DNA from: Tsuneonella amylolytica
Lineage (GTDB): Bacteria; Pseudomonadota; Alphaproteobacteria; Sphingomonadales; Sphingomonadaceae
Length of the DNA: 64,000 nt
Direction: 5' to 3'
NCBI RefSeq assembly: GCF_003626915.1
Contig: NZ_CP032570.1
Coordinates: 1,550,001-1,614,000, forward strand
This document shows, piece after piece, positions 1 through 64,000 of the stretch. A program made the position numbers and the translations under genes. The notes below the pieces were generated by a model. That model saw nothing but the letters and a program-made list of their open reading frames with translations, searched no databases and was not told where the DNA came from. Each line of letters begins with the position of its first letter. Position 1 is the stretch's first letter.

Positions 1-1590
<1,590 letters not shown>

Positions 1591-1614
1591 CCGCAAGCTG
1601 TTAGGGTCCATGCC

Positions 1615-1815
1615 ATGCTGATGAAATCTGGCAACCAGGCCGCGCAACTCGTCTTCGGACCCAACGGTTTCCGGGTCATGCGCCCGGGCAACCACGTGAC
1701 CTGCGCGGTGACCGGCGAGGCCATCCCGCTGGAGGAGCTGCGGTACTGGAGCGTCGACCGGCAGGAAGCTTACGCCTCTCCCGAAGTCGCGACGCGGAGG
1801 CTGCTAGGGACGTGA
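1615..1815 (+). CDS. DUF2093 family small protein
   Basis: A 66-residue protein of the DUF2093 family, found widely in alphaproteobacteria and of unknown function. The family pattern is visible in the segments FGPNGFRVMRPG and CAVTGEAIPLEELRYWS; the latter, with a CAVTG motif, resembles a small zinc-ribbon-like core with a single remaining Cys. It lies 24 bp after xseA, and its stop overlaps the GTG start of the following M23 lipoprotein (GTGA), so the three genes are probably co-transcribed. There is no signal peptide, so the protein is probably cytoplasmic. Confidence 0.88.
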   Translation: MLMKSGNQAAQLVFGPNGFRVMRPGNHVTCAVTGEAIPLEELRYWSVDRQEAYASPEVATRRLLGT

Positions 1816-2735
1816 GGCGGCGTCTCGCACCGATAGCGCCCGCCCTTGTTGCCTGCCTTGCCGCCTGCACCTCGGGCGGCGGCGAGCCTTCGGCCGAAAG
1901 CGCCGCGGTCGTCCAGCCGATCCGCGCTTCCGTTCCCGCACCGACGCCGACACCGACCCCGAAACCGACCGTGGCGGGGCCGAGCACGTTCGTGTTCGAC
2001 GGCGAACTGACGCAGGGCGGGTGGATCCGCGGGCAGGCGCCCGGCGGGACGCGCACCGCCATGCTGGGCGAAACGCCGCTGATACTCGATGCCGGGGGCC
2101 GCTTCTTCGCCGCGTTCGACCGCGATGCGGGCCCTTCGACCAGCCTCGTCGCCACGCTCGGCGACGGGCGGCAGGTGCGCAGCCCGCTTGCCATCTCGAA
2201 ACGGGCCTGGAACATCGAGAACATCAACGCCGCGCGGACCCCGGGCGGGGCGAGCGAGGCGTTCATGGCGCGCCGCCGGCCCGAACTCGCGCGGATCAAC
2301 GCGGCGCGGAGCACCGACAACGCGGTGAGCGGCTGGACGCAGAGCTTCATCTGGCCGGTGAAGGGCCGCATTTCTGGCCGGTTCGGTTCGCAGCGCATCT
2401 ATCGCGGCGAACCGGGCGCCTATCATTCGGGCCTCGACATCGCGCCGGGCGCGGGCGCGGCCTACGTCGCCCCGGCGGACGGCGTGGTGGTGCTGGCGGC
2501 AACCAGCCCGTTCTCGCTGGAGGGCAATCTCCTGATTATCGACCACGGCGGCGGGCTCAACAGCGCCTTCCTCCATTCCCAGCGCCTCGTCGTCGGCGAA
2601 GGGCAGCGGGTGAAGCAGGGACAGTTGCTGGGCTACGTCGGGGCGACCGGGCGCGCGACCGGGCCGCATCTGCACTGGTCGCTCGAATGGCAGGGCGCGC
2701 GGCTCGATCCGCTGCTGTTCCTGCCGCCGCAGTAA
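1812..2735 (+). CDS. M23 family metallopeptidase lipoprotein (LytM/EnvC-like)
   Basis: Predicted outer-envelope lipoprotein with a C-terminal LytM (M23) zinc peptidase domain, of the type that cuts or helps cut peptidoglycan cross-links. The N-terminus has a short signal with lipobox LAAC (Cys19), then a Pro/Thr-rich linker with a PTPTPTP run, an uncharacterised middle domain, and the M23 domain in the last 110 residues: YHSGLDIA supplies the first His and Asp (about 205-209) and GPHLHW (about 285) the second metal His pair. The GTG start overlaps the stop of the DUF2093 gene, indicating translational coupling. The metal ligands appear intact, so an active enzyme is likely. Confidence 0.93.
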   Translation: MRRRLAPIAPALVACLAACTSGGGEPSAESAAVVQPIRASVPAPTPTPTPKPTVAGPSTFVFDGELTQGGWIRGQAPGGTRTAMLGETPLILDAGGRFFAAFDRDAGPSTSLVATLGDGRQVRSPLAISKRAWNIENINAARTPGGASEAFMARRRPELARINAARSTDNAVSGWTQSFIWPVKGRISGRFGSQRIYRGEPGAYHSGLDIAPGAGAAYVAPADGVVVLAATSPFSLEGNLLIIDHGGGLNSAFLHSQRLVVGEGQRVKQGQLLGYVGATGRATGPHLHWSLEWQGARLDPLLFLPPQ

Positions 2736-2759
2736 GGGCGGTTGGGGCACCGCAAACGA

Positions 2760-2794
2760 AAAGGCGCGCGAAGGTCAGCCCCTCGCGCGCCTTT
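2760..2794. terminator. Bidirectional hairpin terminator
   Basis: A 12-bp perfect stem (2760-2771 with 2783-2794, core AAAGGCGCGCGA) around an 11-nt loop, between the convergent M23 lipoprotein and rpmB genes. On the minus strand the stem is followed by TTTTCGTTT, so it fits an intrinsic terminator for rpmB; on the plus strand the stem ends in TTT. Confidence 0.8.
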
Positions 2795-2815
2795 CGAATT
2801 CGCGGTGCCGTGAGA

Positions 2816-3106
2816 TCAGGCGGCGGCCTTCTCGGCCTTCTTCAGCTCGCGCTTCACCTTGAGCGCGGCGGCCGACAGCTTCTCGTCGCTGGTCTTCATC
2901 AGCCACGCATCGAGCCCGCCGTTGTGCTCCACCGAGCGCAAGCCGTGGGTGCTGACGCGGAACTTGAAGCTGCGGTCCAGCTTCTCGCTCATCAGCGTGA
3001 CGTGCTGCAGGTTGGGCAGGAAGACGCGCTTGGTCTTGTTGTTGGCGTGGCTCACGTTGTGGCCGACCTGGCGGCCCTTGCCGGTGAGTTCGCAGATGCG
3101 GGACAT
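2816..3106 (-). CDS. rpmB: 50S ribosomal protein L28
   Basis: Ribosomal protein L28 of the large subunit. The N-terminus [20 protein letters not shown] and the [11 protein letters not shown] segment are diagnostic. At 96 residues it is the longer alphaproteobacterial form, with an Ala/Lys-rich helical tail ([10 protein letters not shown]). It is transcribed alone and ends at a strong hairpin terminator shared with the convergent M23 gene. Confidence 0.98.
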
Positions 3107-3215
3107 GATGGATCTCTTCGATAAACGTTTGCGGCCCTAATCGACGCCGGGGCCGGGAAAGGCGCGCGCTTAGCGGGAGGCTCGCGAATCGTCAAGCGAC
3201 TGCTAGGGGCAGGGC

Positions 3216-3671
3216 ATGACGAGATGGCCGCTTCCCGAACCGATGGCCCGCGCACTGGCGCTTGCCGAAGAGGCGGCCGGCGCGGGCGAAGTGCCGATCG
3301 GTGCGGTCGTCGTCAAGGACGGGCGCATCGTCGGCGAAGGGCGCAATGCGCCTCGCGGGCTCAACGATCCCACCGCCCATGCCGAGGTCGTGGCGATTCG
3401 CGCCGCCGCCCGCGCGCTGGGCGACGAGCGCCTGACGGGCTGCGAGCTGTTCGTGACGCTGGAACCGTGCGCCATGTGCGCCGGCGCGATCGCCCACGCG
3501 CGAATCGCCCGCCTGACCTACGCCGCGCCCGATCCGAAGGGCGGCGCGGTGGAACACGGTGCAAGGGTGTTCGATCACCCGCAATGCCTGCACCGGCCCG
3601 AAGTCGTCGGCGGCATCGGCGAAAACGAGGCGGCGGCGCTCCTGCGCGAATTCTTCCGGAGCCGGAGGTAA
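3216..3671 (+). CDS. tadA: tRNA adenosine(34) deaminase
   Basis: Deaminates A34 to inosine in the wobble position of tRNA-Arg(ACG), an essential step for reading CGN codons. The 151-residue protein has the cytidine-deaminase fold with zinc ligands in TAHAEVVAIR (His plus the catalytic Glu, about residue 56) and EPCAMCAGAI (the two Cys, about 88-91). Length and motif spacing are normal. A structured intergenic element begins 11 bp after the stop. Confidence 0.96.
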   Translation: MTRWPLPEPMARALALAEEAAGAGEVPIGAVVVKDGRIVGEGRNAPRGLNDPTAHAEVVAIRAAARALGDERLTGCELFVTLEPCAMCAGAIAHARIARLTYAAPDPKGGAVEHGARVFDHPQCLHRPEVVGGIGENEAAALLREFFRSRR

Positions 3672-3682
3672 GACAACGGCTC

Positions 3683-3806
3683 GGTTCGCGGCCAGCGGAC
3701 CGCAAGGCCGAACGGCCGCCCGCAGATGCTTCGAAGCAAAGCGGAGAAACAGCGCCGAGGACGACCACGCGGAGGCGTGGTCGGAAAGCAAAAAAGCGGC
3801 GCTAAA
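3683..3806. repeat. Structured intergenic element, copy A
   Basis: Non-coding spacer that shares an ordered set of blocks with copy B (5794-5895): a CCAGCGG-N-CCGCAAG block, a small hairpin with an AA loop (GGCCG/CGGCC at 3706-3717), an AACGGCCGCCCG block, an AAGC/AAAGC block, a longer hairpin (CGACCACGC/GCGTGGTCG at 3762-3783) and a closing CGGCGCT motif. The hairpin arms differ from those of copy B but remain paired. The stop codon of the convergent RNase T2 gene lies inside the closing block. Function unknown. Confidence 0.6.
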
Positions 3807-4518
3807 ACCCGCGCCAGATTCGCAAGGGCGCGCTGTCCGGCGTGCCCAGCCGCCGCCGGTCGCAGGGCGCGGGCATGAAGTCCCTGCCGTAGCAGAGCCG
3901 GAGCTCCTGCAGCCAGCCGCGCTCGTTCGCCTTCACCCCCACGGCGCTGCGCGGCCAGGCCGGATTGGCGAGGACCCAGGAATCGCGCAGCATTCCGGCG
4001 GTAAGGCCCGGCTCCTTCGACAACCGGTCGAGATCGGGCAGGCGCAGGCTGTTCCACAGGATGCGGGTGACTTCGAAATAGTTGCCCGGCGCGCGGACCA
4101 TGCAGGCGCCGTGCTTGGCCCATTCGCTCGCCTGCAGGCGGGCCGATGGCATCATGCACATGTTGCGCGCCGCCTCGCGCGGGGTGACGCGGTAGGGCGT
4201 CGGGCACCATTGCGGCCAGGTCCCACGTCCGTCCGGCCACAGGCCGTGGACCACCAGTCCGAACCGCCCGCCGCGGCCCGAGCATTGGGCACGATCCGCC
4301 GCCCGCGTCTCGCGGCCCTTGCAGAACTCGGGCGCCCAGCTCAGCGCGAGGGTATAACCGGTGACGGGCACACGCCGCACCGGACCGTCGGGGCGGACTT
4401 GCGGGACGGCAACCGATTGCGGTACGCGGCACTGGTACGCTTGGGCGAGCGCCGGCAACGGCGTCGCCGCAGCCACCGGTGCCAGTGCAATGGACAGCCT
4501 AGTCGCGAGCGAGCGCAT
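3802..4518 (-). CDS. Ribonuclease T2 family protein
   Basis: Secreted or periplasmic RNase of the T2 family, which cleaves RNA via 2',3'-cyclic phosphates. The 238-residue precursor starts with a signal peptide ending in ALA near residue 25, and has both catalytic boxes: FGLVVHGLWPD (CAS I, the first catalytic His) and EWAKHGACM (CAS II, Glu, Lys and His). Multiple cysteines fit the disulfide-rich fold. Its start overlaps the 3' end of the preceding small membrane-protein gene by 20 bp, so the two are probably co-transcribed with nadC. Confidence 0.92.
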   Translation of the reverse strand: MRSLATRLSIALAPVAAATPLPALAQAYQCRVPQSVAVPQVRPDGPVRRVPVTGYTLALSWAPEFCKGRETRAADRAQCSGRGGRFGLVVHGLWPDGRGTWPQWCPTPYRVTPREAARNMCMMPSARLQASEWAKHGACMVRAPGNYFEVTRILWNSLRLPDLDRLSKEPGLTAGMLRDSWVLANPAWPRSAVGVKANERGWLQELRLCYGRDFMPAPCDRRRLGTPDSAPLRIWRGF

Positions 4519-4918
4519 CGCGCGGTCCCCCTGCCGCGAACCAGCGGCTCGCCGAAGGCGTGAACAGGAGCACGGTCAATCCGTTCAGCGCCAGCCCTGC
4601 CAGCAGGCGACCGGTGCCGTCGCCGTCCGCGAGCCCGAACCGGATCGTACCCGCGATCTTGTACGCGGCGAAGCCGACCGCCGCGAGCGTGACGAACCAT
4701 CTCGCGACGCGGCTGCCGAGCAACCAGATTGCCGCCGCGGGAATGGCGAGGATGCAGAACCGCGCGCTGGCGGCGGACACCATCGCGATGCGCTCCGCCT
4801 CCACGGGGTGCGCGAGCGCGGGCTTGAGATCGGCGCCCAGGTTCCACGACGCCGCCGCGAGCAGGACGCCCGCGAAGACCGTGACCGGCCACGGCCGCGG
4901 ACCGCGGCGCAGCTTCAC
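4499..4918 (-). CDS. Small four-helix membrane protein, unknown
   Basis: A 139-residue integral membrane protein with no family that I recognise. It has about four hydrophobic stretches (residues 12-30, 45-68, 73-90, 103-120) and a basic N-terminus. Its ATG overlaps the stop of nadC, and its tail overlaps the RNase T2 start, so it sits in a tight nadC - membrane protein - RNase T2 string. The dense overlaps and normal high GC at third positions support it as a real gene. Confidence 0.8.
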   Translation of the reverse strand: MKLRRGPRPWPVTVFAGVLLAAASWNLGADLKPALAHPVEAERIAMVSAASARFCILAIPAAAIWLLGSRVARWFVTLAAVGFAAYKIAGTIRFGLADGDGTGRLLAGLALNGLTVLLFTPSASRWFAAGGPRDALARD

Positions 4919-5775
4919 AGCGGAGTGAAGTCGAGGCCGATGTCGGCGGCGGGTGCGCTTTGCGTCAGGCGCCCGACCGAAACGTAGTCGACGCCGGTCG
5001 CCGCCTTTGCCCTGATCGTATCAAGGTTGATCCCGCCGCTCGCTTCGGTCGGCACCCGGCCCGCGACGCGCGCGACGGCCTCGCGCAGGGTGGGCGGGTC
5101 CATGTTGTCGAGCAGCAGGCGGGTCGCGCCGGCGGCGAGCGCGGGTTCGATCTGGTCGATCCGGTCGACTTCGCAGATGATCTCGCGCACCCCGGCCTCG
5201 ACCGCGCGGCGCACCGCCTCGCCGACCGACCCGGCGACGAGGACGTGGTTGTCCTTAATCATCGCCGCATCCCACAGACCCATCCGGTGGTTGCTGCCCC
5301 CGCCCATGCGGACCGCGTATTTCTCGAGGTGACGCAGGCCCGGAATGGTCTTGCGGGTATCGAGCAGGGTGCACGCGGGATTGTCCATCGCCGCCACGTA
5401 TCCGGCGACCATCGTGGCGATCCCGGAGAGGTGCTGGACGGTGTTGAGTGCGGCGCGTTCCGCCGTCAGCATCGCGCGGGCGTTGCCTTCCAGCCGCATC
5501 AGGTCGCTGCCCGGCGGCACGGCCGCACCTTCCTCGACCAGCAGGTCGATCGCGATGGCGGGATCGAGTGCGCGGAAGAACGCCTCGGCCACCGGCAGCC
5601 CCGCCACCCGGATCGCGTCGCGCGTGTCCATCACGCCGGAAAACCGCGCGTCCGCCGGGATCACGCTCTCGCTGGTGACGTCGCGTCCGCCGCCCGGCAG
5701 GCCCTCGCCCAGATCCTCTGCCAGCGTGTCGCGAACGAAGCGGTCGAGGTCGAAGCCGGGCAAGTTCCATTCCAT
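4915..5775 (-). CDS. nadC: Nicotinate-nucleotide pyrophosphorylase (carboxylating)
   Basis: Quinolinate phosphoribosyltransferase, which makes nicotinate mononucleotide from quinolinate and PRPP in NAD synthesis. The family signatures are clear: TAERAALNTVQHLSGIAT, LDTRKTIPGLRHLEKYAV, GGGSNHRMGLWDAAMIKDNH and the C-terminal EASGGINLDTI and VDYVSVGRLTQS. I place the start at the ATG giving MEWNLPGFDLD, 15 codons inside the longest frame, because the upstream segment is unlike the family and falls next to the structured repeat. The 286-residue length is standard. nadA and nadB are not adjacent. Confidence 0.95.
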   Translation of the reverse strand: MEWNLPGFDLDRFVRDTLAEDLGEGLPGGGRDVTSESVIPADARFSGVMDTRDAIRVAGLPVAEAFFRALDPAIAIDLLVEEGAAVPPGSDLMRLEGNARAMLTAERAALNTVQHLSGIATMVAGYVAAMDNPACTLLDTRKTIPGLRHLEKYAVRMGGGSNHRMGLWDAAMIKDNHVLVAGSVGEAVRRAVEAGVREIICEVDRIDQIEPALAAGATRLLLDNMDPPTLREAVARVAGRVPTEASGGINLDTIRAKAATGVDYVSVGRLTQSAPAADIGLDFTPL

Positions 5776-5793
5776 CGCAGCGTCATAGCGCAA

Positions 5794-5895
5794 ATTCGGG
5801 CCGCGACCAGCGGGCCGCAAGCGCGAACGCGCGCCCGAGCTTATGCGAGGAAAGCCAAGGAGCGCGGACGCGCTCCGCCCGGCGCTTGAGGGCTC
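5794..5895. repeat. Structured intergenic element, copy B
   Basis: Spacer between nadC and the LytTR regulator gene, with the same block order as copy A (3683-3806): CCAGCGG-N-CCGCAAG, a hairpin with an AA loop (GCGCG/CGCGC at 5821-5832), a GCGCCCGAG block, GAGGAAAGCC, a second hairpin (GGAGCGCG/CGCGCTCC at 5859-5876) and CGGCGCTTGAGGG. Both hairpins keep pairing while their sequence differs from copy A. Function unknown. Confidence 0.6.
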
Positions 5896-5906
5896 AACAA
5901 ACTAAA

Positions 5907-6713
5907 TCAATGCACGAAGCGGGCGACCACGTCGCGGTAGCTGCGGCTGACCTTTACCTCAGCGCCGCTGTCGAGCACCAGGAAGCACTCGCCGTTGGTA
6001 TGCGGGCGGACCTGCCGGACCTGGTCGAGGTTGACGATGGTCGAGCGGTGGACGCGCTGGAACTTGCGCGGGTCGAGCCGGCGTTCGAGGTCCTTCATCG
6101 TCTCGCGCAGGACCAGGCTGTTGTTGCCGGTGGAGATGACCATGTAGTCGCCGGCCGCCTCGATATGCTCGATCGAATCGATCTCGACGCGGAAGATCTG
6201 GCCGCGATCCTTGATGTTGATGAGCTTTTCGTACCGGTCGGCGCTGTCGCCGCCCGCTCCGTCGTCGGCAGCGTATTGATCGGCCGCGTCGGGGGCGACT
6301 TCGCTCAGCACGTTCTTGAGCTTCTCGGCCTCTTCCGCGCTGCGCTTTTCGGCGAGGCGCTGGCGCACGCGCTCCACCGTGTCGGCGAGCTTGTCCTCGT
6401 CCACCGGCTTCATCAGGTAGTTGACCGCGTTGGCCTCGAACGCGCGGATCGCGTGTTCCTCGAACGCGGTGACGAAGACGAACAGCGGCGGCTCGATCTC
6501 CATCACGCCCTTCACCACCGAGAACCCGTCGAAGCCGGGCATCTGGATGTCGAGGAAGACGAGGTCGGGTTTCTCGGTTTTGATGGCGCGGATCGCCTCG
6601 CGTCCGTTAGCGCAAGTGCCGATGATCTCGACGTCGTCGAACTTGTCGAGGCGGAGCTGGAGGCCCTGGATGGCGAGCTTTTCGTCGTCGACGAGCAGGG
6701 TGCGGATGGTCAT
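5907..6713 (-). CDS. LytTR-type response regulator
   Basis: Response regulator of the AlgR/LytR type: an N-terminal receiver domain (phospho-acceptor Asp55 in FLDIQMPG, acidic pair in LLVDDE, Thr in FVTAFE, Lys in LMKPVDE) and a C-terminal LytTR DNA-binding domain (about residues 165-268, with FQRVHRSTIVNLDQV and a GAEVKVSRSYRD end). The linker (about 125-165) is acidic and Ala/Asp rich. Its ATG overlaps the stop of the histidine-kinase gene (ATGA). It probably controls transcription of nearby or envelope genes, but the targets are not visible here. Confidence 0.94.
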   Translation of the reverse strand: MTIRTLLVDDEKLAIQGLQLRLDKFDDVEIIGTCANGREAIRAIKTEKPDLVFLDIQMPGFDGFSVVKGVMEIEPPLFVFVTAFEEHAIRAFEANAVNYLMKPVDEDKLADTVERVRQRLAEKRSAEEAEKLKNVLSEVAPDAADQYAADDGAGGDSADRYEKLINIKDRGQIFRVEIDSIEHIEAAGDYMVISTGNNSLVLRETMKDLERRLDPRKFQRVHRSTIVNLDQVRQVRPHTNGECFLVLDSGAEVKVSRSYRDVVARFVH

Positions 6714-7915
6714 GCGGCAGTGGTTCCAATCGCGGGCGCCGGGATCGGCGCTGGAGGTGCGGCCGCGGGGGCGGCCGGTTGGGCAGGAGCGGTCTTGTCG
6801 CCCTCGGCAGCCTCGTGCGGGATCTCGATGATCACGGTGAAGCCGCCTTCGGGCGGGTTGCGGATGTCGAAACGGTGATCCTCGCCGTAAGCCTGGGCGA
6901 GGCGATCGCGGATGTTGGCGAGGCCGACGCCGGTCGAGACCGTGCGGCCCACCCCCGCGAGCGCGGTCGAAGCGCTGGCGCGGTCGCTCCCCTCGCGCAA
7001 GCCCGGCCCGGTATCGGACACGGCGATACGCAGCCGCCGTCCGACGAGCCGTGCGGACAGCGTGATGCAGGCCCCCTCCTCCTGCGGGCTGACGGCATAC
7101 TTGATCGCGTTCTCGACCAGCGGCTGCAGCAGCATGGAGGGAAGGCACGCGTTAGCCGCTTCCGGATCGACCTGGAATTCGGTGCGCAGCCGTTCCTCGA
7201 ACCGCATGCGTTCGATGCCGAGGTAAAGCTGCAGCGTCTCGACCTCCTGCGCCACGGTCACCTTGGCGCCGGGTTCGCTGACGAGGGTGTGGCGCAGGAA
7301 CGCGCTCAGGCGCGTTAGCATCGCATTGGCAGGCTCGGTCTGTTTCAGCAGCACGAGGGTGCTGATCGAATTGAGCGTATTGAACAGGAAGTGCGGGTTC
7401 AGCTGGTAGCGCAGCATGGCGAGCTGGGCGCTGGTCGCCTGCGCTTCCAGCCGTTCCAGCCTGTCGGCCTGTTCCTCGACCTGCAGGAAGAAGTTGATCG
7501 CGTAGTAGAGCGCGCTCCACGCGCCGAGCAGCGTGCCGTCGAGGAACACCAGCGCGAGGATTCGCTGGGCGAAGGTCGCCTCGCGCACGCCGGAATAATA
7601 GATGCCCTGCAGCCAGGCGTCGATGGCGGCGAACACGGTGATCGCCACCACCAGCGTCACGGCGGTCATCGTCCAGGTCACGATAGCGCGTCGCTGCATC
7701 AGCTGGCGGTAGATGACGCTCAGCACCAGGCTGATCGCGAAGCCGGTGATCATCTGCACCATGAGCACCAGCAGCAGGTTGAGCGGCAGCTGGTTGGCGA
7801 TGCTCGATACGGCGCGCAGGGCGAACACGCCGCCCCAGCCTGCGAATTGCAGGTTCCAGAAGGCGGCGTTCTTGTCGTCGAAGAACGGCGCCGGGCGGAA
7901 GGGCAGCATCGCCAT
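6710..7915 (-). CDS. LytS-type sensor histidine kinase
   Basis: Membrane histidine kinase of the His_kinase (LytS/YehU) family and partner of the downstream LytTR regulator. The 401 residues comprise about four transmembrane helices (residues 20-140), a short coiled coil, the phosphorylation motif NPHFLFNTLNS (His175), and an HATPase domain with PLVENAIKYAV (N box) and SDTGPGLREG / GVGLANIRDRL (G boxes). The tail is Ala/Pro rich. There is no large periplasmic domain, so the signal is probably sensed in or at the membrane. The divergent HD-domain gene starts 94 bp away. Confidence 0.94.
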   Translation of the reverse strand: MAMLPFRPAPFFDDKNAAFWNLQFAGWGGVFALRAVSSIANQLPLNLLLVLMVQMITGFAISLVLSVIYRQLMQRRAIVTWTMTAVTLVVAITVFAAIDAWLQGIYYSGVREATFAQRILALVFLDGTLLGAWSALYYAINFFLQVEEQADRLERLEAQATSAQLAMLRYQLNPHFLFNTLNSISTLVLLKQTEPANAMLTRLSAFLRHTLVSEPGAKVTVAQEVETLQLYLGIERMRFEERLRTEFQVDPEAANACLPSMLLQPLVENAIKYAVSPQEEGACITLSARLVGRRLRIAVSDTGPGLREGSDRASASTALAGVGRTVSTGVGLANIRDRLAQAYGEDHRFDIRNPPEGGFTVIIEIPHEAAEGDKTAPAQPAAPAAAPPAPIPAPAIGTTAA

Positions 7916-8009
7916 GACCTGTCGCCTCTAACCTAGTCTCATCGGCCCGCCAGACAAGTTTTGGCGCGCGGCCCGATTTGCGGTATGATCGATTGCAAGG
8001 AGAGACCTG

Positions 8010-8651
8010 ATGGACGTTACCGAAGACGAGCTTTTGAGCGATATTGGGCACGGCATCGAGGAACACGCGCATCTCAAACGGGCGAAGTTCCGCGAGATGA
8101 AGGAAGGCACACAGGAAGACTGGGCGATCATCGGTGCCGACTACATGGCTTTCGCCAAGGGGTTGCCCGACCGCGTGCTCGACCACCTGCGCCTGCTCGA
8201 TGGCGATTTCGGCGGCTTCCCCGTCGACCGGCTGGAGCATTCGCTGCAGACCGCCACCCGCGCGCACCGCGACGGGCGGGACGAAGCCTACGTCGTGATG
8301 GCGCTGCTGCACGACATCGGCGACACGCTCGGCACCTTCAACCATCCCGAGGTCGCCGCGTCGATCATCAAGCCGTTCGTCAGCGAGGAAGTGCATTGGA
8401 TCTGCCAGAACCACGGGCATTTCCAGGGGTACTATTACTTCCACTATCTCGGCATGGATCAGCATTCGCGCGACCAGTTCCGAGGGAACCCCCACTTCGA
8501 CGCCTGCGCCGAATTCTGCGAGAAGTACGACCAGGCCGCGTTCGACCCCGATTACCAGAGCGAAAGCCTCGCATTCTTCGAACCGATGGTCCGGCGGGTG
8601 ATGGCCCGGCCGATCAACTCGCTCTACGCGAAGGCGGCCGAAGCGGCCTAG
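8010..8651 (+). CDS. HD-domain protein (phosphohydrolase or HD-type oxygenase)
   Basis: A 213-residue cytoplasmic HD-domain protein. The metal-binding core is visible as His77, the LLHDIGD motif (His101-Asp102), His112 in FNHPE and the NHGHFQG segment (about 135-137). Sequences of this layout occur both as predicted phosphohydrolases and as di-iron HD-type oxygenases related to myo-inositol oxygenase and PhnZ; the aromatic YYYFHY stretch and extra histidines are compatible with the second group, but the sequence alone does not decide. It starts after a good ribosome site (AAGGAGAG) and its stop overlaps the convergent peptidase gene by 4 bp. Confidence 0.82.
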   Translation: MDVTEDELLSDIGHGIEEHAHLKRAKFREMKEGTQEDWAIIGADYMAFAKGLPDRVLDHLRLLDGDFGGFPVDRLEHSLQTATRAHRDGRDEAYVVMALLHDIGDTLGTFNHPEVAASIIKPFVSEEVHWICQNHGHFQGYYYFHYLGMDQHSRDQFRGNPHFDACAEFCEKYDQAAFDPDYQSESLAFFEPMVRRVMARPINSLYAKAAEAA

Positions 8652-9613
8652 CGCACCGCGGTGCGAACGAAGTGCGTGCGCCAGTCGGCGCGGCCCTGTG
8701 CGTCGCGCAGCGGGGAGAGGCGGGCGATCTCGGCGGTCACGGCCTCGGCCCGTTCGTCCCAGCCCGAATGGTTGCGGTTGCGGAACAGGCCGCCGTCGTT
8801 GCCGGGGCCCCATCGCTCGAAAAAGCGGACCGCGGCGGCGGGATCGTAGCCGGCATTGGCGAGCAGCCAGGGCATCAGCCGGTCGGCCTCGTCCTCGGTC
8901 AGGCGTATGTTCTTCCGATTGCGACCTGCCCCGCCGAGCCATGCCCGGTGGGCGAGAAGATTGTGCGCGAACTCGTGCGCGAGCGCCGCGGCCAGTTCGT
9001 CCTCGGCATAGCCCATGCCCGCGAACTTGCGGCCGATGAGGACCCGCGTTCCGTCGGCCGAAGCGCGCCCGCTGCCGCCGTCGAGAAGTTCGAAGCGGGT
9101 GGGGCAGGCGGGCACTCCTGCGATCGATGCCTCGTGCTCCGTGCCGCCCGCATCCCGCCAGCCGATGCGCACGGCGCCGTTCGTCGCGAGGGCCGCGTCG
9201 ATCGCGGCGTGTATGCCCGCCAGCCGCTTCCAGTCGTTCGCCGGGACGGGGGGCAGGTCGGCCGTCGCACGGCCGTCGATGGAAAGGATTTCCATATTGG
9301 GGGCAAGACCGGCGCGTGCCGCCGGGGATCCGGGCACTGCTGCCTGCACCGCGATGTCGCCCACGATCCCCGCGGCCGCGCGATAGGCCGCCGGCGCGCC
9401 GTAGCTCGCCATGTCCTGCACCAGCAGGCCGATCGCGGGCTTCGCGTCGCAGAACGCGGCGTTGCCGGTGGCGAGCCGCCAGCCGATCGCCTGCAGCCGC
9501 AGGTCGTCGGCCTGGAGTTGCAGCAGCGCCGCGCGATCTTCGGAGGGGCCGGCGACCGCCGGTAGGCCGGCGAACGCCAGCAGCGCTGCCGCGACGGTCG
9601 CGACCCCGCGCAT
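8648..9613 (-). CDS. PDZ-containing M48-like zinc metallopeptidase
   Basis: Exported peptidase of 321 residues. It has a cleavable signal peptide (cut after AVAG near residue 22), a PDZ-like region (about 95-140, with AARAGLAPNMEILSIDG), and a zinc site HEFAH (about 225) followed by an EDEADRL motif supplying the third ligand, as in M48 peptidases. It probably degrades or monitors periplasmic proteins. It is the last gene of a run with a DsbA-like protein and a second M48 peptidase, and its ATG overlaps the stop of the DsbA-like gene (ATGA). Co-occurrence with a thiol oxidoreductase suggests an envelope protein-quality module. Confidence 0.88.
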   Translation of the reverse strand: MRGVATVAAALLAFAGLPAVAGPSEDRAALLQLQADDLRLQAIGWRLATGNAAFCDAKPAIGLLVQDMASYGAPAAYRAAAGIVGDIAVQAAVPGSPAARAGLAPNMEILSIDGRATADLPPVPANDWKRLAGIHAAIDAALATNGAVRIGWRDAGGTEHEASIAGVPACPTRFELLDGGSGRASADGTRVLIGRKFAGMGYAEDELAAALAHEFAHNLLAHRAWLGGAGRNRKNIRLTEDEADRLMPWLLANAGYDPAAAVRFFERWGPGNDGGLFRNRNHSGWDERAEAVTAEIARLSPLRDAQGRADWRTHFVRTAVR

Positions 9614-10320
9614 CAGGCGCCCTTGCGCGCGGCCTCGAGCGCCTCGATCAGACGGTCCCGGCCGACCGCTCCGGAGAATACCGCCTCGCCGGCGACCCAG
9701 CTCGGTGTGCCTTCGAAGCCGAGCTTGCGGGCAAGGTCGATGTTCTTCTGCAATTCGAAAGTCGCGGCGGGCGAGGCGGCGAACTCGCGCGCCGCCGCCA
9801 TGTCGAGCCCTGCCGCCTTTGCGGCGGCCTCGATCGTGGCGGGGCTGGGCTGGCCGGCGGCGAACATCGCATCGTGGAAGGCGGCGTACTTGCCCTGCCG
9901 CGCGGCGGCGAGCGCCATGCGCGCGGCGGCTTCGCTGTCGCCCTGGAAGATCGGCCATTCGCGCATCACCACGCGCGCGTCGGGGTTTTCGGCCAGCAGC
10001 GCCTTCACGTCGGCGACCGACTCGCGGCAGAACCCGCAGCCGTAATCGGAGAATTCGACCAGCGTCACCTTGCCGTCGGGATTGCCGAGGACCGCGCCGG
10101 GGAACGGGCGTTCGACCTCGCCCGAGAGATCGCCCAGCCGCTTCGCCGCTTCGGCCCGCTGGTAGTTCTCGGCCATCTCGGGCAAGATTTCCGGGTGGGC
10201 GAGCATGTATTCGCGCACCGAGTTGCTGGCGAGCCCACTCATCGCGAAGAGCCACGCTCCGGCGAAACCGAAGACCAGCGATACGATCGCGACGGGAAGC
10301 AGGCGGACGGCGCTGGACAT
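9613..10320 (-). CDS. DsbA family thioredoxin-like protein
   Basis: Periplasmic thiol oxidoreductase of the DsbA/DSBA-like (BdbD, Com1) type. It has an N-terminal membrane anchor or signal (residues 5-27), a helical N-terminal extension with AHPEILPEM as in Com1-like proteins, then the thioredoxin fold with redox motif Cys95-Gly-Phe-Cys98 (DYGCGFC) and the cis-Pro loop GFEGTPSWV near the end. The start was set at the ATG giving MSSAVRLL, since the longer frame runs into the neighbour's coding region. It overlaps the downstream peptidase start and lies 13 bp after the BepA-like gene. Confidence 0.93.
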   Translation of the reverse strand: MSSAVRLLPVAIVSLVFGFAGAWLFAMSGLASNSVREYMLAHPEILPEMAENYQRAEAAKRLGDLSGEVERPFPGAVLGNPDGKVTLVEFSDYGCGFCRESVADVKALLAENPDARVVMREWPIFQGDSEAAARMALAAARQGKYAAFHDAMFAAGQPSPATIEAAAKAAGLDMAAAREFAASPAATFELQKNIDLARKLGFEGTPSWVAGEAVFSGAVGRDRLIEALEAARKGA

Positions 10321-10333
10321 GTCGCAGGCAGCG

Positions 10334-11686
10334 CTACTTGCGCTTCTCCTCGCGTTCAAGCGCGGCGCGCGCTTCGAACTCGATGTCCTGTGCGCGCAGG
10401 GCATCGGGGGTGCCGGCGGGAAGCCCGGCCTGCGCCGCCTTCGCGCTGCGCAGCGCCTCGGCATAGCGGCCCGACAGCACTTGCTGTTCGGCGCTCGCCA
10501 GCCGGGCGCGCGGCATGTCGTTCTGGCCGGCATAGATCACGCCGAGCTGATACCAGGCGAAGGGATTCATCCGGTCGCGGGAGACGGCGGCCTTCAGCAC
10601 GGTCTCGGCCTCGGCATAGTGCGCCGGGTCTTCGGTCGCGATGAGGGCGTGGCCGAACGTCGCGGCGATCAGCGGCTGGTTGTTGGTGAGCGCGGTCGCG
10701 CGGCGCAGCGGCTCGATCGCCTGGTCGGGCTTCCCCGATTCAAGCAGCACCTGCCCCGCAAGCTCGAGGTAGTACGGATTGTCGGGATCGTCCGCCAGCA
10801 GCGCCTCGGTCTCGGCCAGCGACTTGTCCATCAGCGCCTGCTTGTGGAAGGCGTAGGCGCGGGCATAGTGCGCGGCATCGGAGCGGTCGCTCGCCGGATA
10901 GGCGCGCAAGGTTCGCTCGGGTTCCTGGATGTAGCCGGCAAGCTTCGCCTTCACCTGCTCAAACCGCGACTGCAGCTTGGGGTCGTCGGGCACCGTCCAT
11001 GCGGGATCGGCGGAATATTCGTCGGTCAGGCGGGTGATGCGTTCGCTCGAGAGCGGGTGGGTCGACACGAAGGCGTTGTCGTCGTCCGGCGTGACGCCGT
11101 AGCGAAATTCCATGTTCTGCAGCTTCTTGAAGAAGCTCAGCGATCCGCGGCCCGAAATGCCCGCTTTCGAAAGGTATTCGGCGCCCGCGGCGTCGGCGGC
11201 GCTTTCCTGCACCCGGCTGAAGGCGAGATACTTGCCCAGCGCCGCGCGCTGGCCCGCCATCATCACCCCCATCGCAGCGTCGCCCGCGCCCGCCGCCGCG
11301 GCGGCGAGGCCGATCAGCAGCGACAGGATCGAAATCCGCCCCGCGCCCTTCGCGCCCGAATCGTTGATCACGTGGCCGCCGGTGATGTGGCCCAGTTCGT
11401 GCGCGATAACGCCTTGGACTTCGTTGGCGGTCTCCGCCTTCTTGATCAGACCCGAATGGATATAGACCGCCTGTCCGCCGGCGACGAACGCATTCACGCT
11501 GTCGTCGTTCACCAGCACGATCTCGACATTGCCAGGCTTCAGGCCCGCTGCTTCGACCAGCGGGCGGGCCATGTCGTTCAGCAACGCCTCGGTCTCGGCA
11601 TCGCGAAGGATCGACTGCGCCGCGGCGGGCTGCGCCACCAGGGTGGCGGCCGCGGCGACGGCGAGCAGTTTGGCGATCGGGCGCAT
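10334..11686 (-). CDS. M48 family metalloprotease with TPR tail (BepA-like)
   Basis: Periplasmic zinc protease resembling BepA/YfgC, which takes part in outer-membrane protein and LPS-transporter quality control. The 450-residue precursor has a signal peptide (cleavage after AAAQ), the M48 site HELGH (His96, Glu97, His100) with third ligand in QESAADAAG, a hydrophobic hairpin rich in Gly/Ala (about 117-140), and C-terminal tetratricopeptide repeats (about 270-430). The start is the ATG at MRPIAKLL, chosen for the clear signal peptide. It heads the run with the DsbA-like protein and the second peptidase. Confidence 0.94.
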   Translation of the reverse strand: MRPIAKLLAVAAAATLVAQPAAAQSILRDAETEALLNDMARPLVEAAGLKPGNVEIVLVNDDSVNAFVAGGQAVYIHSGLIKKAETANEVQGVIAHELGHITGGHVINDSGAKGAGRISILSLLIGLAAAAAGAGDAAMGVMMAGQRAALGKYLAFSRVQESAADAAGAEYLSKAGISGRGSLSFFKKLQNMEFRYGVTPDDDNAFVSTHPLSSERITRLTDEYSADPAWTVPDDPKLQSRFEQVKAKLAGYIQEPERTLRAYPASDRSDAAHYARAYAFHKQALMDKSLAETEALLADDPDNPYYLELAGQVLLESGKPDQAIEPLRRATALTNNQPLIAATFGHALIATEDPAHYAEAETVLKAAVSRDRMNPFAWYQLGVIYAGQNDMPRARLASAEQQVLSGRYAEALRSAKAAQAGLPAGTPDALRAQDIEFEARAALEREEKRK

Positions 11687-11697
11687 CGGGTCGCGGT

Positions 11698-12654
11698 CTA
11701 GCGGTCCGGGCGCTGAACCGGAACTGAAGCCGATGGCGCTCCCGCGCCCGGATCGCTCAGGAAGGCGAGCAGCGGACGCAATACCTTGCCGTTCTGCGCG
11801 AAGGGTTTCGACAGGCCCATCACCACGCCCGCATGGCCCATGCCCTCGTACTCGATCGCGCGCACGCTCCCCCCCTTCGCCTCCAGTGCTGCCGCGAGCC
11901 GGCGCGAATTGCGCACCCGCACGACATCGTCGGCGGTGCCGTGCATCAACAGCAGCGGCGGCGCGCCAGCGCAGGCGAAGGTGATTGGCTGGGTCGCGGC
12001 GGGATCGGGCGCGTTGCCGAGCGCGTTCACGGCCGAATCGCTGGTGAAGGGATAGAAGTCCGCCGGGCCCGCGAGGCTGACGGTGCCGGCGATCCGCCCC
12101 ATCGGTACGCCCACCCCTTCCAGCCATTGCGGGTCGAGAGTCAGCATGGTGACGTTGTAAGCACCTGCGGAGTGGCCTATCAGGGCGACCTGCGCCGTTC
12201 GCGCGCCCGCCGCGCCCGCGTGATCGAGCGTCCAGCGCACCCCGGCGGCGGTATCCTGCAGCATCGCCGGGAAGCGTCCGCCGTCACTCACCAGCCGGTA
12301 TCCCACGAGCGCGGTGGCATAGCCGTTGTCGGCCAGCGTCCGCGCGACGAAGCGATAGCTCGCCGTATCGCCCGAATGCCACCCGCCGCCATAGACGAAG
12401 ATCGCCAGCGGCCAGCCGCCCTGCGGTGCGCGGCCTTCGGGCACCCAGAGTTCGACATTCTGGTTCCTGACCTGTCCATAGGTGCCGTCTGCCGCCAACC
12501 GCATGCCGGTCTCGCGGGGGAAACGGGCGTCGATCCAGTCGAGCGTGGCGGCCGATCCGCGCGCCACCGCCCAGCGCCACGCGCCGAAGCCGGCCAGCGC
12601 CAGCAGCCCGGCCACCACCGCAGTCGTCATCAGCCACCTCCTGGTACGCGTCAT
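11698..12654 (-). CDS. Alpha/beta hydrolase (esterase/lipase-like, membrane anchored)
   Basis: A 318-residue alpha/beta hydrolase with an N-terminal membrane segment or signal (residues 6-28). The nucleophile elbow is GHSAGAYN, the oxyanion loop YGGGWHSGD, and the acid and histidine are likely in HGTADDVV and GMGHAG. This layout matches the hormone-sensitive-lipase/carboxylesterase group that faces the periplasm. Its ATG overlaps the stop of the upstream APP1-type phosphatase gene, and it lies 11 bp before the BepA-like start, so it is part of the same long transcript. The substrate is unknown. Confidence 0.9.
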   Translation of the reverse strand: MTRTRRWLMTTAVVAGLLALAGFGAWRWAVARGSAATLDWIDARFPRETGMRLAADGTYGQVRNQNVELWVPEGRAPQGGWPLAIFVYGGGWHSGDTASYRFVARTLADNGYATALVGYRLVSDGGRFPAMLQDTAAGVRWTLDHAGAAGARTAQVALIGHSAGAYNVTMLTLDPQWLEGVGVPMGRIAGTVSLAGPADFYPFTSDSAVNALGNAPDPAATQPITFACAGAPPLLLMHGTADDVVRVRNSRRLAAALEAKGGSVRAIEYEGMGHAGVVMGLSKPFAQNGKVLRPLLAFLSDPGAGAPSASVPVQRPDR

Positions 12655-13766
12655 GCCTCGGGCTCCTTCGTCTGCACCGTCTTCACGATCTGCGCCGTCT
12701 CGCCCGCGGTCGAGATGCCGTTGGCGCGCAGGAACTCGGCCCCCGTGGCGAAGTCGTCGCCGAGCCACAGCGGTACGCCCGCAGCCTCGATCGCGGCCTT
12801 TCCGGCCAGTTCCTCGGGCGAGAGGGGGCCTGCCCCGGTGCGGATGAAGACCGCCGCGATCCGCCCCGGATTCGCCTCGACCGTGGCGGCGTAGGCGGGA
12901 AGGTCGCCCTGCGTGTCGTCACCGATCAGCGCGAACCGCATCGCGGGATAGAACGACAGCAGCCGGTCGAGCGCGCCGCGCTTGTGATCGCCGTGACTGG
13001 CCGAACCGAAGGTCGCGCGGTTGAGGCCCCAGTCGCGCAGCAGCAGCGGCCCCAGCGGCAGGTTGCGGCTCTGCTGGAACGCCACGAGATATTGGAACAA
13101 ATTCCAAGGGGACGACGAGACGTAGAAGAACGGCCGGTGCGTGGCGGCGAAGTGCGCGCCCGCACGGTCCTTGTCGGTCGCCTCTGGCGCTACCACGACC
13201 GCCCCTCCGCCGATCGCGCCGTAAAAGCCATCGGCACCGGGCACCGCGATCCGTTCGGCGGGCAACTGGGCGACCACGCGGCGCCAGTTGCGCAATATGG
13301 CCCGCGGCCCGCCGGTGATGCCGGTTTCCACGATCGTGTCGTCGATGTCGGATATGACGGCGAGTTTCGTGACCGTGCCGGGGGCGAGGACGTATGCTTC
13401 GGCGCACTGCGGCCCTTCCGGCGCGACCCAGTGCATCAGGGCGATCTCCCAGGCGGGATCGGCCTCAAGCGGCCAGTGGGGATCGAGCGCCACGTCGAAG
13501 TGGACGTACCCTTCGCCGTCGGACACCGCGCGTCGCTCGATAACGGTGCCGTCCGGCCCCTTCAGTTCCAGCCGCACCTCGAGGCCGGCGACCTCGCGGC
13601 TCGCGAACTGTTCGATCATCGTGCGCATTGCGCGAACGCGCCCGGTTTTCTCGAACGTGGCCGTTCGCCGCCGGCGCAAGGCGCGGCCCGATATCGTCAG
13701 GCGATCGGTGCTACGCCAGCCGAAATAGGGCTGCACAAGGACGGGCGCGGGATCGAACAACGACAC
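12651..13766 (-). CDS. APP1/DUF2183 phosphatase-domain protein
   Basis: A 371-residue protein with a C-terminal HAD-like phosphatase domain of the DUF2183 type, related to yeast App1 phosphatidate phosphatase. The nucleophile motif is SDIDDTIVET (about residue 140), with SSSPWNL and the late GDDTQGD acid motif; the N-terminal 120 residues form the usual beta-rich accessory domain. It may act on phospholipid or a phospho-substrate at the membrane, but no signal peptide is evident. The GTG start lies exactly at the foot of a 12-bp hairpin, and a later in-frame ATG (residue 47) would be an alternative. Confidence 0.87.
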   Translation of the reverse strand: MSLFDPAPVLVQPYFGWRSTDRLTISGRALRRRRTATFEKTGRVRAMRTMIEQFASREVAGLEVRLELKGPDGTVIERRAVSDGEGYVHFDVALDPHWPLEADPAWEIALMHWVAPEGPQCAEAYVLAPGTVTKLAVISDIDDTIVETGITGGPRAILRNWRRVVAQLPAERIAVPGADGFYGAIGGGAVVVAPEATDKDRAGAHFAATHRPFFYVSSSPWNLFQYLVAFQQSRNLPLGPLLLRDWGLNRATFGSASHGDHKRGALDRLLSFYPAMRFALIGDDTQGDLPAYAATVEANPGRIAAVFIRTGAGPLSPEELAGKAAIEAAGVPLWLGDDFATGAEFLRANGISTAGETAQIVKTVQTKEPEA

Positions 13767-13795
13767 GCCCGCCTCGCTAGCGGGCGAGGCGGGCG
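13766..13795. promoter_or_regulatory. Strong hairpin covering the DUF2183 gene start
   Basis: A perfect 12-bp stem (13766-13777 with 13784-13795) with a 6-nt loop lies between the PAS protein gene and the DUF2183 gene. On the minus strand the GAGG that would serve as ribosome site and the first base of the GTG start are inside the stem. No T-run follows, so it is a weak candidate for a terminator and a fair candidate for translational control. Confidence 0.5.
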
Positions 13796-13829
13796 CGTCA
13801 TAGGCCGGATTTCGCCAACGCAGCCGGTG

Positions 13830-15755
13830 TCAGGCGACGAGCTTGCGCGCGACCCGCTCGACCAGCGGCACGTCGGCCACTTCGCCCAGCACCACGACCT
13901 CGCCCGCCACGCGGCGAATCACCACGACCGCGAACTCCTCGCCCTCGGCCGGAATGTCCTCGAAACCCATCGGCGCGATCGCGCGCAGCTTGCGGGCGAG
14001 TGCCTCGCGCGGGGTCTCGCGGACGGCGGCGTCGGCGCTCTTGCGCGCGGCACGTTCGGCCTGGACCACACCCTTGAGGCCGCCTTCGGCCCGCGACAGG
14101 AAATCCGCCAGCGCGCCGCGCTCGATCCCCTCGCGATGCGCGAAGCTGAGGACCGAGGCGTATTCGGCGATGCGGGTCTTGTCGTAATCGGCACCGAATA
14201 CGAGCTTGACGACCGGGGTCATCGGCGCGCGGTCCTGCATGGTGAGGCCGCTGTCCTCGACCAGCTCGGCGAACTCCTGCGGCTCGGCCTGCGCGGCCAG
14301 GCTGAAATCGTAGGCGCGGCCGACCGCGGCGTAAAGCGCGCTGCGGCTGCGATCTTCGCTGCTCTTCGCCGCCAGCGCCAGTTCGCGGGCCGCGGCAAGG
14401 CAATCGTGCATGCCCGATTCGTCGCCGGTCGCGGCGAGCGCGGGCTGCGGTGCGGGCTCGGCCATCCCGGCGGATGCAAGGTTTTGCGTCTGCGCGGCAG
14501 CGGAATAATCGGCTTCGAGCGGAAGCGACGCTCCCGTTTCGAGCGCTACCGGTTCGCTTGTCTCGGGCTCGTAAGCCTCGGGAACCGCGAAGGCGGGTTC
14601 ATCGGCGGCAGCCTCGTCCTCGACCGCCTCGGTCAGCTCGAACGGTTCGTCCGCGAAGTCGTCGTCGATTCCGGCGTATGACGCGTCTTCACCGAGTTCG
14701 TATGGCTGCGACTCCAGCGTCGCGCCGTCGTCGTCCGCGATGTCGTCCGCGCTGCGAAGCGGGGTGTGCCGGCCGAGCCATTTGGCCACCGGGTCCTCGT
14801 CGTCGTCGCCGAAATCGTCGTCGTCCTCGTCGAAGTCGGCGCGCGCGGGTGTGCCGCCGCCGAGCGAGAGAAGCGATCCGAACCGGTTCGCGCTTTCGGG
14901 CTCGTCGTCGACCGCCTCGATCGCCTCGTAAAGACCGGCCTCGTCGCCATCGTCCTCGCCATCGTCCTCGCCGTCATCGTGAATGCCGCCGCCGAACGCG
15001 GGCTGGGGAAAGCGATCCTCGGCCGGCTTCGTCGCCAGCGGGGATACCGGCACGCCGGCGGCGCCGAGCGGCGCGGAAACGGTTCCCGGGCCATCGGCCC
15101 AGTCGGTCACCGGGGCGGGGCTGCGCGGACGGTCGTCCATGGTGGCTTCGATCATGTCGGTATCGTCTTCGAGCGCGCTGTCGATCTCGAGCAGGAGCTC
15201 GTCGCTGGTCAGCTGGTCGGCCACCTCCTTCCAGTTGATGACGCCGTAGATGAAGTCGATGGTGTCGTCGTCGCTGGAGTACGGCAGCAGGATGCCGCGA
15301 TAGAGGATCGTCGCGCCGCGCTGGTTTACGAACTCAGCCTCGAACCCGATCGGTGCCTGGTTGGCCAGGATCTGCATGTAGTGGTCGGTGATGCGACTGA
15401 GCAGCGAGCGGCTGGGCACATCGCCGAGCCTGCCGATCGACGGGTCGATGTCGCATTCGCGGCCGAGCTCGGTCCCGAGGAAGCGAATCGCCGGATCGTC
15501 GATCCCGTTGGTGAAGTCGAGCAGGACCGAATAGGGCCCGAAATCGCCGAGCGACGCCGGATCGAGATCCTCGATCGAGGGGAAGTTTCCGTCGCCCAAG
15601 AGGCCGGCCCAGTGGTTGTAGGCGCGTACCTGCATGCGGCGCTCGTCCTGGCCGATGGGGCTCGGCGGCGGTTCGCGCACCGCCTCCTCCTCGCCGACGC
15701 CGAAATCGTCCTCGTCGTAGTCGACCAGTCCGAACTGAGCCCGCAGGTTATCCAT
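13830..15755 (-). CDS. PAS-domain protein with long acidic linker
   Basis: A 641-residue, probably cytoplasmic protein. Residues about 40-180 resemble the PAS-type domain seen in alphaproteobacterial proteins (segments NHWAGLLGDGNFPS, IRFLGTELGREC, PIGFEAEF). Residues about 195-420 are strikingly acidic and of low complexity, with runs of Asp/Glu such as DEDDDDFGDDDED, and probably disordered. The last 210 residues are Ala-rich helical and carry a conserved-looking end (MGFEDIPAEGEEFAVVVIRR). I do not recognise a catalytic module. The organisation suggests a sensor joined to an effector by a flexible linker. It is transcribed ahead of the DUF2183 gene. Confidence 0.8.
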   Translation of the reverse strand: MDNLRAQFGLVDYDEDDFGVGEEEAVREPPPSPIGQDERRMQVRAYNHWAGLLGDGNFPSIEDLDPASLGDFGPYSVLLDFTNGIDDPAIRFLGTELGRECDIDPSIGRLGDVPSRSLLSRITDHYMQILANQAPIGFEAEFVNQRGATILYRGILLPYSSDDDTIDFIYGVINWKEVADQLTSDELLLEIDSALEDDTDMIEATMDDRPRSPAPVTDWADGPGTVSAPLGAAGVPVSPLATKPAEDRFPQPAFGGGIHDDGEDDGEDDGDEAGLYEAIEAVDDEPESANRFGSLLSLGGGTPARADFDEDDDDFGDDDEDPVAKWLGRHTPLRSADDIADDDGATLESQPYELGEDASYAGIDDDFADEPFELTEAVEDEAAADEPAFAVPEAYEPETSEPVALETGASLPLEADYSAAAQTQNLASAGMAEPAPQPALAATGDESGMHDCLAAARELALAAKSSEDRSRSALYAAVGRAYDFSLAAQAEPQEFAELVEDSGLTMQDRAPMTPVVKLVFGADYDKTRIAEYASVLSFAHREGIERGALADFLSRAEGGLKGVVQAERAARKSADAAVRETPREALARKLRAIAPMGFEDIPAEGEEFAVVVIRRVAGEVVVLGEVADVPLVERVARKLVA

Positions 15756-15913
15756 GACCCGTTGTTACCCCCAAACATCGGGCGCGGTGCGCGCCCCAGG
15801 ATGCGATGGACCGGGTTTGGGGGAGGCGTGGTAAACATCCCGTTAAAGTTGCGCCGACGACCTGAGCGAAGTCGTCCCGCCGCCGCGCTGCCTTGAAGAT
15901 CAGGGGCGCAGGA

Positions 15914-16348
15914 TCAGAACATGTACCGCATGTCGATCGCCATGCTGACGTCACGCGCGCCCACGGCGAAGACGGCGTCGTCGTACTTCGGCGGGGCCAT
16001 CCGGACCGGCGCATCGCGCGAGAAGCCGAACCCTTCCTTCGGCATCATGCCGAGCGCGCGGTCGGCCTTGCCGTTGTCGTTCTCGTCGTGAAGCAGCGCG
16101 ATGGCGTACTTGCCCGGTGTCACGTTGCGAAACACCAGCTTCTTCGCGTCGGCCGCCGGGACGACGAGGCGGTAGGATGCCGGATCGCCCGCGCATTTCG
16201 GGAAGCGGGCCGCGTTGGCCGTCATGCAGGCCCGCACCACGCCCTTGCCCGATCGCATGCCGCTGACCGACACGTTGACGTCGTGCGTCGGCGCGGCTGC
16301 CGTCAATCCCGTCGTCGCGGCTGCCGCCACGACGATCGCCGGAATCAC
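15914..16348 (-). CDS. DUF2141 family exported protein
   Basis: Small exported protein of the DUF2141 family, unknown function, often found next to lipid- or carotenoid-modifying genes. After a hydrophobic signal (residues 2-18) the 144-residue product shows the family pattern VRACMT, FRNVTPGKYAIALLHDENDNGK and a C-terminal FSRDAPVRMAPPKYDDA. The start is the GTG that overlaps the TGA of the upstream sterol desaturase gene (GTGA). The much longer frame is excluded because it would run antiparallel in phase through that gene. Confidence 0.85.
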   Translation of the reverse strand: MIPAIVVAAAATTGLTAAAPTHDVNVSVSGMRSGKGVVRACMTANAARFPKCAGDPASYRLVVPAADAKKLVFRNVTPGKYAIALLHDENDNGKADRALGMMPKEGFGFSRDAPVRMAPPKYDDAVFAVGARDVSMAIDMRYMF

Positions 16349-17058
16349 GGCGATGCCAGCCCGCGGTCGGTGCCGCACAGCTTGTCCCAGACGCGAAAAT
16401 AGAGGCCGTAGTTGCATCGGTAGAGGTCGTGATGTCGTTGGTGGTGGCTGGCGGTTATCAGCCATTCCCCTGCTTTTCCATGAACGATGCGGCGGGGGAA
16501 CATCTCCCACCCCATGTGATTGGTGACGCCCATTACGGTCATGACCGTCAGCACGACGCCCAGCATCGCGGCGTGGATCGGCACGAGGAAGACGAGCGCC
16601 GGAATGACCACCGCGCCCGTGATCGCCTCCCACGGATGGAAGCTCATCGCCGCCCATGCGGTGGGCGGGCGGCTGGCGTGATGGACCGCGTGCATCGTCT
16701 TGAACGGGCGCGGGCGATGCATGAACCGGTGGGTCCAGTAGAACCACGTGTCGTGCGCGAAAAGGTACAGAAGCACGCTGAGCGGCAGATACCACAGCGG
16801 ATAGTCCGTCCAGCCGGTGTAGATCCGGGTCCACCCGCGTTCCTGCCAGCCCCATGCGATGACGCCGGCCGGAATGCCGTAGATCGCCGCGGAGGCGAGC
16901 GACCAGCCGATCTCGCGGCGGATCTGGGGGCCGAGCGCGGCGTATTGGCCGGGGCGCACTCTGGTGGTCGCCCATGCGAACGCCCCGCTTGCGATCAGGT
17001 AGCGCACGGCGACGATCGCGGTCATCGCGGCGGCGGACAGGATGACGGCGGCAAGCAT
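16345..17058 (-). CDS. Sterol desaturase / fatty acid hydroxylase family protein
   Basis: Integral membrane di-iron oxygenase of the fatty acid hydroxylase superfamily. The 237-residue protein has about five hydrophobic segments and the three His boxes HDTWFYWTHRFMH, HAVHHASR and the late HHQRHH. The substrate could be a fatty acid, carotenoid or sterol-like lipid; the sequence does not say. The start at MLAAVI was chosen because the longer frame adds an Arg-rich stretch typical of frame shadow. It is coupled to the downstream DUF2141 gene. Confidence 0.92.
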   Translation of the reverse strand: MLAAVILSAAAMTAIVAVRYLIASGAFAWATTRVRPGQYAALGPQIRREIGWSLASAAIYGIPAGVIAWGWQERGWTRIYTGWTDYPLWYLPLSVLLYLFAHDTWFYWTHRFMHRPRPFKTMHAVHHASRPPTAWAAMSFHPWEAITGAVVIPALVFLVPIHAAMLGVVLTVMTVMGVTNHMGWEMFPRRIVHGKAGEWLITASHHQRHHDLYRCNYGLYFRVWDKLCGTDRGLASP

Positions 17059-17092
17059 CGCTGGCGAATCTAGAGCGCCGCGCACCCGCTGG

Positions 17093-17587
17093 CTAGCTGC
17101 CTTGGCCCCACGGCGCGCAATGCGGGTCCGACGCCACGACCTGACGCCGCAGCGCCGCGCGGGCGAGCCGCTCAACCTCCACCTTGCGCCGCGCCGGTGC
17201 GAGCGGGTGGCTGGGCGCGGGGCGGACGATCTCCGCATCGTACCCGTCGGCCACGATGACCCCGCAACAATCGGGCCTGAAATCGTCCCCTTCGAGGATC
17301 GCGCGATCGATCCCGGGGGGCACCCCCCAGTAGAACCGGTCGCAAAAATCGAGATAGTCGGGCCACTTGCCGTCGCCGACCAGATCCGCGCGGCTGACCT
17401 TGACCTCGACGATCACGATCCGTCCTTTCGGATCGACACCCATCAGGTCCGCCCGCCGCCCGTTGCGCAGCGGCATTTCGGGCAGGCACCAGATGTCGTT
17501 GCGGGCGAACAGCCGGCTGATACCGCGGCAGACGGCGATCGCGTCGTGCCGTTCCGAGGCGAGCGTCAGGGCAGGTGAATCGGGCAT
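17093..17587 (-). CDS. mmcB: MmcB family putative DNA-repair nuclease
   Basis: MmcB belongs to the LexA-controlled mismatch/mitomycin-response genes first noted in Caulobacter; it has a PD-(D/E)XK-like nuclease fold. The 164-residue product shows the family pattern RRADLMGVD...RIVIVEVKVS (nuclease-like Asp and E-V-K) and KWPDYLDFCDRFYWGVPP. No clear LexA box could be assigned by eye upstream. It stands alone between the hydroxylase and an unknown gene. Confidence 0.92.
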   Translation of the reverse strand: MPDSPALTLASERHDAIAVCRGISRLFARNDIWCLPEMPLRNGRRADLMGVDPKGRIVIVEVKVSRADLVGDGKWPDYLDFCDRFYWGVPPGIDRAILEGDDFRPDCCGVIVADGYDAEIVRPAPSHPLAPARRKVEVERLARAALRRQVVASDPHCAPWGQGS

Positions 17588-17645
17588 GCCGCCGAACTGG
17601 AACAGATGCGGAACGAGGTCAAGAGTCCCTCGATCCCGACGGCGG

Positions 17646-18047
17646 TCAGGCTTTCCTGAGCGGCCCCATACGGCCCTGTTCGGGGACCAGCGCGAGGAGC
17701 GCGGCGCGGGCGTGGTAATATTCGCGCCACAGCGTCAGCGCGGCGGCGGTCGGATCCTGCCCGCGTGCCGAGACAGCCAGCAGCGCCTTCACGCCGGGGG
17801 CCATCATCGCGGCAAGGTCGGCGACCCCGTTGGTCGCGAGTTCGAGACGCCAGCCGCCCGCGTCCTTGATGAGTGCAGGGAAGTTGCGCACCTGACCCGA
17901 CGGCTTTTCCGCCGCCAATCCGGCGAGTTGGGCCACTGCGCCCGCGGCATCTTGCAACGCCGCCCATTGCACGCTCATCGCGCTCGGGCTCCGCGCGGTG
18001 ACGCCGGCAGGACGAGCGGCGGAAAAGTCGGTCGGCTGGAGCGTCAT
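17646..18047 (-). CDS. Hypothetical Ala-rich cytoplasmic protein
   Basis: A 133-residue protein that I cannot assign to a family. It is Ala/Leu rich and predicted helical, with no signal or membrane segment. The start is the ATG at MTLQPTDFSA; the longer frame is a shadow of the neighbouring TPR gene. Coding quality (GC-rich third positions, 38 bp spacing to the upstream TPR gene, same strand) supports a real gene, probably co-transcribed with that gene. Confidence 0.7.
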   Translation of the reverse strand: MTLQPTDFSAARPAGVTARSPSAMSVQWAALQDAAGAVAQLAGLAAEKPSGQVRNFPALIKDAGGWRLELATNGVADLAAMMAPGVKALLAVSARGQDPTAAALTLWREYYHARAALLALVPEQGRMGPLRKA

Positions 18048-18085
18048 GGTGGCGCGATCGTTAACCGGATTCGCTTGCCAAATCG

Positions 18086-18823
18086 CTAATACGGGGGTGC
18101 GGCGATACGATTCAGAGCGATGCTCCCGGAAAGGTCGCCGGCGATCGCCTTGGCCTGCGCGCGGTGAGCCTCGAACAGCCAGTAGCCGGGGAATTGCCCG
18201 TCGGCGACGGCGAACCACTTGCGCGCCGCCGCGTACTTGCCGCGCGCCTGTTCGACCGAGCCGATCTGCAGCGCGGTCCCGGCGTGCTGGAACGGCGGTT
18301 CGCGCGGAGATCCGGTGGTGGATCGCAGGAGATGCTGGATTGCCGCGTCGTAGTCGCCGCGTGCCTTGGCGAGGTTGGCGCGGCGATATGCCGCCGCGGC
18401 GTCGCCCTCCTCGGCACCGGCCCTGGCGTAGTAGGCGCCGGCCCCCGCCATGTGGCCGCGATAGAAGGCAAGATCGCCGCGCAGGCCCCCAACTGCGGCC
18501 ATGTCGCCCGCATCGCGCACCGGGGCGGCGATGTCGGCGTAGTCGGTGGCGTAGCGCGAATGCGCCATGTGGGCGCGTGCGAGGCTTTCCTGTCGCAGCC
18601 ATCCGCCGGGATCGTAGGCGACGCGCTGGCGGGCAAGGTCGAACTGGCCGGACAGTTGCCGCTTCGTCGCGGCGTAGTCGGGCGGGCCATAACCCGCCGG
18701 GCGCCAGTCGGCCGCGGACAGGGCATTACCGGGTTGCGGGGACTGCGCCGGGTCGATGCCCAACGCAATCCCCACTGCCCCCAGCGGCACGAATAGCCAG
18801 CGAAGCGTCCTCCATTGCGGCAT
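18086..18823 (-). CDS. Membrane-anchored TPR-like protein
   Basis: A 245-residue protein with one N-terminal membrane segment (residues 9-24) and Ala/Tyr-rich helical pairs over the rest that resemble degenerate tetratricopeptide repeats (for example YYARAGAEEGDAAAAYRRA and ARGDYDAAIQHLL). It probably acts in the periplasm as a scaffold. Function unknown. It is divergent from the ECF sigma gene, with a 316-bp spacer between them. Confidence 0.78.
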   Translation of the reverse strand: MPQWRTLRWLFVPLGAVGIALGIDPAQSPQPGNALSAADWRPAGYGPPDYAATKRQLSGQFDLARQRVAYDPGGWLRQESLARAHMAHSRYATDYADIAAPVRDAGDMAAVGGLRGDLAFYRGHMAGAGAYYARAGAEEGDAAAAYRRANLAKARGDYDAAIQHLLRSTTGSPREPPFQHAGTALQIGSVEQARGKYAAARKWFAVADGQFPGYWLFEAHRAQAKAIAGDLSGSIALNRIAAPPY

Positions 18824-19139
18824 CAGGAGTTCGCCTGCCTTGCGGCGGTCGTACCCGCTGCAGGCGCCGGGCGGGAGCGGGAAGGAATACCCGTCCGGCG
18901 GCCTTCGGTTACTTCGGCGTCGCGCACGGCAAGAGCTTCGCCGCTACGAGATCGTCGGCCAACGCGCTCGTCAGCATTCATGGTTACGCAAGGATCGGCG
19001 CGCGTATGCGCGAGACGGGGAATTTTTTTCGGGACAAACGGTTGTTCCGATACCGGTTGGTTGCGGTTTGACGCATCGCCGCGATGGCGATAGCGTCCGG
19101 CCCCGATGCTGCCGGTCGCCAATCCCCTGTTCGTGACGC
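18824..19139. promoter_or_regulatory. Divergent spacer before the ECF sigma gene
   Basis: No convincing gene. It contains a T7 run (19024-19029 region) and an interrupted inverted repeat GGGACAA-ACGG-TTGTTCC (19031-19048, one mismatch) about 90 bp upstream of the sigma start. This could be an operator or part of an ECF promoter, but neither is established. Confidence 0.35.
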
Positions 19140-19697
19140 ATGGCGGCTGACGGTCCGGCTGATACCCTCGGCACCGATCTCGTCGCGACGGGCAGGGGCG
19201 ACCGGACGGCTTTTTGCAGGGTTTATCGGGCGACGGCACCCCGGCTGCTGGCGATCTGCCAGAACGTGACCCGCGACCGCGCTGCCGCGGAAGACGTGCT
19301 GCAGGCGGTGTTCGTCAAGATCTGGCAATCGGCCGCCCGCTTCGATCCCGAACGGGCACGTCCGATGACCTGGCTCGGCTCGATCGCGCGCAACGCGGCG
19401 ATCGACTGGTATCGCGCCCAGCGCCCCGCCGGCGACCGGTCGGACCAGGCGATCGAGGCGATCCCGTCGGCAACCGAGCCCGTGGATGCCCGAATAATCC
19501 GGGAAGAAGGCGAGGACCGGGCTATGGGCCTCGTCCACGAACTCGACGAAGACCTCGAATCCCAGGTGCGCCGTATCTATCTCGAAGGCATGACATATGC
19601 CGAAGCCGCAGAGGCCGACGGGATCCCGCTGGGAACCCTGAAGAGCCGGGTGCGACGGGCCCTCATCACCATCCGCGCGAAGATGCTCGATGACTGA
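19140..19697 (+). CDS. ECF RNA polymerase sigma factor (SigK/RpoE-like)
   Basis: Extracytoplasmic-function sigma factor of 185 residues. Region 2 is seen in FCRVYRATAPRLLAICQ and AAEDVLQAVFVKIW, and region 4 in YLEGMTYAEAAEADGIPLGTLKSRVRRAL (helix-turn-helix). It is followed with an 8-bp overlap by a membrane anti-sigma gene, the usual sigma/anti-sigma arrangement of SigK/RskA-type pairs. It probably directs RNA polymerase to stress genes when the anti-sigma is released. A divergent spacer with an inverted repeat lies upstream. Confidence 0.94.
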   Translation: MAADGPADTLGTDLVATGRGDRTAFCRVYRATAPRLLAICQNVTRDRAAAEDVLQAVFVKIWQSAARFDPERARPMTWLGSIARNAAIDWYRAQRPAGDRSDQAIEAIPSATEPVDARIIREEGEDRAMGLVHELDEDLESQVRRIYLEGMTYAEAAEADGIPLGTLKSRVRRALITIRAKMLDD

Positions 19698-20436
19698 GCG
19701 CAGCGAACAACGGCGCGATCGCGACCTCTTGGCGGCCGAACTCGCGCTCGGCCTGCTGGACGGGCCGGAGCATGCGGATGCTCAGCGCGCGCTGCTGAGC
19801 GATCCCGCGTTCCGGGCGTCGCACGCTTTCTGGAGCGCCAAGGCAGGAGAATGGCTCGAAAGCGTGCCGGCCGGCGGCGAAGCGCCCAATCTTCTGACGC
19901 GGATCGAAGACGCGATCGATGCCGAGGCCAACCCCGCTGTCGATGCCGTGCCGGAGCGCAATGGAGGCTTCGCGCGCGCTTGGGCGATCGCGGCGACCGT
20001 CGCGGCGGTCCTTGCGATCGGCAGCACGGTCCTGTTCCAGCAACGCGAGGCGGCCGCACTCGGTGACAACGCGGCGCTTGCCCGCCAGCTCGCGCAGGCC
20101 GAGGGGGAGCGGCAGGTGGCGCAGATAACCGGGGAAGCCAGCCGCGTGCTGGTGAGCGCGCTCTACGATCCGGCGCAAGGGACCATCACGCTGAAGCTCG
20201 ACGTGCCGAACGAACCCGCCCGCGTGCCCGAACTCTGGGTGATCCCGGGCGACGGGCAGCCGCGCTCGCTCGGCACGTTCATCACCGCGAGCGCCGAGAT
20301 CGCGATCGATCCGGCGCTGCGGCCCTACCTCACCGACGGGGCGAAACTGGCAATCACGATGGAGCCGGAAACGGGCGCGCCCCACGCCGCGCCGACCGGG
20401 CCGATCCTCGGCGCGACCGAGCTCAAGTCTCTTTGA
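19690..20436 (+). CDS. RskA-type anti-sigma factor
   Basis: Single-pass membrane anti-sigma factor of 248 residues, partner of the preceding ECF sigma factor. The cytoplasmic N-terminus (residues 1-90, AAELALGLLDGPEHADA) is the sigma-binding anti-sigma domain, followed by one transmembrane helix (about 94-113) and a periplasmic RskA-like domain (VSALYDPAQGTITLKLDVP and PELWVIPGDGQPRSLGTF). No zinc-binding HxxxCxxC motif is seen, so it is the non-ZAS type. The 8-bp overlap with the sigma gene indicates coupled translation. Confidence 0.93.
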   Translation: MTERSEQRRDRDLLAAELALGLLDGPEHADAQRALLSDPAFRASHAFWSAKAGEWLESVPAGGEAPNLLTRIEDAIDAEANPAVDAVPERNGGFARAWAIAATVAAVLAIGSTVLFQQREAAALGDNAALARQLAQAEGERQVAQITGEASRVLVSALYDPAQGTITLKLDVPNEPARVPELWVIPGDGQPRSLGTFITASAEIAIDPALRPYLTDGAKLAITMEPETGAPHAAPTGPILGATELKSL

Positions 20437-20445
20437 CCCGGCGCG

Positions 20446-22485
20446 CTACAGCCCCAGCTTGATACCCGCCCAGACCGTGCGCGGGGTACCGTAATCGATC
20501 GACCCGCCCTGGTTGCGGGTGAAGATGGTCTCGTCGGTCAGGTTCTCGCCCCGCAGCACGATCGCGAAACGCTCCGCCAACGGGATTTCGACGAACGCGT
20601 CGAGCGTGGTCGCGGCCGGCAGCACGTCGGTCTCGAGATCGTCCTCGAACTGCGCGCCGACGTGGCGCAGCGTCAGCGAGGCGAGCCCGCTTTCCGCGAA
20701 CCGATACGATACCGTCCCCCCGGCGAACCAGCGCGGGGTCTGGGCCGGCCGCTTGCCGTCGAGCGCCGCGGCCGCTCCGCTGCCCCGTGCGACGGCATCG
20801 GTATAGGCCAGCGACCCGGCGAAATTCACCGGGCCGACCTCAAACGCCGCGGCCGCCTCGACCCCGCGAGCATGGATCGCGTCGATGTTCTGCCGCCGGC
20901 GCAGGTTGGGGGCGATGGTGACGTTGGCGATGGCGCTGCGCACCCGGTTGTCGAAAGCCGTCAGCGACAGGTCGACGCCGGCGACCGGCGCATAGTCCAC
21001 GCCCGCTTCGTAACCGACCAGCCGCTCGTTGCGGAGCGCCGCGTTGGCCTCGGTGGTGACCGGGAAGACCACGAACGGGCGGTAGAGTTCGTTCAGCGTC
21101 GGCAGGCGCAGGCCGGTGTAACCCGCCGCGCGCAGGCGAAGCCCGTCTGCCACCTGCAAGACCGCACCGCCGCGCACCGACGCGCTCCAGTCCGCGCGGT
21201 CGGGGTACACGGTGTCGACCGTAGTCGTCCCGGCGGCGGTGCGGGCGCGGTAGAAACCGTCGCGGACCGTCGTTCGGTCGGCGCGCAGGCCGCCCGTCAG
21301 CGTCAGCGCGCCGAGCGTCAGATCGTTCTCGGCGAACAGGCCGAGGTCCGTGTTGGTGCCACCGGCGTTCCTGCGCTCGGTAATCCGGCCGGTGATGCCG
21401 CTGATCGCGTCCTCGTACAGCTCGCCGGTCGCCTTGCGGTAGTCGAGACCCAGACGCAGAACGTTAGCCGTGCCGGTGGGCGGGCGAACCTCGATCTTGC
21501 CGCCGAGCCCGGTGGAGGGCGTGTTGCGCTGGTCGAGCACCGGACGGAAACTGGTGGAACTGATCACCACGTTGCTGAAATTGCGCGCCTGAACATAGCC
21601 GAGCACGTCGAACTGCCAGAGCCCCCGGCCGACGAGGCGCAGCGATCCGTCGCCCCCTTCCATCGAGCTGTCGGCCCCGTCGAAGCGGAGCGTCCGCTCG
21701 TCGCGAAAGGCGAGCACGCGGGCCTGAAGCTCGGCGTCGGAGGAAACCGGTGCGACCGCGCGGATCTGCGCCGAGCGGGCGTCGTAGGCGGCCCGCGCGC
21801 TGGCCGGCACGCGCTGATCCGCCGGTGTCGTCCAGAACCCCTTGCCGCGATCCCACCGGCCGGAAACGGCCACGAACCCCTCCCCCAGACGCGGCGCGGC
21901 GAACATGCTCGCTTCGGTCTCCGCCCGGTCGTTGACGAGTAGTTTCCCGCCAGCCGGGCCAAGCGATCCCGCCCCGGTCCCTGCCCCCGCACTCGTAAGC
22001 TCGATCGTGCCGGCGAGCGCGCCCGCGCCGAACGGACCCGATCCGCCGCCCCGGGTGACGCGCGCACTCGCGAGCCGTTCGGGCGCGATGGCGCTGAAAG
22101 GGATGTAGCCGAAAAACGGATCGGCCATCGGCACCCCGTCGAGCAGCACCTGCGCCCGGCTGGAAGCGTTGCCGCCCAATGCGCGCAGGGTCGCGCCTTG
22201 AGCGCTGGGGTTGGCAGACCGGCTGTCGGACCGGCGGAACTGCTGGAACCCCGCCACCGCGGACAATGCATCCTCGATCCGGCCCGATCCGGTCGCGATC
22301 AGCGCCTCGCGGTCCAGCACCTGTGTGTCGTAGGCCGGGGTGGCGGGGGGCACCGGCAGGCCTTCGCCCGTGACCACGATCTCGCGGGTGTCGGCAATGG
22401 CAGGCGCGGCATCCTGTGCTTGGGCAGAACCGGCGAACGCCAGCAATGCTGTGCCGGCAAGGTATCGGGCGGCGGCCTTGGTCAT
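20446..22485 (-). CDS. TonB-dependent outer-membrane receptor
   Basis: Outer-membrane receptor of 679 residues with a cleavable signal peptide (to AQAQ near residue 24), a TonB-box-like segment REIVVTGE, a plug domain (about 45-165, QVLDREALIATGSGRIEDAL and VLLDGVPMADPFFG) and a beta-barrel that ends in VWAGIKLGL. The ligand is not evident; the plug and barrel resemble receptors annotated for cobalamin or other small ligands. It ends tail-to-tail 9 bp from the anti-sigma gene. No riboswitch was recognised upstream. Confidence 0.93.
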   Translation of the reverse strand: MTKAAARYLAGTALLAFAGSAQAQDAAPAIADTREIVVTGEGLPVPPATPAYDTQVLDREALIATGSGRIEDALSAVAGFQQFRRSDSRSANPSAQGATLRALGGNASSRAQVLLDGVPMADPFFGYIPFSAIAPERLASARVTRGGGSGPFGAGALAGTIELTSAGAGTGAGSLGPAGGKLLVNDRAETEASMFAAPRLGEGFVAVSGRWDRGKGFWTTPADQRVPASARAAYDARSAQIRAVAPVSSDAELQARVLAFRDERTLRFDGADSSMEGGDGSLRLVGRGLWQFDVLGYVQARNFSNVVISSTSFRPVLDQRNTPSTGLGGKIEVRPPTGTANVLRLGLDYRKATGELYEDAISGITGRITERRNAGGTNTDLGLFAENDLTLGALTLTGGLRADRTTVRDGFYRARTAAGTTTVDTVYPDRADWSASVRGGAVLQVADGLRLRAAGYTGLRLPTLNELYRPFVVFPVTTEANAALRNERLVGYEAGVDYAPVAGVDLSLTAFDNRVRSAIANVTIAPNLRRRQNIDAIHARGVEAAAAFEVGPVNFAGSLAYTDAVARGSGAAAALDGKRPAQTPRWFAGGTVSYRFAESGLASLTLRHVGAQFEDDLETDVLPAATTLDAFVEIPLAERFAIVLRGENLTDETIFTRNQGGSIDYGTPRTVWAGIKLGL

Positions 22486-22652
22486 CGCAGGGGAACTTTC
22501 GAAAGCAGAAAAGAGGTGACGCCGCGCTGCTTAGAGAGGCGGCCTCCCGCGGCCAACCTCCGAACGCGGGAACCGTCGTCGGCGATGAACGGGCCTTACC
22601 GATTGTTAACCATTTTTCGACCATACGCCTTGGCGAACATCCGGGGGGTTCG

Positions 22653-23885
22653 ATGGGCATTCAGCAGCAGCTTTTTCAGGAGCAAACAGGGCGCGCGGCG
22701 GCAAGCGGCGATGCCGTCGACGTCACCATCGTGATGCCCTGTCTCAACGAGATACAAAGCCTGCCGCACTGCATCGGCAACGCGCTGCAAGCGCTCGTGC
22801 GCATCCGCACCGAACTCGGGATGTCGGGCGAGATCGTCATCGCGGACAACGGCTCGACCGACGGCAGCCAGGCGTTTGCGATCGAACTCGGCGCCCGCGT
22901 GGTGCCGGTGGCGGACCGCGGATACGGCGCGGCGCTGATCGGCGGCTGCCACGGGGCGGCCGGCACCTACATCGTCATGGGGGACTGCGACGGCAGCTAC
23001 GACTTCACCGAAGGCGTCGCGATGGTAGCCGAACTCGCCAAGGGCCACGATCTGTGCATGGGCAACCGCTTTCGCGGCGGCATCGCACCGGGCGCGATGC
23101 CGTGGAAGAACCGCCACATCGGCAACCCGGCGCTCACGGGCCTCCTCAACCTCTTCTTCCGTACCGGCATGGGCGACGCGCATTGCGGCCTCCGCGCCAT
23201 TCGCAGGGACGCGTTCGAGCGGCTCAACCTGTCGGGCAGCGGGATGGAATTCGCCAGCGAGATGGTGATCAAGGCCGCGCTGCTGAAACTCGACATGGTC
23301 GAAGTGCCCGCTACCCTGTCGCCCGACCTGCGCCAGCGCGCGCCGCACCTGCGCCCCTGGCGCGACGGCTGGCGGCACTTGCGCTACCTGTTCATGCTCA
23401 GCCCCACTTGGGTCTTCGGCGTACCGGGACTGGTGGCACTGGTGCTCGCGGCGATCATCCTCGGCACCGCCACTGCGCAGTCCATGGGCCTCGTCGCGGG
23501 TCCGCGCTTCTTCGGCGCGAGCTGGAGTGTGGTGGGGGCATTTCTCGCCACCTGCGGCCATTTCTGCCTGCTGTGCGCGGCCGCCATGCACCTTCACGGC
23601 GTGCGCAGCGGATACCGGCGGCTACGGCCCATGTTCGCCCGCTTCGCGCCCGTTCTCACGCTCGAGCATACCCTGATGGCAGGCGGCGCGCTCGTCGTGC
23701 TGTCGATGGGCGCGCTTGGCGTGGTCGGCACCGAATGGGCGAACGATGGCTTCACCGCGCTCGACGACATCCTGCCTCTCGTGGTCTCGGTGATGATCGG
23801 TGCGATCGGCGTCCAGACGCTGGTCGGCGCGTTCCTGCTGGCGATCATCGCGGGCAACGACAACCGCTTCGCACCACGGGGATAA
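22653..23885 (+). CDS. Membrane glycosyltransferase of the dolichyl/polyprenyl-phosphate-mannose synthase type
   Basis: A GT2-family transferase of 410 residues. The N-terminal GT-A domain (residues 24-250) has the usual IVMPCLNE start, ADNGSTDGS nucleotide-binding motif and an Asp-rich GDCDGSYD catalytic loop; the C-terminal part has about four transmembrane helices (about 245-400). It probably transfers a sugar to a membrane polyprenyl-phosphate or lipid. The ATG at MGIQQQ is chosen since the upstream longer frame overlaps the divergent TonB gene region. The next gene, another glycosyltransferase, starts 7 bp after it, so the pair is an operon. Confidence 0.92.
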   Translation: MGIQQQLFQEQTGRAAASGDAVDVTIVMPCLNEIQSLPHCIGNALQALVRIRTELGMSGEIVIADNGSTDGSQAFAIELGARVVPVADRGYGAALIGGCHGAAGTYIVMGDCDGSYDFTEGVAMVAELAKGHDLCMGNRFRGGIAPGAMPWKNRHIGNPALTGLLNLFFRTGMGDAHCGLRAIRRDAFERLNLSGSGMEFASEMVIKAALLKLDMVEVPATLSPDLRQRAPHLRPWRDGWRHLRYLFMLSPTWVFGVPGLVALVLAAIILGTATAQSMGLVAGPRFFGASWSVVGAFLATCGHFCLLCAAAMHLHGVRSGYRRLRPMFARFAPVLTLEHTLMAGGALVVLSMGALGVVGTEWANDGFTALDDILPLVVSVMIGAIGVQTLVGAFLLAIIAGNDNRFAPRG

Positions 23886-23892
23886 CGGCGCG

Positions 23893-24816
23893 ATGGGCAA
23901 GCCCGTCCTGTCGGTCGTCATGCCGGTCCATGGCGGCGGAGCCTGGCTGGACGCGGCGTTGGCGAGCATTCCCGATGCCGCGGACGGCGATGTCGAAGTG
24001 CTGGTCCTCGATTCTACCTCGTCGGGCCCCTGCCGCGATGCGGTGGACCGGCACGCACGGCGGCTCCGGATCGACTATGCCTGGATGCCCGCCACGCCGA
24101 GCTGGACCGCCAAGACCAACCTCGGCGTAGAACGGGCGCGTGCCGATCACGTCTGCACCCTCCACCAGGACGACTGCTGGCTGCCCGGCCGGCTGGAAGG
24201 CTTCCTGTCGGAGCGAAGCCGGTATCCCGATGCGACCCTGTTCCTCGGCCCGTCGCGCATCGTCGACGGAAGCGGGCGCGACCTCGGTCCGTGGCAATTG
24301 CCCGTGCCGTTCGGTCCGGTCGCCGAAGACGTGCTGCGCAGCGCGCTTCTCGTCCAGAATTCCATCGCCATTCCCGCACCGGTCGTGCGCCGGGATGCAT
24401 GGCTCGCGGTGGGCGGCCTCGACGAGGCGCTCTGGTACGCGGCCGACTGGGACCTCTGGCTCAAGCTTGCCGCCCACGGGACGGCGATCCACCATCCGCG
24501 CCCGGCCACCGCCTTCCGCGTCCACGGCAATTCGCTCACCATGAGCGGCGACCGCGGCGAGATGGCGACGGAACTCGAACGCGTGCTTGCGCGCCACATG
24601 CCGCCGGGTTGCCGCGAAGAGCGCGTGTGCCGCACATCGGTAAAGGTCAACGTTCTGCTTGCGCGGGCCGTGTCCGGCAGCCCCTTCAGCGCGTTGAAGG
24701 CGATTGCGGCGATCCTCGCGCTGGGGCCGCGCGGGGCGGTTCGTTATCTCCACGCCTCGCGGTTCGCCGAGCGCATCCTTCCGCGCCTGCGCGCGCGGTT
24801 TGCGGGGGTGTTCTGA
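23893..24816 (+). CDS. Family 2 glycosyltransferase
   Basis: Soluble GT-A glycosyltransferase of 307 residues with the GT2 opening VLSVVMPVHGGG, LVLDSTSSG, the DxD-like LHQDDCW loop (about residue 93) and an acceptor-side LWYAADWDLWLKLA motif (about 180-195). It lies in a two-gene operon with the polytopic glycosyltransferase. Probably adds a sugar to a surface glycolipid or polysaccharide; the acceptor is not known. Confidence 0.9.
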   Translation: MGKPVLSVVMPVHGGGAWLDAALASIPDAADGDVEVLVLDSTSSGPCRDAVDRHARRLRIDYAWMPATPSWTAKTNLGVERARADHVCTLHQDDCWLPGRLEGFLSERSRYPDATLFLGPSRIVDGSGRDLGPWQLPVPFGPVAEDVLRSALLVQNSIAIPAPVVRRDAWLAVGGLDEALWYAADWDLWLKLAAHGTAIHHPRPATAFRVHGNSLTMSGDRGEMATELERVLARHMPPGCREERVCRTSVKVNVLLARAVSGSPFSALKAIAAILALGPRGAVRYLHASRFAERILPRLRARFAGVF

Positions 24817-24844
24817 CCCGTCGCTCCGCCGGCGGGCATTGCCG

Positions 24845-26527
24845 CTAGCGCGCGCTTCTGAGGCACGGACGCCCTGCGATGCCCTTCGTCAGCGCGACGA
24901 AACCGGACGACGGGGGCAACAGGGGCGGCGAGAAGGCGGACCGGTGCAAGTCCGCCCGCGTCATCGCCGTGATCGAGCCCCGCTCGCAGAGGGTCTCCGT
25001 CTGCGCCGCCGACAGGCTCGGCCCCCACAGGATGACGGGCCGGTTCGACATGTCGGCGCGATTGCGCACGAGGTCGGCGGCGATGAGGCCGGGGTGGGTA
25101 TCGACGATCACGAAATCGCTGTCCTGCGCGTCGATCGTGCGCTGCAACTGGGCGTATGGCCGGATGAAGCCGTGCGCGGCCCACAGGCACATCGGCAGCG
25201 TGACCGCGGCCGTCACCGCGCCCAAGGCCAGCACGCTGCCGTCGGCCGCCTTGCGATCGGCCTTCGCCCAGCGGACGTATCCGTAACCTGCCAGCAGGGC
25301 GAAATTCCCGATCACGCCGTGGAAATAGCGATAGCCCCAGCCGTGGCCCTGATACGGCAGCAATACGAGCATCGCGAGAAGGGTCGCGGCGATCGAACCG
25401 AACAACGCGAGCGCCATGCCCTGGCGCCGGACGATCGCTTCGCGCGACAGGGCGACGAGCGGCAGCAGGAAGAGTGGCATCCATGCTGCGAACCGTGCGA
25501 GGTTGAACGCCATGATCTTGAACGACGTCAGGCTCTGGTTCTCGAACAGCGGTTTCACGCGGTATTCGAAGAACCCCCTCGCCCCCTGGACCGAACCGTC
25601 GGCGGCCGCGATGCCGAACGAATCCACCACCATCGCCGGGTACGATATCCAGAACAGAAGCCCGGCGGCGTAGGCGGCGCTGTAGGCGGCGAACAGGCCC
25701 CAGCGCCGCTGCGGCAGCAGCGTGAGCAGGATGGGTCCGGCAAACAGAGGATGGAACACGATCTGGTGCAGTCCGATCGCCCAGACCCCGATTCCCATCG
25801 CGACGAGATGCTGCCACCAGCGCCCGCGCAGGAACAGCGCAAGCCAGATCAGGTTCAGCGCCAGATGCCCGGTCATCGCATAGGCCGTCATCGCGGTCGC
25901 CAGCACTTGCGCCGAAAGGACGTAGCTCGCCAGCACGACGAGGATCGCGCAGCTGTTGCCGGGGAACAGCCGCCGGGCGATGTCGAACAGCGCCACCAGG
26001 CCCCCGGCTGCCAGCAGGGGATTCACCAACGCGGGGTCGGCGATGTACGAGAACGCGGTGCGCATCATCGCATTGCCCGGCATGTAGTTCGACACCAGCA
26101 GCGCATGGCCCGGCACGTCGAGCAGGAAGTCCGGCACAAGGGCGTCGGAGAATTCGCGCCATCCGGGGGCAAGCGGCTGGGCGAGATTTCCGCCTCGGAA
26201 TATGTCCATGTCGAACACGACCATGTGCTCGTCGCGGGTGAGCGGATAGTCGTACATCACGAAGTAGGTGCCCGCCCACAGCACCAGCGCCAGCAGCACG
26301 GCGGCGACCGCAATCATTGGAAGTCGCAGCGTCAGCTCGGGTAGGCGCCCGGACGGCGCCCGCCATCCCACGTAGACGAGCGCAGCCACGGCAACGATCA
26401 GGACGGGCAAATCCTGCTGGCGAAAGAAGATCGCGGGGATCTTGTCCGGCGTTACCGGAAACAAGGCTGCGACCATCCCCAGCAGCACGGCCGCGACGAG
26501 CCAGCAGGTTCGGTGCAGCGCCGTCAC
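24845..26527 (-). CDS. Polytopic membrane protein, probable GT-C glycosyltransferase
   Basis: A 560-residue integral membrane protein with about 11-12 transmembrane helices. The first loop has YPLTRDEHMVVFD, a D-E pair typical of GT-C (ArnT/PMT-like) enzymes that transfer sugars from polyprenyl phosphates, so I call it a probable GT-C. I place its start at the GTG at 26527, four bases after the stop of the ATP-grasp ligase gene, instead of the longer frame. It is therefore the last gene of the yjf-like minus-strand operon. Its convergent neighbours are two GT2 glycosyltransferases. Confidence 0.72.
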   Translation of the reverse strand: MTALHRTCWLVAAVLLGMVAALFPVTPDKIPAIFFRQQDLPVLIVAVAALVYVGWRAPSGRLPELTLRLPMIAVAAVLLALVLWAGTYFVMYDYPLTRDEHMVVFDMDIFRGGNLAQPLAPGWREFSDALVPDFLLDVPGHALLVSNYMPGNAMMRTAFSYIADPALVNPLLAAGGLVALFDIARRLFPGNSCAILVVLASYVLSAQVLATAMTAYAMTGHLALNLIWLALFLRGRWWQHLVAMGIGVWAIGLHQIVFHPLFAGPILLTLLPQRRWGLFAAYSAAYAAGLLFWISYPAMVVDSFGIAAADGSVQGARGFFEYRVKPLFENQSLTSFKIMAFNLARFAAWMPLFLLPLVALSREAIVRRQGMALALFGSIAATLLAMLVLLPYQGHGWGYRYFHGVIGNFALLAGYGYVRWAKADRKAADGSVLALGAVTAAVTLPMCLWAAHGFIRPYAQLQRTIDAQDSDFVIVDTHPGLIAADLVRNRADMSNRPVILWGPSLSAAQTETLCERGSITAMTRADLHRSAFSPPLLPPSSGFVALTKGIAGRPCLRSAR

Positions 26528-26531
26528 TCGG

Positions 26532-27680
26532 TCATTCGATGACGTGCGGGACGAAGCGCGAGAGGTTGCGCGTGATGCGCGTGGTGTCTTCGCGCATGCC
26601 AAGGCCGGCCGCACGATCGCCCACGATCCAGCTGCCGAGGACGGCGAAAAGGCTGTCCGTTTCGAAGAGCGGCGCGTACTGCTGCACGATCCGCGCTTCG
26701 CCCGCGTAGTCGCCGTCCGCCGCCTCGACCACTGCGCCCCCGCGGCTGATCGCCACGTTCTCGCCCTCGCGCGAGAACAGCGGTTTGCTGACCGCGTCCG
26801 TCATCGCGCCGGCGCGCGGGTCGTCGGCGAAGAACGCGGGCAGCAGGTTGGGATGGTCCGGATGCCGCTCCCACAACAGCGGCAGGATGCCCTTGTTCGA
26901 CAGGATCGCCTTCCACGGCGGCTCGACGAACACGCCGGGTTTCAGGAAACCGGCGAACGGTTCGCGCAGCATGTCTTCCCACGGGTAGAGCTTGAAACAC
27001 CTGTCGATGGTCCGCTGCTGCCGGTCGGTGAAGCGGCCCTGCGCGTCGACCCCGATGGCGCGGATGTCGAGCATTTCGGTCCGGTGACCGGCCTGCACGG
27101 CGCAGTCCATGAGGTAGCGCGTGGTCCCGTGATCCTCCTCGTTCTCCTCCCAGCAGGCGAAGTGGAATATCCGGTCGGCCGGAAGGGCGGCGAAGGCGGC
27201 GACCAGGCTTTCCTGCAGCAGGTTGAACTGGTCGGTCGCGCCGTCCAGCACGCCTCCCTCGATCTGGTCGATCAGCCAGTTGTGCTGGAAGAACGCCGCC
27301 TCGAAGATCGAGGTCGGCGTGTCGGCGTTGTATTCCAGCAGCCTGGCCGGACCGGTCCCGTCGTAGGCGAGGTCGAACCGGCCGTAGATCGTGCCGTCGC
27401 CGGCGGTCCAGCTGTCGCGGATCAGGGCGCGGTGTTCGGGCGGGATCGCCAGCCGGTCGAGCGCGGCATCGTCGCCCACCACGTCGGCCACGAGATCGAG
27501 ACACATGCGGTGAAGCTCCGCGCTCGGCTCCTCGATCCGGTCCTCGATCTCGGCCAGCGAGAAGCCATAGGCGGCATCGTCGACCCAGTACGGCTCGCCG
27601 TACATCGCATGGAAGCCGAACCCGGCCTCGCGCGCGGCATCGCGCCAGCCGGCCCGTTCGGGGATGGAGAAGCGGCGCAC
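26532..27680 (-). CDS. yjfC: Glutathionylspermidine synthase-like ATP-grasp ligase (YjfC/YgiC family)
   Basis: A 382-residue amide-bond-forming ligase of the ATP-grasp type that lacks the amidase half of Gsp. Family segments visible are FGFHAMYGEPYWVD, YGRFDLAYDGTGPARLLEYNADTPTS (nucleotide and Mg2+ binding), KLYPWEDML, EPPWKAILSNKGILPLLWE and KPLFSREGENVAIS. It is predicted to add a peptide or polyamine to an unknown substrate; true glutathionylspermidine synthesis is not shown. It sits in a conserved operon order with DUF1190, DUF350, DUF2491 and a channel. The start is a GTG 15 bp after the DUF1190 gene. Confidence 0.88.
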   Translation of the reverse strand: MRRFSIPERAGWRDAAREAGFGFHAMYGEPYWVDDAAYGFSLAEIEDRIEEPSAELHRMCLDLVADVVGDDAALDRLAIPPEHRALIRDSWTAGDGTIYGRFDLAYDGTGPARLLEYNADTPTSIFEAAFFQHNWLIDQIEGGVLDGATDQFNLLQESLVAAFAALPADRIFHFACWEENEEDHGTTRYLMDCAVQAGHRTEMLDIRAIGVDAQGRFTDRQQRTIDRCFKLYPWEDMLREPFAGFLKPGVFVEPPWKAILSNKGILPLLWERHPDHPNLLPAFFADDPRAGAMTDAVSKPLFSREGENVAISRGGAVVEAADGDYAGEARIVQQYAPLFETDSLFAVLGSWIVGDRAAGLGMREDTTRITRNLSRFVPHVIE

Positions 27681-27695
27681 CCCGGCAGGTTTCCG

Positions 27696-28289
27696 TCAGC
27701 CGCCCCAGCTGCCGCCGCGCGAGAAGCCGCGCCCGCCGAACCCCTTCGACGCCACGGTGCGGGTATTCACGTTGACCGGCGTCGCGACCATCTTGCCGCC
27801 GTTGTTGGCGAGCGTGACGGTGGAGCCTGCCCGGCTGCGGTAGATCGGCGAGCCCCAGTTGCCGCCGCCGTAGTAATAGATGCTGCTCGGGCCTTCGTCG
27901 TAGTAGCGGCGCTGGAGCGAGCGGCCGACCACGAAGCCCGCCAGCGCCGGCACGAAGACCGAGGTCAGCGACGGCTGGCCCGGCTGCTGGATGGCGGTTT
28001 CCTGGCACTGGCCGGTTCCCCAGTCGCCTTCGCACGCGGCGAGCGAGGTGAACGTGGGCGCGGTCCGCTGGTGCTCGATCTCCGCCCCGTTGCGGGCCGC
28101 CCGGCACAAGTCGTCGGGATAACCGGCCGCGGCGCAGGCCTCGACGCTGGTGAACTGGGCGTCCTGGAACGTCGGGGGATCCTCGCACGCGGTGACGGCG
28201 AGCGTCGACGCGGCAGCGATGCTGCCGAGCGCGAGGCGGTGGCGGCGTTCGGCGGCGAACCGGCGGCGCGGGGGGGAAGTGTCGTCCAT
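27696..28289 (-). CDS. yjfM: DUF1190 family lipoprotein-like protein (YjfM/YgiB)
   Basis: A 197-residue DUF1190 protein. The N-terminal segment is basic and Arg-rich, then a hydrophobic stretch ends in TACED, a plausible lipobox Cys (about residue 35). Two Cys-rich repeats (QFTSVEACAAAGYPDDLC and FTSLAACEGDWG) are family-typical, and the C-terminus is Gly/Tyr/Ser rich, ending GFSRGGSWGG. In Escherichia coli the paralogues YgiB and YjfM are encoded next to the YgiC/YjfC ligases, the same arrangement as here. Probably anchored in the envelope. Confidence 0.9.
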   Translation of the reverse strand: MDDTSPPRRRFAAERRHRLALGSIAAASTLAVTACEDPPTFQDAQFTSVEACAAAGYPDDLCRAARNGAEIEHQRTAPTFTSLAACEGDWGTGQCQETAIQQPGQPSLTSVFVPALAGFVVGRSLQRRYYDEGPSSIYYYGGGNWGSPIYRSRAGSTVTLANNGGKMVATPVNVNTRTVASKGFGGRGFSRGGSWGG

Positions 28290-28302
28290 CCTGCGCGCCC
28301 CG

Positions 28303-28704
28303 TCAGTACGTCATGCAGGCGGCATTGAGCATGCCGGTGACCAGCGCGACGCCGCCGGTCCACAGCCCCGCCGCCATCTCGCCGCTCTCGATCCGCTGGG
28401 CGAGGCCGCGCTGCACCGACGCCGCGATGGCGAAGGCGAGCAATTGGATGACCGCCCCGATCGCGCTCCAGATCAGGAAGTCCGCGATCGAGACCGAATT
28501 GGCCGCCGCCGACGCGAGAACCAGGCCGAAGCCCGCCAGCGCGCCCAGGAAAGCGATCGTCGCGGCCACGTTGCCGCCGCGGATCAGGCTGAATTCGTGA
28601 TGCGGCGTGACCTGCGAATAGACGACCGAAAAGAGCGCCAGCAACGCAACGGCGCTGCCGAAATAGGCGAGAAAGGCGGGCAGGCCCGCTACGTATCCGT
28701 ACAT
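28303..28704 (-). CDS. yjfL: DUF350 membrane protein (YjfL-like)
   Basis: A 133-residue integral membrane protein with four transmembrane helices, matching the DUF350/YjfL family (segments GNVAATIAFLGALAGFGLVLAS and IWSAIGAVIQLLAF). It is proposed to support membrane integrity or transport next to PspA-like and ligase genes, but its biochemistry is unknown. It lies between the DUF2491 and DUF1190 genes, with short gaps (33 and 13 bp). Confidence 0.9.
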   Translation of the reverse strand: MYGYVAGLPAFLAYFGSAVALLALFSVVYSQVTPHHEFSLIRGGNVAATIAFLGALAGFGLVLASAAANSVSIADFLIWSAIGAVIQLLAFAIAASVQRGLAQRIESGEMAAGLWTGGVALVTGMLNAACMTY

Positions 28705-28737
28705 TCGACGATCCCCTCCGTAATCCCGTACACCTGG

Positions 28738-29400
28738 TCAGACCCGCTGAACGTCGGCCGCGCCGAGGCCGTAGCCGATCATGAACTCGATGGCCGACCC
28801 TTCGCGCCGGGCGGCTGCGCCCAGCTCGGTCTCGATGTTGATGAGCAGCATCTCGTCGACCGAGCCTATCGGGCGGGCATAGAGCATGCATCGCTGGTGG
28901 ATGTCGCGCCGCCGCTCCCCGTCGTCCACCGTTTCGGTGAATTCGACGAGGTCGGTGTGGCCGTCGCCGTCGCCCCAGTAGCGGGCGTACTCGAGGCCGT
29001 CGGCGTCGTAGCTCGGTGCGCCGATCAGTCCGTCGCGGCCCGTCCAGCGAGCCCAGTCCGATGTGCCGGCCGGCACCACGCTGTCCCACCCGCGATAGAG
29101 GCTGAGATCGCTCATCGTCTCGCGTCCGCCTCCGAACGGGGCGATGACCTGGAGGATGCGTCCCTCGTCGTCGTAGTAGCGGGTGAGCTCGTTCGCGCCG
29201 TCGAGCCGCGCGGTCCCGATCGCGGACACGATGAAAACGCCGCCCTCCGGCGGCTCCATCGCCGGTTCTCCGCCCGCGAGCGCGGCTTGGAGCGACAGGG
29301 TGTCGAGTTGCAGCGCCCCGCCGATCGCGCAGGCGAGCGGGCCGCGTTCTTCCGGCAGTGCGGGCTTCGCCCCCGATCGACCGAACAGTCCGCGGATCAT
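28738..29400 (-). CDS. yjfK: DUF2491 family protein (YjfK-like)
   Basis: A 220-residue cytoplasmic protein of the DUF2491/YjfK family. Typical segments are CAIGGALQLDTLSLQ, RYYDDEGRILQVI and EFMIGYGLGAADVQ. Function unknown. Its start overlaps the channel-gene stop by 4 bp (ATGA), so the two are translationally coupled. It belongs to the yjf-type cluster. Confidence 0.88.
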   Translation of the reverse strand: MIRGLFGRSGAKPALPEERGPLACAIGGALQLDTLSLQAALAGGEPAMEPPEGGVFIVSAIGTARLDGANELTRYYDDEGRILQVIAPFGGGRETMSDLSLYRGWDSVVPAGTSDWARWTGRDGLIGAPSYDADGLEYARYWGDGDGHTDLVEFTETVDDGERRRDIHQRCMLYARPIGSVDEMLLINIETELGAAARREGSAIEFMIGYGLGAADVQRV

Positions 29401-30488
29401 GCGGCCTCGGCCCGGGTGCCGGCCATGCGATGCCAGTCGACGGCCGCGGCATCGATGCGGTTGTCAGCGATGTAATACAGCGTCGTGCCCCCCGTGATCG
29501 TGCAGTCCGCCTGGCAGTTGAGGTCGACCTCGTCGCCCGCTGTGTCCCCGGCCCTGCCGACACCGATCAGGGTCACACCATAGTCCCGCTTGAGGCTGCA
29601 CAGCGCCTCGAAATAGGGAAGCGGCGCACCGAGCGCAGGTACTTTCAGCGAGAACGCCGTGTCGATCGTCTGGTCGGAGAACATCAGCGCGGCAAGGCGC
29701 GAGGCACCGGGATCGCGCGCGGCCCGGGCGAGAAGCCCGCTCGCGAGCGAGGTGACGACTTCCACCTGCGGGAACTGGCGTTCGATCAGGCCGGCGGCGT
29801 TATCGTCCTGCAGGTGGATGACGATGTGCGCGTCGGTCGCGGCGGCGACCGCGGCCAATGTCGCGGTCAGCGTCTCGTCGTCGTCCACCCCGCGGATGAC
29901 GACCCGCGCTGCCCCGGCCGCCCCGGCGCGCAGGAAGCTCTCGATCTCGGACATGCTCGTCGCGGCGACGAAGTCGGCAAGGTCCGGCGCCGGGTTCTCG
30001 GCCAGTCCCGCCGCCAGGAGGACGATGCGATCTTCCCGATGGCCTTGGACCAGCCGCTCGACCAGCGTGCGGGACCGCGCGCCTTGCCAGCCCACCACGA
30101 TGGTGTGCCCCTGCCGCTGCGAGAAATCCCCCTGGCCCTGCAATCGCCGTCTCCAATATCCGCCCATCGCGGTTATCGACTTTCCGAGGAAGGCGGTAAA
30201 GAGGGCAATCGAGCCGGGCAGCACGACCAGCGCGGCCAGCAGGCGGCCGTCGTGCGTGGCCGGCGACATGTCGCCGTATCCCACCGTCGTCGCGGTCGTG
30301 ACGTAGTAGTATACGAAGTCCGCCAGATTGGCGGTGAGGTCGGTTTCGCCGGCTGCCCGGAACCCGAAATAGGTGACCGCCGCGTGCGCCGCGTAACACA
30401 GCGCCAGCACGCTCCACGACAGGGTGGCGATCGACAGGTACAGCTGTTGCCACATCGCGCGTAGCGAAGGGCTTAGTCCCTGCTTCAT
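29397..30488 (-). CDS. Potassium channel with RCK/TrkA-N domain
   Basis: A 363-residue ion channel. Two transmembrane helices flank a pore loop with the potassium selectivity filter TTVGYGDM (about residue 68), followed by a cytoplasmic RCK domain (about 125-330, HTIVVGWQGARSRTLVERL and VVIRGVDDDETLTATLAAV). The start at MKQGLS is preferred to the longer frame, whose upstream segment is Arg/Gly-rich filler in the divergent promoter. In related neighbourhoods a channel of this type accompanies the DUF350/DUF1190/ligase genes, suggesting that it controls ion flow or membrane potential in the same response. Confidence 0.92.
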   Translation of the reverse strand: MKQGLSPSLRAMWQQLYLSIATLSWSVLALCYAAHAAVTYFGFRAAGETDLTANLADFVYYYVTTATTVGYGDMSPATHDGRLLAALVVLPGSIALFTAFLGKSITAMGGYWRRRLQGQGDFSQRQGHTIVVGWQGARSRTLVERLVQGHREDRIVLLAAGLAENPAPDLADFVAATSMSEIESFLRAGAAGAARVVIRGVDDDETLTATLAAVAAATDAHIVIHLQDDNAAGLIERQFPQVEVVTSLASGLLARAARDPGASRLAALMFSDQTIDTAFSLKVPALGAPLPYFEALCSLKRDYGVTLIGVGRAGDTAGDEVDLNCQADCTITGGTTLYYIADNRIDAAAVDWHRMAGTRAEAA

Positions 30489-30619
30489 CCCGGATCGCCC
30501 CCTCTTGCCACCACCGCCGCTGCGTCTAAAGCTGGCGCCGTATCGCGGGTATACTTCATCGGCGGCGGGTCGCAACCGGTGCCGCCGCTCGCGAGCCGAC
30601 AGACGACTGGAGAGAGTGC
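30489..30619. promoter_or_regulatory. Divergent promoter region of the yjf-like cluster
   Basis: A 131-bp spacer between the channel and DUF2170 genes that must carry both promoters. A TATACT hexamer on the plus strand (about 30551) could be a -10 element, but no good -35 is visible. The yjfI start has a nearby GGAGAG. Regulation is not resolvable by eye. Confidence 0.45.
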
Positions 30620-31102
30620 TTGCCGAACATGTCCGATTGGCCGACCCCGCCCGCTGGCTGGGATGTCGCCAGCCTTACCGAACTGTTCGCGTCCGATCCC
30701 GACGACGTCGGCGATGTGGACGTCGAGGTACCTACGGGTAGCGACGTCCTCCAGATTACCTTGAAAGAGCGCGGCAATCTCATTGTCTCGGCGGTCGCCT
30801 CGGGCGATCAGGTCCAGTGCAGCGTGCTGCTGATCGAGGCCGATGCCGTGCCCGAGCGCGCGGCGTTCGAGCGCACTCTTCTGTCGGTGCACAAGCTCAT
30901 TCCGCTGTCCAATTTCGGCCTGACGATCGTGGACGGCGCCGAATGGTACGAACTGTTCGGCAGGCTGTCGTCGCGGTCGGCGTCGGCCGACGTGGTGGAG
31001 GAAGTCGCCGTGCTCGCTGACAACGCACGCAACGCGGCGGAATGGATTGCGGAATGGGTCGCGGCCGGCGGCGACCAGTCACGGATCGGAGAACTGGCAT
31101 GA
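30620..31102 (+). CDS. yjfI: DUF2170 family protein (YjfI-like)
   Basis: DUF2170 family protein of about 160 residues, homologous to E. coli YjfI, encoded directly before a PspA-like protein. The middle has the recognisable segment LSVHKLIPLSNFGLTIVDG. Acidic, no signal or membrane segment. The TTG at 30620 has a GGAGAG ribosome site 5 bases upstream; the alternative ATG at 30629 lies 14 bases from it, so the TTG start is slightly favoured. Its stop overlaps the PspA-like start (ATGA). Confidence 0.88.
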   Translation: MPNMSDWPTPPAGWDVASLTELFASDPDDVGDVDVEVPTGSDVLQITLKERGNLIVSAVASGDQVQCSVLLIEADAVPERAAFERTLLSVHKLIPLSNFGLTIVDGAEWYELFGRLSSRSASADVVEEVAVLADNARNAAEWIAEWVAAGGDQSRIGELA

Positions 31103-31833
31103 GCGTCTGGGGCAAGCTGTTCACCGCACTGCGCGGCGGCATCAACGAGAACGCCGAAAAGGTCGCCGACAGCCAGGCGATGCGCATCCTCGACCAGGAA
31201 CTGCGCGACGCGGACGGGGCTCTGCGTCAGGCGCGCGGAGATCTCGCGGGCCTGATGGCCAGCGCCAAGCGTATCGAGAAACGCGTCGCCGACACGCGCG
31301 ACAAGGAAGCGCGCGACATCCAGAACGCGCGCGCGGCGCTCGATGCCGGTCGCGAGGACCTCGCACGCCAACTCGCCGAACGGGTCGCGACCACCCGCGC
31401 CGAACTCGCGCGCGACGAAAGCGATCTCGCCACGATGCAGCAGCAGCAGGCCGCCATGTACCGCACGGTCAAGGAGACCGAGGCGCGGATCGCCGCGATG
31501 AAGCGCGAAGTCGAAAGCGTGAAGGCGACCGATTCGCTCCAACGGGCGCAGAAGGCGATCGCCTCCTCGCATGCCGGCGTGAATTCCCGGCTGGGCAGCG
31601 CGATGGGTTCGCTCGAACGCATTCGCGACCAGCAGTCGCACATGGCGGCCCGTCTCGAAGCGGGCGAGGAACTTGCGGCACTCGAATCGGGCGCAGACCT
31701 CGACCGCCAGCTGCTCGAGGCTGGTATCGGCGGGCAGGTTTCGAAAGCGGACGACATCCTGCTCGAGATCGCCGGACCGCCGCGCGAAACCCGGCTGCTG
31801 CCCGGCAAGAAGGCCGACGACGAGGACGCGTAA
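31099..31833 (+). CDS. yjfJ: PspA/IM30 family protein (YjfJ-like)
   Basis: A 244-residue PspA/IM30 (ESCRT-III-like) protein. It has the short amphipathic N-terminal region (MSVWGKLFTALRGG), then long heptad-patterned coiled coils (about residues 20-190) rich in Glu, Arg and Ala, and an acidic tail. Such proteins polymerise on stressed membranes and help to seal or reshape them. It forms a two-gene unit with the DUF2170 gene, divergent from the channel/ligase operon. The ATG overlaps the DUF2170 stop. Confidence 0.94.
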   Translation: MSVWGKLFTALRGGINENAEKVADSQAMRILDQELRDADGALRQARGDLAGLMASAKRIEKRVADTRDKEARDIQNARAALDAGREDLARQLAERVATTRAELARDESDLATMQQQQAAMYRTVKETEARIAAMKREVESVKATDSLQRAQKAIASSHAGVNSRLGSAMGSLERIRDQQSHMAARLEAGEELAALESGADLDRQLLEAGIGGQVSKADDILLEIAGPPRETRLLPGKKADDEDA

Positions 31834-31852
31834 ATCCCGGAGAGGCGAGGCA

Positions 31853-32358
31853 ATGGGGTATCGGTAAGGCACCTGATCATCCTCGATGTTGAAACGACGG
31901 GTCTCGATGCGATTCGGCACTCCATCGTGGAGCTTTGCGCTGCTCGGATAGCTATCGATGGCAAGGGCGCCGTCGTTGCTATTGAGTGCATTCGCGTCGG
32001 ACTTCGCCACCCGGGTCAACCGCTGTCCGAAGCGATCCGCGAAATCTCCGGCCTAAATGACGAAGACCTCGCGGGACAGTCCATCGATCCCGATGACCTC
32101 ATGTCGTTCCTCGATACCGGTGCGGCTGTTGTTGCCTTCAACACCGGCTTTGATCGTCCCTTCGTCGAAGGCATCGCACCCGAAGCCAGTCCACTGCGCT
32201 GGGGGTGCCCCATGCACCACATACCGTGGCGGGCGCTCGGCTTCGAGCCTGGATCGCAGGGATATCTTCTTTGCCAGTCCGGATGGCACCGGGACAACCG
32301 GTGCTGCTGGTGTCCGCGGACCGCCGTAATGCGTGGCGGCTGCGTGACGGTCGGCTAG
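31853..32358 (+). pseudogene. Decayed DnaQ-like 3'-5' exonuclease gene
   Basis: The frame from about 31864 encodes HLIILDVETTGLDA (exonuclease motif I, D-x-E), GLNDEDLAG, and AFNTGFDRPFVEG (motif II), so a DEDDh exonuclease is certain. There is no ATG, GTG or TTG in this frame between the PspA stop and GTG 31927, which lies after motif I. A purine-rich ribosome site and ATG (31853) exist, but one base out of phase, ending in a stop after four codons, so a single-base loss after the start fits best. The C-terminal end (HRDNRCCW) lacks the usual motif III Asp, and the frame then runs into another reading frame. I judge it non-functional. Confidence 0.75.
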
Positions 32359-32510
32359 TCGCGGGGACGATGTCGCCGGCGCACGATGTCGAGCATGGCG
32401 TCGAGGCGTTGGTGGCCGAGGTCGGCGATCTGTCGGACGCCTCTACATCGATTTCCCGGTACGTCGCCATTCCGATCCCGCAGAGCGTCGGAACGGCAGC
32501 CACGGCCTGA
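32283..32510 (+). pseudogene. Unidentified C-terminal coding fragment
   Basis: A frame with normal GC-rich third positions encodes about 75 residues (PVLLVSADRRNAWRL and HGVEALVAEVGDL) and ends at 32510. It overlaps the end of the decayed exonuclease in another phase. I do not recognise it. It may be the displaced tail of the exonuclease gene after a one-base loss, or a fragment of a second gene fused there. An ATG at 32283 could allow a short product. Confidence 0.35.
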
Positions 32511-32539
32511 CCGCCACCACAACTCACCCGACCCACACC

Positions 32540-32562
32540 GGCGGCCACAGGCCGCCGTTTTC
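32540..32562 (+). terminator. Short hairpin with T-run
   Basis: A 7-bp perfect stem GGCGGCC / GGCCGCC (32540-32546 with 32550-32556), 3-nt loop, followed by GTTTTCC. It lies just before the ribosome site of the next gene, as small hairpins often do in alphaproteobacterial accessory regions. Confidence 0.6.
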
Positions 32563-32575
32563 CTTTGAGGTTTCT

Positions 32576-33175
32576 ATGCACACCATTTCCCCGGCGCCTG
32601 CGCTCACCTGCGCACTCGCCCTCGTTCACTCCGCTCCGGAATTTGCGCCTGCCGACCGCATCGTAGCGGCAGCAGTTTTCATCGTCACCGACGACACCAT
32701 TGGGACCCGGTTCGACCTGCGGATGGTCGTAGTCCCACCTGCGCTCTCACGCGCCCAAGCGATCAAGCACGCCGCCAATCTCCTGCCGAACTGCGCAACG
32801 GTGCTCGTTCGGCCACCACGGCTGCCGCGGGGGCTTGTCCGGCACCTGACCTCCGGCGGCTCCATGCCGGTGCGGACGGTCGCGCAGGCTCTCACGGTAG
32901 CGCGCCCCGATCTCGACGTGCAGGCAATCGCCATTCCCGAGGAGGCAATGATCACCGTGGCACGTTACTTCAGCCTGAGCCGTGCCGGGCGGGACGACGT
33001 CCTCGCCGCACAGGCCCGCCGGGTCGAAGACGAAGCACAAGCGATCTTCCTCACCGCCATGTTTACAAGGCCGGGCGAGCGTGAGCGCAAGCGGTTGGCC
33101 GCCGCATACGAGGCTTGGCGCGCTCTCCGGCGGGCGCGCCTTCTCTCGCCTTTCGGCACGGCGGAGGCGTTCTGA
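32576..33175 (+). CDS. Hypothetical accessory protein
   Basis: A 199-residue protein that I do not recognise. The N-terminus is not a convincing signal peptide; a mixed alpha/beta half (residues 1-120, AVFIVTDDTIGTRFDLRMVVVPP) is followed by a helical, Arg/Ala-rich C-terminus (EDEAQAIFLTAMF to RRARLLS). A ribosome site (TTGAGG) lies upstream of the ATG. Its stop overlaps the likely start of the following exonuclease. It belongs to the small accessory patch after the PspA gene. Confidence 0.65.
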   Translation: MHTISPAPALTCALALVHSAPEFAPADRIVAAAVFIVTDDTIGTRFDLRMVVVPPALSRAQAIKHAANLLPNCATVLVRPPRLPRGLVRHLTSGGSMPVRTVAQALTVARPDLDVQAIAIPEEAMITVARYFSLSRAGRDDVLAAQARRVEDEAQAIFLTAMFTRPGERERKRLAAAYEAWRALRRARLLSPFGTAEAF

Positions 33176-33927
33176 TCACCCAGTCTTACATCGCCTTCGA
33201 TTGCGAATTCGAGTGGCGCGCGGACTGGCATGCCGCTCATCTCAGCATGGATGCCTCGTCCCAGCGCCGATCCGTCACTGTTCGGGAGATCACCGCCATC
33301 GCTGCTTACGCTTACACCGTCGACGGCGATGGCGCCGTGAGCATCGATACGCTGACCTCGTGGAACCAGCATGACTGGGGCGACGAGGCGGAGGTCGTGG
33401 AGCAGTTCTTCGAGTTCGTCCGCCGGCGGCCGCAGCACGTTGTCTTGGGCTATGGCTCGATCGCCACGGACCTTCCGGTGATGCGGTTGGCCGCAATGAC
33501 TGCCGGGCTACGCCTGCCGCAGCAACTGATCGACCAGCCCGGGGCTTGGGACCGCAAGCACCTCGACCTCGCGCTGGCGATCAAGGGGCGGGGGCGAACT
33601 TGGGTTCACCTGTCGCAGCTGCTCATCCGCATCGGAGTGCCCCTCGCGCTGGTCGCAGGCAAGGCGGAGGCGCCGTTGCCGGACAGCGAGGAGAAATGGC
33701 GCAGCCTGCGGGACCACGTCGAACTGGACACCCTGCTCCTGGCTCTGGCGCATACCAGCTGGCTGGTGAGCACGGGCTGCAACGGCGTCCGCTATGCCCC
33801 GGCCGCGATTGAGCACCTGTCCGCGTTCCTCCGGCGACAGCCCGAACATGCACGGGCAAGCGAGCTGATCGGCTACCAGCGGCAGCTCGAGTGCGAAGTG
33901 GCGGAGCAATACCGCGACGCCGCCTGA
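33115..33927 (+). CDS. Predicted 3'-5' exonuclease (DEDD family, PolB-exonuclease-like)
   Basis: A predicted exonuclease with motif I YIAFDCEFEW (Asp and Glu), motif II around VLGYGSIATDLPVM (Asp), and motif III in RDHVELDTLL. The first 19 codons from the TTG at 33115 overlap the preceding gene and look unlike the family; a CTG at 33172, overlapping the previous stop (CTGA) and preceded by GGAGG four bases upstream, fits the expected start just before motif I. No ATG or GTG fits. A perfect 12-bp hairpin follows the gene. Function may be repair or trimming of DNA ends; the partner protein is unknown. Confidence 0.75.
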   Translation: MARSPAGAPSLAFRHGGGVLITQSYIAFDCEFEWRADWHAAHLSMDASSQRRSVTVREITAIAAYAYTVDGDGAVSIDTLTSWNQHDWGDEAEVVEQFFEFVRRRPQHVVLGYGSIATDLPVMRLAAMTAGLRLPQQLIDQPGAWDRKHLDLALAIKGRGRTWVHLSQLLIRIGVPLALVAGKAEAPLPDSEEKWRSLRDHVELDTLLLALAHTSWLVSTGCNGVRYAPAAIEHLSAFLRRQPEHARASELIGYQRQLECEVAEQYRDAA

Positions 33928-33937
33928 CACCAACGAC

Positions 33938-33968
33938 GGCGCGGCCCCGGCATGATCGGGGCCGCGCC
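33938..33968. terminator. Strong hairpin after the exonuclease gene
   Basis: A perfect 12-bp stem GGCGCGGCCCCG / CGGGGCCGCGCC (33938-33949 with 33957-33968) and a 7-nt loop. No T-run follows on either strand, so termination may be factor-dependent. Confidence 0.6.
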
Positions 33969-34273
33969 AAGCGGCCGAGGGTGAATAGTCAAGGGCCGAA
34001 TAAGCGGATACATTTCTATCCGGTTTTGGGCCGAAAGCGGAATGACAGGTGCTAATTAAACCCACGCGAAAGCGGACACCCGCCTGCCGGAAAATGCAGT
34101 GTCTGCTCCATTCAAATTGCACCAACAGCTTCAGCCGGACGATTTCATACCACGCGAAGCGCAGTGACGGTCTTGAAAGATCGTAAACCTCAGCCGCAGG
34201 GTGGATGCGTTCGCTAGACCGATTTCCGGCGTTGTTGTGCTTCTTCAAAAAGAATTTTCGGCTGCCGCCGGTA
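33969..34273. other. Non-coding stretch between accessory patch and tpsA
   Basis: About 300 bp with lower GC than the surroundings. I see no gene, clear repeat or known RNA. It separates the exonuclease gene from the convergent end of tpsA. Confidence 0.6.
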
Positions 34274-37200
34274 TCACAAAGTGCAATTCCGGTCGTCTTT
34301 CGGACAGAGATCGTCCACTTGAATCGATATCCCGCTTCCGCCACCAAGACGCTCGACTTCGCTCGGTAGCTGAAGCGTGCGAAGCGTGTTGGGTACGGGG
34401 GTCGGTCGCACTGTGAACGTCCCGCCGATGAAGGTGATCGTGTAGTTCGCTCCTGCGGTGACCGAGCCTTGGCCAATTGCGTAGTTTCCGACGATTTCGC
34501 CTGGCGCGCGTTGTAGGGTTCCTGTGAGTGAATCACCGGCCACGAGCCCCGCGCCGCCCACCGTGTAGGTCAGAGCCGGGTCGATCTGGCCCTGCGACTT
34601 CGACCCGTCGACGGCGACAATCTCGATCGCTCGCCTGAGGATGTCGGCGAGAGCCGTCGTTGGCAGCGTCAGCGTGTAGTTGCCGCTATCCACGCCCGCC
34701 AGCGAGGTTCCAGCGGCTCGAACCGTCTTGTCGGTTCCTGCGTTCGGATCGACGAACGTGAAAGTGGTGCCTGTGGTCGAGACCGCGTCGCCTGCGACGA
34801 CGCCCGTCAGCGTGACCGTGCCGGTCGCCGCGATGGTACCGTCATAGACCTTGTCGTTCACACTCACCGATCCGGTGATCGCTTTGGCAAGAATATCGGC
34901 CAGCGCAGTCGAGGTGCCGGTCAATGTGTAGTTGCCTGCGTCCGTGCCGGTCAGGGTGGTCCCCGATGCAGTGACGATCTTGTCGGTGCCGGCGTTCTTG
35001 TCCGCAAATGCGAACGCCGTACCGCTGGTGCCGACGCTGTCACTCGCGACGATACCGGTCAGCACCAGCGATCCTGTCGCCACGGTCGTGCCGTCGTAGG
35101 TCTTGTCGTTCGCGCTGGCCGTGGCCGTGATTGCCTTGGCGAGGATGTCGGCCATCGCGCTCGTCGGGACGTTGACGGTGTAATTGCCCGCGTCTGCGCC
35201 GGTTAGCGTCGTGCCGCTAATCGTCACGCTCTTGTCGGTGCCCGCGTTCTTGTCGGCGAAGGTGAAAGTAGTGCCGCTGGTCGCAACGCTGTCGCCGGAA
35301 ACGACGCCGACAAGCGAAACCGATCCGGTGCCTGCGGTTGTTCCGTCGTACGTCTTGTCGTTCGCGACCACGGTGGCGGAGATTGCCTTGGCGAAAATGT
35401 CCGCCAGTGTCGAAGCCGGGATGGTTAGCGTATAGTTGCCCGCGTCGGCCCCGGTGAGGGTCGTGCCGGCGATGACGACAGTCTTGTCCGCTCCGGCGTT
35501 CTTGTCGGAGAAGGCGAACGTCGTGCCCGCCGTATCCACGCTGTCGCCCGCGACCACACCGACGAGCGAAACCGAACCCGTCGCCGCGGTTGTTCCGTCG
35601 TACGTCTTGTCGTTCGCGACCACGGTGGTGGAGATTGCCTTGGCGAAAATGTCCGCAAGCGTAGTTGCCGGGACGGTCACGACGTAGTTGCCCGCGTCCG
35701 TGCCCGTCAGCGTGGTGCCGCCGATCGTGACCGTCTTGTCGGGCCCGGCGTTCTTGTCGGAGAATGTGAATGTCGTACCGCTCGTGCCCAAGTCGTCCCC
35801 GGCAAGAACGCCGGTAAGCGCGACTGAGCCGGTGGCGGCGGTCGTGCCGTCGTAGGTCTTGTCGTCTGCGGAGACCGTAGCGCCGATGGCGCGCGCGAAA
35901 ATGTCGGCCAAGGTTGTTGCCGGTACGGTCAGTACGTAATTCCCGGCATCCGCGCCGGTGAGGGTGGTGCCGCTTACGATCACGGTCTTGTCGGTGACGG
36001 CGTTCTTGTCGGAGAACGCGAAGGTGGTGCCGCTCGCGCCCAGGTCGTCTCCGGCCACCACGCCGTTCAATGACACGGACCCGGTCGCCGAAGCGGTGCC
36101 GTCGTAGGTCTTGTCGTCGGCCACCACCGTTGCGCCGATCGCCTTTGCGAAGATATCGGCGAGCGTGCTGGCCGGTACCGTCAGGCTGTAGTTGCCCGCG
36201 TCGCTTCCGCTCAGCATGGCACCGCTGATGGTGACCGTCTTGTCCACCCCCACGTTCTTGTCGGAGAAGGTGTAGGTCGTGCCGGTGATGGTCACGTCGT
36301 CTCCCGACAAGAAGCCGGCGGACGAGATGCTGCCGGTGCCGGCCGTGGTTCCGTCGTAGGTCTTGTCGTCGGCCGCTGCAGACGCGGTTACCGGTTTCGG
36401 CGTCACCGTGAGCGTTCCCGCGTCGCTCAGCGCGATGGCATAGCCCCTGGCGGCCGCCAGAGTGCCAAGCTCGATATCCATGACGTACGGGCTGCCTGCG
36501 ACATCGGCTCGCTCGGCGGCGCCGACCGAAGTGATCGTGGGCGATCCGCTCAGGGTATTTGTAGCCGTATCGGCGAGATAGGCCCCCGCCACGCCCGGCT
36601 GAAAACCGCTGGCGGTGTAATAGCCGTCCAGCATACCGGTGAGGTCGGTCCCGTAGACCTTGCTCAGGCTGGTCGAGGATATTGTCAGCGTGGGCTGGAA
36701 AGCGAAGACATAGCGATTGCCGGACACCGCGCCTGGCGCCAGCGTGGCGATCGTCGCGTTCCAGATTGCGGTATTGCCGCTGTCGAGATTGCCGAAGGTG
36801 TTGCCCGCCGGCCCATTCGAATAGACGACCCAGTGGTCGCTGGCGGTGATCGCATCTGCGCCGCGGTCGTTGATGAAATTGCCGTCAGCCGAGAGCGCGA
36901 CGATCCGGCCGGTGACGCTGCCGCCGCTGCTCACGGTAAGGTCGCCGGTCGTCTTCAGGGTGACGTCCTGCCCGGTCGCGGTAACCGGCCCGGTAACCGA
37001 CAGGTCGGCAAGCGTATTGACCATTACCGTTCCGCCTGCGCTCAAGCCGGCGAGCGTATCGATCCGATTGGCGCCCGACAATGTCAGCGCTCCGCCGGTA
37101 TTCGCGGTGAAAGACGTCACGACGATCGAGCCGGACGAGGCCACCGACGACGGTGCCAGGGTGCTTCCGATCGCCAGCGAAGCGGCCCCGCCCGAGACAT

Positions 37201-40200
37201 TGCCGAAGGTCAGGGCGCCGCCGCCGTCGAGTGCGATCGACGTCCCCGCCGAGAGGTCGCCCAGCGTCAGCGCGCCACCTGCCCCGCTGTCGACATCAAT
37301 CGCATCGGCGGCACTTAGTGCACCGGTGGCAATCACCGACCCACCGGTGGAAGTCAACGCGATGTTGGAACCCGGCAGGGTCTCGGCAGCGAACACGACA
37401 GAGGTCACGGAACCGGGCGACCCAACGAGGGAGGCTCGATTGGCGTCGGGTCCCGTGCCGGTTGCGGTCGCGGATGCGATCGAAATCGTCCCGTTTGCAA
37501 TCACGTCGACGTCATCGCCAGCAATCAGATTGCCGCCGGTGAACTCCGTGCCGGCCCGCACGACGAGGTCCTCGCCCGTCGAAACGTCGCCGATGGTGGT
37601 CGAACCACCCGACTTGAATAGCGCGGTCGCAGCGACGAACCCGGCCGGCGCCGGGTTAGTCACGTCGCCGACGACGATATCCTGCTCGGCGCTGACGGCT
37701 AAAATCGAGCCTCCGTTGGCGATATCGCCGGTGGTGATGTAACCGGTCGCGCCGCGGGCCTCAATCGTCACGAGAGCGGAGTTGCTCGTGGTCGTGATGT
37801 CGCCGGTCGAAACGCGCCCGCCGTCCGCAGCGATGGCTTTGAATGACGCGCCCGACAGGTTCTGCGTGGTGATGTCACCGCCGGCGCGCAACCGGATCGT
37901 CGCTGCCGTGGCATCGCCTGTCAGCACGAGCGAGGACGGCCGCATCGAATCTCCGATGGCGAAGTTGCCCACCGCGCTGACGGTGCCCGCGGTTGCCGCG
38001 CCCGAAGTACCGGCATCGATGCTGCCGGCCGACGTGAGGTTGCCGAGGTCGAGCGCTCCGCCACCCATGCTGTCGACAGCGATGCTGCCCGAGGTGATCG
38101 TCGTGATCGAAGCGGTGGTGATCGCGCCTGGCGCTGTCAGCGCCGCGTCACCGGCGGTCGCGGAAACCGCGCCGGCGGTGATCGTCGAGGCGATGCTGTC
38201 GATATCGATCGCGCCGTTCGTCGAGGTGACATCGCCAAGCTGGACCGCACCCGCTGCGCGCATCACCGCCGCTACGCCCTGCGCGGCACCGGTGATGGTC
38301 AGGCTCGACGGCGTGGTCGTGCCGCCGATGGTGAGCGTGCCCGATCCGTTGTCGTCGCTGTCCGCCGTGGCCGAGGCGAGGGTGACCGCGCCGGTCCCAT
38401 CCACCGTGATAGCGCCGGTCGCGGCAAGCGCGCCCGCTCTGGTCGAGGCTGTGTCTATGTCGATTCCGCCAGCGGTCGCGGCGATTGCCAGCGCATTGAG
38501 CGCGCCAGTCGAATCGAAGTCGACCGAGCCGGCCGAGATGTTGCCCGAAGCGGTGATGCTCGACGGATCGACCGACCCGCCGACCGCGAATGCGCCGCCC
38601 GCGGTGGCCGAGCCGAACGTAACCGATCCGCTGGTATCAGCGGTCAAGGTGGTCGCGGCGGCAAGATTGCCGAGGTTGAGGTTCCCACCTGCCGTGCTGT
38701 CGACGTCGACCGCTCCGGTCGTCGAAGCGATCGAGGTCGCGGTGATGCCATTGCCCGCCGTGAGCAACGCATCCCCACCCGTGGCCGACACTGCGCCGGC
38801 AGAAATGGCGCCGTTTGTGCTGTCCACATCGACGGTTCCAACCGCCGAAGTCACGCTGCCGAGATTGAGATTGCCCGAAGCCTGAAGGTCCACAAACGCG
38901 CCGCTGGTCGGCCCGGAGATGGTTAGGGAGGACGGCATGGTGGTAGCGCCGATCGCAACGCCTTCCGCGCCGGTTCCGTCTGAATTGGCGGCGGCGGACA
39001 CCAGCGCAATCGTGCCGGTCGCATCGAGGAGGATCGCACCGGTGGCGGCCAGCGCGCCGCCATTGATCGAGCCGCTGTCGAAATCGATCGAGCCATTGGT
39101 GGCGGTGGCATTCTGGATCGTGATCGCGCCGGTCGCATCGAAATCGAACGATCCGGCCTGAAGCGCACCCGTGAAGCTGATGCTCGACGGATCGACCGAG
39201 TCGCCGATGGTGAACGCGCCGCCCGCGACCGCCGTCGTTCCCTGGACGGATCCGCTCGTATCGAGCGTGATGTTCGTGGCCGCGTTCAATGCACCGAGCG
39301 ACAGATTGCCTCCGCCCGTGCTGTCGACATCGATTGCCCCGGTGGTCGACGTGATCGAAGCCGCCGTGACGGCTCCCGCCGCACCGACCGTCGCATTGCC
39401 ACCCGTCGCCGTGATTGCGCCGGAACTGACCGATCCGGACAGCGACGTCAGGTTGACGGTCCCGGCAGTCGAGGTGGCGGAGCCGGTCTGAAGCCCATTG
39501 ATCGCGATGAGGAAAACGCTGGTCCCGCTGGTCGCGCCGCTGACGGTTACTGTGTTCGGCACGAGGCCGTTGACCTGCACCGATCCGCCGCTCGACGTGA
39601 GGCTGTCGAACGTCGCGCTGCCCGCGTTGTCGGTCTGGAAGCGGATGCCGCCGGCCGCCGAAACGCCGCCTGCGTCGATAGTTTCGGCGTTGAGAGTTGC
39701 GAGCCCGCTCGTGGCGGTCAGATCGTCGGCCGTCAGCATGTCGCCGACGTTGAGCGTGATGGCGCCAGAGTTTGCTGCCTGTGCGAAGGTCAGGTCGCCG
39801 CTCACGTTCGCTGTAAGGTCACCGGTTGTCGACAGCGCGCCGTTGACGTCGACATCCGGCATGGCCGCGCCCTGCGCGATCAGGCGGATGCCGTTGGTTC
39901 CGGCAGTGGCGGTCGTGGCGACGTCGGCATCCACTGTCAGCAGCGCATTCATCGCGCCAGCCGACGTGACGAACACGAAATCGGCGCTGTTGCCCTTCAC
40001 CGTGCCGCCGATTTCCTGCGATGCAATGGTGGTCCCGGCATTCAGCGTATAGCTGATCGGGCTTCCGGGGGTGAAGTTGACGGTCACGTCCGTTGCAGCG
40101 ACAAAAGCCGCAGCGCCGGTTCCGGCATCGAATGTCCCGGTAAGACTGAGACCGGGGCTGGCGAAGAACAGGGTTCCGTCGGTCACGAACTTGGTGCCCG

Positions 40201-40750
40201 AAGGGGCGATCATAAACGTCGAAGACGCCGGGTTTGTTGAGAACTGCACCGAACCCGAGCCGTTGCCGGCAAGATTGGTGCCTTCGTAGAAATCGAAGAA
40301 ATCGGCGTCGGTGACGCTCAAAGTCGAGGCGTAGAAGCTTGACGCATTGACCGACGTATTGTTGCCGAACAGGATTCCGTTCGGGTTGATCAGCCACAGG
40401 TTGACGTCGGCAGCGTTGATCGTCCCCCCGGTGTCGGAGAAACTCCCACCGATGACGCGGTTGAGGAGCGACGCCTGGGCCGCGGCCGAGCCGTTGGTCA
40501 CGTTCAGCGTCGTGCCGCCGGGAACGTTGAACTGGTTCCAGTTCGCCACGACGACGGGTGCCAGGACGCTGATGTTAGCCGTGTTCGCGTCTGGGTTGGA
40601 GATGGTGATCTGACCGGGGTTGCCGGCACTATCCTGCGCCGTGACGAGATCGCCCGAATTGACGAGTTGCCCCATCGCGGGCGCGGCGAGGGCAAACAGC
40701 GGAAGCGCCACGCTGGTGGCGAGGACGGTGCGGAGATTGCGTGCGAGCAT
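34274..40750 (-). CDS. tpsA: Two-partner secretion exoprotein (filamentous haemagglutinin-like adhesin) with YDG repeats
   Basis: Very large secreted or surface protein of 2158 residues. The signal peptide ends at PAMGQ (about 27). The TPS domain (about 30-250) carries INPNGILFGNN (NPNGI at 122-126), the signature recognised by the TpsB partner. A long beta-helix region rich in Gly, Thr and Ser follows, including two-and-a-half long repeats of the type GNLNLGNLAAATTL. Residues 1450-2040 contain seven YDG repeats (ANDKTYDGTTAATG and variants), then an MBG-like domain and a tail with two cysteines (LCPKDDRNC, residues 2149 and 2156). The gene begins 23 bp after tpsB. It probably works as an adhesin; ligand unknown. 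Confidence 0.94.
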   Translation of the reverse strand: MLARNLRTVLATSVALPLFALAAPAMGQLVNSGDLVTAQDSAGNPGQITISNPDANTANISVLAPVVVANWNQFNVPGGTTLNVTNGSAAAQASLLNRVIGGSFSDTGGTINAADVNLWLINPNGILFGNNTSVNASSFYASTLSVTDADFFDFYEGTNLAGNGSGSVQFSTNPASSTFMIAPSGTKFVTDGTLFFASPGLSLTGTFDAGTGAAAFVAATDVTVNFTPGSPISYTLNAGTTIASQEIGGTVKGNSADFVFVTSAGAMNALLTVDADVATTATAGTNGIRLIAQGAAMPDVDVNGALSTTGDLTANVSGDLTFAQAANSGAITLNVGDMLTADDLTATSGLATLNAETIDAGGVSAAGGIRFQTDNAGSATFDSLTSSGGSVQVNGLVPNTVTVSGATSGTSVFLIAINGLQTGSATSTAGTVNLTSLSGSVSSGAITATGGNATVGAAGAVTAASITSTTGAIDVDSTGGGNLSLGALNAATNITLDTSGSVQGTTAVAGGAFTIGDSVDPSSISFTGALQAGSFDFDATGAITIQNATATNGSIDFDSGSINGGALAATGAILLDATGTIALVSAAANSDGTGAEGVAIGATTMPSSLTISGPTSGAFVDLQASGNLNLGSVTSAVGTVDVDSTNGAISAGAVSATGGDALLTAGNGITATSIASTTGAVDVDSTAGGNLNLGNLAAATTLTADTSGSVTFGSATAGGAFAVGGSVDPSSITASGNISAGSVDFDSTGALNALAIAATAGGIDIDTASTRAGALAATGAITVDGTGAVTLASATADSDDNGSGTLTIGGTTTPSSLTITGAAQGVAAVMRAAGAVQLGDVTSTNGAIDIDSIASTITAGAVSATAGDAALTAPGAITTASITTITSGSIAVDSMGGGALDLGNLTSAGSIDAGTSGAATAGTVSAVGNFAIGDSMRPSSLVLTGDATAATIRLRAGGDITTQNLSGASFKAIAADGGRVSTGDITTTSNSALVTIEARGATGYITTGDIANGGSILAVSAEQDIVVGDVTNPAPAGFVAATALFKSGGSTTIGDVSTGEDLVVRAGTEFTGGNLIAGDDVDVIANGTISIASATATGTGPDANRASLVGSPGSVTSVVFAAETLPGSNIALTSTGGSVIATGALSAADAIDVDSGAGGALTLGDLSAGTSIALDGGGALTFGNVSGGAASLAIGSTLAPSSVASSGSIVVTSFTANTGGALTLSGANRIDTLAGLSAGGTVMVNTLADLSVTGPVTATGQDVTLKTTGDLTVSSGGSVTGRIVALSADGNFINDRGADAITASDHWVVYSNGPAGNTFGNLDSGNTAIWNATIATLAPGAVSGNRYVFAFQPTLTISSTSLSKVYGTDLTGMLDGYYTASGFQPGVAGAYLADTATNTLSGSPTITSVGAAERADVAGSPYVMDIELGTLAAARGYAIALSDAGTLTVTPKPVTASAAADDKTYDGTTAGTGSISSAGFLSGDDVTITGTTYTFSDKNVGVDKTVTISGAMLSGSDAGNYSLTVPASTLADIFAKAIGATVVADDKTYDGTASATGSVSLNGVVAGDDLGASGTTFAFSDKNAVTDKTVIVSGTTLTGADAGNYVLTVPATTLADIFARAIGATVSADDKTYDGTTAATGSVALTGVLAGDDLGTSGTTFTFSDKNAGPDKTVTIGGTTLTGTDAGNYVVTVPATTLADIFAKAISTTVVANDKTYDGTTAATGSVSLVGVVAGDSVDTAGTTFAFSDKNAGADKTVVIAGTTLTGADAGNYTLTIPASTLADIFAKAISATVVANDKTYDGTTAGTGSVSLVGVVSGDSVATSGTTFTFADKNAGTDKSVTISGTTLTGADAGNYTVNVPTSAMADILAKAITATASANDKTYDGTTVATGSLVLTGIVASDSVGTSGTAFAFADKNAGTDKIVTASGTTLTGTDAGNYTLTGTSTALADILAKAITGSVSVNDKVYDGTIAATGTVTLTGVVAGDAVSTTGTTFTFVDPNAGTDKTVRAAGTSLAGVDSGNYTLTLPTTALADILRRAIEIVAVDGSKSQGQIDPALTYTVGGAGLVAGDSLTGTLQRAPGEIVGNYAIGQGSVTAGANYTITFIGGTFTVRPTPVPNTLRTLQLPSEVERLGGGSGISIQVDDLCPKDDRNCTL
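34640..36390 (-). repeat. Seven tandem YDG-repeat units in tpsA
   Basis: Seven direct DNA repeats of about 246-252 bp in the 3' part of tpsA, each beginning at the conserved DKTYDGT codons. Two central units share about 70 almost identical bases (35334-35403 and 35585-35655), suggesting recent duplication or conversion. They encode about 83-residue beta-rich YDG units. Copy number may vary between strains. Confidence 0.88.
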
Positions 40751-40773
40751 GGCTGCGATTCCTTTGCTGGCGC

Positions 40774-42501
40774 TTAGCGGGCCGACGGGCCGAACGAGGC
40801 GGTGAGGGAGACGAGAAACCGGTCAGGCGCGCGCTTCGCGAGCGGCAGGTCGAGCGATTTGTCGAAAGGATGGGCATAGCCCGCGTCGAGGACGAAGCGG
40901 TTGCCGAGATAGAACCGCGCGCCGGCGCCCGCCGACAGCAGGCTCCGCCCGTTTTCGGTCGTGAAGCGGTCCTCGTTCCAGATGCGCACGGCGTCAAAGA
41001 AGGTATAGGGTTCGATCGTCACGCGCCGGACGGGTACCGTAATGCTCGGCTGGACCCGCACACCGAGCGCGCTGTCGCCAGAGGTCGCCGAAGGATCGTA
41101 TCCGCGACCGATTGTGTAGTTGCCGACCGAGAACTCCTCGAACGCAAGCAGAGCCTTCGCCGAATACTGACCCTGCAACTGTGTGAGCAGGCCGAACCCG
41201 CCCCAGCGCATCAGGTTCGAAAAGCCACCGCGCACGACCAGCGCAGTCGGATCGCCGTCCAGCTTGCTGGGGGAATACCCGCCAGACGCGATACCGCGCT
41301 CGCTCGCGCCGAGAATGTCGAGACCCTTGCGCACTTGCAACGTGCCGGAGAACAACGATGCGATCGATCCGTCGGGCGCGAAACCGCGACGCGTGCCCTC
41401 GACCTTGGCGAAGGCGACGCGCAGCTTGTCGCGGGTGACCGGGACGGAAACGCCGCTGGCGACCAGATTGCTTTCCTGATCGATGATTTCGAGGCCGCCG
41501 CCGACCGTACCGCGCGCCGCCACGGTGCGTACGACGGGCGTGTAGCCTTCGATCGCCCCGAGCAGGGATTTCGCGCGGATAGGCAGGCCGATATCGGGCC
41601 GCGATTTCGCGTAGGCGAGACTGCCGCCGAAAGTCGTTCCGCTATCGAGCGAGAAGTAGTGGCCGCCCTGAACGCTCCACTGCTCCTCGAAATCGAGCGA
41701 GCTGCTGGCTCCGATGAACGTGACGTCGGCAAGACCTGTCAGGCCGTAGAACTCCGCGCGCGCGGTCCCGATCTCACGCCCTAGGGATCTGGATCCGAAG
41801 TTGTTGACATTCGCCGTCAGCGCGAAGGCCTTGCGGGTCACTGCCAATCTGCCGACTAGCTCGCCCGGGCGGCCCGCGGAGGCGAGGTTCAGGTTGACGT
41901 CGACGCCGGGATTGTCCGATGCGAGCAGCAATTCGCGCTCCAGGTCGGCGGTTCGCAGCGGATACAGGTTTTTGAGCCGCTCGATACGCGCGGCAATCCG
42001 GGCAGCCTGTCCGCCGCTGTCGCCTACGACGTCGACGCCGACCAGCCGGCCCAGCAGCACCGCAAGCCGGACCGTGCCGATCGTTTTGCCGATTTCCTGC
42101 TCTGGGATCGTCACTGCGGCGATATAACCCGCGCTGCGCAAGCGGTCGGCCGCAGCGTCGCGCAAGGCGCAGATCTGCGACAGCGGTTGGTTGCCCGCAA
42201 CCGGCTCAATGCCCGCGAGCACCTGCGCAACATCCGCTGGCAATGTTTCGCCCGCACCATCTGTAAAGTTTACAGACCGAATGTCGGCGGCGAGATCGCT
42301 AGCAGAAAAAGGGCAGGCCGCGGTCTGAGGCGGGCGCTCGACCGAAACCTGCGTCGTGGTTTCCGGCGGGGTCAACTGCGGCAGTTCGATCTGCTCGCGG
42401 CTCGGCAGAGCCTGCGCCATCGCCGGGCCGCCAGCGCCCGCCACCAGGATTGCAGCAACGACCGCGCCTGCGCGCGGCCGGGAATAGCCTTCATTACTCA
42501 T
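40774..42501 (-). CDS. tpsB: Two-partner secretion outer-membrane transporter (ShlB/FhaC/HecB family)
   Basis: Outer-membrane pore of 575 residues for export of the neighbouring TpsA. It has a signal peptide (near AMAQ, residue 30), a Pro-rich linker (LPQLTPPETTTQ), POTRA domains (about 80-240) and a 16-strand barrel, ending in a LTASFGPSAR-type strand. A motif typical of the FhaC L6 loop (VRGGF) is present at about 427. It precedes tpsA in the same direction by 23 bp, so both are on one transcript. A LuxR-type regulator is divergent. Confidence 0.93.
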   Translation of the reverse strand: MSNEGYSRPRAGAVVAAILVAGAGGPAMAQALPSREQIELPQLTPPETTTQVSVERPPQTAACPFSASDLAADIRSVNFTDGAGETLPADVAQVLAGIEPVAGNQPLSQICALRDAAADRLRSAGYIAAVTIPEQEIGKTIGTVRLAVLLGRLVGVDVVGDSGGQAARIAARIERLKNLYPLRTADLERELLLASDNPGVDVNLNLASAGRPGELVGRLAVTRKAFALTANVNNFGSRSLGREIGTARAEFYGLTGLADVTFIGASSSLDFEEQWSVQGGHYFSLDSGTTFGGSLAYAKSRPDIGLPIRAKSLLGAIEGYTPVVRTVAARGTVGGGLEIIDQESNLVASGVSVPVTRDKLRVAFAKVEGTRRGFAPDGSIASLFSGTLQVRKGLDILGASERGIASGGYSPSKLDGDPTALVVRGGFSNLMRWGGFGLLTQLQGQYSAKALLAFEEFSVGNYTIGRGYDPSATSGDSALGVRVQPSITVPVRRVTIEPYTFFDAVRIWNEDRFTTENGRSLLSAGAGARFYLGNRFVLDAGYAHPFDKSLDLPLAKRAPDRFLVSLTASFGPSAR

Positions 42502-42638
42502 CGGATTGCCTGACCCCCTGTCCCAGCGCGAAACCTAAACGGAGGTAGGGCATCAGTCATCCCCCATTTGAGGTATATCGACTGAGAAGGCGTCTTTTTG
42601 GCTTGTGCAAAAAGCGTTTGCGACTTTACCAAAGGACG
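42502..42638. promoter_or_regulatory. Divergent promoter region of tpsBA and luxR-type gene
   Basis: A 137-bp spacer that must carry the tpsBA promoter on the minus strand and that of the regulator on the plus strand. No element could be identified with confidence. The regulator is the natural candidate for control of tpsBA from this site. Confidence 0.4.
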
Positions 42639-43742
42639 GTGAGAGGAGATGAAAGCCACGCAGAGGCTATCCGGCTGATCGAGGATGCAGCCGTTTCGCG
42701 CGGCAGCTGGCGATCGGCGCTGGAAGCAATCGCGGTGGCCACAGGTTGCCGCACTGCCCAGCTGATCGGCTTCGATCCTGTCAGCGGTGTGAGCTTCAAC
42801 ATCATGACCGGGATGGATCCCGAAGCCTTACCGGAATTTATCCTCTCAGGCGGCGCCGACCCGAGAATCAATTCTCGCGTGCGGACGGGCTTTGTTCGGG
42901 GCGAAATGGACATCTTCGATGATGCCAGTTTCACGCCCGAACTCGATGCGATGCGCTCGCCCGAGTTCGCCGACTGGATAGAGCGCAATTCGATCGGGTA
43001 TTCGCGTCTCGTCAATGTATTCCGGGAGGATGATTGCCTCATCGGAGCGGGTGTGCTGCGCGACACATCCCAAGGCGACATGCCGCCGGACCAGCGCAAG
43101 AGGTTCGATGCTCTTGTGCGCACTTTATCCAATGCCGTGAAGGCGCGCGTCACATTGGAAGGAGAGCAGGAAAGACTGATCGCCGGCACGTTCGCAACGA
43201 TCGGTAAGGCAGCGTTCGTCTGTGCCGCCGACGGGCGAGTATTGGCGATGTCGCCGCTCGCCGAAGACATGCTGCGCCGCGGCAACTGGCTGGTCGCACC
43301 CAACGGTTTCCTCGTTGCGGCGCACCATGCGAGCACCACAGACTTCGCGATGGCCCTCGCCGACGCTTTCGATCCGATCGCGGCCCGGCCCGGTCCCGGT
43401 TCCACGGTGCTGCGCGACGGGGACGGAAGCCCCTTGTTCATCCGTTTCCAGCCGCTGCCCGCCACTGAATCGCTGCGCTTTCGCCGCGCGGTGCTTGTGC
43501 TGCCGTCGCTGCTCGATCGGCGTGTGGAGGACCTCGCAGCGGTCGCACGGCAGGTTTTCGGGTTCACCGCGACCGAGGCGTTGATCGCCGCGCATATTGC
43601 GAACGGCGCCGGACCGCGCGCGATCGCTCGCCTCACCGGTTCTGCGGAAAGCACGGTGCGCTCCCATCTCAAGCGGATTTATTTCAAGGCCCATGTCGCT
43701 ACACAAGTTGAACTCGCAGCCACCGTGATGGGACTAGCGTGA
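42639..43742 (+). CDS. LuxR-family HTH transcriptional regulator
   Basis: A 367-residue regulator with a C-terminal LuxR/GerE helix-turn-helix (about residues 305-365; TATEALIAAHIANGAGPRAIARL followed by SAESTVRSHLKRIY). The N-terminal part (about 1-280) is a PAS/GAF-like sensor region without recognisable ligand residues. The GTG start is preceded by AAAGGA and removes 12 codons from the longest frame, whose TTG has no ribosome site. It is divergent from tpsBA and may control it. Confidence 0.87.
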   Translation: MRGDESHAEAIRLIEDAAVSRGSWRSALEAIAVATGCRTAQLIGFDPVSGVSFNIMTGMDPEALPEFILSGGADPRINSRVRTGFVRGEMDIFDDASFTPELDAMRSPEFADWIERNSIGYSRLVNVFREDDCLIGAGVLRDTSQGDMPPDQRKRFDALVRTLSNAVKARVTLEGEQERLIAGTFATIGKAAFVCAADGRVLAMSPLAEDMLRRGNWLVAPNGFLVAAHHASTTDFAMALADAFDPIAARPGPGSTVLRDGDGSPLFIRFQPLPATESLRFRRAVLVLPSLLDRRVEDLAAVARQVFGFTATEALIAAHIANGAGPRAIARLTGSAESTVRSHLKRIYFKAHVATQVELAATVMGLA

Positions 43743-44364
43743 CAGTCGCTTGAAAAGGTCGTTAGTCGGATTGGCTTGGCAATAAGCACACAAGGAGGCT
43801 TCTCGAGACTTCAGATTCGATAAAACGAGCGCTGTTAGGGCAAGTATCAGCCATCGGTTCTAGTCTAAAACAGCGACAGCTTTCGGGCTTAAGTTGCGAC
43901 CGCTCGAAAGACCAGGTTTAGGGCGCAATGCGGCCATTAGTAAAAGTCGGCGCAAGCCGCTGACAAATCATTACAGGACCGAAATTTAAGCGCGTAAGCC
44001 ATAGCTTCGGATTGAAAACTTACTCCGTCGGTCGAGATAAACAGCGAGTCGGTTTGCATTCTCTCAAACCGAGAGAGGGTGGTCGGACTGATACCTGCGG
44101 GTTTATCGACGCGCGCTCATCCGCATGGGCCGCGCATGGGCCCATGCAACAATTGAGACGAACTACAACAACTGGGAGCGTGAGATAGCCCTTGCTCCGT
44201 CTGATCCCCGTTGCCCGAAAGGCGAGCAACGCATCTTCACCAGAGACTGAGCGACGGTAGTCAGATTGCGGACGGAACGGATGATATGGCGCCAAAAGAG
44301 CCTCGTGTTCCGTTCGCCACACCGGAGAGCAAATTAGCCAACTTCGCAGGAATGGCAGAAAAGC
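43743..44364. other. AT-richer spacer without recognisable gene
   Basis: About 620 bp of noticeably lower GC. It includes a 14-bp perfect palindrome GCATGGGCCCATGC (44134-44147) with a nearby half copy. Short frames here have no family features. I see no gene, but the base composition suggests acquired DNA ahead of tRNA-Arg. Confidence 0.5.
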
Positions 44365-44441
<77 letters not shown>

Positions 44442-44771
44442 ATGCGTGCCGGAGGCGCGCGCTTAGCAAAGCGTTTTGCAGGGCGCCAGCGGGTAATCTG
44501 GGAAACATCCTGGTGCGCGACGCAGTCCCGAGCGAACCGGTCTCATCCCTCATTTCCCTGCTTTGCAGGGAATCTACAGGGAAAACACAATTTTTCGGGC
44601 CGGATTGACTTTGGGGGGACCTCGAAAACCGAAGGATTCCGCCATTTCCCGAGACGAACAGGGAATTTATCCTGCCTGAGCAGCGTAGTGAAATCGAGAA
44701 ACAGCGAATGCGGAATGCCATAGCAGCGTAAAGGCGTGGCTCCGAACTGCTGCGCGGAAAAGGGACAAGTC
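44442..44771. other. Spacer with CAGGGAA-type repeats
   Basis: About 330 bp without a gene. The section 44560-44660 carries several copies of a CAGGGAA word in both orientations with an AT-rich middle. I have seen this as a general pattern of relic mobile DNA in alphaproteobacteria but cannot name the element. Confidence 0.35.
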
Positions 44772-45541
44772 TCAGCCGTCGTCGCTCAACTCGGCATGGA
44801 GTAGAACGGTCGCCCAACCGCCGGCTTGCGCCAAGCCCTGCTCGCTGAGGACCGCAACTTTGCGGGCACCGTACTCACCGAGCCATATCTTGGGATCGCA
44901 CTCCACCACCTCGGATATCTGGCCGGGAACGAAGCCAAAGTCGAATGCGATCGAGTCCTCGGGTGCCCGCTGAGCGCGGCAAGGTTCAATCCACGGGAAG
45001 GCCTTGGAACGATACACGCGATCGATCTTTCCGGCCCGAAGGATGATCACGGCCAGGGTCTGGCGATGCGCGTCGATATAGCCTCGAGCCATCGCTTCCC
45101 GGCTGACGCCGAACTTGCTCGCGAGGCGGACGATCTCTGCAAGGTCGGGATTTCTCGAAGTCAGGTTGGAGAGAATTCGGGCGGGCGGCATGAGCAGGCT
45201 CGCGGCGAAACGATTGGCCTCAGCCTCGACTCTCAGCCGGCGGTCATGCTTTCCGGCGTCGGCGGTTCGCAAATGATCGAGCGTGCATGAAAACCCCCGC
45301 CGGGTGTGGGCATGTGCGTTGGAATCAGGAAGTGACCCAGTTCATGGGCGATCGAGAGGCGCCGCCGCTCTGGTCGCCGACTTGGGGCGAGGACGATCGA
45401 ACCAAAGGCCTTATGCCAAGCTGGCGACAGACTTCCTCGATCGCGAAGTTTGGCGGAAGCCGAGGCGCAAAGCTGATGGATGCGCCGGGCGAGCTCGGTC
45501 GGGGAGCCCAGTCCGTCGAGTTCAAGCCGATCGAGGCTCAA
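44772..45541 (-). CDS. ImmA/IrrE family metallo-endopeptidase, split by a -1 frameshift
   Basis: COG2856-type zinc peptidase, whose relatives cleave XRE-type repressors. The first frame (TTG at 45541 to about 45290) carries the active site HELGHF; the second frame (from about 45290 to 44772) carries the second part, VEAEANRFAASLLMP. The homologous reading changes frame exactly at a G_GGT_TTT heptamer (45296-45290), giving a product HELGHF...GFSCTLDHLRT...EAEANRF. The first frame otherwise ends soon after the switch. TTG overlaps the stop of the XRE remnant. Either a decayed gene or a programmed frameshift; gene loss is more likely as the neighbours are also broken. Confidence 0.8.
45290..45296 (-). 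promoter_or_regulatory. Slippery heptamer G_GGT_TTT in ImmA gene
   Basis: On the minus strand the zero-frame codons are GGG, GGT, TTT; the heptamer is X_XXY_YYZ with X=G and Y=T. A -1 slip continues into the frame that carries the second half of the peptidase. The site also lies in a G5T4 tract, where a one-base deletion is common. Confidence 0.5.
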
Positions 45542-45744
45542 TCGCGAAGCTCGCGCCGCTCTTTCAGGATTTCCATCATCATCTGAATGGTCTCGCGATC
45601 GCGAGTGTCCATGTTTTTGAGATCCCGGAACACGGCCACCGTCTCCGCAGGTTGGTCTTCGGCATCAGGGTTTTCGCCGACGAGGTCTGCGACGCGCACT
45701 CGGAAAAGCTGGGCCAGTTTGAGCACGAGTTCCATCGACGGGTT
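45538..45744 (-). pseudogene. XRE-family regulator, C-terminal remnant
   Basis: The end of an XRE repressor gene: NPSMELVLKLAQLFRVRVADLV is the second half of the HTH_3 domain, followed by an acidic helical tail. The helix-turn-helix start is missing; homology begins at base 45744, where the sequence joins a DUF5681 remnant on the opposite strand. Its TGA overlaps the TTG start of the ImmA gene, the usual pairing of an XRE repressor and its peptidase. Confidence 0.75.
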
Positions 45745-46215
45745 CGCTGTAATCGTCTTGCCCAGGCGGCGATGGCCGAGTTGGTGCGCGGGATCGAGGA
45801 GGAAGATCGTCGGCTTCGCGTTGATCATTACGCGACTGCGATCGACTATTAGCATGGCTGGGAGCAGGAGATAGAATACGCTCGAGCAAATGGTCTGTCC
45901 GAGCCGACCCCGCTGCCGCATCCTGGCGACGTCATTATCGACGCCCGCACCGCCGAGGTTCGCTACGCCGGACCAAAGACGCCGGAAGAGAAGGAGCGAT
46001 GGGACCGGCTCCTCGCGTTCCGCGACGAGCAGCAGGAGTTCGTGACGTTTGCTACCGAGCGCTTCCGGGAGACCGCGGAGAGCGAACGCGAGCAGCGCGC
46101 GCGGCGGCTCGCGAGGTGGCGGCAAGCGCAGGCCCTCTACGACCGGACTAACGATCCCCTTCCCGATCGATATCGCAAGCGGCTCGAAGACCGCGGGTAC
46201 GGCGAGGTGGTCTGA
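45745..46215 (+). pseudogene. DUF5681 protein, C-terminal remnant
   Basis: The plus strand from 45745 reads AQAAMAELVRGIEEED, then a stop (TAG at 45850-45852) within an otherwise continuous frame, then WEQEIEYARANGL, PLPHPGDVIIDARTAEVRYAGPKTPEEK and a helical Arg/Glu-rich end. This is the C-terminal pattern of phage/mobile-element DUF5681 proteins. The N-terminus is lost at the junction with the XRE remnant, and the last TGA is supplied by the left end of an IS element. Confidence 0.75.
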
Positions 46216-46273
46216 GCCCTTAGATTTCCTCCAGTGATTAGTAGAGTCCGGCCTTCGACAAGGAGACGGACGG

Positions 46274-46540
46274 ATGAAGCGGAGCAGGTTCAGCGAGGAG
46301 CAAATCATCGCTGTTTTGAAGGAACAGGAGGCTGGGATGCCGAGGGCAGACGTGTGCCGCCGTAACGGGATCAGCTCGGCGACCTTCTACAAGTGGAAGT
46401 CGAATTATGGCGGGCTGGAAGTGTCCGATGCCCGGAGGCTGCGTCAGCTGGAGCAGGAGAACGCACGGCTCAAGAAGCTATTGGCGGATTCGATGCTGGA
46501 CAACGCCATGCTCAAGGAGATCAGCGCAAAAAAATTCTAG
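46274..46540 (+). CDS. IS3-family transposase OrfA
   Basis: The 88-residue OrfA: helix-turn-helix start MKRSRFSEEQIIAVLKE, then GISSATFYKWKSNYGG and a leucine-zipper-like helix (RQLEQENARLKKLLADSMLDN) ending ISAKKF. In active elements OrfA is joined to OrfB by a -1 frameshift in the A-rich end (AAAAAA at 46529-46534). Confidence 0.9.
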   Translation: MKRSRFSEEQIIAVLKEQEAGMPRADVCRRNGISSATFYKWKSNYGGLEVSDARRLRQLEQENARLKKLLADSMLDNAMLKEISAKKF

Positions 46541-47444
46541 CGCCCGGTGCCAGGCGGCAGGTGGTGGCTCATCTCCAGGAGGTCTTCGAGGTGAGCCAGC
46601 ACCGTGCCTGAGCGGTGCTGGGCGCTGATCAGACGACGGTGCGCTTCGTCAGTCGTCGGCCTGACGATGCGAAGGCGCGCGAGCGCATCAGGGAACTGGC
46701 CAGACAGCGGCGCCGGTTCGGCTATCGTCGGCTGCACTGGCTGCTGTGCCGGGAGGGATGGGCAATGAACCACAAGAAGTTCCGGCGGCTCTATCGCGAG
46801 GAACGGCTGCAGGTGCGCCGTCGTCGTGGTCGCAAGCGGGCCCTGGGCACGCGGGCGCCGATCACGATCCCGCAGGGACCCAACCAGCGCTGGAGCCTCG
46901 ACTTCGTCTCCGATGCCTTCGCCTGCGGGCGCCGGTTCCGAACTTCGCCGTGGTCGATGATTATAGCCGCGAGTGCGTGCGCCTGATCGCCGATACGTCG
47001 ATCTCTGGCGCGCGGGTCGGGCGTGAACTCGATGCGGCGGTCTTCGAGCGGATGGCGCGGCCCCATACGATCGTCAGCGACAACGGGACCGAACTGACCA
47101 GCATGGCGATCCTGCGCTGGTCGAAGGAGCGGGGTGTCGAGTGGCACTACATCGCGCCGGGCAAACCCTATCAGAACGGGTTCATCGAGGGCTTCAATGC
47201 CCGCCTGCGGGACGAGCTCTTGAACGAGACGATCTTCACCCGCCTCGCCCATGCTCGCCGGGAGCTGGAAGCCTGGCGGCACGACTACAACCACTTCCGG
47301 CCCCACTCGAGCTTGGGGAACCGAACCCCGGTCGAGATCGGGGCTGGATCAAGCAGCAAACCGTATCGGGGGCATGCCCCCGATACGGTTGTTGCCATCA
47401 CGCTAAGCGAAGGGCATCAAAACGACCCAAGGCTCTACTCGTAG
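46531..47444 (+). pseudogene. IS3-family transposase OrfB, broken
   Basis: OrfB frames carry the HTH_21/DDE integrase core: GPNQRWSLDFVSDAF (first Asp), VVDDYSRECVRLIAD, SDNGTELTS (second Asp) and YQNGFIEGFNARLRDE (Glu). Two lesions break it: an in-frame TGA (46609-46611) where the family usually has Cys, and a one-base loss near 46940, after GRRFR, which shifts the frame. The DDE residues are intact, but no full-length product can be made. Confidence 0.88.
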
Positions 47445-47513
47445 ATGGTAGAAACTTCGGGCTCAGACCATCGAATATCCTCGGAGGCGTGAACAAAACC
47501 CGGTGATGACACG

Positions 47514-48809
47514 ATGAGTCAGACACAGCCCGATCGCCTCCAACGCGAACTCGGCATCGGCGGCGCGACCATGATGGGTCTAGGCTCCATGGTTGGAACC
47601 GGTGTGTTCATCAGCATCGGCATAGCAGCAGGCGCCGCAGGTCCCGCTGTCATCCTCGCCATCATTCTCGCAGCAGGGGTCGCAACGTGCAACGCCCTGT
47701 CGAGTGCGCAGCTCGCTGCCAGTCATGCGGTCAGCGGCGGCACCTATGAGTATGGCTATCGCTATCTCAGTCCCACCCTCGGCTTCACCGCTGGTTGGAT
47801 GTTCCTTTGCGCCAAGAGCGCTTCTGCGGCTACCGCGGCTCTCGGCTTCGCGGGCTATTTCCTGCGCCTGATGGGTGGCAGCTTGGATTACATGGCTTGG
47901 GTTGCCGTCGCCGCGGTTGCGTTGTTCACTATGCTCGTTCTTGGCGGAATAAGGCGATCGAGTTGGGTGAACATGGTCATTGTCTCGATTACGCTGCTCA
48001 CCCTTGGCTCATTCATCGTCTGGGGCGCTCCGATCGCTGTTGCCGAGGGTGAGAACAATCTGGTGCCCTTCTTCACCAGCAGGGAAGGCAACCTGCTGGA
48101 GCCGTTCCTCTATGCGACTGCCCTGATGTTCGTTGCCTTCACTGGCTATGGGCGGATCGCCACGCTCGGGGAAGAAGTGAAGAACCCCAGGCGGACCATC
48201 CCGCGTGCTATCATCGTCACCCTTATTGTGACGGCGCTGCTCTATGTAGCCGTCGCGGCGGTCGCCATCAGCAGTGTCGGCGCGGACAGGTTCGCCAATG
48301 CGCCGGGTGCGCGGGCAACGCCGCTGGAACTTGCGGCCCGAGCGATGGACGCGCCGTTGCTGGCGCGGCTGGTCGCGGTCGGTGCAATCACCGCGATGCT
48401 TGGGGTTCTGCTCAACCTGATTCTTGGGCTGTCGCGGGTCCTCCTTGCTATGGGAAGGCAAGGGGACGTTCCCCCTTTCTTCGGCCGTCTTTCGAAGGAA
48501 GATGCGTCGCCTGCTGCCGCCGTGATCGCTGTCGGTGTCCTCGTCGCGACGCTCGCCTCCCTGGGTAGCATTGAGACAGCGTGGGCATTCAGCGCGTTCA
48601 CAGTGCTGGTGTATTACGCGATCACCAATCTAGCCGCTTTGCGACTGCCGGAGAAGGAGCGCCTCTACCCTCGCTGGGTCGCGCTTACCGGCCTCGCCGC
48701 TTGCTTGTTTTTGGCGTTCTGGGTTCCGGTGTCGATTTGGATAACCGGTTTGTGCGTCATCGGGATCGGCCTCTTGTGGAAGAGATTCCTGCCCCCCTTG
48801 TGGCGCTAA
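47514..48809 (+). CDS. APC-superfamily amino-acid permease
   Basis: Inner-membrane amino-acid permease of 431 residues with about 12 transmembrane helices. The first helix carries GLGSMVGTGVFISIG, matching the unwound TM1 binding motif of APC transporters, and FVAFTGYGRIATLGEEVKNP is the TM6 region. The substrate is not evident. It starts 43 bp after the IS3 element, so its promoter may be influenced by, or come from, the IS end. Confidence 0.92.
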   Translation: MSQTQPDRLQRELGIGGATMMGLGSMVGTGVFISIGIAAGAAGPAVILAIILAAGVATCNALSSAQLAASHAVSGGTYEYGYRYLSPTLGFTAGWMFLCAKSASAATAALGFAGYFLRLMGGSLDYMAWVAVAAVALFTMLVLGGIRRSSWVNMVIVSITLLTLGSFIVWGAPIAVAEGENNLVPFFTSREGNLLEPFLYATALMFVAFTGYGRIATLGEEVKNPRRTIPRAIIVTLIVTALLYVAVAAVAISSVGADRFANAPGARATPLELAARAMDAPLLARLVAVGAITAMLGVLLNLILGLSRVLLAMGRQGDVPPFFGRLSKEDASPAAAVIAVGVLVATLASLGSIETAWAFSAFTVLVYYAITNLAALRLPEKERLYPRWVALTGLAACLFLAFWVPVSIWITGLCVIGIGLLWKRFLPPLWR

Positions 48810-48904
48810 ATTGAAGCACCCCCACCTACCGGCGCAGCGTCGGCTTCTCACTCCATGATAGCCTTAGGGTGACTCTAGAGGGTGCCCTGACAGCGGCCTG
48901 GCGG

Positions 48905-49290
48905 CTTTGTATTTTGGATCATCAAGGACATTCACCCCGGTGTTTGGCATACCCTTGGTGCGGGAGTTTTGATTACGGGAGGCTATTATTTAGCTGCTTC
49001 GATGGTTTTCCCGGCCGAGTCCGACAGTCACGATAGCATCGATGAACGTTATTGGCAGCATAAGCGGCAGGTGATCGGCATCATCTTCGTGTGCACGGTC
49101 GCTTTGCAACTGTTCGGACTTGCACTTGGGCGGGTCTGGTACCCCACCGACACCGCTCTCAACTTAACCGTGTTCGCAGTTCAGCTATTCAACTTCTGGG
49201 TGCGCGGCCCGCGCCTCAACATCGCTTGTCTCGCTGTTCTGATCCCACTGATGGTATCGATCTTATCATCCCCCGAGCAGCTTTGGGAGG
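48905..49290 (+). pseudogene. N-terminally truncated membrane protein
   Basis: The frame encodes FVFWIIKDIHPGVWHTLGAG, ITGGYYLAASMVFPAE, then DSIDERYWQHKRQVIG and two hydrophobic helices (VALQLFGLALG and TVFAVQLFNFWV). It is blocked upstream by a stop, so the start is missing; a TTG at 48969 could allow a shortened form. After about 49290 the sequence becomes Ser/Arg-rich filler, suggesting loss of the normal 3' end. Family not recognised. Confidence 0.6.
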
Positions 49291-49487
49291 TCCGCTTTCC
49301 ACCCCAATCGTGGCCATTGCTAGGAGCTTCGGGCGATCCTGAAAGCTGCCACCTGTCGGCAAAGCGTCCATCGGCAAGATATGGGCTGGCAGCAGTCTGT
49401 CGGCTTTCCAGCAAACGCAGCGAAAAACGGCCATTCGGCGCCTCCCAATGGTAACACTTAGGCGCAGATGAATGTCTTCCCCGCCTG

Positions 49488-49919
49488 TCATTTACGATCG
49501 GGCAACTGGGGAAACAGCGCCGCTCGCGCCATCAACCTTGCAAGTGCGTAGAGAGAGCAGAGCAGGTTGGGAACCGCCTCTTCTCGGATGAAAAAAGACA
49601 TGGTCGCTCGCGCTCGCTCGGGACGACCTGCGCGCAGCGCACTCACCAAGCTTAGGATAAGCGCTTCGTGCTCGTGGACCCGCGTACAATGTGCGGACCC
49701 AAACCGCATGATCTCCAGGGCATCGCGATTGAAGATCGTCATCGACACATGAAACGGGGTAAGGGCGGCGGTTAGGCCGTTCCGGGAAAAAGACGGCCCT
49801 ATACCTAGGCAGGGACATTGCCCGCCGGGGACCGCGGCCACCCAGGATCGCATGGCGGACAGTAAAAAGCGCGTACCCCGATCGAGGCCGTCAACGTCAC
49901 GGTCGATAAACTCATACAT
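49488..49919 (-). CDS. Conserved hypothetical protein, 143 residues
   Basis: A helical protein with no signal peptide and a Cys pair near the middle (GQCPCLG). The start MYEFIDRDVDGLDRGTRFLLSAM and the segment CTRVHEHEALILSLVSALRAG resemble sphingomonad hypothetical proteins often placed beside TonB receptors; I cannot name a function. It is divergent from the siderophore-receptor operon, and may be connected with metal uptake or its control. Confidence 0.6.
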   Translation of the reverse strand: MYEFIDRDVDGLDRGTRFLLSAMRSWVAAVPGGQCPCLGIGPSFSRNGLTAALTPFHVSMTIFNRDALEIMRFGSAHCTRVHEHEALILSLVSALRAGRPERARATMSFFIREEAVPNLLCSLYALARLMARAALFPQLPDRK

Positions 49920-49981
49920 GAACAGAACACTCCGTCGACGGCAGCCCTTGCAACCAGCCTGCGCTTGTCGAAATCGAGCCG

Positions 49982-50015
49982 AGGTCTGTCAAGACCTTTT
50001 GCGAGTGGTTCGCAA
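49982..50015. promoter_or_regulatory. Candidate operator upstream of the iron-uptake operon
   Basis: Two adjacent inverted repeats: AGGTCT-GTCA-AGACCT followed by TTTT (49982-50000), and TTGCGA-GTGGT-TCGCAA (49999-50015). The second, with TTGCATATGCGA just after it, resembles a Fur-type iron operator in general layout but not exactly; the first could be a small terminator. Both lie 60-95 bp before the receptor start. Confidence 0.4.
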
Positions 50016-50075
50016 TAGCATTGCATATGCGAGCGAATCGTAATAACGGGGCGGCAAACAACAGCAGGGATCATC

Positions 50076-52160
50076 ATGCTTCGCTATCGTACCGCCATTC
50101 TGTGCGCCTCCGCGCTCGTGTCCTGTCCGGTCCTTGCTGGTGAGATGGCAGACACCGAACAGCGCGAAATCATCGTGACCGGCGCGCGCGATGACGGCAG
50201 CACCGCCACCAAGACCGACACCCCGATTATCGAGACCCCGCAGCCGATCACGGTCATCGATGACGCCCTCTATCTTGCCCAGGGTGCGGTCAGCGTCGGC
50301 GACACTCTCAATTACGTATCCGGCGTGACTACCAACCCTTACGGCCCGGACAGCCGCGTAGACGGAGCATTCGTGCGCGGAATCAACGCGCTCCAGTTCC
50401 GCGACGGAATGCGAGACATCTTCAGTTACTACGCGAGCATTCGCGCCGATCCGTACAACTTCGATCAGGTCGAGCTCGTACGTGGACCGGCCTCGGTTCT
50501 GTTCGGGCAAGGCGCGCTCGGCGGCATTATCAACTTGGTTTCTAAAAAGCCTGAGTTCGAGAAGCACGGCGAGGTGTCGCTCCGCTATGGATCGTTCGAC
50601 CGCAAGGAGGCACTCGTCGATTTCACCGGTCCGCTGAACGATGCGGTCGCGGGCCGGGTCGTCGCCCGCGTCCGCGACGCCGGGACACAAACCGACTTCG
50701 TGCCCGACGACAGGGTGATGGTCTCGCCGTCGGTGTCCTTTCGGCTCTCGCCCGACACCGAGTTGACCTTCATTGGCCTCTACCAGGAGGACGATAGTGG
50801 CTCGACCTCACAGTTCCTGCCGCTTGTCGGCACCATCCTACCCAACCCGAACGGCCAGCTTCCCGACAGCCTGTTCATCGGCAAACCCGGCTGGGACCGT
50901 TACGACGGCCGCCTGCTTCAAGGTACCGCCCTACTTTCGCATAGCTTTGGAGGCACCGCGAAGCTCAACCTGAAGGCGCGCTACATCGACAGCGACCTAA
51001 CCTACTTCACGCATTATCCGGACAACTATTCGAACCCTGGCAACCCTTTCCTCGATCCCGACCAGCGGATCATGGGTCTCTATGTCGATGGCAGCCTGGC
51101 GCGGATGGAGATCTTCTCGACCGACAACAACGTCCAGTTCGACTTCAACACCGGGGCAGCGGTCGAGCACAGCGTTCTCGCCGGCGTCGATTTCAGCTTC
51201 AATCGCGTGCGCAAGACGGGCGGCTTCGCCTATGAAGTGTTCGATATCTACGACATCGATTACGATTCACTTTCGGACTACGGCGGCGGCCTGCCGACAC
51301 CGACTTACGTGGCCGAGGACGTCCAACAGGACCAGCTTGGCGTCTATCTCCAGAACCAGGTCCGCTTCTTGGACCGGATTTCCGTCGTCCTAGGTGCCCG
51401 CCGCGACTGGACCAGCGCGCGAAGCTTCGCCAGCCCGCGCCAGTTCGACAGCGCGACGACGATCCGTGCCGGCGTGATCGGCGAGATCGTCGCGGGCGTG
51501 TCGCCCTTCTTCAGCTACACCGAAAGCTTCGAGCCGATCGCCGGCACGGCGAGCGACGGTACCGCGTTCATTCCCAAGAGCGGCCGCCAGTACGAGGCGG
51601 GGATCAAGTTCCACCCGGCCGACCGCATCCTCATGACGGTGACAGGCTACCACATCCGTGAGAGCAACCGGCCGGTATCCGACGACAGCACGACCGATCC
51701 CTTCGACCAGATCCAGATCGGCTCGCTCACGTCCAAGGGCATCGAGTTCGAGGGGACCGCGTCGCTGCCGGGTGATCTCAACCTCATTGGCAACATGAGC
51801 TATAACGAAGCGGAAATCGACGGTACCGACCGACAGCTCGACAATGTGCCCAAGATCAATGCGTCGTTATGGGCGACCAAGGGCTTCGATTTGTCGGAAG
51901 ACACATCGCTACTGATCGGCGGCGGCGCGCGATACGTCGGCAAGAACCGCTCGTACGGACCGACCTTCCCGAACGGGATTGTCACTCCGTCCTACACCCT
52001 GTTCGATGCCTTCGCGGAAGTGAGTTGGAACCGGTGGGCGTTCACTGTCAACGCGACCAACCTGTTCGACAAGCGGCATTATTCTGCCTGCCTGGCCCGC
52101 GGCGACTGTTTCATGGGAAGCGAGCGCAACTTGTTCGGCACCGTGAGCTATCGGTTCTGA
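50076..52160 (+). CDS. TonB-dependent siderophore receptor
   Basis: Outer-membrane receptor of 694 residues. The signal peptide ends near LAGE (about 22), then a TonB-box-like EIIVTGARD, a plug domain with TPQPITVIDDALYLAQG and VELVRGPASVLFGQGALGG, and a barrel ending in LFGTVSYRF with the terminal aromatic residue typical of outer-membrane proteins. The plug is the siderophore type (FecA/FhuA-like). It heads a three-gene operon with a small membrane protein and a PepSY protein, a usual iron-uptake and reduction set. Confidence 0.94.
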   Translation: MLRYRTAILCASALVSCPVLAGEMADTEQREIIVTGARDDGSTATKTDTPIIETPQPITVIDDALYLAQGAVSVGDTLNYVSGVTTNPYGPDSRVDGAFVRGINALQFRDGMRDIFSYYASIRADPYNFDQVELVRGPASVLFGQGALGGIINLVSKKPEFEKHGEVSLRYGSFDRKEALVDFTGPLNDAVAGRVVARVRDAGTQTDFVPDDRVMVSPSVSFRLSPDTELTFIGLYQEDDSGSTSQFLPLVGTILPNPNGQLPDSLFIGKPGWDRYDGRLLQGTALLSHSFGGTAKLNLKARYIDSDLTYFTHYPDNYSNPGNPFLDPDQRIMGLYVDGSLARMEIFSTDNNVQFDFNTGAAVEHSVLAGVDFSFNRVRKTGGFAYEVFDIYDIDYDSLSDYGGGLPTPTYVAEDVQQDQLGVYLQNQVRFLDRISVVLGARRDWTSARSFASPRQFDSATTIRAGVIGEIVAGVSPFFSYTESFEPIAGTASDGTAFIPKSGRQYEAGIKFHPADRILMTVTGYHIRESNRPVSDDSTTDPFDQIQIGSLTSKGIEFEGTASLPGDLNLIGNMSYNEAEIDGTDRQLDNVPKINASLWATKGFDLSEDTSLLIGGGARYVGKNRSYGPTFPNGIVTPSYTLFDAFAEVSWNRWAFTVNATNLFDKRHYSACLARGDCFMGSERNLFGTVSYRF

Positions 52161-52738
52161 TGGCGTTCGAAAGTAACCTCGTGGCCGCAATCCTCGCTGG
52201 TGTCGCCGCCGTCGTGGTCCTGCGCAGTTCATGGCAACGGCGAAAGCGCTCCGCCATACTGAATGTCGCTGGGTGGAGCCTCGGCGTTCTCGCCATTGCG
52301 CTCGGTTGGCAAGCTGCGGGCGCTTGGGGCGCGACAATCGTCACACTGTGGGCGATGGGCGCAGCCTATGCGGTGCTGTCGATCGCGGCGATATCGGCCC
52401 CGGCTGCTAAGGTAAAAGCGTCGAACCGCCGCGCGGGAATGTTGCCAGAGCAAGGCGAGCCTCTGCGTCTCGGGCGACGGTCCGCGACGTTCTTCATCGT
52501 CGGCGCTGGTGCGCTTCTCGGCGCGATTGCCATAGCGGTCGCGACCCGGTGGCTCGCGTCTGCGACCGGTGCAGACGCAGCCAATGCGACCGTCCTGGCG
52601 TTGTTCGCCGCACCGCTCGCCTATACCCTGCTTGCCTTTTTCATGTTGATGACAACCAGCCGCCGGGCCCAGTTTGGCTGGATCGGGGCAAGCATCGCCA
52701 GCGCCGTGCCGGCGATCCTGATGGGGAGCGCGTTATGA
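52160..52738 (+). CDS. Small polytopic membrane protein of iron-uptake operon
   Basis: A 192-residue protein with about six hydrophobic segments (residues 8-24, 35-55, 60-80, 107-130, 142-162, 172-190). Family not recognised; similar small membrane proteins sit between siderophore receptors and PepSY reductases. Its ATG overlaps the receptor stop (TGATG) and its stop overlaps the PepSY start (ATGA), so all three are translationally coupled. Confidence 0.8.
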   Translation: MAFESNLVAAILAGVAAVVVLRSSWQRRKRSAILNVAGWSLGVLAIALGWQAAGAWGATIVTLWAMGAAYAVLSIAAISAPAAKVKASNRRAGMLPEQGEPLRLGRRSATFFIVGAGALLGAIAIAVATRWLASATGADAANATVLALFAAPLAYTLLAFFMLMTTSRRAQFGWIGASIASAVPAILMGSAL

Positions 52739-54054
52739 GCGGAACGATAGAGCCGAGCACCGTCAAGCGGTCGCTATCCGTCCATGCCGCGATCGGTCTT
52801 ATCGCAGGGGCGCTGCTCTATCTCGTCTCGCTCACGGGTACGCTCGCGGTCTTCTACTCCGAGTTGCAGCGCGTGGAGCAGCCGGATGCGCCCGAAATGA
52901 GCACGATCGATCCGCATGCAGTTCAGCGCGGCGTCGAGGCTGTCCTGAAGAGCGAGGCCGGCAAGCCGACGACAACGCACCTCTACGTCCACCTGCCGGT
53001 CGCCGACCTGCCCCGAACGACCATTTCGACCGACACCAACGCGGTACATCTCGATAGCGCCGGCAACATCGCTCGAGAGGAGGAGATCGCTTGGTCGGAT
53101 TTCCTCGTCGAGCTGCATTACACGCTCAACCTGCCGAGCCTCGTTGGCATCACCATCGTCGGTATCCTCGGCGTGATGATGCTCGCGCTGGCGCTGTCCG
53201 GCGTCGTCGCCCACCCACGCATCTTTCGCGATGCGTTTCGCTTGCGGGCGCGCGACGGCGGCGGAGTGGGGCTGGCAGACTGGCACAACCGCCTTAGCGT
53301 CTGGTCGCTGCCGTTCTCGGTGGCGATAGCGTTGACCGGCGCGCTCATCGGCCTCGCGTCCCTAACGGCCTATGCAATCGCCGCCAACGACTACGGGGGC
53401 GATCTTGAGGCAGTCTACGGTCCTGTCTTCGGCGAGGAAGGCGAGCCCGACGCCACGGCCGCAGCCGCGCCCAATGTCGCTGCAGCGCTGAAGCACATGG
53501 CTCGCGAGTATCCCGGAGTTCGCGTCACCTACGCAATCCTCCATGATCCTCTGACCAAAGGGCAGCATGTCCAGATCGTCGGCGAACATGAGCGCCGCCT
53601 TATCTTTGGCGAATACTACGCCTTCTCGTCCGATGGACGCTTCGAACACACGGCAGGATTGTCCGATGGATCGCTTGGGCAGCAAGCCGCCGCGTCGACC
53701 TATCGCCTCCATTTCGGTACGTTCGGCGGACTAGGGGTCAAGCTTGCGTATCTGCTGTTCGGACTCGCCCTTACCGCAATATGCGCGACCGGCACCTACA
53801 TCTGGCTCGGCAAGCGGCAAAGGCGCGGCGTTCACGAACCACGCCTGCGTGCAGCCTGGAATGGAGTCATCTGGGGCGGGCCGATCGCGCTGGTGACGTC
53901 CCTGCTTGCGCGCCTTGCGTTGGGCAACGAAGCGCCATTCCCGGCGATATTCTGGGGAACGCTTTTTCTCGTTATCGTTGGAGCCGTCATAACAAAGCAA
54001 GCTCGGCAACAAAGCCTTGACCCATTAAACGGGCGCAACCTGAATGCGACGTAG
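52735..54054 (+). CDS. PepSY-associated transmembrane protein (siderophore-iron reductase-like)
   Basis: A 439-residue membrane protein of the PepSY_TM family (PiuB-like). A first helix (about 12-36), a periplasmic segment, then SDFLVELHYTLNLP with conserved His, a second helix, LADWHNRLSVWSLPF with another His, and two further helices near residues 340-365 and 385-430. The paired histidines in helices suggest haem or iron handling; family members are proposed to reduce ferric siderophore in the periplasm. Last gene of the operon. The receptor and this protein would act in sequence: import, then iron release. Confidence 0.88.
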   Translation: MSGTIEPSTVKRSLSVHAAIGLIAGALLYLVSLTGTLAVFYSELQRVEQPDAPEMSTIDPHAVQRGVEAVLKSEAGKPTTTHLYVHLPVADLPRTTISTDTNAVHLDSAGNIAREEEIAWSDFLVELHYTLNLPSLVGITIVGILGVMMLALALSGVVAHPRIFRDAFRLRARDGGGVGLADWHNRLSVWSLPFSVAIALTGALIGLASLTAYAIAANDYGGDLEAVYGPVFGEEGEPDATAAAAPNVAAALKHMAREYPGVRVTYAILHDPLTKGQHVQIVGEHERRLIFGEYYAFSSDGRFEHTAGLSDGSLGQQAAASTYRLHFGTFGGLGVKLAYLLFGLALTAICATGTYIWLGKRQRRGVHEPRLRAAWNGVIWGGPIALVTSLLARLALGNEAPFPAIFWGTLFLVIVGAVITKQARQQSLDPLNGRNLNAT

Positions 54055-54396
54055 ACGCGCGTTTCGCTATTCTCGCCCGTAGCGAACCGACCGCTTCCCC
54101 GCCAGGACTGCGGTTACGGTCCTTCTCACTACCTGAAACGGAATCCGATTGACGTCCGCTTTCGGACAGGGCGGATCGAAGGGCGAATGGCGAATATCAG
54201 GGCGCAAAGCGGTCGGACCGAAACTTTGCCGGTTGCAGACTGTCGGCTTCCTGTTCCAGAAGCAAACGAGCTGCCATTCGACCAGCGACCGCATTGCGGA
54301 CAATGAGAAGGTTCAGAATTTCCGACCTCTCAATCGAAAAAAAACCGGTAAAGATCGCACCCTTTGCTGTAATTAGCCGGAAGCCCGCGCGTCGCG
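54055..54396. other. Spacer after the iron-uptake operon
   Basis: About 340 bp without a gene that I can support. It has no known RNA and no clear repeat. It separates the operon from the recombinase remnant. Confidence 0.55.
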
Positions 54397-54669
54397 ATGA
54401 CGGGCTCGCTAACGCTGGTGGCCGAGGCGCACCAGGCCAGGCAACTCGTGTCGGCCACCCTTGGCAAGTCTATCGCCAGCACTGCCCGCGAGCAGGGCGG
54501 TGCCGCACGCGGCTTGCAAAGCTGGTGGGGCTCTCGTGCCTCGCGCCCGACAGCGTCACCGCCATCGTCGATGGGCGGCAGCCTGAGCACCTCACGGTCA
54601 TGCGGCTGACGAGTGCGCCGCTGCCCCTCGCTTTGGACCGACCAGCGCCGCGAGCTCGGCTTCACTTGA
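54397..54669 (+). pseudogene. Serine recombinase C-terminal remnant
   Basis: Segments of the C-terminal part of a large serine recombinase read in different phases: EAHQARQLVSATLGKSIAS, then KLVGLSCLAPDSVTAIVDG with RQPEHLT, then LPLA and WTDQRRELGFT before the final TGA. The order and spacing match the tail of phage or island recombinases (pattern LAPDIVEAILDGRQP and LPLDWAEQRRALGF). At least two frameshifts separate the pieces. It ends 190 bp from tRNA-Leu, a common integration site. Confidence 0.75.
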
Positions 54670-54779
54670 GCCATTCCATCTGTAGTTAGAATTTTTGCGA
54701 GTGAGACGGCGGGCGAATTGCGCCCGGGTGGCTCGCGATATCTGCGCGTCTCCGACCGCACTCGACACGGCCAAGGACC

Positions 54780-54830
54780 AGAAAGGCCGCGGAACTGCGC
54801 CATTCCCGGCGTCAGTACCGCGGCCTTTCT
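54780..54830. terminator. Long hairpin after tRNA-Leu
   Basis: A perfect 13-bp stem AGAAAGGCCGCGG / CCGCGGCCTTTCT (54780-54792 with 54818-54830) around a 25-nt loop, downstream of the tRNA-Leu gene on the minus strand. Probably a terminator, although the T-run is part of the stem. Confidence 0.6.
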
Positions 54831-54857
54831 GATCCTTGCGGATCATTCAGGACTGTG

Positions 54858-54944
54858 TGGTGCGGTCGAGAAGACTCGAACTTCCACGGGCTTTCGCCCA
54901 CAACGACCTCAACGTTGCGCGTCTACCAATTCCGCCACGACCGC
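54858..54944 (-). tRNA. tRNA-Leu (anticodon GAG), CCA encoded
   Basis: An 87-nt class II tRNA on the minus strand: acceptor GCGGTCG/CGACCGC, D-arm with GAATTGGTAGACGC, anticodon stem CAACG/CGTTG and loop TTGAGGT (anticodon GAG), a long variable arm (GGGCGAAAGCCC), T-arm GTTCGAGTCTTC and encoded CCA. It bounds the scarred accessory region on its right. Confidence 0.95.
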
Positions 54945-55027
54945 ACATCGGATGGGATTTGAAGAGCCGTAGCTCTCCGGTAGGCGCGCGCCTCTAGCAA
55001 CGCCCTTGCCGCCCCGCAAGCGATGAT

Positions 55028-55423
55028 TCAGTCGAGGAACGGCGCGACCATCTCGCGCGGGACGCGGGCGATGCGCATGGTCTCGCGGTCGATCAGCGCC
55101 CACATGCTCCTTACCTCGACGAGTACCTTGCCCGCCGCATCGCGAAAGACGACGTCGCGCGGCATCCGCGCGCCTTGCGGTCCGGCCGGCACGTGCGTTT
55201 CGGCCGTCACCGTCTCGCCCAGGCCGACGTTGCCGCGATAGTCGATCTCGTGGCGCAGAACGACCCACAGGTACCGCTCGACGAAGTCCGGCGCGGCGTC
55301 GGCGAGCCAGTGCGACGTGGCGGCGGCCTGAACCCACTGCAGCCAGACGGCATTGTTGACGTGGCCCAGTTCGTCGATGTGCTCCGGCGCGGCGGTAAAG
55401 CGGACGGTATGGCGACTGCTCAT
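55028..55423 (-). CDS. Acyl-CoA thioesterase-like protein (4HBT hotdog fold)
   Basis: A 131-residue hotdog-fold thioesterase. The active region EHIDELGHVNNAVWLQWVQ has the Asp and Asn-rich turn of the 4-hydroxybenzoyl-CoA thioesterase group (YbgC/FadM-like). It probably hydrolyses an acyl-CoA in the cytoplasm; substrate length is not visible. Its ATG overlaps the stop of the upstream hypothetical gene (ATGA), giving an operon with oligopeptidase B. Confidence 0.92.
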   Translation of the reverse strand: MSSRHTVRFTAAPEHIDELGHVNNAVWLQWVQAAATSHWLADAAPDFVERYLWVVLRHEIDYRGNVGLGETVTAETHVPAGPQGARMPRDVVFRDAAGKVLVEVRSMWALIDRETMRIARVPREMVAPFLD

Positions 55424-55977
55424 CGTATCGTATGTTCCAGTTCGATGTGCACCAACCGCCACGACAGGCCGCGACGCACGAAGCGATAGGTCTTGCCGCC
55501 CGGCCGGTCCGCACCGCATGCGGCGAATCCGGACAGGCCGCGGCGTTCGATGGACCAGTTCGCGGTCGTCTCGAGCATACGGGGCATCGATCCCGTCTGA
55601 CTGTCGTCGTCTGCGTCTAGAACGGTCCGGATACGCTGCGGCAGGCCGTCCCATGCGGCGAACTGCCATTGGCCGTAGGGTTCGACGACCAGCATCCGGA
55701 TCGCGCGCGGATCGGACAGCGCATCGAGGACCACGCCCTTGGTGAGCGGCGGGGGATAGCTATCAACCGCAGGTTCCGTCTGCGCCGCAAATCCGGCGCG
55801 AACGGCATCGCGGTCGTACAGCCGCGCAATGTCGGCCGGACTGGCGTCGAAATCGGTCAGCGCGGCCAGCGCCAGGCGAGGGGACCAGGCGTACCAGGCC
55901 CATGCCGCCAGCACGGGCAGGAGAGCGAACACAACGACCGCGCCCCTGCGACGAGAAATTACAGCCCCATTTGCCAC
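55420..55977 (-). CDS. DUF2939-like membrane-anchored protein
   Basis: A 185-residue protein with one N-terminal helix (about 13-32) and an extracytoplasmic domain that resembles the DUF2939 pattern (WSPRLALAALTDFDASPADIARLYDRDAVR). Function unknown. The GTG start lies inside the last codons of the oligopeptidase gene; a later in-frame start (GTG after residue 14) would remove part of the helix. Overlaps at both ends indicate coupling with its neighbours. Confidence 0.7.
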   Translation of the reverse strand: MANGAVISRRRGAVVVFALLPVLAAWAWYAWSPRLALAALTDFDASPADIARLYDRDAVRAGFAAQTEPAVDSYPPPLTKGVVLDALSDPRAIRMLVVEPYGQWQFAAWDGLPQRIRTVLDADDDSQTGSMPRMLETTANWSIERRGLSGFAACGADRPGGKTYRFVRRGLSWRLVHIELEHTIR

Positions 55978-58052
55978 AGGATGAAGCCGTATTCCTCGGC
56001 GATCTCGCGGATGCTTTCGAACCGGCCCGACTTGCCGCCGTGGCCCGCGCCCATGTTGGTCTTCAAGAGAAGCACGTTGTCGTCGGTCTTCTTCTCGCGC
56101 AGGCGGGCGACCCACTTGGCGGGTTCCCAGTAGGTCACGCGCGGGTCGTTGAGGCCAGCGGTGACCAGCATCGGCGGATAGGCCTGCTCGCGAACATTGT
56201 CGTACGGGCTGTAGCTCTGGATCAGCTCGAATGCGGCCCGGTCCTCGATCGGGTTGCCCCACTCGGGCCATTCGCCGGGCGTGAGGGGCAGGGACGCATC
56301 GAGCATCGTCGCCAACACGTCCACGAACGGCACATGCGCCACGACCGCGCCCCATAGTGCGGGATCGGAATTGACGACCGCGCCCATCAGTTCGCCGCCC
56401 GCGGAGCCGCCCGAGATCGAGATGCGTCCCTTTTCGATGTAGCCGCGCTCGACGAGCCCCTTCGCCACGTCGACGAAGTCGGTGAAGGTGTTGATGCGGC
56501 TTTCCAGCTTGCCGCCCTTGTACCACGCCCGGCCCAGGTCGTCGCCGCCGCGGATGTGCGCGATGGCGTAGGCGAAGCCGCGGTCGACGAGGCTGAGGCG
56601 CGTGGTCGAGAACCCCGGCGGGATCGCGATGCCGTAGGCGCCGTAGCCATAGAGATGGAGGGGCCCGGGCTTCTGCCGATCCTTGCGATACATGATCGAG
56701 ACCGGAATCTGCGTCCCGTCGCGCGCCGGAACGAGCAACCGTTCGGTCGTGTATAGCGAGGCGTCGTAGCCCGAGGGCACCTCCTGCACCTTCAGCACCT
56801 CGAGCCGCCGATCCGCGACATGATAGTCGTAGGTCGTCGCCGGGCTGACCATGGAATCGTAGCCGACACGCAGGCGGTCCATCGCGAACTCGGGGTTGTC
56901 GCCGAGCGAAGCGGAATAGCTTTCCTCGGGAAAGGCGATGGGCTCGATACGCTCGGGATCGTCGTAGTAGCGAACCTCTATCGTATCGAGGCCGGCCTGC
57001 CGACCCTCGACGACGTAGAAGTCGCGGAAGATATCGAACCCGGTGAGGTAGAACGCGTCCGAGCCGGCGATCACCGTGGTCCAGTCTCCCGGGGCGGACA
57101 GCGGCGCCGTCGCCAGGCGGAAATTCTCGTGCGTATCGTTGGCAAGGATGAACAGCGTGCCATCCGTGCCGAGTTCGTCGTGCACGTCGACCTCGTACTC
57201 CACCCCCTTCTGCCGGGCCTTAACGAGGATCGGCTCGGCAAGCGGGTCGGCGGCGGGAATCAGGCGGACCTCGCTGGTTTCGTGGTCGCTGGTCGATACG
57301 ACCAGCCATTTCTCGTCGGTCGAAAGACCGGCACCCACGCGGAAGCCTTCGTCGTCTTCGTGGTATAGCTCGACGTCGTCTTCCAACGGCGTTCCGAGCA
57401 CGTGCAGGCGCGCGTTGTCGGTCCGCCATTGTTCGTTGGCGAGGCTGTAGACGAGCGCCGTATCGCCCGCCGCCCAGACCAGCGATGACAGCGTGCCGGG
57501 AATTGCGTCGGGCAGATGCTTGCCGGTCGCGATGTCCTTGATGCGCGCGGTGAAGCGTTCGGAGCCGTTGTCGTCGATGGAGTAGGCAAGGCGCCGGCCG
57601 TCGTTCGACACGCTGATCGCGCCCAGTCGGAAATATTCCTTGCCCTCGGCCAGCGCGACCTCGTCGAGGATCAGCTCGTCCGCGCCTGCGTCGTCCCCGG
57701 CCGCCACTGGCCGGCGCCACCATTTCTTGTATTCGGCCCCGTCCTCGAACTCGATCCAGTAAAGCCAGTCGCCGTCCTTCTGCGGGACCGACTTGTCGGC
57801 TTCCTTGATGCGGGCGCGCATCTCGGTGAACAGCGCATCGATGCGGTCCTTCTGGCCGGCCATCGCGGCTTCGAACCAGGCGTTTTCGGCTTCGAGGTGG
57901 GCGAGGATTTCCGGATCCTCGACGACCGGGTACTTCGCATCCCTAAGCCAAGCATAATCGTCGCTGACGGTGATCCCGTGATGGGTCGCGGTGCTCGCGC
58001 GCTTCGCCGCGCGAGGGGGATGAGCGGGCGGGTTGGAGGTGGCATCGGTCAT
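55959..58052 (-). CDS. ptrB: Oligopeptidase B (S9 family serine peptidase)
   Basis: A 697-residue prolyl-oligopeptidase-family enzyme that cleaves short peptides after Arg/Lys. It has the seven-bladed propeller (about 70-410) and a C-terminal catalytic domain: Ser in GGSAGGELMG, Asp in GLNDPRVTYW, and His in GAGHGGKSGR. The N-terminus has YAWLRDAKYPVVEDPE, the usual start. No signal peptide, so it is cytoplasmic. Its start is 37 bp from the divergent aminopeptidase gene. Confidence 0.95.
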   Translation of the reverse strand: MTDATSNPPAHPPRAAKRASTATHHGITVSDDYAWLRDAKYPVVEDPEILAHLEAENAWFEAAMAGQKDRIDALFTEMRARIKEADKSVPQKDGDWLYWIEFEDGAEYKKWWRRPVAAGDDAGADELILDEVALAEGKEYFRLGAISVSNDGRRLAYSIDDNGSERFTARIKDIATGKHLPDAIPGTLSSLVWAAGDTALVYSLANEQWRTDNARLHVLGTPLEDDVELYHEDDEGFRVGAGLSTDEKWLVVSTSDHETSEVRLIPAADPLAEPILVKARQKGVEYEVDVHDELGTDGTLFILANDTHENFRLATAPLSAPGDWTTVIAGSDAFYLTGFDIFRDFYVVEGRQAGLDTIEVRYYDDPERIEPIAFPEESYSASLGDNPEFAMDRLRVGYDSMVSPATTYDYHVADRRLEVLKVQEVPSGYDASLYTTERLLVPARDGTQIPVSIMYRKDRQKPGPLHLYGYGAYGIAIPPGFSTTRLSLVDRGFAYAIAHIRGGDDLGRAWYKGGKLESRINTFTDFVDVAKGLVERGYIEKGRISISGGSAGGELMGAVVNSDPALWGAVVAHVPFVDVLATMLDASLPLTPGEWPEWGNPIEDRAAFELIQSYSPYDNVREQAYPPMLVTAGLNDPRVTYWEPAKWVARLREKKTDDNVLLLKTNMGAGHGGKSGRFESIREIAEEYGFILWQMGL

Positions 58053-58089
58053 GGCACGGCCCTATGTGGGGCGCGAAAGGACCGCAACA

Positions 58090-59910
58090 ATGCTGATGCA
58101 AACCGCCCTCGACTCCGGCTCGGCCCGCCTCTCCGCCCTTCGCGAGGAGCTGAAGAAGCGCGGGCTCGACGGGTTCGTCGTCCCCATCAGCGACGAGCAT
58201 ATGAGCGAATACATCGGCTCCTATGCCCAGCGCTTGCACTGGCTGACGGGGTTCGGGGGTTCGGCGGGGTCGGCCGCTGTGCTGCAGGACAAGGCAGCAA
58301 TCTTCGTCGACGGGCGCTACACCGTGCAGGTGCGCGACCAGGTCGACGGCAAACTCTTCGAATACGTCGGCGTCCCCGCCTCCAGCCCCGCGAAATGGCT
58401 CGCCGCCAACGTCGGCGAGGGCGCGAAGATCGGCTACGATGCGTGGCTGCATTCCAAGGGCTGGGTAGAGGACGTTGCGCGCGCGCTCGCGAAGAAGAAC
58501 GCCACCCTCGTGCCGGTCGACGGCAACCCGATCGACGCGGTCTGGGCCGACCGGCCCGAACCGTCGAACGCCCCCGCCATCGTCCACGACGACAAGCGGT
58601 CCGGTCGTTCGAGCGCCGACAAGCGGGCCGAGGTGGCCGACTGGCTGAAGACCGAAGGCTACGACGCCGTGGTGATGAGCGCGCTCGATTCGGTGGCGTG
58701 GCTGCTCAACCTGCGCGGGTCCGACGTGGAGCGCACGCCGGTGGCGCTCGCCTACGTCATCGCCCATGCCGACGGCACGGCCGAGCTGTTCATTCAGCCG
58801 GACAAGGTCACCCCCGAACTCGCCCAGCATCTCGGCAACGCGGTGACGATCCGCCCGCGCGAGACCTTCGAAGGCGCGCTCGGCGAACTGGCGGGCAAGA
58901 CGGTCGCGGTCGATCCGAACTACGGCGTCGCGGCGATTTTCCATGCGCTCGAGGGTGCGAACGCGAAGCCGGTCGCGGTGCGCGATCCCACCATCCTGCC
59001 GCGCGCGGTAAAGAACCCGGTCGAACAGCAGGGCCACCGCGATGCGCAGGCGCGCGACGGGGCCGCGATCGCAAAATACCTCCACTGGCTCAGCGTCGAA
59101 GGCCCGAAGGGCGGGCTCGACGAACTGTCCGCCGCCGCGAAGCTGCGCGAATTCCGCGACGAGGCGAGTGACATGCTGCGCGATCTGTCGTTCGACACGA
59201 TCAGCGCCGCCGGCCCGCACGCCGCCCTGCCGCACTACCGGGTGGATGAAGGCAGCAACATCCCCATCGCGCCGGGCAGCATCTATCTGTGCGATTCGGG
59301 CGGCCAGTATCTCGACGGCACGACCGACATCACCCGCACCGTGTGGATCGGCCCCGGTGAACCTTCACCCGAACAGAAGGACCGCAACACCCGCGTCCTC
59401 AAGGGCCATATCGCCATCGCCCGCGCGGTCTTTCCGCAAGGGACCGTCGGCGGGCAGATCGACGCGTTCGCGCGGCAGTTTCTGTGGGCCGGCGGCGTCG
59501 ATTACGCGCACGGCACCGGGCACGGCGTCGGCAGCTTCCTGTCGGTCCACGAGGGGCCCCAGCGAATCGCCAAGATCACCGGCGCGCAGGCCGGCAGCGA
59601 TCAGGAACTGATGGCCGGCATGATCCTGTCGAACGAGCCCGGCTACTACAAGGAAGGCGCCTACGGCATCCGTATCGAGAACCTCGTGCTGGTCGAAGAG
59701 CGGCAGATCGACGGGCAGGAGGGCGACTACCTCGGCTTCGAGACGCTGACCTTCGCCCCGATCGACAAGGCGCTGGTGGATGTGTCGCTGCTGACCGGCG
59801 AGGAACGCGCCTGGTGGAACGACTACCACGCCGAGGTGCGCCGTATTCTCGCCCCGCAACTCGAGGGCGACGTGCTGACCTGGCTGGAAGAGGCCTGCGC
59901 CCCGTTGTAG
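58090..59910 (+). CDS. pepP: Xaa-Pro aminopeptidase (M24 family)
   Basis: A 606-residue M24 metallopeptidase that removes an N-terminal residue preceding proline. Two creatinase-like N-terminal domains (about 1-310) precede the pita-bread fold. Metal ligands: two Asp in LCDSGGQYLDGTTDITRT, His in GTGHGVGSF, and Glu in SNEPGYY and GIRIENLV. The longer eukaryotic-like form fits the 600-residue alphaproteobacterial family. The ATG giving MLMQTAL is chosen over the longer frame because the latter overlaps the divergent oligopeptidase start. Both peptidases may serve peptide recycling. Confidence 0.94.
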   Translation: MLMQTALDSGSARLSALREELKKRGLDGFVVPISDEHMSEYIGSYAQRLHWLTGFGGSAGSAAVLQDKAAIFVDGRYTVQVRDQVDGKLFEYVGVPASSPAKWLAANVGEGAKIGYDAWLHSKGWVEDVARALAKKNATLVPVDGNPIDAVWADRPEPSNAPAIVHDDKRSGRSSADKRAEVADWLKTEGYDAVVMSALDSVAWLLNLRGSDVERTPVALAYVIAHADGTAELFIQPDKVTPELAQHLGNAVTIRPRETFEGALGELAGKTVAVDPNYGVAAIFHALEGANAKPVAVRDPTILPRAVKNPVEQQGHRDAQARDGAAIAKYLHWLSVEGPKGGLDELSAAAKLREFRDEASDMLRDLSFDTISAAGPHAALPHYRVDEGSNIPIAPGSIYLCDSGGQYLDGTTDITRTVWIGPGEPSPEQKDRNTRVLKGHIAIARAVFPQGTVGGQIDAFARQFLWAGGVDYAHGTGHGVGSFLSVHEGPQRIAKITGAQAGSDQELMAGMILSNEPGYYKEGAYGIRIENLVLVEERQIDGQEGDYLGFETLTFAPIDKALVDVSLLTGEERAWWNDYHAEVRRILAPQLEGDVLTWLEEACAPL

Positions 59911-59967
59911 CGCGTCCGATGTTCCGGTAATGTTCTGCGCGGTCGAGTCGCGCAAGGAGCATTCAAG

Positions 59968-60348
59968 ATGATCGGATACGTTACTTTGGGCACCAACGAC
60001 CGCGAGAAGGGCGCGCGGTTCTACGACGCGATCTTCGCCGAACTCGGCGTGGGGCGGATGATGGAGAACGACACCTTCATCGCGTGGGGCGAACCGGGCG
60101 GCGGCGCGGGGATCGGCCTCACCGCCCCGTTCGACGGGCAGCCGGCCACCGTGGGCAACGGCGTGATGGTCGCGCTCGCCGCGAAGGACGAGGCGCAGGT
60201 CGCCCGGCTCCACGGGATCGCGCTGGAAAACGGCGGCTCGTGCGAGGGTCCTCCGGGCGACCGGGGCGGCGGCTTTCATGCCGGCTACTTCCGCGATCCG
60301 GACGGAAACAAGCTCAACGCCTTCGTTATGGCGGACTGGCAGGGCTGA
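59968..60348 (+). CDS. VOC family protein (glyoxalase-like)
   Basis: A 126-residue vicinal-oxygen-chelate protein with the paired beta-alpha-beta-beta-beta units: the start MIGYVTLGTNDREKGARFYDA and the end GYFRDPDGNKLNAFV are characteristic of small lyase/glyoxalase-like proteins. Metal ligands are not obvious. A good ribosome site (AAGGAGC) precedes the ATG. Substrate unknown. Confidence 0.92.
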   Translation: MIGYVTLGTNDREKGARFYDAIFAELGVGRMMENDTFIAWGEPGGGAGIGLTAPFDGQPATVGNGVMVALAAKDEAQVARLHGIALENGGSCEGPPGDRGGGFHAGYFRDPDGNKLNAFVMADWQG

Positions 60349-60463
60349 CTGGGACCTCTGGGCGTGCGCCAGACCGTGCCGCCCCATCGCCGCTTCGACG
60401 GAACGAACGGCGTCATTGCTCGCTATGGTCAGGTATATCCATTCCAGGAAGGAAATCAGAAAC

Positions 60464-60937
60464 ATGACACATGGCGACCATACCGACAATCACGCCGACG
60501 CTGGCGACACCACGACGCTCAACACGCTGATCGGGACACTGATCGATTCGGTGAACGGCTACCAGAAGGCGGCCGCCGACACCGAGAATGCGCGTTTTGC
60601 CGAGATGTTCAACGCGCGTGCCCAGGAACGCCAGGCGGCTGTCACGAAGCTGCAGGCCGCGGTCGCACGGATGGGCGGCAATCCCGAAGACGACGGCACC
60701 ACCACCGGTGCGATCCACCGTGGCTGGATCAACCTCAAGGAAGCGGTCGTCGGCCGCGACGACGAAGCGATCGTGAAGTCGGTCGAAAGCGGCGAGGACT
60801 ATCTCAAGGAGAAGTTCGAGACCGCCTTGAAGCACAAGGACCTTCCCGCCGATGCGCGCGCGGCGGTCGAGGAAGCTTGGACCTCGGTCCGCGCCGGCCA
60901 CGACCAGATGAGCCAGCTGAAGCACGCGATCGACTGA
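60464..60937 (+). CDS. DUF2383/PA2169-like four-helix-bundle protein
   Basis: A 157-residue protein of the ferritin-like PA2169/DUF2383 family. It has heptad-rich helices, including TLIGTLIDSVNGYQKAA, and a C-terminal bundle ending KLEKFETAL-like and DQMSQLKHAID. No full set of di-iron ligands is apparent by eye. Families of this type are stress-associated. The ATG has an upstream AGGAAGG. A strong hairpin follows. Confidence 0.88.
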   Translation: MTHGDHTDNHADAGDTTTLNTLIGTLIDSVNGYQKAAADTENARFAEMFNARAQERQAAVTKLQAAVARMGGNPEDDGTTTGAIHRGWINLKEAVVGRDDEAIVKSVESGEDYLKEKFETALKHKDLPADARAAVEEAWTSVRAGHDQMSQLKHAID

Positions 60938-60959
60938 TCGCCTGTCAGTGAAGAGACAG

Positions 60960-60989
60960 CGGCGCTCCCGGCGACAACCGGGGGCGCCG
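60960..60989. terminator. Hairpin between the DUF2383 gene and nuclease gene
   Basis: A 12-bp stem CGGCGCTCCCGG / CCGGGGGCGCCG with one G-T wobble (60960-60971 with 60978-60989), 6-nt loop, followed by TTCGTT on the plus strand. It suits a terminator between convergent genes. Confidence 0.7.
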
Positions 60990-61020
60990 TTCGTTCATGG
61001 GGCAACTGGTGCAGTCCTCT

Positions 61021-61578
61021 TCAGCCGCACCAGTCCGTGCCCTGCTCCCGCCCTTCGCCCCGCGCCAGGCCAGCGCGCACCATGTGTCTATCGAGCCATT
61101 CGCTCTTCCCGTCCCCCTCGGTCCGGCGTGCCCGCCTGAGTTCGCGCCCGTAGCGGTCGCGCGGCGGGTCGACGCCCCCGTCTAATTCGGCGCGTCCGTC
61201 CGACAGCCAGGTCGCAAGCTCGCTCCGCGCGCGAAGGGCCAGCGCTCTTTCCGCAGCGCAGGCCCCGTCCAGTTCGGGCGCATCGTATCCGAACAGGCGA
61301 ACCCGGCGCGGGGGACCATCCGAACGCGCGATCGAAAGCGTGTCGCCATCGATCGCGCAAGCCGCCCACCCGCGGCCGATCGCGCATTCGCCCACCCGCG
61401 CCGGCAACCGCTCCCACGGTCCGCGGTCGTTCGACCACCGGGTGAGAGCCCAGCTCGCCGCGAGCACTCCCGCCAACAGCAATACCGCTCCGGCGCTTCG
61501 GAGGAAACGGACGCGCGCGCGCCGACTGTGGCGACGCTCGTCGAAGCGCAAGGGGCGGCGGGTGTCGAGGCGGGCCAT
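61021..61578 (-). CDS. Thermonuclease (SNase-like) family protein
   Basis: A 185-residue protein with an N-terminal membrane anchor (about 27-46) and an SNase-like domain: DGDTLSIARSDGPPRRVRLFGYDAPE (metal-binding Asp and Arg), CAAERALALRAR, DRYGRELRR (second catalytic Arg region), and GLARGEGRE. The nuclease probably acts in the periplasm. The start is the ATG at MARLDT; the longer frame runs under argB. Confidence 0.9.
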   Translation of the reverse strand: MARLDTRRPLRFDERRHSRRARVRFLRSAGAVLLLAGVLAASWALTRWSNDRGPWERLPARVGECAIGRGWAACAIDGDTLSIARSDGPPRRVRLFGYDAPELDGACAAERALALRARSELATWLSDGRAELDGGVDPPRDRYGRELRRARRTEGDGKSEWLDRHMVRAGLARGEGREQGTDWCG

Positions 61579-61707
61579 CGCGCGTGCTTTTCGGCCACCC
61601 GGACTCGCGCTGCAAGCCGCCCGGTCGCAGCCGGCCCGACTCGCCCCGCCCTTTCCCTTCCCCGTGCGAACCGCTAAGCGCGCGGCGCAATCGGCAGGAG
61701 GCGACCA

Positions 61708-62604
61708 GTGAGCGACAATACCCGGGCGCCGAACGAGAAGGCGGAAGTCCTGATCGAGGCTCTCCCCTACCTGCAGCGCTACGCCGGGCGCACGTTCGTG
61801 GTGAAATACGGCGGCCATGCAATGGGCGATCCCGACGCCGCGCGCGACTTCGCCGAGGATGTCGTCCTGCTGAAGGCCGTCGGCATCAACCCCGTGGTCG
61901 TCCACGGCGGCGGCCCCCAGATCGGTGCGATGCTCAAGAAACTGGGTGTCGAGAGTACGTTCGTCGACGGCCTGCGCGTCACCGACAAGGCTACGGCCGA
62001 AGTAGCCGAAATGGTCCTGTCGGGGGCCATCAACAAGGAACTCGTCGGCTGGATCGCCAAGGCCGGCGGCAAGGCCCTCGGCGTGTCGGGCAAGGATGGC
62101 GGGATGGTCACCGCCACCAAGGTCGAGCGGTCGCGCACGGATCCGGGCAGCAACATCGAACAGGCGATCGACCTGGGTTTCGTGGGCGAACCGGCGCGGG
62201 TGGACACGACGCTGATCGATACCGCCGTCGCCGCCGGCATGATCCCCGTCATCGCGCCGATCGGCGCCGGTGAGGACGGGCACACCTACAACATCAACGC
62301 CGACACGATGGCGGGTGCGGTCGCCGCGGCGCTCGGCGCGGCACGACTCTTCCTGCTGACCGACGTCGCGGGCGTGCTGGGCAAGGACGGCGTCCTGCTG
62401 TCCGACCTCACCCCGGCTGACATCGCGGACCTTCGCGCCGACGGCACCATCAGCGGCGGCATGATCCCCAAGCTCGAAACCTGCGTCCACGCAGTGGAGG
62501 CCGGCTGCGAGGCGGCGGTGGTGCTCGACGGGCGGGTGCCGCACGCCATGCTGCTCGAATTCTTCACCGCGCGGGGTGCCGGTACGCTGATCCGGGCGAA
62601 ATGA
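61708..62604 (+). CDS. argB: Acetylglutamate kinase
   Basis: N-acetylglutamate kinase, second step of arginine synthesis. The 298-residue product has the amino-acid-kinase fold: [11 protein letters not shown] (ATP lysine and glycine loop), [23 protein letters not shown], and SGGMIPKLE (late phosphate-binding segment). The GTG start has an AGGAGG eight bases upstream. It forms an unlinked arg gene here, with yggT and folD following. Confidence 0.97.
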
Positions 62605-62697
62605 GCCGCCCGGCCTGATCGCACCGCAGCGTATTATGCCGTTGTGACACGGCGTGCCGGTCGGCTAGAGCCGCCCCGACACCATCCAGAGGACACC

Positions 62698-62979
62698 ATG
62701 GACGCCCTGATCCAGATATTCATCATGCTCGCCAACACGGTGAACATGCTCGTCATCGTCTGGTTCATCATCGGGCTGCTGTTCAGCTTCAACGTGATCG
62801 GCCGCGACAACCAGTTCTTCGTGGCGGTCCATGATGCGATCAGCCGCCTGTTCGAGCCCGTGCTCCGGCCGATCCGCCGGGTGCTGCCGGATACCGGCGC
62901 GATCGATTTCTCGCCGATGGTCCTGCTTCTGCTGCTCTATGCCATCGTGATCGTCCTCGAGAGCTTGAGGCCGTACTGA
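62698..62979 (+). CDS. YggT family membrane protein
   Basis: A 93-residue YggT-family protein with two membrane helices (about 10-30 and 70-88) and the conserved segment [26 protein letters not shown] between them. Function unknown, linked in some bacteria to cell-division or osmotic phenotypes. The ATG has GAGG upstream; the longer frame is excluded. Its stop overlaps the folD start. Confidence 0.92.
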
Positions 62980-63875
62980 TGGCCGCCGAGACGATCGACG
63001 GAAAGGCGTATGCCGCCGCCCTGCGCGAGCGGGTGGGCGCGCTGGCGGCCGATTTCGAGGAAAAGGCGGGTCGCAAGGCGGGCCTCGCGGTGGTCCTGGT
63101 GGGCGACGATCCGGCATCTGCCGTCTACGTGGGCTCGAAGGGCAAGGCGACGCGCGCCGCCAACATGGAGAGCATCGAGCACGTCCTCCCGGCGAGCACG
63201 ACGCAGGAGGAGCTGGAGGCTCTGGTGGATCGGCTCAATGCCGACCCCGCGGTCGACGGCATCCTGGTGCAGTTCCCGCTGCCGGACCATCTCAGCGAAC
63301 CGCGCATCTTCACCCGGATCGCGCCCGACAAGGACGTCGACGGGCTGAACCCGGTCAATTCGGGTCGGCTCATGGCGGGGCTCCACGGGTTCGTGCCCTG
63401 CACACCGCTCGGCTGCCTCATGCTGCTGCGTGACCGGCTGGGCAACCTGTCGGGCAAGGATGCGGTGGTGATCGGCCGGTCGAACCTCGTCGGCAAGCCG
63501 ATGGCGCAGTTGCTTCTGGCCGATAGTTGCACCGTCACCGTGGCCCACAGCCGGACCAAGGATCTTGCCGACCACGTCCGCCGGGCGGATATCGTCGTCG
63601 CCGCAGTCGGGCGGCCCGAGATGGTGCGCGGCGACTGGATCAAGCCCGGCGCGGTCGTGATCGACGTCGGCATCAACCGCCTGCCGCCCGAAGACGGTGC
63701 GGCGAAAGGTCGCCTCGTCGGCGACGTGGCCTTTGCCGAAGTCTCCGAAGTCGCTGGCGCGATTACTCCGGTACCAGGCGGGGTCGGCCCGATGACGATT
63801 GCGGTGCTTCTGCGTAACGCCCTCGTCGCGGCTTATCGCCACGAAGGGATCGAGCTGGCGGAAGACGCGATCTGA
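62979..63875 (+). CDS. folD: Bifunctional methylenetetrahydrofolate dehydrogenase / cyclohydrolase
   Basis: FolD interconverts methylene-, methenyl- and formyl-tetrahydrofolate using NADP. The 298-residue protein has YVGSKGKA (active-site Lys), [41 protein letters not shown] (cofactor binding) and the C-terminal [16 protein letters not shown]. Its ATG overlaps the stop of the YggT gene by one base. Length is normal. Confidence 0.97.
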
Positions 63876-64000
63876 TGCGCCGGCTGGCGGCCCTGGCGAT
63901 GCTCGTGCTTGCGGGATGCGCGACCCCGCCGGCGCAGCGCGAACGCGTGCTGCGTCCGGTCGCCGCGCCCAGCACCGTGATCGCAACCGAGCTCGCATTC
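63875..64000 (+). CDS. Lipoprotein, N-terminal part only
   Basis: The first 42 codons of a secreted lipoprotein cut by the window end. The signal peptide ends in the lipobox LAGC (Cys15 of [19 protein letters not shown]). Its ATG overlaps the folD stop (TGATG). The segment following is too short to identify a family. Confidence 0.8.
   Translation, partial: MRRLAALAMLVLAGCATPPAQRERVLRPVAAPSTVIATELAF

Follow-up and report, generated by a model that had tools for sequence, protein, structure and literature searches.

A conserved Gly-Gly tail of DUF1190 lipoproteins as candidate natural substrate of stand-alone YgiC/YjfC-type ATP-grasp ligases

Introduction

What do the stand-alone ATP-grasp ligases of the YgiC/YjfC type act upon in the bacterial cell? 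According to the literature covered here, both the natural substrate of YgiC/YjfC and the function of the neighbouring DUF1190 protein are open questions even in E. coli. We analyzed both in a 64,000-nucleotide stretch of the Tsuneonella amylolytica genome (contig NZ_CP032570.1; hereafter the window), where genes for the two proteins stand side by side in a larger cluster. A linkage between the ligase and a C-terminal tail, described below, joins the two questions into one. It points to the tail of the DUF1190 protein as a new candidate for the peptide side of the ligase substrate.

Results and Discussion

Organization and conservation of the gene cluster

The window contains all seven gene families assigned to the cluster by the first-pass annotation, each scoring over its Pfam curated cut-off and all packed into a single 5.3 kb stretch. 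The minus-strand arm begins with a K+ channel (29397..30488; Ion_trans_2, 45.6 bits; inferred ATG start at 30488) whose filter reads TVGYGD and whose cytoplasmic domain is a divergent one of the RCK type. It continues with a beta-rich DUF2491 protein of the YjfK family (28738..29400; 140 bits), a DUF350 membrane protein of the YjfL family (28303..28704; 117.8 bits), a DUF1190 lipoprotein of 197 aa (27696..28289; 89.7 bits against a cut-off of 22), and a 382-aa GSP_synth ATP-grasp ligase of the stand-alone YgiC/YjfC type (26532..27680; 460.2 bits). The channel and DUF2491 frames overlap by 4 bases, and the following gaps are 33, 13, and 15 bases. Divergent from this arm, as had been described, the plus strand carries DUF2170 of the YjfI/BacA family (30629..31102; 117.9 bits; start inferred, with an alternative TTG at 30620) and a YjfJ-type PspA/IM30 protein (31099..31833; PspA_IM30, 139.4 bits; start inferred). 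The intergenic region between the arms spans 30489..30628 if the inferred starts are right. The NCBIfam BacA model gives the window DUF2170 protein 69.1 bits against a cut-off of 300; the family has been described as CesT/Tir-like (PMC11237479).

The grouping is far above chance: among 29 loci with DUF2491 taken from other genomes, 25 keep the six yjf families together within 20 kb, and 20 of these 25 have the channel as well. Thus the two halves of the cluster are co-conserved. At 10 of the 25 loci the DUF2170-PspA dyad and the DUF2491 arm diverge; at the other 15 they are co-directional. As the first-pass annotation had recognized, the family set is that of E. coli yjfIJKLMC; the K-12 cluster lacks the channel, and E. 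coli ygiBC, built from the same families, is a bare two-gene unit. A contig scan with DUF2491 alone gave no relative, and the ligase alignment used as query succeeded. The frame of a GT-C protein (24845-26614), previously counted in the module, has no Pfam match; together with two neighbouring GT2 genes it was rejected as a module member, with recurrence at 0 of 29 DUF2491 loci.

The assembly itself is not new, because it is already in print as the third CesT/Tir-PspA class of PspA neighbourhoods (Ravi et al. 2024, PMC11237479), with the same seven families, including the ATP-grasp ligase and the K+ channel. The part of that article devoted to the class makes no mention of the DUF1190 tail. 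Compared with the class, the window has the dyad divergent from the rest, an arrangement shared with the 10 related loci counted above.

The ligase

GSP_synth is the only Pfam domain in the 382 residues of the ligase, which is 49.9% identical to YgiC, 45.7% to YjfC, and 27% to GspS. Ten catalytic positions of GspS (R316, D318, E330, N332, E391, K498, K533, R538, Q568, and R598) are all conserved in the window enzyme as R101, D103, E116, N118, E182, K263, K299, R304, Q333, and R363, among which D103, E116, and N118 are the putative Mg ligands. The ATP-grasp residues, whose absence from a structural model was to count against the first-pass annotation, are therefore intact in the sequence alignment. 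Among 65 aligned rows the only deviation is L106, a ligase copy without seven of the ten residues, yet with a tail beside it. E. coli YgiC and YjfC are reportedly peptide-spermidine ligases. The catalytic residues of these enzymes (PDB 7uk8 and 7uk6) are conserved in the window ligase, a putative peptide-spermidine ligase. The earlier statement that the ligase substrate is unknown is too strong: the amine used by the E. coli homologues is reported to be spermidine, and for the peptide side the comparison below suggests the tail of the neighbouring DUF1190 protein.

The DUF1190 lipoprotein and its tail

Examination of the multiple alignment of DUF1190 proteins (A4, 32 sequences) revealed invariant columns at the lipobox Cys35 and at four further cysteines (52, 62, 86, and 95). 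The lipobox predicts a lipidated and exported protein, and a metal-chelating role has been suggested for the family (PMC11237479). The window protein ends in WGG, similarly to E. coli YgiB (SRSMGG) and YjfM (RGHWGG). Its C-terminal tail KGFGGRGFSRGGSWGG (27699..27746, minus strand) is the ligase acceptor proposed here from conservation and locus comparison. The structural model of the protein is weak (mean pLDDT 68.8, below 50 for residues 174-191), and the tail is probably flexible. A typical tail consists of RGGFG, a variable linker, and a terminus, for example aromatic-Gly-Gly. The internal RGGFG-like motif varies less than the end of the tail, itself strongly conserved, and the linker differs in length. 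The tailed partners carry a lipobox or a hydrophobic N-terminus, and some lineages have kept just a short protein that bears the tail.

Linkage of the tail to stand-alone ligases

We systematically scanned 398 genomes starting from the ligase and found 102 PF03738 places. One fragment with a stop (G254:C2) and one match under the cut-off (G374) were left out, and the remaining 100 comprise 88 stand-alone and 12 bifunctional enzymes. An RGGFG-like motif near the C-terminus of a locus protein was observed at 84 of the 88 stand-alone ligases: 80 were detected by a script with the pattern [GQSRYK]G[FYL]G within the last 60 residues, which missed RGGFT, RGGFK, and RGGWG variants, and reading by eye of the eight remaining loci brought four more partners. 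Gly-Gly is the end of 68 of the 84 partners (65 by script, three by eye). The same script found a motif-bearing partner at none of the 12 bifunctional GspS loci. In a second set, of named genomes picked by the ligase alone, the partner is present at 79 of 80 loci, with a Gly-Gly end at 72 by script and 73 after correction of L213, one of two loci (with L262) where overlapping reading frames were picked wrongly. In scoring, L194, whose reading continues beyond the motif, was taken as not Gly-Gly, and L223, a 3.5 kb contig, as having no partner.

The linkage depends on position. At 166 stand-alone loci the motif occurs upstream of the ligase in 143 cases, downstream in 14, and on the opposite strand in 9, the chance rate of the pattern on the control sides being roughly 5-8%; with a Gly-Gly end required, the numbers are 122, 2, and 1. 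A stricter pattern, R-x-G-[FYW], is found upstream at 64 of 88 and 73 of 80 loci, downstream at 2 and 3, and on the opposite strand at 2 and 0; among the 12 bifunctional loci it gives one upstream match, a chance one with no Gly-Gly. DUF1190 proteins at ligase loci end in Gly-Gly in 54 of 65 cases against 3.7 expected by shuffling, or in 22.0 of 30 clusters against 1.85 expected. Of these 65 genes, 59 lie no more than 300 bases from the ligase (48 with Gly-Gly), and the other six, each with Gly-Gly, lie at 2.6-3.7 kb. All these counts are not independent, as the members share descent. In agreement with the linkage, a genome of the window's own family (G012) that has a DUF1190 gene and no PF03738 match shows neither the motif nor the Gly-Gly end. 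At L095, two further weak DUF1190-like frames are without a tail.

The pairing has exceptions. No partner was found at four of the 88 stand-alone ligases (L258, L264, L281, and L282), and in total the Gly-Gly end is absent or the partner missing at 20 of 88. Endings GS or SSSS occur beside intact ligases, and the tail at L274 is FGGFG without Arg, ending in GGS.

Polyamine capping of the tail as the proposed function

We favour, at somewhat better than even chances, an envelope-maintenance module whose core is the ligase and its tailed partner, with the terminal glycine of the tail capped by a polyamine. This two-gene core would unite a stand-alone ATP-grasp ligase with a small exported or membrane-anchored protein bearing a flexible C-terminal tail. 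The ligase would use ATP to activate the carboxylate of the terminal glycine and link it to a polyamine, with spermidine the likeliest, through a primary amine. GspS performs the same joining on the C-terminal glycine of glutathione. The negative tail end would thereby become a polycation, and the capped partner, once exported, could bridge anionic phospholipid or LPS. The inner leaflet would be where PspA and its DUF2170 partner act, while the response would be coupled to the ion or polyamine state by the RCK-type K+ channel together with DUF350 and DUF2491. The wider proposition, to which we give an even chance, is a dedicated pathway of protein modification, widespread in Pseudomonadota, where the stand-alone ligase caps the C-terminal Gly-Gly of its partner, recognized by the RGGFG-like motif. 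E. coli would run this pathway twice (YgiB/YgiC and YjfM/YjfC), and the PspA/DUF2491/channel cluster would be its regulated envelope-stress version.

A precedent for the chemistry comes from SUMO and ubiquitin, Gly-Gly-ended proteins reported to take spermidine as an amide on that carboxylate (PMC12270671), with a mass gain of 127.147 for spermidine on glycine. The resemblance is functional only: those are beta-grasp proteins served by E1/E2 enzymes, whereas DUF1190 and GSP_synth are unrelated machinery. If capping takes place, bacteria would have their own counterpart of this lately reported conjugation, achieved by unrelated chemistry, and polyamines would be linked concretely to lipoproteins and to the PspA envelope response; if it does not, the near-constant ligase-tail pairing is still in need of explanation. 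The membrane-stress module suggested by the first-pass annotation finds partial support in the co-conserved halves and intact residues, with the amendments that the cluster had been described as a class and that the GT-C gene lies outside it. The suggested peptide-polyamine product beside PspA and the channel fits the published class (PMC11237479) and the activity reported for YgiC/YjfC. In the open-licence literature we found no naming of the DUF1190 tail as a ligase substrate; the authors of Pederick 2023 or others could have noted the tail.

The chief argument against capping is topological. With a lipobox or hydrophobic N-terminus, the partner should present its tail in the periplasm, while the ligase needs cytosolic ATP, so the cap would have to be added before export. 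In addition, not every partner ends in Gly-Gly, and a tail also stands beside the degenerate ligase L106; both observations weigh against capping. As the internal motif is the more constant part, the reactive group may be other than the tail end. With regard to spermidine as the amine, no spermidine synthase was found in the window's own genome, and its carboxyspermidine genes score under curated cut-offs.

Alternative explanations

Capping is not the only role that a conserved tail could have. The ligase might work on different small peptides, or on fragments of the envelope, and be controlled by the tail as a docking or inhibitory element. The E. coli enzymes, reported as peptide-spermidine ligases (Pederick 2023) and termed peptidylpolyamine synthetases (PMC12568646), would suit such substrates, as would the several partners of intact ligases that lack the Gly-Gly end. 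Since a docking element would need no fixed extreme C-terminus behind a linker of varying length, we regard this explanation as unlikely, if worth keeping in sight.

The tail could also be a precursor, recognized or cleaved at the RGGFG motif, whose freed short peptide becomes a soluble peptide-polyamine metabolite, perhaps the ligand of the RCK channel; the greater constancy of the internal motif and the lineages that keep only a short tailed protein would agree with this. The window channel, which like MthK-type RCK channels combines a K+ filter in a two-helix pore with an RCK-like region, aligns to MthK residues 50-302 over the pore and RCK regions (E 5.9e-08). At the positions of the MthK Ca2+ ligands (D184, E210, and E212), hand-reading of a weakly conserved region places R, H, and Q; because of these replacements its ligand is probably different from Ca2+, which leaves room for another. 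However, no conserved peptidase gene was seen at the loci, where the systematic search covered the seven module families, and the tail end is strongly conserved too, making a precursor rather improbable. A Foldseek search of the PDB with the DUF2491 model (pLDDT 91.7) gave no match at the E 0.001 threshold, the best one reaching 0.027 with a TMq of 0.22.

Finally, it is highly improbable that the cluster encodes an ordinary glutathionylspermidine synthase with incidental neighbours, and we rejected this identity of the ligase on architecture, sequence identity, and literature: the Pfam family and catalytic residues are indeed those of the bifunctional synthetase/amidase GspS, but GspS has an amidase domain, uses glutathione, and lacks the tail partner at all 12 loci scanned by script, the window enzyme is much closer to YgiC (50% versus 27%), and YgiC is said to be without that activity (PMC12506659, in a passage citing Sui 2012).

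Distribution and phylogeny

DUF2491 occurs in three of 147 genomes of the window's order, the window genome counted. On the phylogenetic tree the window ligase and one from the same family (L033; support 100/98) fall inside a clade with Rhizobiales ligases (100/100), and two Sphingomonas ligase records (L210 and L212) group with Brevundimonas and f12 genomes (98/95). Horizontal transfer is a side question behind this distribution and the ligase tree.

Organization and conservation of the cluster

ORF reading and Pfam searches bore out all the families and strands named in the first-pass annotation: a plus-strand DUF2170-PspA dyad stands opposite a minus-strand arm in the order channel, DUF2491, DUF350, DUF1190 and ligase (26532-31833 of the window, itself 1550001-1614000 of the single 2.79-Mb contig of this genome). 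A 4-base overlap joins DUF2170 to PspA and likewise the channel to DUF2491, the next gaps in the minus arm being 33, 13 and 15 bases; the arms lie about 140 bases apart, given the inferred starts (channel 30488, DUF2170 30629).

DUF2491 (PF10679) occurs in 3 of 147 sampled genomes of the order and 29 of 398 of the phylum, own genome included in both. About 20 kb was fetched around all 29 matches outside this genome (one stretch, near a contig end, was 15.3 kb) and searched with iterated profiles built from ten window proteins. All six yjf families are kept jointly at 25 of the 29 loci (the DUF2170 of L051 was found in a separate reading), so the two halves are co-conserved; dyad and DUF2491 arm are divergent at 10 of these loci and run in the same direction at the other 15. 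The channel is also there at 20, being missing in L046, L049, L052, L056 and L057. The remaining four loci (L058-L061) have DUF2491 alone, except L060 with DUF350 too. The claimed match to the E. coli yjf genes also stands: K-12 has all six without a channel, which is extra in the window. At L195, L211 and L221 (and L209) the channel accompanies DUF350, DUF1190 and the ligase without DUF2491 or DUF2170, which shows the linkage of channel and ligase to be independent of DUF2491. A second channel-like gene (218 bits) lies close to the module at L033:16520-17605 (+), L033 coming from the same family as the window.

The GT-C protein had been counted as a member, but was seen at none of the 29 DUF2491 loci; the GT-C-like ORF downstream of the ligase (24845-26614, 589 codons) has no Pfam match. 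Two adjoining family-2 glycosyltransferase genes (22416-24816, +) are ruled out as members (0/29), and perhaps form a separate glycosylation locus with this ORF.

The first-pass observation is correct, but the cluster as such is not new, because the combination, its parts and the ligases are already described in print. Excerpts of Ravi et al. 2024 (PMC11237479) present it as the third group of CesT/Tir-PspA neighbourhoods; its further members are DUF350, DUF1190, DUF2491, an ATP-grasp ligase and a K+ channel that senses ligands inside the cell. The authors propose that polyamines are linked to membrane dynamics. For BacA, a DUF2170 protein of P. aeruginosa, a crystal structure and a biofilm phenotype have been described (PMC10948618, excerpt), and yjfIJKL is strongly up-regulated in heat-evolved E. 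coli strains (PMC12492005, excerpt). Our addition is the pairing of the ligase with a C-terminal tail, giving a testable candidate for the ligase substrate.

Pairing of stand-alone ligases with a tailed partner

Stand-alone GSP_synth (PF03738) ligases pair near-constantly with a partner protein that carries an RGGFG-like motif near its C-terminus and mostly ends in Gly-Gly. Since earlier loci had been picked by DUF2491 or DUF1190, the test was repeated from the ligase side, with a script seeking [GQSRYK]G[FYL]G in the last 60 residues. PF03738 matches numbered 102, spread over 91 of the 398 genomes, and 100 of these matches were looked at. The script found a partner at 80 of the 88 non-bifunctional ligases (65 with a Gly-Gly end) and at none of the 12 bifunctional-size enzymes (620-646 aa). 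Hand reading of the remaining eight loci added four: L278 and L280 (RGGFT and RGGFK, ending GG), L275 (downstream of the ligase, SRGGFT, ending GGG) and L277 (SRGGWG, ending HS), for totals of 84/88 partners and 68/88 Gly-Gly ends. By script and hand reading no partner was found at L258, L264, L281 or L282, the last a divergent ligase; as L281 shares genome G425 with ligase L106, a partner in trans is possible.

Named genomes were scanned by ligase alignment, using the best 80 of at least 589 confirmed matches, a set biased to close relatives and Enterobacterales. A partner is present at 79 of these 80, with Gly-Gly ends at 72 by script (73 with L213 corrected); the lone exception among them, L223, is a 3.5-kb contig. 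At 166 stand-alone loci the motif lies upstream at 143, downstream at 14 and on the opposite strand at 9; with a Gly-Gly end the counts are 122, 2 and 1. The stricter pattern R-x-G-[FYW] occurs upstream at 64 of the 88 scan loci and 73 of the 80 best of at least 589 named-genome loci, versus 2 and 3 downstream and 2 and 0 on the opposite strand; it matches at 1 of 12 bifunctional loci, without Gly-Gly. The background of Gly-Gly ends is 4.8% of 3,218 ORFs of at least 150 codons, real or not.

The window DUF1190 protein ends in ...KGFGGRGFSRGGSWGG, and an exact Gly-Gly end is found in 21 of 26 DUF1190 proteins from module loci and window. A DUF1190 scan (matches in 63/398 genomes) provided extra loci and, with E. 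coli, 65 proteins from loci that also contain a ligase; of these, 54 have a Gly-Gly end versus 3.7 expected on shuffling the last 25 residues, or 22.0 versus 1.85 summed over 30 clusters (50% core identity). The E. coli ends are SRSMGG (YgiB) and RGHWGG (YjfM). Multiple alignment of 35 ligase-locus DUF1190 proteins revealed an invariant internal Gly-x-Gly of GG[FY]G, a linker of variable length and a mostly fixed end. Motif and Gly-Gly end are both absent from the six DUF1190-like ORFs whose fetched surroundings show no ligase (L094, L101, L102, L103, L109, L111; five are weak DUF1190 matches); G012, which belongs to the window's own family and is the source of L094, gave no PF03738 match in the scan. 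At L096:3863-4507 (+) the DUF1190 protein keeps the tail without the lipobox Cys in the alignment, which suggests an anchor other than lipid.

The DUF1190 profile matches the Cys-rich core poorly or not at all at 8 of 10 loci of family f14 (L257-L266), five of f49 (L267-L271), and L169, L170, L208 and L213. Short proteins at these loci have one of the motifs RGGFG and RSGFG together with an end rich in Gly and Ser, and by eye their N-terminus is often basic, with a hydrophobic stretch. Of all the observations, this persistence of the tail where the core is weak or unrecognised hints most strongly that the ligase needs the tail.

The ligase and its proposed chemistry

The window ligase, the only PF03738 gene of its genome, has 49.9% identity with YgiC, 45.7% with YjfC and 27.1% with GspS, the bifunctional glutathionylspermidine synthetase/amidase; 7uk8 and 7uk6 are solved relatives. 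The ATP-grasp residues credited to it are intact by alignment at all ten GspS catalytic positions checked. The sole deviation among 65 aligned ligase sequences is the degenerate copy L106, from a 5.5-kb contig, which differs at 7/10 positions. It adjoins a tail-bearing DUF1190 gene in G425; the intact ligase of that genome, L281, is on a separate contig, where no partner was seen. Peptide-spermidine ligase activity is reported for YgiC and YjfC (Pederick 2023), and RefSeq names them accordingly. YgiC is without glutathionylspermidine synthase activity, according to an excerpt of PMC12506659 citing Sui 2012.

The DUF1190 tail is probably flexible; in the weak window model residues 174-191 fall under pLDDT 50. 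GspS couples glutathione, through its C-terminal glycine, to spermidine. The finding of a GspS relative beside a partner whose probably flexible tail has a conserved glycine at its end suggests that a protein may be modified in the same way: the stand-alone ligase would place spermidine on that end glycine. The product is chemically reasonable, since eukaryotic SUMO and ubiquitin, with Gly-Gly ends, are reported to accept spermidine on that carboxylate (PMC12270671, excerpt). Topology is the main difficulty of this proposal: with the tail expected in the periplasm and ATP in the cytosol, the cap would need to be added before export. We lean slightly towards the tail as natural acceptor of the ligase, keeping as rivals a tail that serves as a released precursor and a tail that docks on the ligase as its regulator.

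Profile searches of this genome found no PF01564 spermidine synthase and no PF01916 gene. A compact polyamine locus (G000:C1, about 370700-374500) has three genes side by side, all below curated cut-offs: an ornithine-decarboxylase-like gene meeting none, one resembling carboxynorspermidine decarboxylase (375.6 bits against the 409.05 required by TIGR01047) and one resembling carboxynorspermidine synthase (385.2 bits against the 800 required by NF043000). Spermidine via the carboxyspermidine route is plausible from these matches, though not established.

Other genes of the cluster and its surroundings

We infer a connection of PspA, channel, DUF350 and DUF2491 to the ligase. The window channel aligns with MthK across the pore and RCK regions but does not keep the Ca2+ ligands of MthK, and thus another ligand is likely. 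The DUF2491 model is confident, with no significant match among solved folds.

By eye, a 679-codon ORF (20446-22485, -) is TonB-dependent receptor-like, and two ORFs just past PspA (31927-32358, short, and 33115-33927, +) are 3'-5' exonuclease-like. A 2158-codon ORF (34274-40750, -) with many near-repeats, such as KTYDGTTAATGS-like units, may be a surface repeat protein, of the filamentous-haemagglutinin type or another.
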